Of a DNA stretch of 64,000 bases, positions 1 to 64,000 are shown in pieces. Made by a program: the position numbers and the translations under genes. The notes beneath the pieces were generated by a model, which saw only the letters and a list, made by a program, of their open reading frames with translations, ran no database searches and was not told where the DNA came from. This DNA is from Rhizophagus irregularis. Taxonomy: Eukaryota > Glomeromycota > Glomeromycetes > Glomerales > Glomeraceae. The stretch is from the NCBI RefSeq assembly GCF_026210795.1, contig NC_089442.1:4120501-4184500 (forward strand), written 5' to 3'. Within the stretch, counting starts at the first letter, position 1. The number at the start of each line of letters is the position of its first letter.

Positions 1-1
1 C

Positions 2-1282
2 AAAGGAGGACAGCGCCGTATAACAGATATTTTAAATTACATTATACCATTATATATTGAAAAAGGAATTTTAATTCCTAGAAGATCAACTTTATATATT
101 CGAATTTCAGGGAGATGGTCGTAATGTGGGACGCAAAGTAAAACACGTCATGATAACAATGACATTATTAAATGATCTAAATGGATTACAGAAACCAGAT
201 AATCACTACACATTAGTTTTATATCCAGGTGCTGAAACATATGATTCTCTTAGAAATGCACTAGCTCCTTTAATTTCTGATTTAAATGTATTAAAAGAGA
301 GAGGTTTTTATCAAATAGGTGGTAATCATTGGCCAGTAGAATTGTATTTCAGTTCTGATTGGAAATTTTTGGCAATTTGTTTGGGAATGAAAGCTGCTAA
401 CGTACAATACTTTTGTCCTTGGTGTGATTGTAGCAAAAATGATATTATTACTACGTCAAAAACAATTAACAAATCAATGGATGATATTAAAATTAATTAC
501 AAACAAATAAATGGCCACATCAAAGAACTATTATTTTATATGATACCACTACAAAATTGGGTAGTTGATGAATTGCATATTTTTTTGCGGATAACAGATA
601 GATTATGGGAGTTAATGATTTCTGATCTTCGCCATGAAACTGCAGATGAAGAAATTTGGAAAGCCAAAATTTTATTGGAAATGCAGAGGCTTAACATATC
701 ATTTCAATTTTGGCATGAAAAAAATACCAATAATTTATTATACACTTCGCTGATGGGTCCAGACAAATTAAAAATCCTCAAAGGATTTGATCTTTTTGCT
801 GTTTTTCAATCAATAACGAGAGCTATACAAATTCGTGCTTTGTGGGATCAATTTAATGAACTATATCATTTAATGCAAGACAAGAAAACAACAGGCAAAT
901 TTTTTCGTTATAAGGCCAAATCTTGGTTAGATGCATTTACAGCTTTTTCTACAGGACATCCAAATAGAAGTAATTTTGTTAGAGGTATGTATCGTGTCCA
1001 AGATATAACACCATACATTTATGTTTTATGTAATCATGCCGCAGAGTTTCTTGAAATCCATCACGAGTTTGGATTGGCTGCATTTTCATGTTCACCAGTA
1101 GAAAAAAAGAACCATATGCAGATGTGCCTTTATTTTCAAAATACATTGAAAGATGGGGAAATAAAAATTCATGAAAATGAGCAATCTTAGAAATGCTAGA
1201 GCATGAAAATTGGCAATTATATTTTGCATCAAATAAAGTTCCTAATTTTCTAAAAAAATCCAAAAAATATAGGTTACAATAA
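2..1282 (+). pseudogene. Transposase relic, DDE type with CPWC motif (possible Transib/RAG1-like)
   Basis: The longest open stretch (126-1190) has no ATG near its 5' end. Upstream codons continue it (GDGRNVGRK across 111-137), and the reading preceding that sits in another frame from base 2, so about one extra base near 113 breaks the gene. A second shift near 1180 moves the C-terminus (NWQLYFASN) into another frame that stops at 1280-1282. Counting from the GTG at 126, visible motifs are GDG just upstream, SSDWKFL (Asp 78), CPWC (Cys 97 and 100), VVDELHIFLRITDRL (His 151) and VEKKNH (Glu 326). That spacing of Asp, Asp, CxxC, His and a late Glu recalls Transib/RAG1 recombinases; this is my inference, while membership of a multicopy Glomeromycotina family is recognised from memory. 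The 5' end runs off the window. Confidence 0.6.
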
Positions 1283-1468
1283 TAGGATTTTATTTGTTTA
1301 ACAATAAAAAAGAAAAAAAATTTTTTGTGATCAAGTAATTTTTATTATGGGCAATTGAACTAATACTATATTTATGTAATTTTTTTTCAATTGATAATAG
1401 TTTATTCCATCGTTATCATAATAAAAACCTAATTACATAAGTTTATAAAATTTTCTTTAAATTTGACA

Positions 1469-2071
1469 TTAGTCTAAAAAAAAATGAAATTGAGCTGAAC
1501 CCGCTTCAAATTTATGGTTATTTTTGTCTCTACCTCCCGTCAACTTCCATTTAACGGTCATTTCTCCATTATAAACTAATTTTGATTTTAATTTTTTTGC
1601 ATTTTGATTATAACTGTTATTTTCACTTTCAGGCATATACAAACGAACAAAACTCAATTATCCTCCTCCATAATTGCGCTCACCCCAATTTTTGTCATCT
1701 AAGACTTTTCCAACTTCATCAAAGGCCTTTTCTCCCTTAAAGATACATAAATAAGAAGACCCACATGGAGAGTAACGCGTTATATGATTTCTAAAAATAC
1801 CAACAAAGGCATCTTCACTACAATGTATCGAAAATACTTGTTTCCCAACAGCAGTATGATGGTTTTTAAGACGTTTTTGTAATTCTTTAATTATAGCTTT
1901 TTTCAAGTGTGAAAGCTCGGACTCTGAAACTGGTTGAATATGTGAAGGAAGTGTATTGTAAGATACATGTTTTAATGTTTCGTATCTTTGTAGACCTGAG
2001 CGATTTTTGAACCCTTTAACACGCCTTTTGCAGATTGAACAATATAACCTAGTTGAATCTCGGGTAGACAT
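1469..2071 (-). pseudogene. C2H2-like zinc finger protein, one in-frame stop
   Basis: One reading frame of about 200 codons from ATG 2071 to 1469 is interrupted by a single TAA at 1658-1660, after NYGGG; coding resumes in the same frame with LSFVRLYMP. Near the N-terminus CSICKRRVKGF..ETLKH gives a C2H2-like pattern. The middle holds SIHCSEDAFVGIFRNHI and the C-terminus an acidic, Asn-rich linker. I recognise the general shape from a multicopy family of arbuscular mycorrhizal fungi, function unknown. It converges on the transposase relic to its left, so both could belong to one element, but no TIRs were identified. Zinc-dependent DNA binding is only suggested by the motif. Confidence 0.5.
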
Positions 2072-2416
2072 TACTTAAAAAAAATAAAATTCTATAAGTA
2101 AACGAATAACTAAAAAAAAAGTAGAGAAAACTAACAATTTCAGTAAGTTTTATAAAAAAATTATGCCAGTTTTATGCTGAAGTATATACCGAAGTTAGTT
2201 GGATGGGTTGTATAGTGGTTAGATGGGTTGAATGCGTATTTTTCATTAAGTTATTTTTGTTTTACGATTAGTTGAACGGAAAATTTTTTTTATTAACGGG
2301 TCTTTATAATCATATGACATAAAAACACATGAATGCCGATCATATTAGTATTACGTAAAGGACCGCTAAAGGCAACTTTGTCAATTAAATTCAAATGAAC
2401 TAAATTCGCGCATATG
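2072..2416. other. Gene-free stretch
   Basis: No coding signal in any frame. It holds a short direct repeat (GATGGGTTG near 2200-2232) and A+T-rich sequence. It may be the 5' flank of the minus-strand zinc finger gene. Confidence 0.4.
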
Positions 2417-2770
2417 TATAATTTTTATAGTAAATAATAATTTTAAAATTCAAAGTTAACGATCTCTGCATTCAGTAATTTGATTTTTATGATCTTTACG
2501 CGGTTGGATTCAGCTCATTGAGAGGATTCCAATGATATGTATTTCACGGAGTTATTCACATTTAAAATTTGGTATTAAATAGTCTTATAATTTTTATAGT
2601 AAACAATAATTTTAAAATTCAAAGTTAACAATCTCTGCATCTAGTGATTCGATTTTTATGATCTTTATGCGGTTCAATTCAGCTCATCGAGAGGATTCCA
2701 ATGATATATATATCATATTTGTAGCATCGATATTTACGGAGTTATTCACGTTTAAAATTTTATATTAAAT
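2417..2770. repeat. Two tandem diverged copies of a 169-185 bp module
   Basis: Copy 1 (2417-2585) and copy 2 (2586-2770) share TATAATTTTTATAGTAAA, AATCTCTGCAT, GATTTTTATGATCTTTA, GAGAGGATTCCAATGATAT and ACGGAGTTATTCAC in the same order. Copy 2 carries about 20 extra bases. Non-coding; it belongs to the dispersed module class seen also at 8.4, 19.1, 30.5, 39.7, 55.3 and 59.1 kb. Confidence 0.75.
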
Positions 2771-2979
2771 TATAATTATAAAAATCACATGACTATGATG
2801 TAATTTCGACCATTTCGACTTTAATTTCAACTTTTGACCTACCCAAGTTGAAATATTTCTACTTTTGGGCTTCATGTATAGGGAGGAGTTAAACTTCAGA
2901 TCAGGTCTATATATATCACGTGATATTTATATATCTAAATATAAATGTAAGTAATTTAATTATTTTTATATAATTATTA
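2771..2979. repeat. Remnant related to the 58.5-kb TIR element, plus left TSD
   Basis: CTTCAGATCAGGTCTATATA followed by a CACGTGATATTTATATA-like stretch near 2895-2930 matches 58572-58613. This suggests an older element like the one at 58531-60113, later cut by the retroelement that starts at 2980. The last 18 bases (2962-2979, ATTTTTATATAATTATTA) are the left TSD of that retroelement. Confidence 0.55.
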
Positions 2980-4099
2980 GATGAAAAAAATCTCTTTCCT
3001 GAACACACATTTTTATGCAAAATTTTTGCAAAAATTTTTTTTATAAAATTCGTTCTTTTATTAAAAAATTTTTATTAAAATGTCTGGAAAGACTGAAATT
3101 TCACCTATTATCAAGGGAGTTCACTCTCAGATAGCTGACACTATGTCTGAAATATTTTTTGATAATACCAAAATGGCTTTAGCGAACTTTATAGAAAATG
3201 GGTTCTTACAGACAATGTTTTCTAAGTTTGGTGACGGTACTTTAAATAAAGCTACCCTTTTAATGACTACTTTTAGCGATGGTGCCAACGTGAAATATTT
3301 TGCAGAACAGTCCAAGGCCACAAATATACAACCTATGACTCTTTCGTTAATAATGCCTATAGCCTTTTAGCAAGGTGGAATGCCTATAAAATGGCACTTT
3401 ACAATAACGAACAAGAAGCATTAGGACTATCCGATTTGGATGATTTGGATGATTCAGCCAAGGATTGTGATACAGATATAATAGAAAATATGCCAGATAC
3501 ACCTACATCAAATCCAGTTCTGATATTGCAGCATAAATTACCTGATGTGAAAATGACTCCTGTTGATTAGTCTGTTACACCCAAAATTTTATGGAAAGAA
3601 GAGATAAATTAATCCACATGTATTATAGATGATAAACAAGTTATGAACCAATCAACATCAAAAGGTAAAAATTTCCAGAAGAAAAAATCGCCAGCTAATA
3701 ATTTATTCTGTGACATAATAGTATATGACATTCTATATACCTGGTCTGCTGAAAAAATAGCAGTATAACTAAAACTTTGGGACAACCTTATTAAGCTTTC
3801 GATAAAATGACAGCATAAATATCAAACTCTTAGGGTAAAAATAGCGTTGTCCTCTTTTTTCTTGCCACAGTTCAATAATAATTGGGCTACAGATTTAGGA
3901 GGTATACCAGTGCAATGGTTTCCCACAAGTTAGAGCTTTCACGAAAGAAAATAAAGAGAGAAATTCCAGGCAACATTCTGGAAGAAGTTACTACATGCAC
4001 CTTGTGAAATGACTGAAGACTTACTACATATTTAAACGAACTTAAGACCAAGTCATTTAAGATTATACAAATAGGTAAAGGTAAGAATAGTGATCCAAT

Positions 4100-4232
4100 C
4101 CTAAATCCGTTTAATCCGGATAGATCCTCAATCCGGATTGAATTCGGATATCTGCATCCTATAATTTTTAAAAGGATGATCTGTTAAATAATCCGGATGA
4201 CTATCATCCGGATGACCATCCGGATGTCCAAT
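4100..4232. promoter_or_regulatory. Left subterminal ATCCGGAT cluster of the hAT element
   Basis: Several close matches to ATCCGGAT, in both orientations, lie within about 130 bp of the left end. A matching cluster lies at 6945-7060 and 7639-7648. In hAT elements such subterminal repeats are typically transposase-binding sites; that role here is inferred. Confidence 0.6.
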
Positions 4233-4414
4233 GTTTGATTTTTTTTTGAACTTTTCCATTTTATCGTTTATAAAAAAATTTTATGAAATGGAGCGGTTAT
4301 ACAACCCCTTTTTATTTCCTTCTTTACTAATACTGAATTTTTTTTCTCCAATCCCTCAAATTTCTTTGAAATGTAATTACTCTAATAAATAAAATACAAA
4401 ATATTAAAAATAAA

Positions 4415-6685
4415 ATGGATGATTCTAACTATATTCAAAGTGATGATTTTAATATTAACATAATCGAACAAACCCTTTCAGAAAAAGATAAAGGTATCTA
4501 AATAAGCTTAAATTAAGAAATTTTTTTCAATAATAAAATTAATAATCATTCAAATTTTTATTAAAAAAAAAGAAACTGAAACAAGTTCCCTATTGAGTTC
4601 TATAAGCGGAAATCATGTAAATAAAAGAAAAAAATCATCATTTACGAAAAATCACTTTGAAATAGAATACAATATAAAAGGAGAACAAACTCGTACTTGT
4701 ATAATTTTGAATAAAAATGGTAATCAATGTGGTAAAGTATATCGAAATACAGGAAGCCCAACTGGAAATCTTGTTGCACATTTACGAGATGTTCATCAAA
4801 TTATCGATGAGGATAATGAAAATGCTCCGAAAAGGGTAAAATTTTTTGCTACAATTAAAAATTTATTTAAAGTTTTTTATTAATGTTTTAATTATATTTA
4901 AATTTAGCTATAAAATACAAAAATCACAGATTTTGCTCAATCTCGTCGACCTCATCCTAAGCATATTCAAAAACAACGAGAAGAATCAGTTCTTAAATGG
5001 ATGTTGCTTACCGATCAACCTCTTGCTGCTATTACAAATCCAGCATATAAAGAAAAAATGTCCCATTTTGATCCTTCATTTGTAGTACCTGGAGAACAAA
5101 AAATTAAAACTATGATAGCTAAAAGTTATCAAAATAATTATGAAAATTTAAAGAATATTCTAAACGAAACTGCTGCAACAGTATCTCTTACCATGGACCT
5201 TTGGTCCAGTAGGGCTAAGCATGGATATATTGGTATTACGGCTGCATGTTAGAGATAAAGTATGCATCATCTCCTCATACTGCAAATTTAGTTGCTGAAT
5301 TACTTTATGATTGCATTTCAAGTTGGGATCTTAATGGGCGTGTAACAGCAATTATTACTGACAACGGTTCTAATATGAAGGTGGCGTTTCCTATTTTAAC
5401 TCAAAAAGATCAATGTGAAACTATTCAAAGACTTCCCTGTGTTGCATACACACTTCAATTAGCAATTGGGAAAGGATTGGCACCTGTAGAAATTTTAGCT
5501 GCACGTACAAAACGTATAATCAATTTTTTTTCAACACAAAAGCAGATAGAAAGATTGGAAGAAGTGCAGCGTAAGTTGGGATATGAGGATATAATGCGCT
5601 GTATACAAGATGTACAGACCCGTTGGAATTCTTCATACTATGCTTGGGATAGACTTTTTTATCTCAAAGATGCAATAATTCAACTTCAGACTTATTTATA
5701 TACTAGTACAAATAGAGAGGATAAAAAGGATGGTACTAAACTAAAAAAAATCATGTTATCCATAGAAGAATGGGAATTGTTAGACAAATTAATTGATCTT
5801 TTATCTCCATTTGAGGGAGCAACTCGATATTTTTCTGGAGGTACATATGTAATGCTTAGTAAAATGATGCTAACTATTAAGGAATTCACCTTTGATTTAG
5901 CTACTGACTCAGAAAACCTGCCATCAAATGATGCTGATTATCTTAATGAAGACACAATATTTGAAGAAGGTGATGTTGAAATCGATAATGAAGAGATTAT
6001 AAGCAACATTACCAAAAAGAAAATCTCTATTAAAAATCCATTAAAGACTGAAGGAATTTTGGAAAAAGTAAAAAATAATGTTTACAATGCATTACTTTAT
6101 TACTGGGATACCCCCAATGATACAGGATTAATGGCTACTTTATTAGATCCGCATTATAAGGAGTTAGGTTTAGAACTAGAAGATAAAAAAATTGAAATAA
6201 TTCAAAAACTTTGTGATGAGTTTAATGAGTTGAATTCTAATAACTCAAATAACACAACACCAATAGCACCTATAGCAGAGCCATCTAATCCAATCATACC
6301 TTTTTCAGGTGCAGAATCTTCATCGTGTTCACAAAAAGAATACCGCCAGTGCCGTCAAAGTAAGACTAAAAAACCGTTAACACCTGTAACCATTGATGAA
6401 GTTGATAGTTATTTGGCAATGCCAGCTGCATTGGAAGCAGAAGATCCATTGGATTGGTGGCGAGTTCGTGCAGGAAATTTTCCAAAGTTATCACAAATTG
6501 CCCGCAAATACCTTGGAATTCCAGCTACTTCTGTGTCAAGCGAAAGGTTATTTTCTCACGCTGGTTCACTAATTTCAGCAAAAAGAAATCGTTTAGACAC
6601 AAGTTTAGTGGGTCAGATATTGTTTTTAAAGAGGAATATCCGTTCAATGGAAGTTTTTGCAAAAGAGTGGGACGAAGTTGAATAA
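4415..6685 (+). pseudogene. hAT transposase (BED finger, RNase H-like core, C-terminal dimerisation domain)
   Basis: I place the start at ATG 4415, upstream of the longest open frame. Exon 1 (4415-4493) joins exon 2 at 4573 through a GT..AG intron, and a second intron (4836-4929) joins PKR to DFAQSRRPH. Exon 2 holds a BED-type finger (C..C..H..H around CIILNKNGNQCGK and HLRDVH). The catalytic core shows TMDLWSSR, then TDNGSNMK and CVAYTLQL. The C-terminus has the hAT dimerisation block DPLDWWRVRAGNFPKLSQIA and TSVSSERLFS. Around 5249 about 20 codons seem missing and the frame changes (TAAC stop, then LEIKYASSPHTA), so this copy is probably dead although 479 codons stay open after it. Confidence 0.85.
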
Positions 6686-7083
6686 TATTAACCTTGAATT
6701 TATGAATTGTTATTTGTTAAAACCGTTTTTTTACTTTTTAGTATTTAAATTTGTAATAAATAACAAGAATATATGGAATAAATGAAATATTCATTAATAT
6801 TAAATATAAACTACTAATTTCTATAATAATATATTAGCGGACTAATTTTTTTTTAAAAAAAAATAAATAAATTCTCCGAAGGCGCAAGCTTCAAGTAAAT
6901 GGACCAATAAAAATTTACGAATCATGGATGATCTGCTAAAATTCGGATTGGGATAGATCCGGATAGATCTTAAATTAATGCAAATAAGGATTAATCTGGA
7001 TAGATCCTAAATTAAGGATTAATCCGTAAAATTTCAGATCCGGATGGAAATCCGGATCTGCTGAAGAGATTTGGGATTGGATC

Positions 7084-7634
7084 AGGACCCAGAAATATAT
7101 ATACAGGGGTAGGGTACACAGATGCGTCGCCATCATAGTGAAATTAGACGGAGTAAAGTTTTGATTTGCGTACAATTTTAGAATTTTTCATCTATAGTTA
7201 GGTCATCAAGATTGCGTATTTTTTATCAAAATTTTTATATGTAAAAAATTAGTTTGCGTATTTTTGGCCTAAATTTGGCTAATCTTATATATATAATATA
7301 TTTACTGTACGTACTTATTTAATTAACCGCATTGTAATATTTAGTATTAATTGAAAGAAATTTCTAAGGGTTAAAAAGTGAAATTTTAGAAAAATATTAT
7401 TAAAAAAATGGTAAATTCTATTTTTTCACATTAGTATTTGGTTTTATAAATAATATAGAAGCCATGATAAAATAATTAATAACTTAATGTCTGAAATTTT
7501 ATTTGCGTATTTTTGCAGGATTTTCAATATCAGGTGTCAATTATGCGTACTACTCATATAAAAAGTCTCTGCGTACAGCTCATAGTAAAAAAATTTTTCA
7601 CCACCTGACCCCTATATATATATTTCTGGGTCCT
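7084..7634. mobile_element. 551-bp MITE inserted in the hAT right end
   Basis: TIRs AGGACCCAGAAATATATA (7084) and TATATATTTCTGGGTCCT (ends 7634). The TSD is the 8-bp ATTGGATC at 7076-7083 and 7635-7642, so it was probably moved by a hAT-type transposase. No coding potential. Confidence 0.85.
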
Positions 7635-8045
7635 ATTGGATCCGGATGACCATTTAGAAATAGGATCGGATCACTAGGTAAGAAGAAGCTTGTTGGTTAT
7701 TTCGAGAAATGGAAGGCCGTACGCAAGGTCTTAGATTTACCATCAAGTTTTGAGCTCAGAAGGGATCAGGTTGTCTTGGTGTCAACACTCTACGCCTAAC
7801 CTAAAGAAAGTGCCCTCAACTAAAGACCGTTCTGGAGGAAAAAAAGCTCATTCCAGTAATGCGAAGTCAAAGAAGAAGGATGATAAATCCTTGACCAAAG
7901 CTCCTAATACAAGTAACAAGTTGAGAGCCAAAAAATGAAAGCATCTGAGAAATTGGACAATTTGAACAAGAAGGCGAAGGGTGGTAATAGTTTAAATAAG
8001 GAGGTTTTAGCAAAAATTTTAGAATTATTACAGAAATTAGTTTAG

Positions 8046-8360
8046 TCTTAACAGAATTTAGTTATTTCTACTAATTTGTACTTGCTATTAGCATAGCAGA
8101 ATCCTTTTATGTTTAGTACCACAATTTCTTGAAAAAGGAACTTATCCTCTCCATTCTTTTTTGTTTAATCTGATGTGTTTGCCTAGATATAAGTGGAAGT
8201 GCTTGTAAATAGGTCCTTTTTTTCAGGAAGTTAGGGTTGGGCACCAGTTTTTCTGGTTTTCAATGATAGGAATTTTATTGGGCAGATTCGTCACTTTTTA
8301 GTGATTGCTAGATGCCCTTATTTGTATTTCCTACCTGCTTCACATAAAATAAATAAATAA
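8046..8360 (+). other. 3' UTR and A-rich tail of ORF1 element copy 1
   Basis: Matches the 3' UTR of the intact element (51212-51539) over its length: CACAATTTCTTG, CTCTCCA, GTGTTTGCC, GTTCGGG-like, and the terminal GCTTCACATAAAATAAATAA. It defines 3'-UTR subfamily A. Confidence 0.75.
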
Positions 8361-8378
8361 ATTTTTATATAATTATTA

Positions 8379-8576
8379 TAATGCAATTATCTTGACTTCT
8401 AGTGATTCAATTTTAATAAACTTTTTTTAATTTATAGCTCTCATTTAGCTCTACAAATCCAGCTTTACAAAACAAAAAAATGTTTGTTCAAATTGAATCA
8501 CTAGAAGCCAAGATATTTGTATTTACATTATAATAATTATTATAATGCAATTATCTTGACTTTTAGTGATCCAAAT
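8379..8576. repeat. Palindromic CTTGACTTCTAGTGATYC module
   Basis: ATCTTGACTTCTAGTGATTC at the left is mirrored by GAATCACTAGAAGCCAAGAT about 120 bp later, then a second module begins (CTTGACTTTTAGTGATCC). Near-identical units occur at 58640-58910. Confidence 0.7.
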
Positions 8577-8970
8577 TTTTTTTTTTTTTTAATGATCTAT
8601 ATATACTTTATTGATATTAAGTTCATATACCATATAAACAAATTATCATAAGCTATATCCACCCAATAGGATGCGATCATCAAAATATAAATGATAGCAA
8701 AACAAATAAAGAAAATAATAACATTAATAAAATACAAATAAAATATAAATAAAAATAATAATAAAATAGAAAAAGAAAAAATAAACATGCAATTTAAAAT
8801 AAAATTAAAAATAAAAGTAAAAATTAATAGTAAAAAGTAACAAATAAACTAAAATAAAGTAAGTATAGAATTAAAAATAAAAATAAATATATAAAAAATT
8901 AAAGTTAAATGATCCAAATTATGTTGTTGTTAAATCTATAACAACATTGTTAACAATATTTTTTGTCTTT
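8577..8970 (-). other. LINE 3' UTR with poly(A) tail
   Basis: On the minus strand this follows the LINE C-terminus. It is T/A-rich, contains AATAAAG near the end and finishes in about 15 A (a T run at 8579-8591 on the plus strand). Unlike the ORF1 elements, this LINE ends in plain poly(A). Confidence 0.6.
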
Positions 8971-10766
8971 TTATAAGCCCAACTTATACCACCAATTGTT
9001 ATTAATCAATAAACACATCTGGTCATGAGCTTTTTTTCCCACTTTGTAACACTTTAATAAGATGTAATCTTCCTCTGATGGATTTTTATGTTGCGTTGAA
9101 TCCATCTTAGATTGAATATCATCAAGAATTACTTTTTGATTTTCCTGTGACTCTGGTAAATTATTCTTTTTTTCTTGTCTTAGATGTTTAGCTTGTTGGT
9201 GAGAGGATTTGAAGTACCGATCCATATTTTCAGATATATTCAATTTATCTTTTCTTCCAATTCCTTTTCTTTTTTCCCTGCTATAGTAGCATTACATCTT
9301 GGCAGCCAAATTAATTCTTTGAAGTGAATAATAAAAGAATCCAGAAGTGAGGCCAAAAATAAAATATTCTTTAATTCTGAAAATCCAAATGTCTGTTTTG
9401 ATATAGTGGATAATTTATTACTAATCTTGGCTTTTAAAGCTAGTGAACAAAAATCAATAAATTTATTATCATCATATTGTAATCCTAGTAACTGATTTAA
9501 TTTTTCCCTTATAACCTTGAATGTATTTTCTGGTGAATTACTCAATTTTTGAATTATAGGAACTAAGTCATCTTGTATTCTGCTTTTAATTATAGGCCAT
9601 AGATCCTTATTGGCATCACATTCAATAAAGTGAAATCTGTTTTCTTCTTTATTAGTATTACATCTGAGGCAAGCAAAATCTTTGTATATGTCTGGTTTTT
9701 GTTGGATTAGAGTGGTACCTATAGGAAGAAGTTTAGTAAATAATTTGACAATAAATATTAAATGCCAATGTTTTTTTGATGAAATACAATTAAATCCTTT
9801 ATATCTATGAATCAGGTTCCAAGTTATATTCCAGGCTATTTGTGTCTCATGTCCATTAGTTTTTAACATTGACCATTCAGCTGCCACCCTAGTATTCATT
9901 AGAGTTTTAATAAATCTCCTTAAATTGTATTCAATTGGAATCTGTTTGAATGTTGGAAAATATCTAACTATTTTATTGCCATAGTTAAATCTATTATTAA
10001 AATAAGAGTTGCTGCTACACACGTTCTTTGCTAATTTATCTACCATTTCATTCATTGCATCTCCACTGTGTCCTTTAACTTTCATTAATACTAGATCCAT
10101 TTTTTTTTCTTGTAAAAGAATATTTATCTTGAGTAGAATTAAAGAATTTGACTGCTTCAATAATTTCCTACTCAGTTTATTGTTTTGGTTATTTATCATG
10201 TGTATTGCATTCTGACTATCTGTATAAATCTTAATTTTTGCATTCATAGGGCCAGTGAGTAATGCCATAAGAATTGCCACTAATTCTGATCGTGTAGATG
10301 AAGGCCATAAAGATAAGTTTGCTTGAGCTGACAATGCAGGTTCATTATTAACACAAAATGCAGCTCCCATGTTTGAGTATACTAAATTAGGATCTTGTTT
10401 TTTCATTGATGTGGGGTATTTAGCTTAAGTGAACTGTCTGTATAATATTCAATTACTGTTCTCTCTGCTAGTATATTTCTAATTTCCATTAATCGCGATT
10501 TTAAGTTATCATCATCTATCCATCTGTGAATCTATGTCTTCAACTAATGGTAAGATAATTTCGGGATCTGGGAATGGTATTGTTGACCTATCATTGGGTA
10601 CTGAGACATGATGGATGTGTGATAACCATTTGCTAGGGAAGTTCCAACTACGCGTTTTGAAGTCTTTATCTAATATTGCTACTTTACAGCAATCAGCTGG
10701 TATGGATCGTCCTGTATTCTGCCATCCAATGGTTCCGTTATCATTAAATCCTGGATGATAATTCAC
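8971..10766 (-). pseudogene. LINE ORF2, C-terminal part: RNase H and tail domain
   Basis: Open pieces 10766-10512, 10406-9240 and 9243-8971 form the C-terminal third of a non-LTR retrotransposon ORF2. RNase H residues are visible: Asp in YYTDSS (between the first two pieces, near 10430), Glu in STRSELVAIL, Asp in IYTDSQNAI and Asp in KGHSGDAMNEMVDKLAK. The first piece (VNYHPGFNDNGTIGWQ) is the connection after the polymerase. At least two frameshifts and a stop interrupt it. It continues the same LINE whose polymerase lies at 12680-15419; ORF1 element copy 2 separates them. Confidence 0.8.
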
Positions 10767-10773
10767 TGAAATC

Positions 10774-12679
10774 TTTTTTTTTTATTTTTATTTTTAAAAT
10801 AAAGACTAGTACTGGGGTCGCACAATACATAGGAACAGGTACCTACAAAGTAAATCCATTATTCCAAGCTAAAGATCAACCCAACCTCTCAAACGAATCG
10901 AAGGGGTCGCCTAGCCTCGCTCCACAAGGAACGCAGGCTTAGCCACAACTCAAGCTACGAACCAAATAGAACAAAAAAAGACACTCAAACACTAATTTAG
11001 TGAGAGTTCCCAGTCAAAAAAAGAAAAAAAATTAATTCTACCTATTCTGAATAAAATCTATTATTCTTATAACTACTAAATCTTTAAGAAAAAAAGAAAG
11101 AATCGCCAGTGTTAACTGAACGAAATTGCTATACTAATTTTCGCAGTAAGAATAAAATTTCTGCTAAAACCACCGTGTTATCCTTATTACCTACTTTATC
11201 CCTAGACTTCTTATTGGACTTCGACTTCTGGGATTTGGGATCCTTCAACGGGTCTTTAGTAGATTTGGCTTGCTTCTTAGCACTGGTTGAGGATTTCTGG
11301 TCCTTCTTCTTAAGGTTAACGTTACCAGACTGTTGCATGGTTTTCCCAGGCTTCTTGTCAGGAACATTCTTAGCCTTTTGTTTAGTTAGTGCTTTCTTCA
11401 AGGCAGGTAAAGAGTGTTGACACCATTTCAACTCCAGAGAATTCTCCCGGAAAGCTTGCAGAGTTCCTAGGGCTTTGAGTGTAGCCTCCCAATTCTCGAA
11501 ATATCCTACGAGCTTCCTCTTACCTTTACTTGTTTGTATAATTTTAAATGCACTAGCACCGCACGTTGTTAAAAATGGTTGTGGTTTATGGTCTGCCCAC
11601 AAGGTAGCCATCGTCATTTCAACCAGAATATCGTGAATAACGGCTTGGAACTTTTTGCGTTATTTTCTTTCTCGTAAAGTCCAACTTGCGGGGAACCATT
11701 TCACTGGTATACCTCCCAGGTCAGTCGTCCAGAACTTGGTAAATTGGGGAAGGTAAATGAATTCAAAACTATTTTGACTCGAAGAGTCTGATATTTGTGT
11801 TGCCGTTTTAAAGACAACTTAATAGTTTTGCCCATAACGTTAATTCTTCTAAGATTTTATCAACGTCCCAGGTATACGGAATGTCGTATACAATAATGTC
11901 TCTGACTTGCTCTCGCTCGTCATCAGCTTCTCTGTATCCAGTCAGTATATGTGTAACCCAGGTGCGGATGTTTTTGCCCCCAAAAATAGGGTATTTTTTT
12001 TGTTCGGGGTTTGTGCCTCAGGATTTGCCGTAAATGATTGGTGTATAACTTGTTTATTTTCTGCAATACGCGCCTTTTGTTTATCTTTCTTCCAGGAAGT
12101 TTTGGGTGTCACAGTTAGATCAACAGGGGTCATTTCCACATCTGGCAGTATTGGGGGTGTAACATGTACTGGTTTTGGTGTAGTTTTCGGTGTTGATATG
12201 TACGTAGATCCAAATTTGTCATTAGCGGAGGGATATTCTGACTCTGAGTCACCCATATCACCAAATCTAGAATAGGCGCAGGTAGCAAAATTATCTCATG
12301 ACCTGGATGAAGCGTAAAGGGCTATAGAAAATAATAGTGAAAGGGTGGTTGGTTGTATATAGTTCACCGCCGCCTGTTGGGCAAAGTTGTTCAGGTTGGC
12401 AGACTCGCCAAACATATCTACTAAAAGCTGTGCTTTATCCACAGGTCACTGTGGGTTTTTATCAAACAAAGTTTTGAGGAAACCGTTCTCAACAAACTGT
12501 CCAAGCTGAAATGTTGTATAAGATAAGAACGTTTCCCCTTCTTCTGAAACGAACTCTAAAAAGTCATCTACAGATATATTTTCAACTGAGTCTTCCATGT
12601 TCGACATTTTTATTTTATGTAAAAAATTTTAAATAAAGTGAAGAAATTTTCGTAAAAATGAAAAGGAGAAAGAGTTTTG
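10774..12679 (-). mobile_element. ORF1-only retroelement copy 2, inserted in the LINE
   Basis: Minus-strand unit: 5' leader (12679 to 12609), one ORF1, about 330 nt of 3' UTR, and an A-rich TTTTTATTTTTATTTTT-complement tail at 10774-10795. The 3' UTR (ACTAGTACTGGGGTC, GAACGCAGGCTTAGCC) is nearly the same as that of the copy ending at 27144 and defines subfamily B. No clear TSD was found. It separates LINE polymerase (TDVWSIG) from the downstream region (VNYHPG). Confidence 0.75.
11129..12608 (-). pseudogene. LINE-type ORF1, copy 2, frameshifted
   Basis: The ATG at 12608-12606 (M-SNMEDSVEN..) starts a frame that breaks into pieces 12256-11942 and 11617-11129. Recognisable blocks: QLVDMFGESAN, the PPILPDVEMTPVDLTV linker, FKIIQTSKGKRKLVGYFENW, and a Lys-rich C-terminus ending in LAEILFLLRKLV. 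Stops and shifts lie in the N-terminal third and in the RRM-like part. It is closely related to the copy at 27500-29163. Confidence 0.8.
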
Positions 12680-15419
12680 CCTATTGACCATACATCTGTA
12701 TCAGCTGTTGGCTCCCTGATGAAAATGATTTGACGTGCATCTGGTACAATATCCAGTAAAAAAGCCCAATGATTTACTTTGGCAAGCTTCAGATCATTAG
12801 CGATTGTTAAATTGTCTATTCTAGATGTACACAAGTGGGCTACATCATGATACCATTTAGCTATTCTTCCTTGTATAGGGAGTAGTGCTAATCTGCAATA
12901 TTGTTTCCATGACATGAGATATGTGCCTCTAATAAACAACTGGTTAATATAGTATATTGGATAATGTAGGCTTTGATTGATCTGGTATATGTATTTTGTA
13001 AGCTGAAATTGTTTAAAGAATTTCAGTAGCAGTTCTTTCCTCCTATGACGCTCCAAGATGATCTATTGATCTGATCTATCGCCATTGATATGTCAACTGC
13101 TTTGGATATTACCAATGCATTAAAAGAAACATTTTTCCGAGCTTGGGGCTATATCCAAGGCATTGAGTGAAGTTCGCAGTCAAAAATCGGATCAGTAATG
13201 AGTGCATCCCTGAGTCTAATTTGTGTAGACGTTGATACATGTGAAGCACCATTTAATCTAATTATTAGATCTGTTATGTTATTGATGCAATAGTGTTTCC
13301 ATGGATGGTCCATACCGAGTCCCCCCTCATGAAATAATAGTGATGAGGGTGTATTCTTAGGCAATTTCAACCAATTTTTAACCAACTTCATTACCGGGCG
13401 AATATTTGATTCCAATTTTGCTCTGACAATATCATAATTTGAGCCATGTACATTAGTCTAGGTATCAATACTCTGTTGACTAGATAGATACTTTGACCCG
13501 CTGAAACAAATTTCCTGCGAACTGTATTACAAAAATTATTGACTATCGTAGACAGGCGTTGCATCTACCTTCTTCTACTTGGTTTTTTGGAAAACCAGAC
13601 CCCAAGGTATCTTATTACATCATTTGTGAATAGTTTGTGTGCGTTGTTCCACTGTCGGGTTGACAATTATCAATTTTGACTTCTTGGCGTTGATATTGAT
13701 GTCATTAATCAAATAAAATTCATTTGTTATGTCTACAATCTTTTGCATCCTAAATTTTGATGATTCTAGGAACACTGTATCATCCATATATGCACAGATG
13801 GGAACCTGAAGTTTATATTGTGTCCAAGTTGTAGGATCGTTAATATCATTCTGCCAGGTGACTATCATCTCATAGCCACTGTCTTTAATTTGTTGTATTC
13901 CTACTAAAAGCGGGTCATAAAAAATTCGCCAAAGTAACAGAGAAAGCACGTCGCCTTGATCGATTCCATCATTTCCAATAAACCCATCACTTAAGCCATA
14001 TGCTGTGGCGACCCTAAGAGATCTGTGTTTGAAAAGTGCTAAAATCCATGCAACCATAGATATTGGAATGTCAATATGAATCAAGGCTCATTCTAAAACC
14101 TCTAGCCCAACTGAATTGAATGCTTTTTTCATGTCTTGTGTGAGGACCCATAATTCTTTTTTGTTTTTTCTGGCATCCTCAATGAAGTTGTTAACTAAAT
14201 GTATTACATTCTACAACAATTGTAGCCTTGCAGTGCGTTATTTTGTTTCAAAATGGCACTCAACCTGTTTGTGATCATCTTTGTAAAGGTTTTCCGAAAA
14301 CAATCCAGCAAAGCAATAGGTCGAGTATTCCAAATGTTGTATTCAAAGTTGGTGGGCTGGGTATAGGGAGAATTACCGATGTTTTCCATGCCATAGGTAC
14401 AAGCCCAGTTTGTATTGTTAAGTTTCCAAATCTGATTAAGAGGAGGACTAATTCCTCAGGTAATTGTTGTATTATTTTGTAGTTAATGCCGGACAACCCT
14501 GCAGCTGATTTTTTGTTTAAATCTTTAACTGTGTTATTCCACTCTTTCAGGGTGATGTTTTTTGTTGTAACTTCTATAACCTCTTTGAACTTTCCTGTGG
14601 GTTCGTAAATGTGTTGCCAAAATGGTGTCAATGTGTTCAGTTGTGTATTTCTTTTCCTAAACATGTTCGCGAAGTCATTGTCCACTGCTTTCTTAACCTC
14701 TCCCGGGTTTGTAGCCAGTCTCTTAGTCGTGACTCCTGGTTCTTCGTCTACTAATACCTTATCTATAACAATATTGGTGTGGGTATTTTTGTCTAATATG
14801 CTGGATAGCCATGTAGTTTGATCGTCTCGTATAATCTCTACTCGCTTGTCTATCCGGTCTTTAATAGACTTCGCTTCTGAGGCTTTATGTTTTTGTAATC
14901 GGCTTTTAGGTGGCAATTCACTTTTGTTTTAAGTGCGTTAAACCAATCCTCCGAGAAAATGTCATACATGGCTATGTTACACTTATTATTGTCCTCAGTT
15001 GAAGTAACATAATCTAGATTATATTTGGTAATTTTTCTGGTCCATCTAGATTTGGCATCCTCATTTGTTATCATCTGTCGGTTGCCATGGTAATAGTTAT
15101 GTAATAAACTAAGTAATTTGTTTGTATATCGTTCTACTATCATACCGTTAAGTTGGTCCCAATATCTATCTATGTCTTCCTGAGAGTATTTTGTGAAATT
15201 GGCTTTGTGTCTTGGTCAAGTAAGTCTATCTAATCTTTTATATTGAGTTGGAAGTTTTCCTAGGTCGCTTTTTTGATGTTATCGCAGTCATATATGACTC
15301 TAGTGTGGGCATTACCAGTGGGTAATTTATCATATACTGTGTTTTTCCTATTATTTTGTATGGGGTCAGAGGTGTCTATGGTTACCGTAATAAGATTAAA
15401 TAAAAAACAAGTATTGTAT
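12680..15419 (-). pseudogene. LINE ORF2, reverse transcriptase part, broken
   Basis: Pieces on the minus strand run from 15419 to 12680. Order of signals: linker ending RVIYDCDN; palm entry KSAAGLSGINYKIIQQLP and WKTSVILPIPSP; RPIALLDCFRKTFTKMI; GLSDGFIGNDGIDQGDVLSLL; the catalytic YMDDTVFLES near 13790; then a thumb/connection ending WSIGK. This is the usual block order of a non-LTR reverse transcriptase, with YMDD in place of the more common FADD. There are at least five frameshifts or stops, so it is inactive. The endonuclease part lies beyond the 15420-22037 insertion. Confidence 0.85.
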
Positions 15420-15445
15420 GGATTGCTATGTATGTATGTATGGTA

Positions 15446-16862
15446 CCACATGTATGGCTATGTATGGTATTGATTGCATACACGGTGTATCAGTGTATGT
15501 CTCCCATCTATCATACCAGAAATAAAGTATGTATGTATGAATTATATGTCATCATCTTTTCACATGACAAAAAATTTTTTTTGTCAGAAACGAGACACTT
15601 TTTTTAGGAGTGAACGAACAGATTTCTGGTAAACTGGAAAAGTTTCATTTAAATTTATTTACTTTTAAGAATAATATTAACCTCTTTTTTTTTCTTTCTT
15701 ATTCTTTCTTTGACTTGGTTTCTTGAATTTAAAATTGGCAGAAAGTTTCTTTTGGTAGATGATTGTAGGAATAATGACATTTTGAAACAATAATTCTATA
15801 GGTTCCAGAGACCAGAGTTTTTTTAAAAAGTAAGTGTCTTCAGGTTAGTTTGAAGTAGTTAACAATGTTATGAAAAAGCATTAATGTCTTTTCCTGTTTT
15901 TTAGGTTATTTGTTAAGTCTCTGGAATAAATTAAAGAATTTCTCTAAGTTGCCTTTCTTCCAGAGACGTGAATTTTTTCAGGAATTGCATGAGTTTCTTC
16001 TTTAATGGTAATTGATGAGAAAAATGATTCTTTTTATATGAGGATAATGTTCTTTTTGCTTAACATTACTAACATTTCTTTTTTTATTTTTTTTATTAGG
16101 AAAAATCTTTTCAAGACGCATGAAGAAGTCAACTCATCATTATGTCATAAATATTTTACAATAATAAATTGTTGATTTGTAAAGTATATATTTTTTTCTT
16201 TACAATATACAGCAATATATCTAAATTTAGTTAGATTAATTTAGATGCCATTCAGTTTGTATTATGACAGATTTTGTTGTATTGTGTATATATATACAAC
16301 ATCAATCTATATAAATAAATGAATTTCTGACATTTTTGGCATTTTTCACAAATAATTTGACTCGGGAAAAAGGTTAGTAAATAACTTACTTATGGGAAAT
16401 GTTGGTAAATGATTCATTTCGGAAAAAGAGATATTTTTGAGGAGTGTGAAAGTTTTATTTGTTGATTTATTAATTATCTAATCAAATAGTGATTTTTGTA
16501 GATAATTGACAAATTCTCACAAGTTAACGATCTAAATAAAAATTCTCCATAAATAATTACAATGGGCAATTCAATCTGTCAAAGATAGAAGTTGATGAAT
16601 CTTCAAAATCTTAAAATAGTAATTAAGCATTTTAATGGTATTTTTTAAGTCAAGAAATTTTTATTTAACTATAATTGGTTTTTTTTCACATTAAAACAAT
16701 TAATAAACTGATTTTTATTACTCTTTTTGTCTTTCTAAACCATGATTTAGCCTTTTAAATTGAATTTATAGGACTCATGCATATAACACGTAAAGTGTAT
16801 TTATTAACGCGTTTTTTTTTTAGAATATACTTTCAAACTTCGATTAAAGTGCAAGCTTCATA
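15446..16862. other. Gene-free 5' region of the 6.6-kb transposon
   Basis: A+T-rich with T-runs and TATG-type simple sequence near the left TIR; no open frame with coding character. It presumably holds the promoter of the DDE gene. Confidence 0.4.
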
Positions 16863-17877
16863 ATGTCTTCAATTATTGAACTTTCAGATATAGAGGAGTA
16901 TAATGAAGAAAACTTAATTGAAATGGTAAGTAAATGTTATTAAAATTAAATTATCATTAAAAAAAAAATTACTAAAGTTAACAAACAAAAATAGAGCGAA
17001 AATAATAGCAGTAGTGAAAATGAAAATGAAACATTTGCTTTCTTTACTACTCAACTACAAGTTCCCAAAGTTATATATACAGCTGTTCCAGTGGAAGTAT
17101 CCAGAAACATCTCCAGAAGGAGTTGCGACTGTTTATAATGTAACTGGTTGGAAAAATGCCATGGACGCGTTTTCAGATGTAACTACATATTATTTACTGG
17201 TTTTTAATTTGATAACAAGTCATAAATCTTTAATTCTTTACCATAATGAAAGGTTCAATATTCAACAAATGGTTCAGGTGGTCTACAGATATCCGGAAAT
17301 GTCCTTTTTTTGGAGGAATTCCTGTTAAGAAAGATCAAAGAAAATGCCAAGGAATAAAGTTTTGTCAATTTACAGATCCTAAACTTGTTAATCAAGAACA
17401 CTGTAGTGTTGATTTTGATTCTGAAATTTTTCAACATTATATACAACAAAATAATAATAATACTAGTGAAGTTAAAACATACACGTAAGTTATGAATTAT
17501 CATTAATTTCAAATGTACAAACTTATTTTAATTACTTATTCGAATTTTTACTAGTTTATTTTTGGCAGCAAAAGATACTCCCTGTAATTTTAAAAAAGAT
17601 AATATTTCTTGTGATGGAAAACCTCGTCTTAAAAGAGTAACCAATTATCAAACAAATATTGTATCATATTTTATTGGTTGCAATAAATATAAACAAGGAG
17701 ATAAGTGGCATCGATATATTAAAATAAAACAAGATGAAATTGATGTTTCATTACTTCAAAGTCTTTTTACAGGTACAGCATCTGTAAGTATTTTTTATTT
17801 CTCATTATTATTTTTATATCAAATTGGTTTTCATTTTTAAATAAAAATTAATAATTATTTAAATACAGGATACAATA

Positions 17878-18497
17878 GCATGGCGGACATACTTATATCA
17901 CCTTGCCGATTATTTGCCGATCACATAATTCCAATTTTAAAATTTATTGCAAAAGCAACATATATTTTCAAAATAATGTGGCAAAAAAATTATGGAAATA
18001 TAAGCTAAGCATTGAATTATTATATAATTTTAATTATATAATTATTGGCATAATTTTTTAATATTTTTATAACACATTATTCATATGTGATCATTCATAA
18101 TTTTTTGCCGATCATCAGACAAAATTTGATGGGCGGAGATGAATATGCATATGCGAAATTCAAAACTTTGCACAAATATTCTTTATATTATGTAGAATCT
18201 ATAAAAAAAATAATGCAGTGATCTGATTCATAATGCAGGTGTTTTATTAGTAACATATTTAGTGAATAATTTCGTAAAATGAATGAATATATGCCAAATA
18301 ATAATAAAAGCTAAAAAGTTTCTAATGAAATTTAATATACAATAAATTAGAACTAAATTTAAGTTATTTGTGAAATTTGAGCATATATTTTTATGTAAAT
18401 TTTTTTAGCAACAGTATTATATTATGTGATAATTGAATAAATGATCAGCAAATGATCGACAAATGATCAGTGATAAAATAGGGATGTCCGCTATGCT
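17878..18497. mobile_element. 620-bp MITE in exon 5 of the DDE gene
   Basis: TIRs GCATGGCGGACATACTTATA (left) and the complement of GGGATGTCCGCTATGCT (right). TSD GGATACAATA at 17868-17877 and 18498-18507 (9-10 bp, MULE-like length). Subterminal GATCGGCAA / GATCAGCAAA motifs are visible inside. A related single end lies at 34524-34588. Confidence 0.8.
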
Positions 18498-18571
18498 GGA
18501 TACAATAAAGTGTAGTATGATACTTTCTAAAAGCTGTAAACGCAAAAAATGTGGTAATTATTTAAAGTTAA

Positions 18572-19658
18572 TTCGTGATCCGCCTCAGAACCAGTGAAAG
18601 GTACTAATATATATCGGGGAACTATTATAGAGATTAATTATTTCTTAAATAATTTTTTCGTGCAAATTTATCAAAATTTTTTTAAATAAAAATGTTTGAA
18701 ATGTTTAAAAAATATAATAAAATTTTAATATAGTCTTTGTAACTGTTGTATCTCTGGGCAAATTCAACATCTATGCATTATTAAGGGTTAGGGTTGGAAT
18801 CTGACGTTGCTAAAGAAAAAATTTTTTAATTAATAGTGCTATGACAAAAATATTGTTATATTTAAATTTTTGTAATTTTAAGCCATCATTTACATTACTT
18901 TTGGATTAAAAATCTTCAAATAATTTTAGCTCAATTCCAATTTCAAATTTAGTTATAATTTGTTATATTTGTAAATGTGTGATTTCTCACCATCTAGTGA
19001 TCCTATAGGGATGAATTATAGCTCTTTGGAATCCTCTCATCATCTAGAATTGAATGGTAATAATTTCATATCTCTATCATCGATATATAACTGGTTAATA
19101 ATATGTTAATATTAAATAATTGCACATAATTGTTGTGTTATATATTGATTATAGAGATATAGAATTACCACCATTCAATTCATCATGATGAGAGGATTCC
19201 AAATAGCTATAATTCATCCTTATAGGATCACTAGATGGTGAGAAATCACATATTTACAAATATAACAAATTATAACTAAATTTGAAATTGGAATTGAGCT
19301 AAAATTATTTGAAGAGTTTTAATCCAGAAGTAATGTAAATGATGGCTTAAAATTACAAAAATTTAAATATAATAATATTTTTGTCATAGCACCATTAATT
19401 AAAAAATTTTTTCTTTAGCAACGTCAGATTCCAGCCCCTAACCCTTAAAAATGCATAGATGTTGAATTTGCCCAGAGATACAACAGTTACAAAGACTATA
19501 TTAAAATTTTATTATATTTTTTAAACATTTCAAACATTTTTATTTAAAAAAATTTTGATAAATTTACACGAAAAAATTATTTAAGAAATAATTGATTTAC
19601 TATAATAGTTCCCCGATATGTATTAGTACCTTTCACTGGTTCTGAGACAGATCACGAA
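18572..19658. mobile_element. 1.09-kb near-perfect palindrome flanked by TTAA
   Basis: Two arms of about 530 bp read as reverse complements with few mismatches, from TTCGTGATCCGCCTCAGAAC at the left to its mirror at 19639-19658, with a short centre near 19115. TTAA flanks both ends (18568-18571, 19659-19662). The inner part contains the CACCATCTAGTGATCC and GGAATCCTCTCATCA modules in both arms. No coding potential. It interrupts the DDE gene after GNYL. Confidence 0.8.
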
Positions 19659-21779
19659 TTAATTATACTATTTAAATTTATTTAAATCATAACTAATTTT
19701 TTTTTTGTTTAAGATATGCAATATGCACATAATGTCGTGGCAAAATAGTTGATAAGCCTTGTCCTGTTCGTTTCATTAAATTTATTCCCTATGATATTGA
19801 TAAATGTCCTTTTGTAGCACTTATATGTATAGGAATACACAACCATCCTTCACCATCACCTGAAAGAATTCCTTCTGGAATTAAAAGCAATTTAGTATTA
19901 CTTCAAGATCAATATTATCAGGTATAGAATATTAATTATAATTTTTAATTAATAATAATTTATTTAATTAATTAATTTTAAAATATTAAACTAATAGGAA
20001 ACTTACTTAGAGCTTATTTTAATAAAGAAACTTTAGCAGAAGTTCATGTTTCTCTCAACAATATAGACAAGTTACGACATTTAGTAGGAAAGGCATATAA
20101 AACCTTGCATCCTTTTGGACAAGGAGTTATGGAAATTTATCATAATATATTAAATCCCAAATCAGATTTAATTGATTATATTCGCAAAATTGGTACTAAA
20201 TTTTTAAATTTTATTGCATCTTTTATTTAAATTACTTATTAATGATAACTACTTTCTTTTAGATCTTTATTCAAATAATGGCCAAGTAATTATCACTTGT
20301 ATACTCAATGACACTTGATTGTTTTCAAATTGATGTCAGTTTTAAGCGAGTAAAAGGAGAGATAAATGAGTTTGAAATAAATACTTATGACTCTAAACAC
20401 CACTTAAGTAAGTAAAATTTTCAAATCTTATCATGTTGTATAAACAATATTTATTAATGATGTTACTAACTATAATATATTTTAAGTATTATCATTTTGC
20501 CGTGTGTTTACTAATGTTTTTACTGCTGAAGGGTATCATAGGCTGTTCTCATCATTATTTCAAATAGTTCATGAAGTAAGCGGCCAGCATATGCAATTTA
20601 AGCACATTCACGGACAAGGAATTGGTTGCATTTTAGCAGATCTAGATGCTGCTCAGGCAAAAGGTCTGGGTTTGGTATTGCATGATTTGGATAGTGAAAA
20701 AAGTTGGAAAATTCACTTAACATATATTTTAAAATCATGTCTTATACACTTTGAAAGGTATTTAAATATAAATGGTTATTTTTTTACATTATTTTTAATT
20801 TTAATTAATTTTTTTTTTTTTCAGAAATTTATTTCATAAAAAATTTTCTACAAGTACAAAAAATTTAATACGACAAATTCCTAATGCTACCAGTAAAGAA
20901 CAAGTTTATGATCTTTTAAAACAAATAGAAGATACTAATGATGAAGGAATTAAAGATATATTATTCATTTATTTTGGAAATTTTAAAACTTTAATAATAA
21001 TTTTAAAATATTGTTTTTTATATTAGAATGGCTGAGTTATTATCAACAACCATATGTTTTAGCTTCTTTAAACAAATATGTTTCAAATGTTGATCATGAG
21101 ATTTGGAATAAAAGCGGATCAGATACTAATAACGCAGAAACAGCTCATTCTATGGTTAACAGAGAAGGAAAACAGTTGAAGTTATTATCAGCCATTTTAA
21201 AGTTAGTTATTTTTTTTTTTAATTACAGATTACATTAGTACTTATTACATACTAATTATTATAAATTAACTTAAAGGGGGAAAAGGTACAATATAAGATG
21301 TTATACAACAATTGAAACTCATGATAAAAAAGGAGTACCTTACACTCATAGAGATAAAAGTGATGTTAAAAGAGTATAAAATTCAATTGCGCGTAAAAGT
21401 AAGTAAAAATATATATTTACTCATTAATTTATTTGTTTATAAAATTTAAATTTTCTTATAATATGTAGCATCTCGTACTCAAAAAAATAAAGAATCTCTT
21501 GATAATAAATTGCCCAAATCATCAAAGAAAAGAAATTTATCACCTTCTAGTAGTAGAACGTCCGTTAAATCAAAGAAAAATCATGAAAGAGAAGATATTT
21601 TATCAGACAATGAGGAATTACTTAAAGAGATTTGTAAAAAAAATCTTGAGCTGGAACTTAAAGAAAAGGAAATATTATTAAAGGAGCGTGAAGTTAAAGC
21701 ACGAATAGAAGAAGCTGAAGCACGAATGATGGAAGCTAAAGCTAAGGCATTAGAATTAGAGAATCGAAACAAATGTTAA

Positions 21780-22011
21780 AAAAATATTATATTTAGTTTT
21801 TGTTTCAAAATAAAGAAAATATAAATTACGTTTAATTTTATCAGATTGCAAAATTTTCTTATTGGTTAAAAATAATGTATGATCACGTGAAATTTTATTT
21901 TTCATACGTACATACATTTTTTTTTGAATTATAATTATACTGAATAGTGTATGTACGTATGAAAAAGTATACTGTATACCATACATTAATCACCATACAC
22001 CATACATTGTC
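21780..22011. other. 3' end region of the 6.6-kb transposon
   Basis: AATAAAG follows the stop codon of the DDE gene at 21810, a plausible polyadenylation signal. The rest is TATG/CATAC-rich sequence leading to the right TIR. Confidence 0.45.
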
Positions 22012-22037
22012 TACCATACATACATACATAGCAATCC

Positions 22038-22700
22038 ATATGTCATGGTCACTATATGTGATATACGTCAAGGGAGTAATTGAGAAATTTAATACATTAT
22101 TACTGTGGGTTTCAGATACCCAGATTTGATCTAATCTTGTGCTAACTCCTTTTTTGTGATAAGTGTTCCCTAGTATTTTTTTATTGAGCTTCCTATATGA
22201 GTCTATAAGTCCCAGTGTTTCAAGATCATTAAAAAATTTGGGTTTGGAGATATGTTGTGGAGGAGTGCGATCGATTTGGCCGTTTGAGATTAAATTAAAG
22301 TCTCCCATTAATATATGTATTATATTGTTTGACTTTTTCCACGTAGTTTCATCACCCATTTCTTTTTTGAGTTTCTCCAAGGCGTCATAAAGAATTGTCT
22401 TATCTTGTGGTACCGTGTAAATGGTCAAGATACTAAACATTATATTTCTAAATAAAAAGTATGCTGAGAGTAAATATGGTGAATGAGTTTTGTGTCCTTG
22501 ATAATGTTTATTCCATTTCCATGAACATATTAACACCATTCCCGATCCCTTATATTTGTCATACTGTCTACTTGACCAATATATATGGAATTGGTCTTTA
22601 AAACTGTCGGGTATTTTGAAGAAACCATTTTTTTGGTCTAAGTTGGTTTCGTTTAAGGCCATAATGTCCACCTGATTTTCGTGCATCCAGTTTATACATC
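22038..22700 (-). pseudogene. LINE ORF2, endonuclease part (APE-type)
   Basis: Minus-strand frame with apurinic-endonuclease motifs: NQVDIMALNETNL (catalytic Glu), ILMGDFNLI, LGLIDSYR, RLDQIWVS and TYSDHDIW. The N-terminal roughly 40 residues expected before INWMHEN are absent. At the 3' side the frame is cut by the TIR transposon at 22037; its continuation is at 15419. Endonuclease, polymerase and RNase H pieces thus lie in order on one strand, so I treat them as one former LINE. Confidence 0.8.
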
Positions 22701-23195
22701 TCAATAGTTAATACATCTATACTAACAATTTTCCAACCAGACCCTTCTTTCATAAATTTGACAATTTTATCTTCGATTTCCACTGCTGTCTTTGTTAAAT
22801 GACCATCTATATCATTCTTTAAAAGAAGTACACACATAACTCCTCTATGATAAACTTGCTTATATGTTCCAATATTCTCTGTATATGTAGCCAATATAGT
22901 GATGGCTGATTTGATTTGCCCCTTTTCTTCAAGTTCACTCTTAAGAATTTCTGTTATTTTCTGACGGGTATCAGCTATTATACTTGGAAAATATGGTATA
23001 TCTCTAACATTTGGATTAAGATCAGCTTGCCATACTATCTTATGTTTTAGAGATGTATGTGGGCGTGCAGGATCATAATCTCTTTTTACAAATTGAATAT
23101 CACACATCTTCCTTTATAATCTCCTTGCATATCAGCAAACCATTCATTATCTTTTTGTGGAGTACTTCTTTTTCGTAGAGTATAATGATTTTAAT
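22685..23195 (-). pseudogene. Polinton/Maverick-type DNA polymerase B, N-terminal fragment
   Basis: The minus-strand frame (ATG 23107, coding signal to about 23195) reads FVKRDYDPARP, KIVWQADLNPNVRDIPYFP, HRGVMCVLLLKNDIDGHL and IEMYKLDARKSGGHY. I recognise this as the region preceding the polymerase proper in Polinton-like proteins. The pattern ARK.GGG.Y at its end normally leads into the catalytic part, which is missing: the sequence passes into the LINE endonuclease instead. Only a fragment is present, with no catalytic motifs. The assignment is from memory of family motifs. Confidence 0.55.
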
Positions 23196-23397
23196 CACCA
23201 GGTCCTACTAAGGTAAGTTAGGAGTTTAACTAACATATTAGGCATTTCCGAAACTTCACTAAAGAATTCAGAAGCTAAATTCATATATAAAAACATCACG
23301 AGCAACTACATATCTTATTTCACAAATTCAAAAGATGAAGACCATATTGGGTCTAGAACTAAAATTATAGTATCTAGATCTTTAGATGCTCACATCT

Positions 23398-23529
23398 TTA
23401 ATACAGTGTGGGATCCTGAGATTTAACTGCTGGCTTGCATTGAAACTTTCTATTTTGATGCCCACGAAACTTTTGTGGAGTTGCAAAAGCTTTTCCACAT
23501 CTATCACAAACTCGATTACTTGTTACCAT
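23398..23529 (-). CDS. 43-codon C2HC finger exon, likely N-terminus of the Polinton-type gene
   Basis: ATG at 23529 opens MVTSNRVCDRCGKAFATPQ and continues with FRGHQNRKFQC, giving Cys8, Cys11, His24 and Cys31; TAA at 23398-23400. Such a single finger precedes Polinton-type polymerase regions in related genomes (recalled, not searched). It lies upstream on the same strand as the fragment at 22685-23195, with about 200 nt between. Probably a leftover exon rather than a complete gene. Confidence 0.45.
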   Translation of the reverse strand: MVTSNRVCDRCGKAFATPQKFRGHQNRKFQCKPAVKSQDPTLY

Positions 23530-23730
23530 ACTAGATACATTGTACTAATAACCTAAAAATTTTTTTCTTTAATTAATAAATTCTAAAATGTTTCCCACCT
23601 TGTGGTCATCCTTGTGTGAAGCCAGAACAAAATCATATCTAGTTGACTACCTGCTATACATTTTTTGGTTAGACCTGGGTCAGATTTTTGGTTAGACTTT
23701 TGGTTAGACCTGTTGTCCCAGATTTTTTTG

Positions 23731-23917
23731 TACAGTCTAACCTCGATATACCGATATTTGATATACTGATATACTATTAAAAACTTGATATACTGATAAA
23801 ATTTTATTTTCCACTATATGTGAGGACATATAAATATTGGTATAACTTTGATATAATGATATTTTCTAAAAATTTCATATATGTCCCGACATATCATTAT
23901 ATAAAGGTTTGACTGTA
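23731..23917. mobile_element. About 185-bp pogo/Tc1-like MITE
   Basis: TACAGTCTAACCTCGATATA at the left and TATATAAAGGTTTGACTGTA at the right form TIRs flanked by TA. The ends resemble pogo/Tigger-type CAGTCAAACCT termini. Interior is GATATACTGATA-rich, no coding. Confidence 0.75.
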
Positions 23918-24289
23918 TAGCAAGAAAAGCTTTAAAACATATCTAGTTGCCTTCCTGTTAAAAATTTTTGGTTAGAGCAAGAATGGCTTAACTTTTAGAG
24001 TATCATAAAAATAGTATGCCACAATTGATTGCTGAATCATGCCATTGGTATTACAAACACTTTGTGTCCTTCATACCTTTGGCACTTATAAAGGTAATCT
24101 GATATAGCATAAAATTATGATATCTGGAAAGGATTCATGCATAGTAATAATGCCTGGGAATATATGTAGAAAAACAGGTATAATGATATCATATCAGAAA
24201 ACAAGGCGAGGTGGTCTGGGGATACCCTAAATTATGGTTAGACCTATGTGATAGCTGCTGTCCCAGAACCCCATCTGTTTCATGAAAAT
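23918..24289. other. Gene-free stretch with TGGTTAGACC repeats
   Basis: TTTTTGGTTAGACCTG-like words recur at 23660-23712, 23967 and 24235, and ATATCTAGTTG at 23636 and 23940, suggesting a degraded repeat. No coding signal. Confidence 0.35.
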
Positions 24290-24653
24290 GATCATGCCTT
24301 TTTCAATTATTTGGAATAACAATGGGTTCTGAATCAGAGTGAATTTGCTTATTACCGGATGAACTATCAGAAGAATCACTTGTAGAGTATAGATTTTTTC
24401 CAACATTCTTCCTGTATTTTTTATCTGATTTTGATGATTCTTGTTTATTTATATAGTCCATCGATTGCAAAGTTAATTTAGATTCACGAGATTTGGAAGT
24501 ACGAGTTTAAAGACGCTTTTCTTATTCCTGATGATTCCTCTTTGCAACCAATTTATTACCACCACAGTGCAACAAGCATGTACATCAAACCTTTTCTCTG
24601 GGTTTGACATATGAACATTTTTTATTTGTATATTTTCTCAATGATCTTGGCAT
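24290..24653 (-). pseudogene. Unknown basic/Ser-rich protein, N-terminal fragment
   Basis: ATG at 24653 starts MPRSLRKYTNKKCSYVKPRE; after a stop the same frame continues CTCLLHCGGNKLVAKRNHQE and a Ser/Asp-rich run (STSDSSDSSSGNKQ). I recall similar starts (C.C..CGG) in transposon-linked proteins of these fungi but cannot name the family. Two stops make it a relic. Confidence 0.45.
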
Positions 24654-24717
24654 TTTGCTAAAGTAAATTATTAAAAAGAATCAATAAGTAGCTCATAAAC
24701 ATGAATCAATTATAAAT

Positions 24718-25374
24718 TTATTTATTTTATTCCGCCAAGAGTAGTAACCCCTAACTAGTACAAATAATAGTTATCAATATATCGAAATACATTTCAACTA
24801 AAAACCGTGTCTAGAATAGGAATTTAACCATACCACCAGACCTCACCCTTTGATAAAGAGAAAGGCTTGACCTAGATGAAACTTCATCGCCTAGACAAAC
24901 CCATATAAACTGGGTAAAAAAAGGAAGAAACAGGGCAAGCCCCCTCTAAAGCCAAGGGCTTATAGAGTAGAATAAAAAGTAAAAAAAAATTCTGCTGCTA
25001 AAAATGCACTATATTCTAATTAGAAAAATAACTATAACTAGATAGGAATTTAAGCTAATTTAATTTACGTAATAGGTCCAAAACTTCTGCTAAAATCTCA
25101 TTGTTAATGCTATTACGCCCCTTACTCTTTGAGGATTTCTTTGCCTTCTTCTGAGAATTTGGGTTCTTCAACTGGTTATCATTTTTAGTAGTCTTGGTCG
25201 AGGACTTCTTATCCTTCTTCTTAGGCTTATTACAATTCGAAATGTGTCCAGAATTTCCAGACTTCTTCTTTGGAGTATTTTGAGCCTTCGGCTTGTGCTT
25301 CTTCAAGGTAGGAATAGAGAGTTAACACCATTTCAACTCCTTATTATTAAGGAAAACTTGAGGAGTATCTAAGA
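24718..25374 (-). mobile_element. 5'-truncated ORF1 retroelement with 17-bp TSD
   Basis: TSD ATGAATCAATTATAAAT at 24701-24717 and 25375-25391. On the minus strand it begins inside ORF1 (near DTPQVFL), runs through the Lys-rich C-terminus (KKHKPKAQNTPKKKSG to LAEVLDLLRKLN, stop at 25055) and about 330 nt of 3' UTR, and ends in AATAAAATAAATAAA. Typical 5' truncation by incomplete reverse transcription. The 3' UTR defines subfamily C, shared with 31226-31905. Confidence 0.85.
25055..25320 (-). pseudogene. ORF1 C-terminal fragment (Lys-rich tail)
   Basis: The last 80-90 codons of ORF1 on the minus strand: KKHKPKAQNTPKKKSGNSG, then STKTTKNDNQLKNPNSQ and the terminal helix LAEVLDLLRKLN. N-terminal and RRM-like domains are absent through 5' truncation. 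Confidence 0.75.
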
Positions 25375-25541
25375 ATGAATCAATTATAAATCACATATAA
25401 TAATTGTAAACATGTGTATTATTAATATTAATAATCAATTCCTAATCGGTGAATAAAATAAGCTTTATTTAGGTAATACAAAAACTCTTAATCAACGAGT
25501 TTAATTTATTTTAAAAAATATAAATAAGACTCTTTTTCATT

Positions 25542-26032
25542 ATGAATTTTTTTTCTTTAACTACTCTAAAACGATACCATCCATCACACTATATATTTTA
25601 TTTTATAATACTAGATTCATCCACTAAAGATAAATTATATAAGTCTAAACACTCTGGTAAACCTTGGAAAAGAAAGAAAAAAAATATATCGCATTGTTCT
25701 GCTTCAATATCTTCATCATCCTCAGAAGGGAAAGAAAAAAAAAATCGCATCACTCTGCTTCATCAGAAGATAAAAATCATTTACTAAATTACAAGTCTTC
25801 TAATCAGTATATTATAAATCTTATCAAGTCTTTAATAATAGAAATAAAACCAAACAAGCAAATAACCTTTATAACAATAGATTACCTGTATTTGATGATT
25901 CTGATTCTCATAACAAAACTTCAGGTAGAGAACTTTCAGAAGTTAACAGAAAGAGTAATGAAAGCAATAGTTAAGTATTATTTTTTTTATGCATTGTTGA
26001 TCTCCCAAGTTATGCAAAAAATATGGTTTTAA
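25542..26032 (+). pseudogene. Ser/Lys-rich degenerate reading frames of an unknown gene
   Basis: Three frames in turn give low-complexity but protein-like text: KHSGKPWKRKKKNISHCSAS, ISSSSSEGKEKKN, HHSASSEDKNHLLNYKSSNQ and RLPVFDDSDSHNKTSG. Shifts lie at A-runs near 25690 and 25745. It may be the disordered N-terminal part of the gene continuing at 26955. No family recognised. Confidence 0.3.
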
Positions 26033-26619
26033 AATATTATTCAGGAATACAAAAGATAATAAAATACAATATAAAAATTCCAGGGTAGAAAGCTTAGAGC
26101 CTTAGATGTTTTAATTATATGGAATAGCATAGCATTACTCAGATTAATTATATTTAATCTACCCATGTATTTACATTGCGCTATAGTATATCAAAAATAA
26201 AATAAATCAAGATAAATTATGTATATGATTGAATACTTTATAGACATTAGTTAATATAATAAATTGTCTATTAATTGATAGAATTCAATATGCAAATTCA
26301 ATGAATTGTTTATTAAAATTAATAAAATTCAGTATAAAAATAAATACCAATAAAAATATCTGGTAAATACCTATATTTCATACCTGATTAATATTTGAAT
26401 GTTCCCTATTATGCCATTATCTGTCATCAATCTGGATATCTGATTGGAACACGGTTAAGAAAAATCAGAACCCAATATAACACAAATCAGCTTACTGACT
26501 TATATCTGATTGGATACTGATTTGGCAGCATTCTACCAGTAATACTTTCTATAAATTGCTATAAGTTTTTAAAATTCCTAAAAACACTATAAAATCAATA
26601 AAATCATTGTAATCTACTA
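26033..26619. other. Gene-free stretch
   Basis: A+T-rich; the word CTGATTGGA recurs near 26430 and 26510 (TATCTGATTGG), hinting at another small degraded repeat. No open frame with coding character. Confidence 0.35.
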
Positions 26620-26908
26620 TAGCCCTGTTCATTTCTAGATCAGATCGGATTGATCGCAAATTTGTACCCCAAAATAATTGGTTACTGATGCGGTCAGCGG
26701 TCAGTCAGGCCAATCTACAAAAATTGGTGTTTTTCCTTGATCGATTTTATAATAAACATAATAAATAACAACTACGTGTTTTTGCCCTATAAGCTATTAT
26801 GGATATATAAACCAATCTGATCAATAAAAATTGTGCTTAATTGTAACTATGATCTGATTGGTTATACATTTTTTCAATCCGATACGATCTAGAAATGAAC
26901 AGGACTTA
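26620..26908. mobile_element. 289-bp MITE with 10-bp TSD
   Basis: TIRs CCTGTTCATTTCTAGATC (left, near 26624) and GATCTAGAAATGAACAGG (right, near 26886-26903). The flanking direct repeat TAATCTACTA is at 26610-26619 and 26909-26918, again a MULE-like 9-10 bp. Confidence 0.8.
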
Positions 26909-27499
26909 TAATCTACTAAAACGCTAATATCAGATATAGATTTAGATAGTAGCTAAATCAAGTAAGCTATAGTTATGTAAACTTTGAAAAATATAGAAGA
27001 ATAATTGATATAATATGACTTTAACAAAAAGATATGATCATAAAATACCAGAAATGTGATGCTCTCGTATTCATGATCCATTTAGAAAAATACTTAAAAA
27101 GAATCCAGAAATTTTTTCTACGAATAGATATATTGAAGGTGATTTCTATTTTTATTTTTATTTTTAAAATAAAGACTAGTACTGGGGTCCAACAATACAT
27201 AGGAACAAGAGCCTACAAAGTAAGACCATTATTCCAAGCTAATAATAAAACCCAACCTCTCAAACGAATCGAAGGGGTCGCCTAGCCTCGCTCCACAAGG
27301 AACGCAGGCTTAGCCGCAACTCAAGCTACGAACCAAATAGAACAAAAAAAGACACTCAAACACTAATTTAGCGAGAGTTCCCAGTCGAAAAAAAAAAATT
27401 ATTAATTCTGCCTATTCTGAATAAAATCTATTATTCTAATAACTACTAAATCATTAAGAAAAAAAGTAAGAATCGCCGGCAGTCAACCGACAGAAATAA

Positions 27500-29163
27500 C
27501 TATACTATTTTTCGCAGTAAGGATAAAATTTCTGCTAAAACCACCGTGTTATCCTTATTACCTCCTTTATCCCTAGGCTTCTTATTGGACTTCGACTTCT
27601 GGGATTCGGGATCCTTCAACGAGTCTTTAATAGATTTGGCTTGCTTCTTAGCACTGGTCGAGGATTTCTGGTCCTTCTTCTTAAGGTTAACGTTACCAGA
27701 CTGTTGCACGGATTTTCCAGGCTTCTTGTCAGGAACGTACTTTGCCTTTTGTTTAGATGGTGGTTTCTTCAAGGTAGGTAAAGAGTGTCGACACCATTTC
27801 AACTCTGGGGAAAGCTTGTGGAGTTCCTAAGGCTTTGAGTGTAGCCTCCCAATTCTCGAAATATCCTACGAGCTTCCTCTTACCTTTACTTGTTTGTATA
27901 ATTTTAAACGCGCATGCACCGCACATCGTTAAAAATAGTTGTGGTTTACGGTCGGCCCACAAGGTAGCCATCGTCATGTCAACCGGAATATCGTGAATGA
28001 CAGCTTGGAACTTTTCACGTTGTTTTCTTTCTCGTAAAGTCCAACTTGCAGGAAACCATCTCACAGGTATACCTCCCAGGTAAGGTTGCTTGTCTAAATC
28101 TCTTCAAAATCCTACGATTAGTTTCGTCAAAATTTTACTATAGATTTATTATAGTTTTGGCAGAGTTTCGGCAGTTTCGGCATTTATAATAAGTTTCGGC
28201 AGTTTCACCTTTCTCCAAAGTTTCGCCAGTTTTTTAATATAACTTTAATATAGTTTCGGCAGAATTTCGCTTTTCGGCGAAACGCCATCTTGCCTAAACC
28301 CCTAGGTTTCAGCAAGCAACCTTACTCCCAAGTCAATCGTCCAGAACTTGTTAAATTGGGAAAGGGTAAATGAGTTTAAAACTATTTTGACTCTAAGAGT
28401 CTGATATTTGTGTTGCCGTTTTAATGATAACTTAATAGTTTTGCCTATAACGTTAATTCTCCTAAGATTTTGTCAACGTCCCAGGTATACGGAATGTCAT
28501 ATACAATAATGTCTCTGACTTGCTCTCGCTCATCATCGCTTTCTTTGTATCCTGTCAGTATATGTGTGACCCAGGTGCGGTAGTTTTTGCCCCCAAAAAT
28601 AGGGTATTTTGTTTGTCGGGGGTTTGTGCCTCAGGATTTGCTGTAAATGATTGGTGTATAACTTGTTTATCTTTTGCAACACGTGCCTTTTGTTTATATT
28701 TCTTCCGGGAAGTTTCGGGTGTCACAGTTTGATTAACAGGGGTTATTTCCACATCGGGCAGTATTGGGGGTGTAATATGTACTGGTTTTGGTGTAGTTTT
28801 CAGAGTTGATAAAAAAGTAGATCCAAATTCGTCATCAGCGGAGGGACATTCCGACTCTGAGTCACCCATGTCACCATAATTAGTATAGGCACGGGAAGCA
28901 AAATCATCCCACAACCTGGACGAAACGTAAAGAGCTATAGAAAATAATAGCGAAAGGGTGGTTGGTTGTATATTCGTCACCGCCGCCTGTTGAGCAAAGT
29001 TGTTCAGGTTGGCAGACTCGCCAAACATATCTACTAAAAGCTGTGCTTTATCCACAGGTTGCTGTGGGTTTTTATCAAACAAAGTTTTGAGGAAACCGTT
29101 CTCGGCAATAAACTCTAAAAAGAGCTCCGCAGGTGTTCCAACTGAGTCTCCCATGTGTGACAT
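27500..29163 (-). pseudogene. LINE-type ORF1, copy 3, interrupted by a MITE
   Basis: Starts at ATG 29163 (MSHMGDSVGTPAELF; the second Met may be the true start). 202 codons are open, including NGFLKTLFDKNP, TNIQPTTLSLLFSIALYVSS and PPILPDVEITPVNQTV. Then it shifts near 28555, is cut by the MITE at 28081-28324, and continues as FQAVIHDIPVDMTMATLW and FKIIQTSKGKRKLVGYFE, with a Lys-rich tail ending LAEILSLLRKIV. Very similar to the copy at 11129-12608, both lacking part of the N-terminal region found in the 49706 protein. Confidence 0.8.
28081..28324. mobile_element. 244-bp MITE, TAAGGTTGC family, copy 1
   Basis: Starts TAAGGTTGCTTG and ends CAAGCAACCTTA. Flanked by CTCCCAGG (28073-28080) and CTCCCAAG (28325-28332), an 8-bp TSD with one change. 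Interior repeats GTTTCGGCAG. Two relatives: 39859-40007 and 54728-54972. Confidence 0.85.
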
Positions 29164-30012
29164 TTTTATTTTATGTAAAAAATTTTAAATAAAGTGAAAA
29201 AATTTAAATAAAATTTTTGCAGAAATTTTCGTAAAAATGAAAAGAAGAAAGAGTTTTTTCAAAGATTCATCTATTGAAGGTGATAAAGTTGGCACTCTAT
29301 CAACTGATTATATATATTGTAGTGTATGTGACTCTTTAGTTTTCATACCTAAAAATAATTATAGCACCTGTTTCTATCATTGAAAAAATGTATTTCTGGA
29401 AATACTATTTTGAATGAACATGTAAGAAGAAATGAACAATATATATTACAAGAAGAGGCTAAAATTAATCATCTTCATCTAGAGCTTTTCTTCCAATTTA
29501 CCATATTGATATTATATGATTATAATACTCGTACAATTCTTTATGAAGCTTACATGTAAACTAAAGCAACTATAGCAGAAAATACTATGCCAAATGCTTC
29601 AAATTTTGAGCCAGCTTATATTTCTAATACCAGGCAAAAAATGGGTTTGCCGATTTTTCATCATGTGTTAAACTAAAGATCTAAAACACTAAATGTGCTA
29701 ACTTCTCCTCTATTGTTATAAAAACCTGATACTTTAATGCAATGTAACCTGAAATTTTTAGCAGAACTAGTTTGAGCAATCTTGCTGAAGCATATTTCAA
29801 TTCTATATAGAAAAATGCAAGAAAAAAATAGACTTAATATCTTTCAACTGAATATTCTGAATATTAACATTATAGCTGATTGCAAAATTGTAAGACCACC
29901 CTATGATTTTTTAATTTAAAAATTTGATAATTTGAATTTGACATGTTTAACTATTGCATCTCTATAAGAAATATGTATACAAAAATAATACGTTTTATAT
30001 ATATTTTATGTA

Positions 30013-30903
30013 CAGTCGCGTCCGAAAGTGATGCCCGATTTGAAAATGAAGACAAAAGCAAAAATATCTGTATTTTTTCACTAGTGTATACATTAGTAAA
30101 ATATTCATACCTAGTTTGTTTCTCATACTAAATCAAATTTTCATAATGCCAGGGTGGCAACCTTCTCAAAAACAGAACTATTTAAATTTTTATTTTTTCT
30201 TTAATATAGCTTTAAATTCGCCTACAGCTCTTGGGAGAGGGACACACTTCTGGATAATATATTGGTTCATTTTTAAATGTTCTCTACTTGGTTTAAACCA
30301 AATAAATTTGTTGGAAAATTAGTAGTTGCAATTTTATTTAATTTTAGCTTATTTTTGGCCTAAAGATAAAAGATATAATCATCTGGAAACCTGTGATTAT
30401 CTTGGCATCCAGTGATCAGAATTCGATGAACAAAGGCTCATTGGATTCGTCTCGTCAAGATGAGTTGAATGGTGAATGTCTCATATCTCTAGGGTTAATA
30501 GATACTAAGGTGTACCTTAAAACATTTTTTTGATGGTTTGGCCTTTATCCTGAGATATAATGATGCTACATGTATGAACTGGCCACCATTCGACGTGTAT
30601 CAATGAGACAAATCCAATGAGTCTTTGTTTGTCAGAATAGAATCACTGGATAGTGAGATATTCCCAATTTCGTGAAATTTAGAGTTTCGAAAAATTTTCA
30701 GGTAAAGAATGTTTTAAGTTATATCTTGGCATCTATTGATCCTAGAGATATAGGCCAACCACCATTCACTTCGTCTTGACGAGATGAATCCAATGAGCCT
30801 TTGTTTGTCGAATTCTGATCACTGGATGCCGAGATGATCATAGTGACTTAATAATTATGGCCTTCATCTGTAAGTAATTGGGCAACACTTTCGGACGCGA
30901 CTG
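30013..30903. mobile_element. 891-bp Tc1/mariner-type MITE
   Basis: TIRs CAGTCGCGTCCGAAAGTG at 30013 and CACTTTCGGACGCGACTG ending 30903 (one internal variation), flanked by TA at 30011-30012 and 30904-30905. Inside, two inverted modules face each other (30398-30500 and 30720-30835) with GGCATCCAGTGATCAGAATTC and a GTCTCGTCAAGATGAG core. No transposase frame. Confidence 0.85.
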
Positions 30904-31030
30904 TACATTTTTATAGATTCTGTATACAAATTTTAATTTTGTATTGAATATTTTTTAAAAAAACTAATATATATAACTCCTTAAATAAAAATAGAAATAT
31001 ATCATATGATTCAATATAAATAAATATACA

Positions 31031-31175
31031 TGCCACTCAAATTATTTTGGGCTGCTGTAATTATAAGTAAAATCCCAAATTTAATTATGGCATCCCAAAT
31101 TATTTTGGCACTTTACATAGTATTATAGCATCCAAAATTATAATTATGGCATCCCAAAATAATTTGGGCAGCATA
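31031..31175. mobile_element. About 145-bp MITE
   Basis: CAAATTATTTTGGGCTGC near the left end and GGCATCCCAAAATAATTTGG plus GCAGC at the right form TIRs in TA-rich flanks; GGCATCCCAAA and GCATCCAAAATTATA repeat inside. Confidence 0.65.
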
Positions 31176-31225
31176 TATATAAATAAATTACTTTAAAATC
31201 TTTATTAATTTTTAGGAGTTAAAGT

Positions 31226-31905
31226 ACCTTAGATACCTCTCAAGTTTTTCTTACTTTATATAAGGAGTTGAAATGATGTCAACATTCTGTTCCTACCTTG
31301 AAGAAGAAGCACAAGCCAAAGACTAAAAATACTCCAACCAAGAAGTCTGGTGATACTGGACAAAGTACAGATAGTAATCAGTCTAAGAAGAAGGATAAGA
31401 AATTCTCAACCAAGCTTACTAAAGATGATAACCAGTTGAAGAACCCAAATTCTCAGAAGAACGCAAAAAAATCCTTGAAGAGTAAGGGGGTAACTGTGAA
31501 GTTTTAGCAGAGATTTTAACTTTATTACATAGATTAAATTAGTCTAAGTTTCTTTATGATTCAGTTTTCTAATTAGAATATAGTGCATCCTTAGCAGCAG
31601 AATTTTTTTGTTTTCATTTTTATTTCACTCTATAAGTCCTTGGCTTTAAAGGAGGCTTGCCCCGGTTTACTCCTTATTTTATTCAGTTTGTATGGGTAGT
31701 CTAGGCAGCGAAGTTTCACCTAGGTTTAGCCTTTCTCTTTATCAAAGAGTGAGGTCCAGTAGCAAGGGATTTAAACTCCTAGTGCTGGATGATCTTTCCT
31801 ATTCTAAACACGGTTTTTAGTTAAAGTGTACTTTGGTATATTGATAGCTATTATTTGTACTAGTTAGGAATTACTACTCTTGTTGGAATAAATAAATAAA
31901 TTAAT
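31226..31905 (+). mobile_element. 5'-truncated ORF1 retroelement (subfamily C 3' UTR)
   Basis: Begins inside ORF1 (TTAGATACCTCTCAAG), passes KKKHKPKTKNTPTKKSG and ends ORF1 near 31540, then a 3' UTR matching 24718-25050 inverted, with AATAAATAAATAAA tail. Flanks GGAGTTAAAGT (near 31215) and GGAGTTTAAAGT (near 31909) look like a TSD with one indel. An uninterrupted version of the target is at 35395-35415. Confidence 0.75.
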
Positions 31906-32002
31906 TAAGGAGTTTAAAGTTATTACCAAAATAAGTATTTAAAATATCAAATTTTCAAATTGAAAATCATAGGGTGGTCTTACAATTTTGCAATCTGCTG
32001 TA

Positions 32003-33110
32003 ATGTATATTTTGTCCTTTTTGTAATGCCCTCCACCTTATAAAGTAAAATATCTCCATTGTGGATGTCATGCAAATCTTCCATCTTTGTACCATAAAAG
32101 ATGCCTGAAATATTTGGCAGGCTTTACTTCTTTAACAAGTGCTGAACAAAGATCAGCTTTCCATATGGATAAAGCGTGGGGAAAGCTCTAACCATGTAAC
32201 TAGGTGTATGGAATTTGTTTATAGGTATACCTTAAATCTCAGGCCATAGCGATGGAGAATTATCATTTGCATTCGATCAAGAGATCATCTTGAAATTGTG
32301 GGAGCATGTTGAAAATGGAAGAATATCTGTGTCAATTATTATGTCTTCATAGTAAGGATTGTTTTTTCTTCATACAGTAAAATCCCTGAATACCATTGAA
32401 TTATTTGATGATTGCTGCCGTACAACAAGAACATCCAAAGATATTAGATCACGCAAAAGTTGTTTCATAAAGCCCTAGATATCCTAAGGAAAATTAATCA
32501 CATGTCCTCTATAGCCGTTTTGTCTACCATGCAGCTGGTATACTGTCATCACAGTGAAACCCTGAGAAATAAGCATTTCTTCTATTTCACTAAGTCCTTT
32601 AAGTTCGTTGGGAACGTTACCTGGATGCATATTATTACCCTCAGAAAACTTTTTTGGCATGCCCAGTATTTTTTTCATAATAACACTGTTTATATGTCCT
32701 TTTGACAAGCATTAATAAAGGTATTCGCTCTTGATCATGGCGGTGGCTGAATGCAGTGTAGGCTGAAAGTCAGAATCCGTGTTATCACTTTCCATATAAG
32801 TTTCCTTTATTTCTTGTCCTTTATGATCTTGTCGTGTTTGTTGGTTGATGTTTCGTTCTTTTAATACATTTCAGTTTTTTAATTTACAGGTTCAGCTTGT
32901 CTACGTTAGTTTTCCCAATTTTCTTTTTCTTTTTTCTTCCTTTGTGAATACTTTGAAGACGTTCCTCATGTTGTTGTTCTGTTTCTCTTGCTCTTTTTTG
33001 CTATTTTAATTCTCTTTCTCATGCAAAACATTTTGATTGCTGTTCATTTGTCTCTTGGTTTCTTTTGTTTCATTTTTGTATAGTTTTTGTATTAGTAGAA
33101 TCATTCATTT
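32003..33110 (-). pseudogene. Helitron Rep/helicase protein, N-terminal relic
   Basis: Minus-strand blocks in order: a charged RARETEQQHEERLQS-like N-terminal repeat (near 33010-32940), then NNMHPGNVPNELKGLSEIEE and MLISQGFTVMTVYQLHGRQN (32708-32484), then INKFHTPSYMVRAFPTLYPY, ADLCSALVKEVKPAKYFRHL and LWYKDGRFA.HPQWRYF (about 32220-32040). These are characteristic of the region before and at the start of the Helitron helicase-like N domain. Rep tyrosines and helicase are missing because the TIR element at 29873-32000 cuts the gene. Many stops; a relic. Assignment rests on motif memory, with good confidence for the last block. Confidence 0.7.
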
Positions 33111-33361
33111 TTAATATTTTTTTCTCAGATGTGCCTCTTGATGTTCTACTGCCTTGGATTTTTTTTTGTATTTATCAAAATACCTGTATTAGTAAAATTT
33201 ATTCATCTTATTTAATTTTTGTCTTTTATTTTATAGTGAAAAAATAAAAATTAGTGTGTGATTTTATTGTTATTTGGGACATTGTGATTTCGTGACTTTG
33301 AAGTTCAAATTGTTCTATTCTAATTATTTTTTATTTATTAAAATATGATTATTTCATACAT
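33111..33361. other. Gene-free A+T-rich spacer
   Basis: No coding signal on either strand. It probably represents the 5' side of the Helitron relic. Confidence 0.3.
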
Positions 33362-33363
33362 TA

Positions 33364-33880
33364 CAGCTGATTGCAAAATTGTAAGACCACCCTATAATTT
33401 TCAATTTGAAAATTTGATATTTTGAATTTTTTAAGAATTAGTAAAAAAGCAAGTTTAAATACCTTAAAGTAATTTATTTAGGGTTTAAAATTTGTGCGCA
33501 CCTGCACATGTGCGCACCCTATGGATATATTATATATAAAAGTCAAAAATGACATTCTAAAGTTGTAGAATAGGCAAAAATACGCATAGTAAATAAATTA
33601 TTAAGGCTTTATAATATGTATGTAAGAGTTGCGGCAGAATATTTAAAAAAATCGGGATTTTACTAAAGTCAGTCACGTGATAAATAATGATCAACAAATT
33701 TACATAAAAATTACCAAAAATGGAGGGGTGCGCACATGCGCGGGTGCATTTATATTGAATCATATGATATATTTCTATTTTTATTAAATAAACAGATTTT
33801 TAACTTGATTTTTTACTGGTTTTTGAAAAATTCAAAATATCAAATTTTCAATAGGATGGTCTTTCCAAATATTTTGGAAA
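33364..33880. mobile_element. Second, shorter copy of the GCAAAATTGTAAGACCACCC element
   Basis: Left end CAGCTGATTGCAAAATTGTA (33364) and a decayed right end around TCAATAGGATGGTC (33850-33866), with AAAATTTGATATTTTGAATT and its mirror further inside. Contains a nested MITE at 33490-33750. A third, one-ended copy is at 35213-35420. Confidence 0.65.
33490..33750. mobile_element. About 260-bp MITE with TGCGCAC-rich TIRs
   Basis: GTGCGCACCTGCACATGTGC with GCACC at the left and GGGTGCGCACATGCGCGGGT at the right are inverted repeats. No coding. Confidence 0.7.
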
Positions 33881-34632
33881 ACTACATGATTTTTTGTTGA
33901 GTGATATTCCCCTCAGAATAGTATAGCTTGATGGCTTGTAAATAGATGTTTCACAAAACTATAAAAAAATCGTGTAACAAATTACTTATTTTTTTTCGTA
34001 AAGTTAGTATTTACATTTTGTGGTAGTAGTAAATTTAATAAATTTTAATGGGTATTGCTAAACATCACCGGTGGTGATAATCACCGATGATGAAATTATG
34101 ATGTAATTCTGGCCAGTATTTTATTAGGGTTTTAATTCCGGTCGAAAATACATCTTAATGCTGGTACGGTGACCATCACCGCCGGTGAGCTTTAGCAATT
34201 TACAATTTTAATTTCCATTTATTTTCTTCTTTTTCTAGTTTTTAGAAATAGTTTTAAAATTATTAGCTTTCATATATTAATGTTTTTTTTTAAAGAATTT
34301 TAAAACGAATTCTTTTTTCTTTTTTTTCTTTTTTTTTTACAGTAGAAACTTAACAAGAGGGCTGCTTAGTTAAGTTTCGTGACAAGGCTTTTTCAGGAAT
34401 TTTTGCACGCAATAATTTAGGAACGACTCTATGTGAAATTCAAGAAGGTTATGACCCATAAAAGTTTCAAGTTTCGGCCAAACTTCTGTGACTTTAGCTA
34501 AAGCTTTTAAAAACTGATATCATCCAATTTACTATAAGATCAGCAAATAATCGGTAAGGTGATATAAGGATGTCCACCCTGTTTTCCAATAGTAAGTAAT
34601 GGACTCATATAAAGCACTTTTGACTTTTAAAA
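33881..34632. other. Spacer with a small MITE and a solo MITE end
   Basis: Holds the 149-bp MITE at 34053-34201 (listed separately) and, at 34524-34588, a single end GATCAGCAAATAATCGGTAA and GGTGATATAAGGATGTCC related to the 620-bp MITE at 17878. Otherwise A+T-rich; no gene seen. Confidence 0.4.
34053..34201. mobile_element. 149-bp MITE with CACCGGTGGTGA ends
   Basis: ATTGCTAAACATCACCGGTG at the left and CACCGCCGGTGAGCTTTAGC at the right are inverted repeats with a short centre containing GGTCGAAAATAC. Inner GATAATCACCG and CGGTGACCATC also pair. Confidence 0.7.
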
Positions 34633-35090
34633 TTAAATTTTTACAATCTTGTGGTGTATTAATTGATTATTAGCAATTTTAACATCATTATCAAATGCTG
34701 TATTTGGTTCAGTAAAATCTACAACTTCCACTTCATTAGAATTAGAATTACTTGGTTTTACATCTTTTATTATTACATTAATTGCAGGATACATAAAACT
34801 TACAGTTACGTATTGGCTACCACCTAATAATTCAGTTGCATTAGCAAAAGGTTCAAGAATTGAAATCAACTCACTAATTGCATTCCATTCATCTTCGGTA
34901 AGATTAATATCTTTAAGTTGTTTTCCATCTTTTTTTGCTTGTTTATCTGAATCAATACAAAGTGTTGTTATCATAATATTAATAAAATCCTTTATTACTT
35001 CCAGGCAAGATATGATGAATTCCAACAAGTTTTCACATCAGCAATAACTTGAAGGTATCGATCATTTTCTTGAAGATTCTATTTAAATAT
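34633..35090 (-). pseudogene. hAT transposase fragment
   Basis: Minus-strand signal VIADVKTCWNSSYLAW (near 35045, another frame) followed by LKDINLTEDEWNAISELISI, LEPFANATELLGGSQY and VTVSFMYPAI in the 131-codon frame. This matches the middle of hAT transposases, as in the copy at 5590-5870 here (TRWNSSYYAW, EEWELLDKLIDLLSPFEGAT). N- and C-terminal domains are absent. Confidence 0.75.
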
Positions 35091-35212
35091 AGATTTTTAA
35101 TTAAAAAAAATTATCATTAGAATTAATTAATTAAATTATTTATTATTAATTAATGAATAAAATGATTTATTGTTAAAAAAATAAAATAAATAATTTTTTG
35201 TTATGATTTTTG

Positions 35213-35420
35213 TTACAGCAAATTGCAAAATTGTAAAACCACCCTATGATTTTTTAATTTGAAAATTTGATATTTTGAATTTTTCAAAAACCAGTAAAAA
35301 ATCAAGTTAAAACCCTGTTTATTCAACTCCTTAAATAAAAATAGAAATATATCATATGATTCAATATAAATAAATTACTTTAAAATCTATATTAATTTTA
35401 AGGAGTTAAAGTTATGGGCG
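35213..35420. repeat. One-ended copy of the GCAAAATTGTAA element
   Basis: ACAGCAAATTGCAAAATTGT then AAACCACCCTATG at 35213 and internal AATAGAAATATATCATATG, TATTAATTTTAAGGAGTTAA. The right TIR is missing. It preserves the empty site of the ORF1 fragment at 31226. Confidence 0.65.
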
Positions 35421-35509
35421 TCTAAAGCTGTGTTCGATCATGCGACTTGTAAAAATTTATTTTTTACAAATAAAACTTTTTCGCCAATACATAAAACTTT
35501 CAAGTTACA

Positions 35510-35735
35510 CATAGTATGTGTATTTCAGCCTGCTATGCAAGTTTACTTAGTGCACAACTGGGTTTTGAATACCATTTTTGACTTATTTGAATTTTTTCAT
35601 TTTCATCATCCATTTTTGGATATGATCCGCAAAGATTATTCATTCATATGTAAAGTCAAAAACAGTGTTTAAAACCAGCTTTTTTTCACTAAGTAAACTT
35701 GTAAGGCAGGCCAAAATACACTTATTTTATAACTT
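35510..35735. mobile_element. About 220-bp MITE
   Basis: TGTGTATTTCAGCCTGCTAT and CAAGTTTACTTAGTG at 35517-35555 mirror CACTAAGTAAACTTG and GCAGGCCAAAATACAC at 35687-35722. The open frame across it is a by-product. Confidence 0.7.
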
Positions 35736-35757
35736 ATATACTTACATTAATCTTTAT

Positions 35758-36149
35758 TTATTTATTTATTTATTTTATGTGAAGCAGGTTGGGAATACAA
35801 AAAGGGATAGATTAACAAGTAATACGACCTAAATAAAGCCTACCATCAAAGACCAGAGGAGCTGGAAACTGACCCTAACTTCTTAAAAAAAAAAGAACTG
35901 CACCACTACCACGTCCGATAAAGGTCCAGGCAAACACACTGGGAAAAATAAACAAAGTGGAGAGGACAAGTCCCCTTTTCAAGAAATTGTGGCACTACAC
36001 ATAAATATTTTCTATCCTAAAAAATAATACAATTCTGAAATGCGTAAAACCGCTAATTAAAGCATAAGCTAAACTAGTTTCTGCAATAAAGTTAAAATCT
36101 CTGCTAAAACCGCCTTGTTATCTTTATTACCACCCTTTTTCTTCAAGGA
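35758..36149 (-). mobile_element. 5'-truncated ORF1 retroelement (subfamily A)
   Basis: On the minus strand it starts in the last codons of ORF1 (GGNKDNKAVLAEILTLLQKL), has the subfamily A 3' UTR and ends TTCACATAAAATAAATAAAT. It abuts the MULE pseudogene exactly where the N-terminal half of that gene is missing. Confidence 0.75.
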
Positions 36150-37795
36150 GTTATATAACAAATACAATAACGTTATAATAATACTTGATACAACTTATAA
36201 CATGAATAGGTTTCAAATGATGCTATGCATCTTAACAGTAATTGATAATAATTATAAGACTAAGTGCTATTATTGTAGATGAAACATTAGACACTTATAG
36301 ATGGATCTTTGATACTATACTGACTGAAACAGAAGTTTATCCCAGAGTTATCTTCACTGATTCAGATCCTTCAATGATTCATTTAATTTAATTAAAGAGA
36401 TTTATTCCAATCTACTGTGCATTTTCAATATTGATCTGAATCTCAGAAAAAAGCTTAAAGGAAAATTGGGTAGTCAGTTTAAGGAATTTCACCGTAAGTT
36501 CTATGCATATTGCAATTCTCTTTGTGAGGAACTATTTGAATGCAAATAAAATCAGTTAGTAGATCAATATCCAGCAGCAGCAAAATATCTATCTGAATCA
36601 CTCTATGTTAAAAAGGAATCATAAGAAATATCCTGGATATACAAACAATTTACTACTGGAGCCCAAAGCACACAATGAATTGAATCGAATAAACATATAC
36701 ATGATAAAAGTTGATTGAGCTACCTTGTTATGTGATCTATTACATAGTATTAAAGATCATGTTAAAAATGAAAAACATCTTAAAAAATTTGAAATTGAAC
36801 GAAATGCATTACCTAAAGTTGGAATGCCAATGTTGAATATGAGATTTTTTGGACAAATGGATACTATTATCAAAGACTTCTTAACACCAGTAATGCTTGG
36901 AAAACAGTGATCACAAATGAATCAATCAGTATGCTATGATGCAAAACGGATTATAGAATGGCAACAGTTTATAGAGTTGATTATTGATATTGAGTTAGAT
37001 TTTATTATGCTTCGTCCATATGTGATTTTGTGACTAAATCATATTTTCAACACTTTTAGATGAAAACTGATAATGAAGATAACTAATTAAAACTATTCCA
37101 CCAGAAGCTATCATAGAAGTATAGCATGTACGAGCAATTGGAACTAAAGGAATAGGTCATTATGTGATTCTGCTTAATAAAGGAACGCATTTATGTACCT
37201 GTCTTCTTTTAGTCAATTAAGGGTTGGTATGCCATCACTTTCTTCGTGTTGGTACTTATTTCCAATATTCAATATTTCATATAAGTATAATTCCAAACTA
37301 ATGGTACTTAAATACTAATATTCATCCAAATGATCTTTTGCAACAACATCCTTCTATTCTGGTATGTGGCATAATACAAGAAAATGTAGAAACAGAAAAA
37401 AGTATCAACTTTCAGCACTTTTTTTTGTTTCAGGTTGATTCACATAGTTACCAACCATCTGTAAAATCAAGTAAAGCCATTTATGCAGAATTATTTGGGT
37501 TATCTAAGACAAATATGCAACATAAGTTAGTGAACTTACTCAAGGCTTTTATCTATGACACACAGAATAAGAATATTCAGGAAGTAGAACCCTTTGATGT
37601 TAATAACCCAGCTATTATCAAGCACAAAAGATGACCTCCAAAAAGGTTTAAATCAAATGTTGAATTGTCTTCGTCTAAGGGATCTAAATGAGTATTGAAA
37701 GATAGTACACAGGTTAATATAATAGATCATGATGTTATAGATGAAACAAAGAGGCAAAGATGCGGGAAGTGTAAGCAGTATAGATATTACTTAAA
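36150..37795 (+). pseudogene. FAR1-type MULE transposase, copy B (C-terminal half)
   Basis: Parallel to copy A from YSKYNDVII onward: ILTVIDNNYK, the FTDSDPSMI acidic motif, LCIFNIDLNLRKKLKGKLG, QYPAAAKYLSESLYVKKES, DLLHSIKDHVKNEKHLKKFE, KVGMPMLNMRFFGQMDTIIK, the SWIM-like CTCLL..(C)H region and the C-terminal KTNMQHKLVNLLKAFIYDTQ with RCGKCKQYRYY. The FAR1 DNA-binding domain is missing; frameshifts are frequent. The 3' UTR is interrupted at 37867-40818 by an ORF1 retroelement. Confidence 0.75.
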
Positions 37796-39858
37796 ATTAA
37801 CACATTTATATAGCATATATAACATGTATGTTTAGCATTTATTGCATGTATGTATATGCTGCTTTTGTACATGATTTATATATATATATTTTTTTTTATT
37901 TCAGAAAGTCGTTATCGCATTAGCGCACATGATAATACATCCCATACACATTGGTACAAGACCTTACCTTCTGTTAAAGAGTAAAACACTTCTAGATGAA
38001 ACTTCGCCATGTAGGTTTGCCCATACGAACTGGGTAAATAAAAAAAAGGGAATCAACTGGGATAAACCCCTCTAAAGACAAAATTTCTGCTAAAACCTCC
38101 TTGTTATCTTTATTACCACCCTTGTTTATTGAGGATTTCTTTGCCTTCTTCTGAACGTTCAGGTTCTTCAACTCGTTATTATCTTTAGAAGCTTTGGTCA
38201 AGGATTGTTGTTTATCCTTCTCTTAGACTGATTACTTACCAGAACTTTACATTTCTGTATTTTTAGTCTTTGGTTTGAATTGTGCTTTTTTCATGTTAGG
38301 AATGGAGTATCAACACCATTTCAACTCCTTACCTGATGGCAAGGTAACTGGTGGTTTATCTAAGGCCTTGAGTGTGGTCTCCCAATTCTCGAAATATGCC
38401 ACCAGTCTTCTCCTTCCTTTACTTGTCTGAATAATTTTAAATGTGCTAGCACCACATTGCATTAAAAATTCACATGGTTTACGGTTTGACCACAAGGTAG
38501 CTATTGTCATTTCCTCCAGAATATCATGAACGTTATTATTTCTCTCATAAAGTCTAACTTGCAGGAAATTATCTCACAGGTATACCTCCCAGATCTGGGA
38601 AAGGGCAAATGAAGATAGTGCTATCTTGACTCGAAGAGTCTAATACTTGTACTGGCATTTAACCAAATACTTGATAGTATTACCCATAGTTTTAACTCAG
38701 CTAAAATCTTTGGCAGGTCTCAGGTATACGGAATATCGTAAACTATTATGTCTTGGATTCGCTCTTGCTCCTCTCCGACAGCTTCGTATCCTGTCAGTAT
38801 TTGAGTGGCCTCAGATTCAGATGATTTCTTATCCTTTTGGGAATTTTTGACTGATATTTTTGCCGTTGTTGATTGGTTCTTGACTTGTTTATCAACTGTA
38901 GTATGCGCTTTTGTTTATCTTTCTTCTGGGATTTTTTAGGTATTACAGTATGATCAACAGGGGTTATTTCCATATCAGGCAGAATTGGAGGCATTTCAAC
39001 TACTGGAATTGGTGTTTGTAATCCTAATTTATTGACCATTAGCTCATCTTCATCTTCATCAGACTCATCTTCAGATGACTCATCTAATCCATCATCTGTA
39101 ACACCTTCATCATATTTGACATCACCTATATCACGAAAGAATTGGGTTGCAAAATTTTCCCAAGACCTGAACAAAACATATAATGCTATAGAAAATATTA
39201 GCGAGAGGGTAGTGGGTTGTATATTCGTAGTTTAAGCTAGTGAAGTGAAGTTCATAGGATTGGCTGCTTCGCCAAACTTTTCTATCAATATTAAACTGGG
39301 CTGTATCCACAGATTTTGACGTATTTTTTTCAAATAAGTTCTTGAGGAAACTGTCCTCTATAAAAGAACTTAAGTGTGTGTAATATTTTGATAAAATATT
39401 AGGTTAAATTCAAAAATGAACTCTACAGCTAGTTCAAACTGTGTTCTACTTAAAGCTTCAGTTCAGTGCAGTTTTTTTCTGGTTCAAGTAGGAACCAAAC
39501 CAAATGAAAACCAAACTGGAACCATCTGGTTCAGTTCAGTTCTATCTGATTTAAAGAAAAAATGCAAAAATTGAAATAACTCAACCTGAGATATTCACTG
39601 CTAAACATATTTTATGAAACTATTGATCTAGAGAAATGATCTTAGCATCATTCAATAGGTCTTAATGAGACAAATTTAATGAGCCTTTTTTTATTTTTTT
39701 ATGATTACTACATAACGAATTATCTTAATTTTCGCATTTTTTTAAATTTTAATAATTGTATAAGAACAATCTTTAGCTCATTAGAACTGTCTCAGTGAAA
39801 TGAGTTGAATGATGGTAAGATCATGTTCCTAGCGTTGGTATATCATGAGATAAGTCAT

Positions 39859-40007
39859 TAAGATTGCCTGCCTAAACCTAGTTTCTCGCAAGATTTCAGC
39901 AGTTTTTTTTGGCATTTATAATAAGTTTCGTCAGGTTTTGCTTTTCTCCAGAGTTTTGCTAACTTTTGCCAACTTGCCAAAACCCCCTAGTTTTTCCAGC
40001 AACCTTA
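39859..40007. mobile_element. 149-bp MITE, TAAGGTTGC family, copy 2
   Basis: Starts TAAGATTGCCTGCC, ends CCAGCAACCTTA. Perfect 8-bp TSD TAAGTCAT at 39851-39858 and 40008-40015. Interior GCATTTATAATAAGTTTCG matches copies at 28081 and 54728. Confidence 0.9.
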
Positions 40008-40404
40008 TAAGTCATGCTAAGCAATTTTAGAAAATCAGTATTAGAAAGGTATCTATTGATGCTAGAAACATGATCTTACCATCTAAGATCAGAATTTTTA
40101 TTTTTTAATGTTCAAAAATTTAAAAAAATGCGAAAATTAAGATAACTTGTTATGTAGTGATTATAAAAAAATGAAAAAAAAGGCTCATTAGATTCGTCTC
40201 ATTAAAACCTATCGAATGATGCCAAAATCATTTCTCTAGGATCAATATATATAATTTTATCACTAGTTTCTAGAGAGATGTTCTTAACACCATTCTTTAT
40301 ACGATCACTGGTTACTGAGTTATTTCAATTTTTGCATTTTTTCTTAAAGTAAAATAGAATTGAACTGAACCAAAAACTGAACCAAATTTTTGGTCAATTT
40401 TGAA

Positions 40405-40630
40405 AGGGCCCTGCTTACTTATAAGATAGGTCACCTCCAGGCCTAAGGTAAAAATCATATATAAAATTCTTTGCAGATCCTACTATAAAAGGAAAATTTA
40501 TGTTACATTGTTATGATTTTTTTCCTTTTTAACTAATTAACCAATAGAATTTAAGAAAAAAGTAAGGTAAAAACTATTAGTAAAGGCCAATTTTCTACAG
40601 TGACTTTTATTATAAGTAAGCAGGGTCCTG
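40405..40630. mobile_element. About 226-bp MITE
   Basis: GGGCCCTGCTTACTTATAA (40406) and TTATAAGTAAGCAGGGTCC (ends 40628) are TIRs. TSD TTTTGAA at 40398-40404 and 40631-40637. Confidence 0.8.
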
Positions 40631-40803
40631 TTTTGAATCAGTTTTTGGTTCAAACTAGAACTGTTTAGAGCTCTAGTTCTACTCTTATTCAGATTTATTT
40701 TTATATTTGTTTGTAATAAAATTTAATAAAAGAAATATTTTTTTAAAAAAAATTATTATATAGAAATTTTCGTAAAAAATGTGTTCAGGAAAGAATTTTT
40801 TTC

Positions 40804-41985
40804 GTACATGATTTATATTACACGATTTTACAATTACATGTTCCTTCTTAAAAATATTATAAATATATGTCACGTGATCCGAGTTCAAACACCCTGTGTA
40901 CAAATAGAAATTGCCTATTATTATATACTTAAATTATATTTAATTTTGCTTATTTCAGTATATCATATGTGCTGATTTTTGGAATTAGTCTAAATTAAGA
41001 TTTTTATAAAAATTTAATATTTTAATAAAATTAACATTACACAAAACTAAATTAACATATTTATGTAATTTAGATTTAATAAAAAATAAAAAAAAATTTT
41101 TTAATTGTCCGAAGCGTAAGCGTAGGACACTTCCATTCTACTCCATACCATGCATGTTGGTGTCTGTCCGCACGCGTGTATGGCCAATAAAATCTAAGGA
41201 TCAGGTGTAACCTTAGATTTGTTTACATGCATCTTTATGCCCCTGATTTTAAAAATATCTTTATAAAGTCACATGACTACTGTTTATACGTTAAATTTAA
41301 AAATTTTTTTATCCCTGATTTAAATTTTCTTATTTCTTAAAAGTTTTTTATGGCATTCAAATAATAAATTAATTTTTTTTTTACTCATAATTTTTACATT
41401 TTGTATTTTTTTTAATTAAATGTTAACTTTTTATTTTTTTTTTTGACAATCATGAGAATAAATTAAAAATTTGCAACACAGTACAAAGTATTAAAGTATG
41501 ATAATAAAATGACATTTTTTAGTGATACTATTACTTTTTTTAGCATTTTTAGTGTTATATTTTTAGTGTTCAGTTTAAATTTATGAACATGTAATTTATG
41601 ATGCTTCGGACGCACCAACGGTTACCGTTTCCTAGTTAATATTCAAAAATAATGGTAATAACCATTTCTCTTCCTTCCATCATTTTTCTATTCACTTTTA
41701 TTAAATATGACAAAAAAGGTTATAAGCATATAATATATAGCAGTTATTTTTAAATAGTAAGTAAAAGAAAAACCTTAATATTTTATATACATATTTTTTC
41801 ATAATTTTTAGCTTTAATTTATTGTTTTTTCTTTGAAAAAAATACATGCAAATAAAAAATAATTATAATGTAAAATAGTTGTAAAATGAATAATAAGATA
41901 TTTTTTTTTTCAAAATAACTAATTATATATTTGTTTTTTATCTTTTAAAATTATTTTATTAGATTTATTCTACTAAAATCCTTAA
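40804..41985. other. 3' end of MULE copy B, then gene-free sequence
   Basis: To about 40925 the sequence matches the end of MULE copy A at 54140-54260 (GTCACGTGATC, ACACC.TGTGTACAAATAG). Beyond, CCGAAGCGTAAGCG (41108) and GCTTCGGACGCAC (41602) may be decayed TIRs of another element. The rest is A+T-rich; no gene seen. Confidence 0.5.
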
Positions 41986-42259
41986 TTGCCGATCTATGAA
42001 TAAATCGGAGCACTAATTTAGAAAATTTTTGGGGCGATCTTTATATTGTGACTAATTAATGGATAATATTTGCCACAAATGAATCTAATAAAAATATCAT
42101 ATGACCTGCAAAAAAAAGAAACATTACGTAAATGAAATCTTAAAAATTTAGATTATTAAGTAACGAAATCATTTATATTTCTCTACAAAAGAATTTACTA
42201 TATTGGAAATAGAGATTTGGACGGTCCCAAAAATTCAGAATTTATTAAGTTTATACAAA

Positions 42260-45200
42260 TTTAGCAAGTTTTACTGGCCAAAGTTATTTTTTTTGGCGTT
42301 TTATATTATTACAAACTTTTTTTTCTTCCTCACACCGCAATCTTTTATTTCTAATTCCTCTTGTCTCCTGAGTATTATGACCGCTATTGGGATAATAATA
42401 TTTGGTAAATATTTTAGAAATAGTCAAATAGAAAATCAAGTTGTGATGAACTTATTACCATGTATCAGTTTATTATTAGTTTTACATTGGGCTCGGGAAA
42501 TAGGAAAGTTCCATGTTGTACTTGGTATTGTATGAGAAGTGACATTTGGTATTGGTTTATGTAATGGTGCTTTTACTAATTTTGTAATATCACTAGGTGA
42601 AAATCGTGACCACAGACCCATGTAAGGCAATGTTTGGGCTTAAATATAACCAGCATAATCTCCCGTAATTGGCCATTTAAAGTATGACAACTTGGTAATA
42701 CCAGCGATTGTTTTAACAGTTGCATTATTTCTTACTGGCTCAAGATTTGCAACAGAAGTTCCTCCTAATCCAGCAATAGCCGTTTGAATATTTTCCCCTT
42801 CATCTAAACAATGCCCAATACATATGTATCTCTTTATAGCATGCGCTATCTGTAATAAAAAAAATTTTAATAACAGATAATTCGCATTAATTACAGTTTC
42901 TCACCTGTGCATGATGGCTTCTCCTGGCTCCAGAAAATACCACCCACAAACCTCAATATTATACCATTGATGCCAGTTTGTAATTATGGTCATTAATTCA
43001 AAGTTGTGGTAATGCCCACCATTATCAGATAAAATTTTAACCCATTGTGGTTTTGGATCTAGAGTTTCAAAAACCGCATTAAAAGAGGATGCAGTGAACC
43101 AAGCATCCTGCTCAGTATCTGTAGACCAATGGTAAAAGGTGTGAACATCCAGGTTTGTATCATCCTTTTTTGTAAAACCAAAATCGTATGAAGTGTCCAT
43201 TCTTTTTTCCCAAAAAATTCTTCTTTTGTTTCACATGCACTTTTTGGTAAAATTCTCATTTTATAGTCGTATACTAAGATTGCTCCATATTCATCTAATT
43301 CTAGAAGCTGCGCTTTAAATTGACTATTTAGATATACTTTTCTCACCTGATGAGCCAAAAAGTAATGCAATTTATCTTTGGATTCTTGGATTGTTTCATG
43401 ATAAGTTCTTGCATTAATATAAATAAATGATCACAATTTGCGCATCTGGATTTATGTTGATTGTTGCATTCTCCAAATGCATATAACAAACAATGGTTGA
43501 TTGTATCAACATGCATAATTTTACCATTTTCATTTACAAAAAGTTCATTTTTGAAGCCTCTTCCTAAATGTAGACGTAATTTTTCAACATCATGGATTAA
43601 TCAATTCTAAAATAAGGATAAGAAATTAGATTTATATTGACTCTTATATGTAAGTAATTATATATTTACCTTTGTTTTCTTTTCGTTTATATTCAATTAA
43701 ATTATATTAATCAATGTATCAAAAACTTCATATCCATATTCATTATATATATTGCAGAGGCCACCTAAATCCTTATGATAAACGTATCTTCCATTGGCTA
43801 ATCTTGCCATAAATGATGCTCGTTTAATACCATCTGGATATGTAGCTTCAAATTTATCCTAAAGTGCTTTTTTATTATCCTTGAGATAAAGAAGTGGTAG
43901 ATTAGTTTTTGAATCCACTTGCAAAAAATGCTTCAAATTCTTGATCTTGTATTTCTGATACTCGACTTTTAGTAATAATAGGTTTGGTCATTACAACACA
44001 TCCTGGTCCATTTGTATGTGCGTATTTTTTGGCAGCACTTATGAGATCATTTGAAATCTATTAAACATAACGATAAATTATTATTTTTTTGCGTTCTTAT
44101 ATATAGTTTCCAATACTTTTTAATATGTAAAATTTTAGAGTAAATTTATTCATCGCACGTGCGATGCATCGCCACTTTCCTTTTTTGTAAATTATTTATG
44201 TTGATCAACCTGCTTATACATCGCCACCCCCCTTAAAATGGCAATGATAAACATAAAAATTTGCATCGCACGTGCGATAAATAAATTATTTCAAAATTTT
44301 ATTATCAAATTTGAAATTACATGTATTCTATTATATATTCTAACATTTCTAAAATTTCATTATAATACAATAAAAATATATTTATAAATATAAAAAGTTC
44401 ACCTTCAATTTCTCTCGAATTTCTCGATGTCCAAAATTGTCTGCAATAACTGATAAAATTCTCATTTTTCCATCAAATCCACGCTTATTCATATGTATAG
44501 ACTCATCAAAACTTTTCCAGAATTTGTCAATAGTGTTGTGCATTTTCAAATTATCATTTTTAATATCTGGTTCAGGCGGATTGTAATTTAGTAGATTTTT
44601 TATATATAAATAAGAAATCAAGTTCCGATCATTTGAAGGATCCAAAGAATTTGTCCAGAATTCAAAATATTATCAAAAAATTTGAAAGGTGAATAAATTA
44701 TTTAAAAAAAAGTTTCCCATTTTTAAATAATACGTAATTTATCACATAAATACTAACAAATGATTGTTTTTTAGTAAAATGTGTAATGTTTGTGCATCCT
44801 ACTTTACGCATCATACTTCTCCAAGCTTGTAATTTCCAATCAATAAATTCATAATTCTCTGAATATACCCATATTAGGTGAGAGGAAAGTTCAATGATAC
44901 TTGATTGTTGGTTTTTCCACTTAATCCAGCAACCAATATTTTTCTTTTTAGACATTGTTCAAAAGCCTGAGTCATAATTTGAATGTTACTCCATCGATAT
45001 TATTAAGAATTTTGAGTTTTGACCAAACATCCTTTGGTGATATGCCACTATAAGTCTGAATTTTTTCTGCTTGTTGATATATATCTTTTTGACATTGATC
45101 TTTAAGAATTGATTGAACTATAAGAGATTGTTTTCCACGAAACTTGTGCGAAAATGATGATTGATAACCAGGATCCGTAAAGTTCAACTCCTCTAATGTA

Positions 45201-45652
45201 GAACTGCCTAATGCAAAAATAAAAACTGTAATATTATGAACACTAATTTTAAAGGGAAAAAATAGAACACCAACTTGAAGTTCTTCAGCTATTTTTTCAT
45301 CATCAAACCCCATAACTAACGGTCCTGAATATCGTGTTTGAACATTGAAAAGTTTTTTATAAGTTTCGTTAATTGCTGCAGTAGGAGTTGAATAAACCAT
45401 TGCAGCTTGATCAGTTTCACATATGTAACCAGGTTGATAAATATTATTACTTTGTTTAATAATACGAATAATGAACTCTGTTTTATTAAGCTCAAATTTA
45501 ATTCTCATATTAACGCATATAGGGATACACGAGTATTTTTCTGGCGTTTTTTTAATAAAAATCCACCAGTTTATTGCAAAAACACTATAGTGTAATGTTT
45601 CAATGATATCACCAGTGGCTAAAAGTTGTCTTTTGTATTTGTCTGTAGACAT
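42260..45652 (-). pseudogene. Large gene of a Glomeromycotina-expanded family, probable DDE transposase
   Basis: The minus-strand gene starts at ATG 45652 (MSTDKYKRQLLATGDIIETL). The N-terminal 226 codons hold CETDQAAMVYSTPTAAINET and YSGPLVMGFDDEKIAEEL. Then come ELQAWRSMMRKVGCTNI-like text (44955-44698), FDGKMRILSVIADNFGHREI (44645-44382), an intron with a MITE (44400-44062), GPGCVVMTKPIITKSRVSE, YPDGIKRASFMARLANGRYV and CLLYAFGECNNQHKSRCANC. The last part shows VYDYKMRILP, then ILSDNGGHYHNFELM and YFLEPGEA: an Asp, Asp, Glu arrangement that could be catalytic. Frameshifts near 44930, 43910 and 43200 and several stops mark a dead copy. I know the family by its repeated occurrence in these genomes; its transposase nature is inferred from the enclosing TIRs. 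Confidence 0.65.
44145..44286. mobile_element. About 142-bp MITE in an intron
   Basis: TTATTCATCGCACGTGCGAT with GCA at the left and GCATCGCACGTGCGATAAAT at the right; each end is itself palindromic (ATCGCACGTGCGAT). It lies within the intron between GHREIREKLK and ISNDLISAAK. Confidence 0.75.
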
Positions 45653-45781
45653 TATAGAAGGTTCAAATGAGTTGGAAATAGAGATTTGAAAAAAAAGTAG
45701 TTTTACTATGATTAATTAACCCCGTAATTTACTATTAAATGTAGAACACGTGCTCCGGTTTATTCATGGATCGGCAATTAA

Positions 45782-46198
45782 ATGACTTTTAAATAAAGTA
45801 AAAGAATTTGGGATTCTCTTATGAAAGCATTTTTTGGTAAAAAATAAAATTTTCAGATCAAACTTTATGCAGGTGACAAAATCGTGCATTATTATTCCTG
45901 GAGATATGCTAATATCATCATTTTATATTCATTTGAAAGCTGAAATTTGCTCTATCGTAAAAATCAAAGATCAAGAAAATTGGATCACTGGATGAGGCGT
46001 AATTAAAGATCAAAGTCAAATCAAACTTAAAAATCAAAAATAAATATATTGGATTCAATTCATTACATTTTAGGCTTATTAGATAGACCTCAATTTTCTC
46101 TTTCAAATGAATATAATTTTATTCATGTAGTTTACATCTACAGGTATTTAATAAATTTTTTTATATCAGATTTTATCAAGATAATTTCTAAGCAAACA
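45782..46198. other. Spacer with a short foldback
   Basis: TTATATTCATTTGAAAGCTG (45923) mirrors CTTTCAAATGAATATAATTT (46098). The stretch ATTAGATAGACCTCAATTTT-CTCTTTCAAATG is repeated at 54523/56830, where it is split by an insertion. No gene seen. Confidence 0.5.
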
Positions 46199-46335
46199 CG
46201 GGGTGTTTAGACCCAGTATCACAGAACTATAAAAATTTTATACTTGGGTGTTTGGACTCAGTGTTACAGAATAATAAAATTTTATACATGGGGTGTTTGG
46301 ACCCGGTGTAACAGAATAATAAAAATTATCTTTAT
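46199..46335. repeat. Three tandem ~44-bp repeats at the MULE end
   Basis: Three copies of GGGGTGTTTGGACCCAGTGT plus TACAGAATAATAAAATTTTA, each slightly different, at about 46199, 46245 and 46289. The first repeat resembles the mirror of AACACCCCGTGTAC at 54230, so the array may be the amplified left terminus of MULE copy A. Confidence 0.75.
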
Positions 46336-46412
46336 TTGTAATACATTGTTTACAATCACAATTGTTTTTGCTTTTACCCTTTGACCTTTCGTTAAGTTTT
46401 ATATTCTGTAAT

Positions 46413-49400
46413 AATGTCCTATAACAACTGCATTCAAAACGCTATGGATGTTTTTGCATATGAACAAAATGCTACTTTGACGCATCATGTGATACACGTC
46501 AGTCTTATATTTATTCTTCATCAAAATTTTGTTATATAACTAAATAATAAGTGTTTGTATTTCTTTATTAATAGTCTATTGATTCATACCTGTCAACATT
46601 TGACAACACTTTACAAGATGAAGTTCTAGATACAGATGAACAATATACAAACCTCACATCATATATACAATATGCTGCTCCAACACACCTCGCGCCATAC
46701 GTTGCCCCAGATGAATAATATGCTGATGATTTTCTAACACGCCTCATATCATACACTCCAGATAAAAATGCCGCTACTCTGGCACACTTCACATCAAATA
46801 TTGATGATGCCACTCTAACAGATCTCACATCATATGTTGTTCCAGACGCTGATGGTACTCTTACACAATATACTTCTCCAACATGTCTTATGTTATATGT
46901 ATGTTGGTTATCCATTTATTCATCATGGCTTATTCTTGTTAATATTTTGTCTGACTTATTCATGTTTCTAAATAGCCTTCTGCGCCAAGTTTACCAACGT
47001 CAGATGACACTTTACAAGATGATGAATCAGATGGAGACAGTGATAATCAACCTTTGGAATTGGTCTCCGGACTCACCTTCATAAGCTGGGATGAATTCAA
47101 GAATTGGTTAGATAGGTTTGCATTAAAAGAAGGATTTGATCATAAGATTAGAACGAGTGAAAAAGATCAAGGGATTTTGAGAAGGGTTACTTACGAATGT
47201 ACCAAGTCTGGCTCACATAATCCACAAATTACTTCAGATCCAACTAAGCATCGTAATGCTTTTTCTTCACGAATGCTCTGTTCCTGGAAACTTAATGTCA
47301 CCTGTCCAAAAAAAATGGTGTTGTAAAGATTAATTCATTTAACAATCATCATAATCATCCTCTTACCCCAATTATTCGTGAAATAGCACCAAGTTTTTGT
47401 AAATTAACATCTAAAATGTTAGAAGATATAGAGAAGTATGTTAACCAAGGACGAATGGACTCAGGATCTATATATCCTTTGCTTAGACATGATTATCCAG
47501 ACCAACCTATTTATAAGAAGGATTTATACAACGCGGTATATCAATTTCATCAGAAAAACAATCCAGGTGCCACTGATGCATCCCAGATGCTTCAGCAATT
47601 GCTAGAATGGAAGGATTCAGAGCCACTCTGGATAGTTAAACCTAGACTAGAACCAATCTCAAGAAAATTAAGCTCTCTTTTTTAGATGTCACCAGTACAA
47701 AGAAAGCTATATAGCAAATATAATGACGTTATAATACTTGATTTCAAATGATGCTATGCATATTAACTGTAATTGATAATAATTATAAGACTAGAATTGT
47801 GGCAAGTACTATCATTGAAGATGAAACATTAGACACTTATCGATGGATCTTTGATACTATACTTACTGAAAGTCTGAAACAGGAGTTTGTTCCAGAGTTA
47901 TCTTTACTGATTCAGATCCTTCAATGATTTGTTCAATTAAAGAGATTTATCCCAATATTCAGCACCTATTGTGCATTTTCCATAGATCTAAATCTCCGAA
48001 AAAAGCTTAAAGGAAAATTGGGTAGTCACTAGTCAGTTTAAGGAATTACACCATAAGTTCTATATATGTCACAACTCTCTTTGTGAGGAACTATTTGAAT
48101 GCCGATGGAATTAGTTAATAGATCAATATCCAGCAGCAGCAAAATATCTATCTGAATCACTCTATGCTAAAAAGGAATCATGGGCAATACCCTGGGTACA
48201 CAAACAATTCACTACTGGAGCCCAAAGTACACAACGAATTGAATCAATTAATAAACACATACATGACAAAGTTGATCGAGCCACTTCATTATGTGATCTA
48301 TTACATAGTATTAAAGATTATGTTAAAAATGAAGAATATCTTGAAAAGTTTGAAATTGAACAAAATGCCTTACCTAAAGTTGGAATGCCAATGTTAAATA
48401 CAAGATTTTTTGGACAAATGGATGCTATTATCAAAGACTTTTTAACGCCGGTAATGCTTGGAAAACAGTGATCACAAATGAATCAATCAGTATGCTATGA
48501 TGCAAATCGGATTACAGAATGGCAACAGTTAATAGAGGCAAGTAATTTTGATATTGAGTTAGATTTCATTAGGTTTCGTTCATATGTGATTTTGTGACTA
48601 ATAAATCATATTTTTAACACTTCTAGACGGAAACTGATAATGAAGAAATAAGTATTGGAATTAGAGAAGAGGAGCAAGATATACGGCAAATCCTTTTCCA
48701 ATCATTAATTAAAACTATTCCACCAGAAGCTATCATAGAAGTATGGCATGTACGAGCAACTAGAACTAAAGGAATAGGTCATTATGTAATTCTGCTTAAT
48801 GAAGGAATGCATTTATGTACCTGTCTTCTTTTAATCAACAAAGGGTTGGTATGCTGTCACTTTCTTCGTGTTGGTATTTATTCCCAATATGCAACATTTC
48901 ATATAAGCATAATCCAAAACCAATGGTACTTGGATACTAATATTCATCCAAATGATCTTTTGCAACAACATTCTTCTATTCTGGTATGTGGCATAACACA
49001 AGAAAATGTAGAAACAGAAAAAAGTATCAATTTTCAGCACTTTTCTTTGTTTCGGGTTGATTCACATGGTTTCCAAACACCTGTAAAATCAAGTAAAGCT
49101 ATTTACACAGAATTATTTGGGTTATTAAAGAAGGTATTAACTGTGCACTTAAGACTAATATGCAACATGAGTTAGTGAACTTACTCAAGGCTTTTATCTA
49201 TGACGCACAGAATAAGAATGTTCAGGAAGTAGAACCCTTAGCTGATATTAATAACCCAGCTATTATTAAACACAAAGGACAGCCTCCAAAAAGATTTAAA
49301 TCAAATGTTGGATTGTCTTCGTCTAAGGGATCAAAACGAGTATTGAAAAATAGTACACAGGTTAATATAACAGATCATAGTGTTATAAATAAAACAAAGG

Positions 49401-49459
49401 GGCGAAGGTGCGGGAAGTGTAAGCAGTATGGACATTACTCAAAGACGTGTCAAAATTAA
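46413..49459 (+). pseudogene. FAR1-type MULE transposase, copy A
   Basis: Exon 1 starts at ATG 46413 (MSYNNCIQNAMDVFAYEQ); GT..AG introns end at about 46573 and 46977 (the latter joins LMLY to PSAPSLPTSDD). The FAR1-like DNA-binding domain follows: FISWDEFKNWLDRFALKEGF and RRVTYECTKSG..CSWKLNV..NHHNHPL (47080-47360). The MULE core has LTVIDNNYKTRIVASTI, DTYRWIFDTIL, VIFTDSDPSMI and LCIFHIDLNLRKKLKGKLG. Then LYAKKESWAIPW, INKHIHDKVDRATS, a SWIM finger (CTC ... CCH near 48815-48860), and a CCHC knuckle RCGKCKQYGHYSKTC before TAA 49457-49459. Stops near 47684, 48112 and 48470 and shifts make it inactive. Usual lengths in this family are 700-900 residues, consistent with this span. Confidence 0.8.
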
Positions 49460-49705
49460 CACATTTATATAGCATATATAACAATATATAACATGCATCA
49501 GGAAGTCACAGGAAAAATGTTCATCAAATGTACATCGGTCACTTGATGTACATCATAAAGAAACGCTGAACATCGGACCCTGCAATGTACTACCGATGTG
49601 AGAAGGAGACTCTTTCCCAAATACATTTTTTACAAAAATTTCTGCGTAATAATTTTTTTTTAAAAAATAATCCCCTTTATTAAATTTTATTACATTAATA
49701 TAAAA

Positions 49706-51211
49706 ATGTCTATGGATAAGAGCCGAATACCAAACGAAGAAGCTTTAGACTTCGTTTCTAAGTTTAACAAAATTTATTTTCAAACTTTTACACACCACTT
49801 AAGTTCTTTTGTTACAGACGGTTTTCTCAAGGACTTATTTGAAAAAAACCCCTCAGTACCTAAAGATAAAGCCCAGATACTGATAGAGAGGTTTGGCGAG
49901 ACAGCCAACCCTGCGAACTTCTCTTCACAAGCTCAAGCTACGAATATACAACCCACCACCCTTTCGCTAATATTTTCTATAGCACTATATGCTGCGTCCA
50001 AGTCTTGGGATAATTTTTCTACCCAATTCTATCTCAATTTTGGCGATACGGGTATTGATGATGATGACGACGATGATGGATCTCAGCATACTGATGATTA
50101 TCTGATGGATGAGTCATATCAGCTTAAGCCCGATGTAGATGAACTTTTACGCCAAGGATTTCAAATGCCACCAAATCCAGTACCTATCAAGCTTCCATCA
50201 ATGCCTGATATAGTAATGCCCCCTGTTGATCAAACTGTGATACCCGAAAATTCCTGGAAGAAAGATAAACAAAAGGTGCGTGTTACAGATGATAAACAAG
50301 TCGCGAACCAATCAACAAAGGCAAAACCTGATGTAAAAACATCAGCCCAAAATTCCCAAAAGGGAAAGAAATCATCCGAACCGGAGGCTACACAGATACT
50401 GACAGGATACGAAGCTGTCGGAGAGGAGCAAGAGCGAATCCGAGACATAATAGTTTACGATATCCCGTATACCTGGAACCTGCAGAAAATTATAGCAGAG
50501 TTAAAATTTTGGGGGAACGCTATTAAATGTTCCGTTAAATGGCAACATAAGTATCAGACTCTTCGAGTCAAAATAGAACTTTCCTCATTTGCCCTTCCCC
50601 AGTTTAATAAATATTGGACGACAGACCTGGGAGGTATACCCGTTAGATGGTTCCCTGCAAGTTGGACTTTACGAGAAAAAAAACAACGTGAAAAGTTCCA
50701 AGCCGTTATTCATGACATTCTGGAGTTTATGACGATGGCTACCTTGTGGATGGACTGTAAACCATGTGAATTTTTAATGAAGTGCGGTGCTAGCTCATTT
50801 AAAATCATTCAAACAAGTAAAGGAAGGAGGAAACTTGTGGCCTATTTCGAGAATTGGGAGACCACACTAAGAGCCTTAGATACACCACAGTTTTACGTAC
50901 CTGATGGTAAGGAGTTGAAATGGTATCAACACTCCATTCCTACCTTGAAGAAAGCACAAAATAAACTGAAGGCTAAAAATACACCAAATCCGAAAAAATC
51001 AAGTAAGTCTGATAAGAATTTGGAAAGTAATCAGCCTAAGAAGAAGGATAAACCTACATCCTCGAAGAAAGTCCCAAAAAATAATAACCAGGAGGAGAAA
51101 CACCCGAAAACTCAGAAGAAGGCAAAGAATTCCTCGAAGAAAAAGGGTGGTAATAAAGATAACAAGGCGGTTTTAGCAGAGATTTTAACTTTATTACAGA
51201 AACTAGTTTAG
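49706..51211 (+). CDS. Intact LINE-type ORF1 protein, RNA-binding (501 aa)
   Basis: ATG 49706 is the first Met of the frame, 106 nt from the element's 5' end. Residues 1-110 are helical and conserved in all copies (FLKDLFEKNP, TNIQPTTLSLIFSIALY). Residues 117-125 are an Asp run, 152-215 a Pro-rich then basic linker. Residues 247-320 look like an RRM (IIVYDIPYTW as RNP2-like, QTLRVKIELS as RNP1-like), and 340-395 like a second one (FKIIQTSKGRRKLVAYFE). Residues 415-485 are Lys-rich; the end KAVLAEILTLLQKLV is a Leu-rich helix that could self-associate. By analogy with LINE ORF1 proteins it should bind RNA and form ribonucleoprotein particles. It is the only undamaged copy in the window. Confidence 0.85.
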   Translation: MSMDKSRIPNEEALDFVSKFNKIYFQTFTHHLSSFVTDGFLKDLFEKNPSVPKDKAQILIERFGETANPANFSSQAQATNIQPTTLSLIFSIALYAASKSWDNFSTQFYLNFGDTGIDDDDDDDGSQHTDDYLMDESYQLKPDVDELLRQGFQMPPNPVPIKLPSMPDIVMPPVDQTVIPENSWKKDKQKVRVTDDKQVANQSTKAKPDVKTSAQNSQKGKKSSEPEATQILTGYEAVGEEQERIRDIIVYDIPYTWNLQKIIAELKFWGNAIKCSVKWQHKYQTLRVKIELSSFALPQFNKYWTTDLGGIPVRWFPASWTLREKKQREKFQAVIHDILEFMTMATLWMDCKPCEFLMKCGASSFKIIQTSKGRRKLVAYFENWETTLRALDTPQFYVPDGKELKWYQHSIPTLKKAQNKLKAKNTPNPKKSSKSDKNLESNQPKKKDKPTSSKKVPKNNNQEEKHPKTQKKAKNSSKKKGGNKDNKAVLAEILTLLQKLV

Positions 51212-51539
51212 CCTACGCTTTAATTAGTGGTTTTACGAATTTTAGAATATGTATTATTTTTTAGGATAGAATAGGTTTATGTGTTTGCACCATAATTTCT
51301 TGGAAAGAGGACCTGTCCTCTCCACTTTTTTTCCTTCTCCTTTTTTTTTTACCCAGTGTGTTCGCCTGGACTTTTACCAGACGTGGTAGTAGTACAGGTC
51401 TTTTATTTTCAAGTAGTTCGGGTTGGCTTCCAGCTCCTCTGGAAATCGATGGTAGGATTCAGTTGGGTTGTATTACTTCGGAATCATGCTCACGTTTATA
51501 TCCCCTGCCGGCTTCACATAAAATAAAATAAATAAAATA
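51212..51539 (+). other. 3' UTR and tail of the intact half-LINE (subfamily A)
   Basis: Contains CACCATAATTTCTTGGAAAG, GACCTGTCCTCTCC, and the terminal GCTTCACATAAAATAAAATA. The same block follows ORF1 in copy 1 (8046-8360) and in 35758-36149, so the ORF1-to-tail junction is conserved. Confidence 0.8.
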
Positions 51540-51769
51540 AATGTACTACCGATGTCACAATATTTGATGTGCATCACCTAATTTTAATGTCCATTAATGA
51601 TGTACATTATTTAAAGATAATAAACATCATATTAAATTTATAATATTATTGAATTTATTTTATTAAATACACTATAACAATAATATTAGCTAAATTTTTC
51701 TATTATTAAAAGTAACAACTGTTAAAGAAAATGAAAAAAAAGACAGTAGGTTTCGCAACGAAACTTACA

Positions 51770-53190
51770 ATCTTTATATTAATTAACTAAATACTCCAGG
51801 ACCTACAAAAAAAAGTTTGAAGTTATTCTTCGAAACTTATCCAAGAAGTACAACCTAACAATAAAAAGATAAAAAAAGTATTAATAAAAAATTAATTTAA
51901 AAAAAAATTTTAAAAAAAGTTTTGAAGTAAAACTTCGAAACTTACCAATCCATTCCGTTAAGATTTGTATATACTTACAAATCTTGATCTTCTTGTTTCA
52001 TTTTTCAGAAATTCACCCGAAACCTAAAAAACCGTTCCATAATATTTAAAAAAAATAATAAACAAACCAAGATTCGTACTCACGAATCTTGGTTTCACTA
52101 AAAAATAAAACAAAAAGAACGGTTAGAACCATTCATAGTATTAAAAAAAAATAAATCTAAGGTTCATAATATAATACTTACGAACCTTAGTTCTCCTTTT
52201 TCCGATCTTCGGAAATCCACTCGATCCTCTAAAAAAAAAAAGAAAGAACGGTTAATAAACCGTTCGTAATATTAAAAAAAATCTAAAGTTCGTAGTAAAA
52301 TACTTACAACCCTCAGTTTATTATTTTCCGTTCTTTGGAAGACCACCTGATCCTATAAAAAATAAAAGAAAAGAACAGTTAGTAACTGTTCGTAATATTA
52401 AAAAAAATAAAAAAAACTCCCAAAAGATTTGTATTAGTACTTACGAATCTTTAGGTTTTTCCATTCTTCAAAAGCTCTCCCGAGACACTGAACCTATAAA
52501 AATAAAGAAAGAAACGGTTAGTAAACCATTCCATAATAATAAAAAAAATAAATAAAAACCAAGATTCTTACGAATCTTGGTTCTCCGTTCGTCAGAAGTC
52601 CACCGAACCTATAAAAGAAAGAAAGGAACAATAGTAAATCATTCTATAAAATAAAAAAAAAAATACCAAGATTCTTACGAATCTTGGTTCTCCGTTCGTC
52701 AGAAGCCCACCAAACCTATAAAAAAAAGAAAGGAATGGTTAGTAAACCGTTCTATAAAATAAAATAAAAAATACTAAGATTCTTACGAATCTTGGTTTCC
52801 GTTCGTCAGAAGCTTACCGAACCTATAAAAAAAAAGAAAGGAACGGTTAGTAAAAACCGTTCCATAAAATAAACAATAAAAAAAAAGATTCGTACTTACC
52901 ATTACGAATCTTTGGTCTTCCGTTCTTTGGAACTCAGAAGCCCACCCGAACTTAAACAAAAAAAAAGAATGGTTATTAGTAACCGTTCGTAATAATAAAA
53001 AATAAAAATAAAAAACCAAGATTCATACATACTTACGAATTTTGGTTTCTCTTTTTCCGAAGATCGGAAGTCCACCCGAAATCTAAAAAGAAAAGAACAG
53101 TTATTAGTAACCATTCTAAAATAATAAAAAAAAACAAATAAAACCAAGATTCTTACGAATCTTGGTTCAAGTCCCCTTCCTCCAATCCCC
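51770..53190. repeat. Array of about ten paired-hairpin units (106-135 bp each)
   Basis: Each unit has one hairpin of the type AAGATTCGTA..TACGAATCTT and one of the type GAACGGTTAGTAAACCGTTC, separated by A-rich spacers and TCCGTTCGTCAGAAGYCCAC. The second hairpin occurs near 52030, 52136, 52255, 52385, 52520, 52632, 52743, 52853, 52976 and 53103. Stem changes are often matched on the other side (AAGGTTC..GAACCTT at 52158). Not coding. Confidence 0.8.
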
Positions 53191-53199
53191 CTTCCCAGT

Positions 53200-53600
53200 T
53201 TTTTACCTCAAAGTCCAGTTTCGTATTCAAGCCAGCGTCTTCGTTTTACAAAAAAAAAAATAATGAAAGAAACGTTAGTTCATTTCTTAAATTAAAAACA
53301 ACAAAAATCTCTCTCCTTTTCCCATTTCTCACTACCTAAAGTCTGGTTTCATAGTATTCAAGCCAGCGTTTTCATAGTGCGTATCTTACAAAAAAAGAAT
53401 AACAAAAAGAAACGTTAGTGGATTTCTTAAAATAAAATAACAAAAATCCTCCTTTCCCATTTCTCGCTACCTTAAAATTCGGTATCGTAGTATTCAAGCC
53501 AGTGTCTTCCTAGTACGCGTCTTACAAAAAAATAACAATAAGAAATGTTAAGTTGTTTCTTAAATTAAAAAAAAATAAAATTAAAAAAAAATAAATTAAA
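53200..53600. repeat. Tandem ~125-bp units, CCAGTTTCGTATTCAAGCC type
   Basis: Three units with TCTCACTACCTAAAGTC, GTATTCAAGCCAGCG, TCTTACAAAAAA and GAAACGTTAGT..TTTCTTAAA. The same unit type recurs at 57430-60290. Each ends in a weak AAACGTT / TTTCTT element. Confidence 0.7.
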
Positions 53601-53634
53601 AAAAATATGTAAGTTTCGAAATGAAACTTACATT

Positions 53635-53775
53635 ACTTCCAAGAAAAAAAGGCGTAAGAAAAGGGGAAGGGAAGAACGAAAGAGAAGGAAGGAACAAAGG
53701 GAAAGGAAAAGAAGGGAAGGGGAAAAGAAAGGACGATAGGGGAAGGATGAAAGAGAATGAAAGTTTAAAAAAAGA
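53635..53775. repeat. Purine-only tract
   Basis: About 130 bases almost wholly A and G on the plus strand (GGGAAGGGAAGAACGAAAGA and similar). A similar A-rich purine tract lies at 57190-57415 beside the related array. Confidence 0.7.
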
Positions 53776-54545
53776 TGATGATCCTTTTTAAACTTTTAAT
53801 ATGCGTAACGCATGATGTTTTAATTAGTACACTATTTGATCAATGTCTAATCGTAGATCATGGTCTATCTTGACTGGTACGCTAATATAAAAAATCATTT
53901 CATATAAATTTGATAAATATTGAATTATCATTATTTAATGCTGCACATTATGATAAAAATCTCATTGATAATGCTCATTAATGTTAAATATTACATGTTC
54001 ATTTAAAATAATGAATATTATAATATACATGATCTACAAAAATGTACATGTAATAAACATTTTTCCCATAACTTCCTGATATGTATGTTTAGCATTTATA
54101 GCATTTATAGCATGTATGTATATGCTGCTTTTGTATGTGATTTATGTTACGCAATTTTACAATAAAAAATGCCACAGTTAAAAGTCACATGTAAATATTA
54201 TAAATATCAGTGTCACGTGATCTAGGTTCTAACACCCCGTGTACAAATAGAAATCGCCTTTTATCAAACTTATAAAATTTTATATTAATAATATAATTGA
54301 TGATTCCTGAACATCTACATATATTAAAATGAATTATTTTAAATTTATTTTAAAAATAAAAGTTGGCATTATCTTATGGAGCAAAGATCATTCAAATTGA
54401 ATTACTACATGTAAAGTAATTAATAATCAAATTTAGATAAAATTTAATAAATATACCTGAACGTAATTAATAATCGAATTTAGATAAAATTTAATAAATA
54501 TGAACGTAATTATAAATTGATTAGATAGATCTCTATTTTCTTTTT
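53776..54545. other. Right end of the 4.6-kb element and 3' end of MULE copy A
   Basis: To 54080 this is the inner right part of the TIR element. From 54081 the MULE 3' region resumes (ATGTATGTTTAGCATTTATA), ending in AACACCCCGTGTACAAATAG near 54230, a probable terminal repeat. 54300-54520 holds a duplicated GTAATTAATAATCGAATTTA segment. No gene seen. Confidence 0.5.
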
Positions 54546-54727
54546 TTTTTTTTTGCTGCAGCACAGGACCCCTGAATATACTATTAAGAACCCTGTCGTA
54601 CACTTTTGATATTTTTTGGATAGTTACATCGTACTGTGATACAAATTTCCTTTTTGAGCATGTCGAAGTTTGACTTTGTCGTACACTTAATAGTCAACAA
54701 TAAAAAAAATTTGTCGTACATTCAATT

Positions 54728-54972
54728 TAAGGTTGCTGAAGAAACTAGAGGATTTTGGCAAGTTGGCAAATTGCTGAAATAGCGAAACTTTGCTGAAACT
54801 ATATGAAAGTCATATTAAAAAGTTAGCAAAACTCTGGAGAAAAGCAAAACCTGACGAAACTTATTATAAATGCTGAAACTGTCAAAACCTTGCCAAAACT
54901 ATAATAAAACTATAGTAAAATCTTGGAGAAACTAATCATAGAATTTTGGAGAAGTTTAGGCAGGCAATCTTA
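54728..54972. mobile_element. 245-bp MITE, TAAGGTTGC family, copy 3
   Basis: Starts TAAGGTTGCTGAAG, ends GGCAATCTTA. Flanks ATTCAATT (54720-54727) and ACTCAATT (54973-54980) are an 8-bp TSD with one change. Inverted relative to copy 1 and similar in length. Confidence 0.8.
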
Positions 54973-55058
54973 ACTCAATTAGTAGTAAAAAGACTTTGTT
55001 GTACACCTATTTTATAATATAGAAAGTTTTGGTGTACACTTTTAACTAAATTGCATAT

Positions 55059-56084
55059 GGGCTGATTTGTCTACCTTTAATTAAAATATTAATTTTATTA
55101 CATTTTTATTATACAAAATACTATATAATATACAGTAAATTAAAAATAAATATTAAAAAATTTTTATTTAATGTTATTATACTATAATTTGGTAAATATT
55201 TCTTTTAAATTAATATAATTCTTAGCACTTACTATATATGTTAAAAATTTGTATCTCAACTTAAAACGTAAATATCTCCAGATCCAGTGATCCAATTGGC
55301 AAGCTCTTTTTTCGTTCATATAGACCAGATAAAAGGCTTTCCAAAAAGCCTAAATTTATAAAAAATGGATCAGTGGATCCCAAGATATTTGCATTTAAGC
55401 ATGTTAAAAAGTTCATACATCAACTTTAAACGTAAATATCTCCGGATCTAACGATTCAATCGGCGAGCTCTTTTTTCGCCTATAAAGTCCAGAACAAGGG
55501 CTTTCCAACGAGCCTAAAATTATAGAAAACGGATCAGTGAATCTTGATATATTTGCGTTTAAAGATGGTAATACAAACTCTGACATAAAATAATTATTTT
55601 TATTGTTTAAAAATATTTATTATAATACCATCTTTTATATGATATTTTTATTATACTTTTATAAATATTTATAGCTACTAAAACTATATAAATTTTTATT
55701 TTACTTTATATTTTATTAAAATATACTTACTTTTTAATAATATATGTTAAAAATTCCATATATATGAGAAATGGGTTTTTTATTAGTGAAATGGGTTTTT
55801 TCACAGCTCTTTTACATTTAATAATTTAAGTTTCGCAAATGTAAATTTTTGTTCAACTTATTATTTAGTCAAGTGATCATCAATCAGATGATTTTTTGGT
55901 ATTACAAAACAATTTTAATAACAAACACAAAGGTAAAACAAATAAAACACGCGAAAAGTTTACTATAAAGAAAAACTAACAAACAAATCATACAAAATAC
56001 AATACTTCAGATAACACATTAAGTAACAAAAATTGTGAAAATCAATCAATAACTCTTTTTAATGCAGAGTAGACAAATCAGCCC
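55059..56084. mobile_element. 1.03-kb TIR element, GGGCTGATTTGTC ends
   Basis: GGGCTGATTTGTCTAC at 55059 mirrors GTAGACAAATCAGCCC ending 56084. Interior is A+T-rich with the tandem modules at 55240-55567 and no open frame of note. Confidence 0.75.
55240..55567. repeat. Two tandem ~163-bp palindromic modules
   Basis: Copies at 55240-55402 and 55403-55567 share AAACGTAAATATCTCC, GATCCAGTGATCCAAT or its variant, AAGGGCTTTCCAA, and end with GGATCAGTG and GATATTTGC. The ends of each copy are mutually inverted. Confidence 0.75.
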
Positions 56085-56828
56085 ATATAGATAATTTTTA
56101 TTATTAGTTATAAGATTTATATTAAGACAAAAACTTAAAATAATTGCACATTAATATAAAAATTAATAGTTGCGAAATTACGATAACTGGTTAATTATTT
56201 TATATTATTAATTTATTAATATTTAGTGAATTATTTTTCACCATTTTTTCGCAATATTATATAAATATATTTAAAAAAATATTTGCCCAAAATATATAAA
56301 AAAACTAATAAATATTATTAAATAAATTAAAGTTTATCAATGAAATTTATTTTAATTGACTTATTATTAAAAAACTTTTATTAATAAATAACAAAAATGT
56401 TTCTTATTTAATCTAATTAGTATAGTCGTACATTTTGCAATTTTATTCAATTGCTTTGAATGTACATTTTGGCTAAATTTGGAGCAAATATTAAACATTC
56501 ATCGTACAATATAAAAAAATTTTTGCTGATGTTGTACATTTGAACAAAATTTTGCTGTACACTTTGATTCTTTCTCAGACAAAGTTCACTATATAAAAAA
56601 CGTTCATATTCAGGGGCCTTGCAGCACATATAAATCTTTATTATGATTTTAAAAAATAAGTTCATACAATACATGTAAAACTAACATAAATTCTAATTTA
56701 GTAAAGAACTATACCACCCACTAACTTTGGCGAAGCAACTATGTGTGCACTGTCAGTGAAAGACTTAGGCTAGGGGAGTAAGTCCACATTTTCTTAGAAT
56801 GATCCCCTTCTTCCCAGTCTACACCAGA

Positions 56829-57480
56829 TTTTCTTTTTCAAATGAATATAAATTTATTTATATAGCTTATTTTTACGAAGAATTATCAATGATTTTGTCA
56901 TGAGAGTTATATTTGATCTTTTAAAAATTATGTAATTAATTAGTTTTTTTGCATTATCTAGTATAAATTTATAGGTGAATTTATTCCTCATCCCTATCAC
57001 GTGATTTTGATTGGCTAATTTTTTTAACTTAACGGTTAAAAAAAATATTATATAATAAACCATTTTTTTACAAAATATTTTGGTGATTTATTCCTTTAAA
57101 AATTTATTATTTAAAACTTTATAAAACTTTACAATTATTTATTTTTGACATAACTGGTAATAATAATGGTATAAAACAAGAGAAACAACGCAAATAATAA
57201 TAATAAAATCATAGAAGACAAAAAGATAAAAAGAAAGAAAGTAAAAGAAAACAAAAGGGAGAACAAAAGAGAAAAAAACAAAAACAAAAAGGAAGGAAAA
57301 TTAAGAATGGGAAAATGATAAAAAAAGGGAATGAAAACAAAAAGAAATGAAAATGAAATAAAGGAAATGAAAATGAAATGATAAAAAGGTGAAAAGAAAA
57401 GAAAATGAAAGATTTTTATTGTTTATTTGTTGTTTTCTCACCTTCATTACTAAATTAAAACCACTCACTCACTTCATTTT
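56829..57480. other. Gene-free stretch with A/G-rich tract
   Basis: 56830-57180 is A+T-rich with no coding sign. 57180-57415 is dominated by GAAAATGAAATG, AAAGAAAG and similar words. Confidence 0.5.
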
Positions 57481-57888
57481 TAAAGAGAATTGGCAAACCT
57501 AAAAAAAGAGAAAATTTTGTGTCTAAGCTGGCATCCTACAAAAGAAACAATTAAAGAAATGTTAAACCGTTTTTTAAGTTAAATAAAAAAATAGCACACC
57601 TCTCTATTTCTTACCTTAAAGTCCAGTTTCGTATTCAATTTACAACTGAAAAAAAAATAAATAAAAAAAATATTAAAACGTTTCTTAGATTAAAAAAAAA
57701 TAAAATAGTAACACCTCCTCCATTTCTTACCTTAAAGTCCAGTTTCGTGTCCAAGCTAGCACCCTACAATTGAAAAGAAACAAATAAAAGAAACATTAAA
57801 ACATTTTTTAGATTAAAAAAATAAAATAGTAACCCTCCTCCATTTCTTATCTTAAAGTTCAGTTTAATGTCTAAGCTGGTACCCTACA

Positions 57889-58338
57889 ACTATAGATGCT
57901 GTCAGAATTATTTTTACGGTTACGGCACGTGCTGTAACGCCGTAATTAAATGCCGTAAATCGTAAACACCGTGATGCCGTAATGCCGTAATTGAATTTAA
58001 CGTCATAATGTCGTAAATATATATGCCGTAAATGAATAAGACTAAACTTAATTTCAGCCAAGTTCGTAATGCCGGGTCAATTTTTTCACGTTTCACCACG
58101 TGACATTACACAGATTTCCAAAAAAGGAAATTATATCCCTCAATAAAATTGAATAATGGGTTGCACAAGGTTACACAAGTTTCCAAAAAAAGAAAACATT
58201 CCTATCAATTGTTTAGCATTTGTAAAAGTCACGTGATAATGATTAATTACGGCGCCACATTACGGTTACGGCATTATTTACGACATATGTCGTAATGCCG
58301 AAATGTCGTAATTAGGGAATTCCGATAGCACCTATACC
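57889..58338. mobile_element. About 450-bp element rich in TGCCGTAA
   Basis: Ends GATGCTGTCAGAATT and AATTCCGATAGCACC are imperfect inverted repeats. At least ten ATGCCGTAA / CGTAATGTCG-like words crowd both ends and partly pair with each other (TTACGGCAT). The interior includes GGTTACACAAG and TTTCCAAAAAA. The frame at 57864-58061 is a by-product of these repeats. Confidence 0.7.
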
Positions 58339-58639
58339 TACAACTGAAAAGAAATAAATAAAAGAAATATTAAAACGTTTCTTAAATTAAAAAAAATAAA
58401 ATAGTAACATCTCCTCCATTTCTTACCTTAAAGTTCGAAGTTGGTACTCCACAACTGAAAAGAAACAAATAAAAGAAACGTTAAAATGTTTCTTAATTAA
58501 AATTAAAAAATACTACCTCCTCATTTCTTAGGGGCATGCCAGAAATAAGCTGATTTGAAAGAGAGTGGAGGAGTCAAGCTTCAGATCAGGTCTATATATC
58601 ACATGATATTTATATATATAAATATAACATAAACTTTTT

Positions 58640-58910
58640 TTTAATTTATAGCTCTCATTTAGCTCTACAAATCTAGCTTTATAAAACAAAAAAATGTTTT
58701 TTCAAATTGAATCACTAGAAGCCAAAATATTTGTATTTACATTATAATAATTATTATAATGCAATTATCTTGACTTCTAGTGATCCAATTTTAATAAACT
58801 TTTTTTTAATTTATAGTACCCATTTAGTTCTATAAATCCAGCTTTACAAAACAAAAAAAAGTTTGTTCAAATTGAATCACTAGAAGCCAAGATAATTATA
58901 TAATACTAAT
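58640..58910. repeat. Palindromic CTTCTAGTGATCC modules
   Basis: TTTATAGCTCTCATTTAGCT, TTCAAATTGAATCACTAGAA and ATCTTGACTTCTAGTGATCC appear twice; matches 8390-8576 closely. Confidence 0.75.
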
Positions 58911-58938
58911 TATTATATATAATATTTAATATTTAATA

Positions 58939-59768
58939 CAGTCAACTCTCTTTATAGTCACACATTTGGAACAGTCCATATTTGGTGATTATAAAGAGAT
59001 GTGACTATATAAAAAATTTTTTATATTAGTATATCATAATTCCGGCCAAAAATTAACATAATTTTGGCCAAAATTATACTTAAAACTTTATTGTATCATA
59101 ACTCCACCAATGTTAATCATAGAGAGATGATCTTACCGCCATTCGATTCGTCTCAATGAGACGGTTCTAATGGTATAAAATACATCGAATTCCAATTACT
59201 AGATTAATTTCTGAAATTAAAAAAATATTAATGGTTTTTGTGTAATAACTCTGCCAATATTGATCCTAAAGAGACGATCTTACTACCATTCGATTCGTCT
59301 TGATGCGACGAATCTAATGGTATAAAATACATCGAAATCCAATCACTAGATCAATTTCCAAAATTAAAAAATATTAAATGGTTTTTAAGTAGTAACTCCG
59401 TCAATATTGATCACAGAGAGATGTGCTTACCACCATTCGATTCGTCTTGATGAGGCGATTCCAACGAGCTATTAATTGTTTTTTTACAATCACTAGGTAC
59501 CGAGAAATTTAGCAAAATGTTAAATGGCGCAGTAAACGTAAATCAAGAAATATAATAATGCCAATGCTTAACATTTTGTCGAATAATTCATCAGCCAGTG
59601 ATCATAAAAGGATAAAATTACCACCATTCGATTCGTTTCAGTGAGACGATTCTAACAAGCTATGGTACATCTTTATACGATTATTAGATGCCAAGTTATT
59701 TAATATATTCTTTATATAACTGTGATTATAAACGGTTCTTTTTAATATAAGATTTTTGAGTTGACTGT
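58939..59768. mobile_element. About 830-bp pogo-like element with four tandem modules
   Basis: Left end CAGTCAACTCTCTTTATAGT after TA; right end GAGTTGACTG near 59767. Between, four modules of about 150 bp each have ACCATTCGATTCGTCT followed by RATGAGACGATTC (near 59140, 59290, 59440 and 59625). Confidence 0.7.
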
Positions 59769-60290
59769 CGGTAGTAATAATTTTTTTAGCCAATCAGATT
59801 TCAATCAGGTAGGAGTGGGGGTAACTACCCTAGCGTTCCCCCAAAAAAAAGCACTGGTGGCTGGCATTATGCGGAATTATGCACTGTCACGTGAACAGTG
59901 CGGTGACAGATAAGGTGTGACGACTAAGTTTTTTTCAACTCGAAAAAAACTAAGTCCCTCAGATAAATATAAACAATGAAAACACTGAGGGGTGTGATGG
60001 ATGTGATGATTTTTTACTTGGACACGCTACCAGTGCTTTTTTTTAACAGTGAAGCTAGGATAGAATGTGGGCATGCATTTCATGGAGAAATCAGCTGATT
60101 TCTGGCATGCCCCTTACCTTAAAGTTCAGTTTCATGCTCAAGCCGACACCTTACAAAAGAAATAATTAAAAGGAACGTTAAAACATTTCTTAAATTAAAA
60201 TAAAAAAAAATAACTCCTCCTCTTTTCCCATTTCTTACCTTAAAGTTTGTTTCATATCCAAGCCATCACTTTACAAAAGAAATAATGAAA

Positions 60291-60445
60291 ACAATGAAAA
60301 TAAAGGCTTTAACATGAAACGCGTATAAATAACTAATTAATTGACTAATATGATGTAATTGTAAAGCCTGATCAGCCAATCAGTGATATAAGGATGAGTA
60401 ATAACTGATCTCACCCCAGGGTGAGAAATAAATTTTCTCTAAATT
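60291..60445. other. Short gene-free stretch
   Basis: A+T-rich; nothing recognised. Confidence 0.3.
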
Positions 60446-60756
60446 TATTAGGCTAAAGAAATAAAATTATTTGTTTCTCATGAAAAAAAATTGCTAAATT
60501 TAACCTGACCGTCCAGAAAAAAAATTTATTTTCAAAAAAAAATTTAGCTGATTCCACCAAAAGACGATTGGTTGATTTAATAAATTTTTTGCTGCTGGGT
60601 TTTACCCAGTTGGAAAAAATTATTTTTTTATGACATGACGGTCAAAACCAAAATCACATGACCAAATAAAATAAATTTTTTTATCTTTTTGCAACATTTA
60701 CATGACCTACCCGATCATGAGAAACGAATAAATTTATTTACTTGGCCTTATTCTTA
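60446..60756. mobile_element. About 310-bp foldback element
   Basis: TTAGGCTAAAGAAATAAAAT and TATTTGTTTCTCATGA at the left mirror ATCATGAGAAACGAATAAAT and TTACTTGGCCTTA at the right. Inside, GACCGTCC pairs with GACGGTC. Confidence 0.65.
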
Positions 60757-62707
60757 TATAAATGATAATTTATATTTGCTTTAATAAAATTATTTTTGTG
60801 TAAAAAAATTAGATTTTAAGAATTAGCCCATATATTTTAAATATAAAATAAAATTTTAAGCAAAAATATTTTTTATAAGGCTTCTTTTTCTTTAAGTCTT
60901 TGAATGCATATATTATAGTATATATTTTTTTTTCTTATTATAATAAAATGTTAATCTAACAATTTTATTTTTTTTTAGACAAATCTTTAGCTTTTTGAAC
61001 ATAATATTTCAGTAAGTAATTTTTTTCTTTTATTTATTTTAATAAAATATTTATTAATATTTTTATTTATAAAATTGCTATGAATCGCCAGTGTTACATG
61101 ATTTTTAATAATGTATAATTTGTCACCCCGCATCACATCCTCATTGTTTCCATTTTTACTATGTATTCCAGAGACTTGAATTTTTTCGTCGCGCTTTCTA
61201 TAATTCCAGCTAAATTTTAAATTAAACGCAGAAAATATCACTTTTTGGAAAGCTTAAGTAATGTTATACCATCCAAAAAAGGCAATTTTATTTTTCATAA
61301 AAATTGGGAATAGGTTACACCCTATTCCAAAAAAGGCAATTTATATATCAATCATTTAATTTCAGCCAAAATTAAAAAATCATATGACACCGATAATCGC
61401 CACCAGCAATAAATAGTAAACTCCTTTTATTTATTACTTTTTTTTTAATTAATTTGCTCTTCAAGTCTGAATATGTTAGATTTGGTAAGCTATTATTTTT
61501 ACTTTATTATTTGTTAACAAAATGAATAAAGCATTTTTTAATATTACTGATGTTTTAATTTTTTTTTAGGCAATCAGATCATTGAATGTATAGATTTCAG
61601 TTAGTATTAGAATTTTTTTGATTATTAATATTTTTATTTTTTTTTTTAAATAGTCAAGTCTTTAAACATGTAGAATTTTGATAAGGAGAATTCAAATATT
61701 TTTTTTACTGATCTCTATATGTATAGAATTTTGCAAATTTTTAATTTATATAATAAAAAGAACTTTAAAAAGTAAATTAGTCATAATATAAAAATCTGTA
61801 TATCATTATATATAATAAAATAGAAAAATGTATAAATATAATAATAAAATAATGTATAGACTAGTTTTCTTCTTATATGATTTAATCTAGGTAATATCAT
61901 TTATGTAAAATAAAAAAAATAGTAACCAGATTTAGATTAGTTAGGATTAGGATTAAAGTTAAAATTGGGTTAAGATTGGAATTAGAATTAGAATTAGAAT
62001 TATGGTTAAGGAATTAGGATTAAGATAAGATCTGGGTTCGCTGAAGTTATTAAATTTGATGATGTTATTTGGAAAATAAAATTTACAGTTATAAAAGTGA
62101 TAAATTTTAATTTTTTTTACAGATGACATTACCTAGATGCCATTTTTCAGAGAGAAAGTTAGTAAAATTCATAAAATAAATATAACAATAAAAATTATAG
62201 CATAATAAAATATTAATATTAAAATAATGTTTATTATATAATTAATTTAAGTATTTTAGTTATATTAATTTCTATTAATCAATTATTAATAATAAAAAAA
62301 TAATGTTTATCAAATACAAGATGCATTAAAACTGGTTTAATAAGCATTTAAATTAAATATTTTTAAAGCAAGCATTTAATAAATAGTTAATAAATGCTTA
62401 GTTTAACTTTGTGATATATAATTTTATAAAAAAAATGAATTAATACTTTTATTTCCAGATTTGTCAATTTTATAATTTGTTTCATTTTTAATAATTCTGA
62501 CATCTTTTTACTGTTTTTTACAAATATTTTGCAATATTTTTTAATTATTTTAATAAAAAATGGTGCAAAAACATTTTTTATTAAGCAATTTAATTTATTT
62601 TTGCAATATTTTTTAATTCTTTTAATAGAAAATGTTGCAAAAATGTTAGTTAATTTGTTATTGATGATTACTGAAACTGATTAATTTCAGTAATTAACAA
62701 TACTATT
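60757..62707. other. Long A+T-rich stretch without a recognised gene
   Basis: GT..AG intron-like pieces are present (for example GTAAGCTATT at 61490 to TTTTTTTTAG near 61570), and an 84-codon minus-strand frame at 60987-61241 has no recognised motif. TTAGGATTAGGATTA and GAATTAGAATTAGAATTA at 61935-62025 are a degenerate TTAGGN run. I see no supportable gene. Confidence 0.4.
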
Positions 62708-62819
62708 AGGATGCTGTTAGATATTACCTAATATTTTAGGGGGAAGGAGGGTAACTAAAAATCTTAGGTTACATACAATATTATATAAGAAATTATATAT
62801 ATAACATATCTTACCCAGA

Positions 62820-63824
62820 GGTATACTTGCCGTTCAAACTAAAATTCTGTAAATGCCCACCCAAACCCAAATCCCATGGGATTTGGTGTAATGTCAAAAC
62901 TAGAAAAATTAAGTTTGAACGGCCATAACTGGACAAATCAGCTAAACCTGGATAAATTGGATAAATATGGACAAATTAAACAAAATTCCAAATCCAAACT
63001 GAAATAATCTGGACAAAGTGAATATCCCAAATCCAAACTAAATTTCAAATTTACGATTCAATTTATTATTTATAAATTTATTAATTATTACAATTATGTA
63101 TAACAGAAATTACAATTTTATATTAAAATTTTAATAAAAATAAACTATCTTAATCATCATGTAACAAGTCTTTAATATTAAAATTTTTGTCTCTAAATTC
63201 AATTTTTGATTCATTTATATTTGCTTAATTTTCATTAATAGAACCTAATTGATTTATATTTAACTAAATTAATTTGCTTATTTCCAAATTTAATCCATTT
63301 TCATTTTGCAATTACAAATCATTATTCTCTTCACTGTCATCATCAAAAACTGGAAATGAATCATTATCCTCAAATAAATTGATACCTTCTTTCATTACTA
63401 TAGTAATTTGGTTAAAAGCAGTGGTGAATTCATCTTGACTGATGTTATTATTAATAAAATTTAATTCACTTGGAGCATTTGCAATTAAAAAAGAATGGAT
63501 TTAAGCCAATGATTCCAAATGAAATATATTCATTCTAAATATTTAATTAATGATATTTTTAGATATTAACATTAAGATGATTAAATAATATTAGAAAGGA
63601 ATTTAAATTTACTTATTTTGTCTCTTACATAAATTGGGGGAAATCCATATTAAATTTGTCATTTGTCTATCAGATTTTGGATTGGTCTGAGTTTGGCCAT
63701 TTGGAATTATAAGTTTTTCCAGTTTTTCCATCATGGGATTTTAGGAAGTGCTGGAAAATCCCATTTGTCCTGATATTTCCACTGGACAAATCCCAAACTT
63801 TTGGGTTTGAACGGTAAGTATACC
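62820..63824. mobile_element. Inner 1.0-kb TIR element
   Basis: GGTATACTTGCCGTTCAAAC at the left mirrors GTTTGAACGGTAAGTATACC at the right. CTGGACAAAT/ATTTGTCC words are repeated near both ends. It retains a short acidic reading frame (63312-63506). Confidence 0.75.
63312..63506 (-). pseudogene. Acidic C-terminal fragment of an unknown protein
   Basis: The minus-strand frame reads LIANAPSELNFINNNISQDE, FTTAFNQITIVMKEGINLF and EDNDSFPVFDDDSEENNDL before a TAA at 63312-63314. It looks like a real protein end because of its regular composition; it may be left over from the autonomous parent of this TIR element. No family recognised. Confidence 0.4.
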
Positions 63825-64000
63825 CAGGGGAGGGGGGTAAACTCTTATATTAAAGTGATATTAGGTAATATTTGATAGTACCCTTATTGATCAATTTAAT
63901 TTAATTTCAATTTGGCAAAAACTATACTAAATTAAACCAATCAGAGCTCTACATTTATCAAACTGTTTATTAACCTATTAAGAAACTGGATCATAAATTA

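Follow-up and report, generated by a model that had tools for sequence, protein, structure and literature searches.

An ORF1-only LINE family of Rhizophagus irregularis is confined to one internal, probably centromeric site on 31 of 32 chromosomes

The mammalian half-L1 element HAL1 derives from L1, and we know of no confinement of HAL1 to one site per chromosome; the Drosophila element HeT-A inserts without target site duplications (TSDs). These are the closest described counterparts of the retroelement analysed here, a half-LINE of the fungus Rhizophagus irregularis whose sole coding sequence is a LINE-type ORF1. HAL1 is likewise described as non-autonomous and as encoding ORF1p only (PMC5753468). 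It differs from the half-LINE, which has a local LINE relative and an apparently fungal LINE ORF1 that is putatively of the RRM type and shows no zinc knuckle. HeT-A, found together with TART and TAHRE, is also LINE-type, codes for Gag (ORF1) only, has been proposed to take its enzyme from another element and keeps to one chromosomal address (PMC4467039, PMC3776773); it lacks pol and depends on its Gag for targeting telomeres (PMC4467039). According to the same descriptions HeT-A transposes to chromosome ends (PMC4467039, PMC3776773), whereas the half-LINE occupies internal, centromere-like sites and has TSDs. By analogy, the half-LINE may work like HeT-A without being a member of the HeT-A/TART/TAHRE group. 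Two further systems share the location. Grem-LINE1 of Mucor, a related fungal group, is a LINE at centromere flanks (PMC7377519), and Celine and other plant LINEs colonise centromeres and have TSDs and a tail as the half-LINE does (PMC11288735). In contrast to the half-LINE, which lacks ORF2, Grem-LINE1 has ORF1 and ORF2, a comparison by description only (PMC7377519), and Celine carries both ORFs with endonuclease (EN) and reverse transcriptase (RT) (PMC11288735). As far as these accounts extend, none of HAL1, HeT-A, Grem-LINE1 and Celine combines ORF1-only coding with centromere-like confinement.

The published repeat annotation of R. irregularis includes several LINE families along with repeats that it does not classify (PMC11075540). 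The 2023 genome paper still calls the centromeres unlocated; it reports 17 of 32 scaffolds as telomere-to-telomere, with uniform read coverage (PMC10234402). A search of the open-access literature (PMC; subscription papers and preprints lie outside this scope) revealed no paper on R. irregularis centromeres or ORF1-only elements. The word 'centromer' occurs neither in PMC11075540 nor in PMC10640383; PMC10234402 and PMC8647823 have it once each, the latter in the title of a reference.

We analysed a stretch of 64,000 nt (the window; C14:4120501-4184500) and searched the genome, which comprises 32 contigs with 146,748,485 bases. The perfect 16-bp TSD of the window element, and a 328-nt UTR with tail directly after ORF1, had been claimed in an earlier note on this DNA and were both confirmed (Table 1). 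No ORF2 lies in the 3' UTR and tail of this element. Other copies of the family begin at ACTCTTTCCCGAATAC after a few variable nt; in the window element ACTCTTTCCCGAATAC stands at 49609. The same note had counted at least four more copies in the window, and these are present as copies A to D, with A and D interrupted and no TSD detected in the examined flanks of B. The TSD of copy A (17-18 bp) consists of A and T only and was read by eye, as the automatic filter excludes two-letter matches.

Table 1. Half-LINE copies and associated features of the window (positions in the window).
Feature	Position	Strand	Remarks
Half-LINE element	49600-51539	+	complete, TSD-flanked retroelement; sole coding sequence a LINE-type ORF1
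TSD, 5' copy	49584-49599	+	AATGTACTACCGATGT, 16 bp
Extra nucleotides between TSD and the conserved 5' end of the family	49600-49608	+	9 nt
5' UTR	49609-49705	+	94-97% identity in the other 39 of the best 40 of 89 candidates
ORF1	49706-51211	+	501 aa (501 codons), intact
3' UTR	51212-51539	+	328 nt, with (AAAT/AAAAT)n tail; directly after ORF1
TSD, 3' copy	51540-51555	+	AATGTACTACCGATGT, 16 bp
Copy A	2991-8361 (about 2991-3970 plus 7671-8361)	+	interrupted by a hAT-like insertion (ORF 5246-6685)
Copy B	about 10774-12675	-	subfamily HC2 (48% aa); sits within a LINE ORF2
Copy C	about 27144-29254	-	subfamily HC2; TSD 13 bp
Copy D	about 37882-40795	-	TSD 15 bp; internal insertion between about 40682 and 39430
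3' fragment of a further half-LINE copy	35761-36152	-	
Broken L021-type LINE	9240-22704	-	host of copy B; EN about 22695-22039, RT about 15394-12675, RNase H about 10772-9240

The LINE that hosts copy B belongs to a family dispersed in the genome, which served as a control. Its type copy, L021, is an EN-RT-RNase H LINE of about 6 kb that ends in poly(A) and seems by eye to be flanked by a TSD; no ORF1 was seen upstream, and it is a possible counterpart of the ORF1-only elements. Several other structures were observed in the window. A large inverted repeat at 18563-19667 has arm segments of 336, 161 and 96 nt that are 90, 98 and 81% complementary, around a 1-nt centre. Pieces with 88-92% identity form a direct duplication of about 1.3 kb (36471-37795 and 48030-49443, 11.6 kb apart), the second copy of which stops about 140 bp before the half-LINE. 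AT-rich repeat fields, one of them with the palindrome CCAAGATTCTTACGAATCTTGG, lie downstream of the element at 52524-53168 and 57533-60214.

A search of the genome with ORF1 revealed 101 matches (86 of 1049 candidates scored), and a search with the 3' UTR revealed 40 (the best 40 of 87 candidates scored). Upstream of these 40 scored 3' UTR matches we found ORF1 in 38 and ORF2 in none, the remaining 2 being truncated inside the UTR. The UTR match begins within 7 bases of the end of the ORF1 match in 31 cases and is contiguous with the ORF1 end in 4 more; the other 5 were read individually, 3 of them following ORF1 and 2 being cut within the UTR. Full-length copies are uniform in size (1.90-1.94 kb) and share the same junctions. 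TSDs of 14-20 bp flank 18 of 19 full-length copies, compared with 3 of 342 pairs that reached at least 11 bp when flanks were swapped; L017, for which no TSD was found, is the sole exception. This set consists of 18 genome copies and the window element and includes L018 but not L013, whose 5' end is apparently inverted (by eye) and whose TSD measures 11 bp; L019 is also outside it, its 3' end lying beyond the sequence compared. The set of 19 used for ORF1 stops differs slightly, including L013 and not L018: 7 of these ORF1s are free of stops and 12 contain them. Codons 246 and 348 are recurrent stops, in 7 of 19 and 3 of 19 copies. The best pair of copies is 99.4% identical. The ORF1-only layout is therefore no one-off deletion, as the earlier note had argued, and its parallel between this half-LINE family and HAL1 gains support from the count of 0 of 40 for ORF2; the recent activity that it proposed is plausible given the 7 intact ORF1s and the 99.4% pair. 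Taken together, the family is very likely a trans-mobilised ORF1-only element.

The intact ORF1 had also been called RRM-type, and here only the first half of the claim, the 501 open codons, stands directly; the assignment to the RRM type is only indirectly supported. Searches of the window ORF1 against Pfam gave no family up to E 1, and its relatives gave sub-threshold matches only. Over residues 243-408 the window ORF1 can be aligned with the ORF1 of autonomous 8.2-kb LINEs of the same genome (hhalign: 154 columns, probability 78, E 1.7e-5, 24% identity), an RRM-bearing protein in which Pfam RRM_1 was detected. This remote homology suggests descent of the half-LINE ORF1 from an autonomous-LINE ORF1. 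The autonomous proteins have a CCHC-like motif that was not seen in the half-LINE ORF1; no zinc knuckle and no EN, RT or RNase H match was detected in the window ORF1. Its C-terminal region has a basic tail and the conserved end VLAEIL.LL.KLV. A search of the PDB sequences with a sister ORF1 (L027) gave a single weak, unrelated match, and the AlphaFold models of two window sequences were poor (pLDDT 38 and 42), leaving the RRM fold without structural confirmation. With ORF1 as its only coding sequence, a TSD and an A-rich tail, and an ORF1 homologous to that of an autonomous LINE of the same genome, the element is a LINE-derived half element of the HAL1-like kind.

Purifying selection acts on ORF1, with a median NG86 dN/dS of 0.41 over 171 pairs. 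Changes on internal branches fell on codon positions 1, 2 and 3 in 56, 40 and 101 cases, compared with an expectation of 63, 66 and 68 given base and CpG composition (p=1e-6). On terminal branches the corresponding numbers were 181, 169 and 260, with 203, 199 and 208 expected; this weaker skew fits decay following insertion. In the ORF1s of the HC copies, that is of the subfamilies HC1 and HC2, the rate of change at CpG sites is about 3 times that at other C or G positions, which fits cytosine methylation.

HC1 is the subfamily of the window element and has 48% protein identity with HC2, the subfamily of copies B and C. Within the sensitivity of the searches, 31 of the 32 chromosomes each have one internal site, no larger than about 130 kb, to which the half-LINE family is confined. 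Four queries combined (ORF1, 3' UTR, 5' UTR and a further query restricted to rows of at least 48% identity) gave 303 match rows, which overlap and are not 303 copies. On 31 contigs, 293 of them lie within 100 kb of one point per contig, a descriptive count since each site is the median of the same rows; the remaining 10 are at second, smaller loci on C13 and C18. No half-LINE copy was found on C29 in the combined queries, and the assignment of C24, with one row in these queries, rests on two short matches. The combined-query searches score the best candidates only, and a pattern search for the 5' end (at most 3 mismatches) was added as a count per strand. It gave 61 matches (29 + 32 on the two strands; 0 + 0 for the reversed control), and 60 of the 61 lie at the sites, spread over 26 contigs with C24 among them; the pattern reaches HC1-like 5' ends only, and the counts are lower bounds. 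Near-identical young copies (98-99.4%) were located only at the sites. The TSD and target sequences of the half-LINE have no common motif by eye. Three head-to-head pairs of half-LINEs were observed (C4 about 3668360/3668495, C20 2461503/2461643 and C12 2119231/2119377), with 5' ends about 134-145 bp apart and intervening sequences unrelated to each other.

Ordinary LINEs are only mildly enriched near the sites, at about 10% compared with 4%. ORF2 controls were found within 100 kb of the sites in 11 of 111 (RNase H of the window LINE), 10 of 94 (second family) and 14 of 150 matches (third family), with 4.2% expected by chance, and the 141 rows of a query with the endonuclease of the window LINE were judged by eye to be mostly dispersed. 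Rows below 48% identity, set apart from at least 150 listed matches of one query, belong mostly to sister subfamilies, and 3 of these 28 are at the sites, two of the 3 being probably decayed half-LINEs.

These sister subfamilies, H1 and H2, are ORF1-only as well and fall below about 47% identity. H1 comprises 7 copies at 6 loci with 97-98% identity to L027 and poly(A); 6 of the 7 copies, at 5 of the 6 loci, are in short tandem repeats. The microsatellite hosts of these 6 copies are ATGTCA, GTACTTA and GTACAT repeats (L025, L027, L028, L029, L040). H2 comprises 4 copies with 99.3-99.8% identity to L026, poly(A) and TSDs of 17-19 bp. L030 and L031 are of the sister type. The single pair L027/L026 gave a dN/dS of 0.27/0.69 between H1 and H2; the mean was left aside, since the set contains the frameshifted copy L041. 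As H1 and H2 are dispersed and ORF1-only, coding for ORF1 alone is a habit of the wider group and confinement a trait of one branch, a branch old enough to span HC1 and HC2 with their 48% protein identity.

Comparison of 3' ends links HC2 to an autonomous family, the L024-type LINE, which has an ORF1 of 787 aa, an ORF2 of 2119 aa with EN, RT and RNase H, and an (AAAAT)n tail. The last ~120 nt are common to both: the scores are 73 for copy B and 63 for copy C, compared with shuffle maxima of 27 and 30 (0 of 1000 shuffles each). For the HC1 3' end, similarity to the L024-type LINE is not significant, with 128 of 1000 shuffles doing as well. Its resemblance to HC2 copy C was equalled by 1 of 1000 shuffles, and that to copy B, a less clear case, by 23 of 1000. 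The L024-type ORF1 gave no significant match with the half-LINE ORF1 (E 0.18). A search with the L024-type 3' end revealed 41 matches on 22 contigs (40 of 57 candidates scored), linked to an ORF2 on C8, C11 and C21 only, and none of the 41 is at a site, whereas the HC2 3' UTR has 13 of 13 matches at the sites (Fisher 9e-13).

The autonomous 8.2-kb LINEs of the L043/L042 type, whose ORF1 has the CCHC-like motif, have an ORF2 of 1885-1920 aa and a different 3' end and are dispersed, partly in tandem arrays. They repeat head to tail with an 8.2-kb period (L042, L043; also C5, C2, C8, C10, C23), and the L042 and L043 copies terminate in ...GTTTGCC beside short repeated targets (AAGGACTGAT or GTTTTTGACCAGTA), an arrangement suggestive of self-tandem insertion at specific sites. 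When the start of the 5' UTR was compared with the L043 LINE, 8 and 17 of 500 shuffles were as good for HC, 0 of 500 for H1 and 22 of 500 for H2; the possible kinship of HC with the L043 LINE in this region is weak and suggestive only.

Position and number of the half-LINE sites point to the centromere, the universal once-per-chromosome internal locus, and we consider it probable that each site is the centromere or its flank. On 23 of the 26 contigs of known length the site lies at 0.33-0.73 of the contig; off-centre sites are those of C28 (0.08), C23 (0.17) and C14, the contig of the window (0.83; site at about 4.13-4.17 Mb). The one-per-chromosome site could instead be another heterochromatic locus or a feature of the assembly. 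The second loci on C13 and C18, the absence from C29 and the three off-centre sites would suit this alternative. It is improbable, however, given that the 32 scaffolds are chromosome-scale, that 9 of 14 sampled contig ends carry TTAGGG arrays (one other end is all N), that 17 of 32 are described as telomere-to-telomere with uniform coverage (PMC10234402) and that the sites are internal on nearly all contigs of known length. A histone search gave 24 matches, and among the six loci read, two (L068, C19:3782200-3783000; L069, C11:3640850-3641650) have divergent H3 first exons. These H3 genes in pieces are possible candidates for CENP-A; a PDB search did not distinguish between H3 and CENP-A.

For the element at these presumed centromeres, a non-autonomous ORF1-only LINE derivative that is copied in trans and confined to its site is the overall best explanation and a fairly likely one. 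Among the alternatives, ordinary LINE copies with internal deletions, or a SINE, their ORF1 being open by chance, would suit the stops in 12 of 19 full-length copies. Uniform units with identical junctions and purifying selection on ORF1 make this extremely improbable; a deleted LINE is ruled out by the absence of ORF2 from all 40 copies checked, and a non-coding SINE by a 501-codon ORF under purifying selection. A more serious alternative is that the half-LINE inserts anywhere through dispersed LINE machinery and survives only in gene-free, recombination-poor centromeric DNA. The slightly raised number of ordinary LINEs close to the sites is in its favour, yet 60 of 61 far exceeds that enrichment, ORF1-only sisters of the same size persist on chromosome arms (the H2 copies with near-identity to L026 among them), and even young half-LINE copies are found only at the sites, which renders mere retention unlikely. 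A centromere-specific autonomous LINE might also supply both enzyme and address, with the half-LINE following it; ORF2-bearing centromere LINEs are described elsewhere, Celine in poplar (PMC11288735) and the pericentric Grem-LINE1 in Mucor (PMC7377519). Here, however, relatives of four ORF2 queries (three LINE families) from such sites were mostly dispersed, and the LINE type with the 3' end of HC2 had none of its 41 matches at the sites. No site-confined ORF2 partner appeared among the best-scored candidates of the four queries, which a rare family could escape, and we regard this explanation as rather unlikely.

TSDs and a tail in an element without its own ORF2 are signs of target-primed reverse transcription with a foreign enzyme. 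Since the half-LINE has TSDs and a tail and lacks ORF2, it would be copied in this way, with the ORF2 protein of another LINE acting in trans. The L024-type LINE is the likely donor, at least for HC2, because it has the 3' end in common with HC2; the enzyme partner of HC1 is less certain, as its link runs through HC2. The donor-type 3' end is dispersed and missing from the sites, so that a borrowed reverse transcriptase does not explain the address. Because the presumed donor was not found at the sites and the targets have no common motif, the address would be set by the half-LINE's own part, ORF1p or RNA, and most simply by ORF1p carrying the RNP to centromeric chromatin. We hold such ORF1-directed targeting to have a little less than an even chance. 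More tentatively, and by analogy with HeT-A, ORF1p might recognise centromeric chromatin and bring a borrowed LINE RT to it; the element would then make up part of nearly every centromere and may help to define it.

The one-site location is the main news beyond the confirmed half-LINE and constitutes a natural experiment on what addresses a LINE. Two LINE functions are separated in it: a 3' end common to both elements is dispersed in the L024-type LINE and restricted to one site per chromosome in HC2. This difference in distribution points to an address that lies in ORF1 or RNA and not in the endonuclease. An address set by ORF1 or Gag is known for telomeres from the Gag of HeT-A, and for centromeres it is not described in the literature examined, as far as its available text extends. 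For an arbuscular mycorrhizal fungus and important plant symbiont, the family supplies a probe sequence and the positions of a candidate centromere for 31 of its 32 chromosomes. The half-LINE thus marks the probable centromere and suggests how such elements may find that spot.
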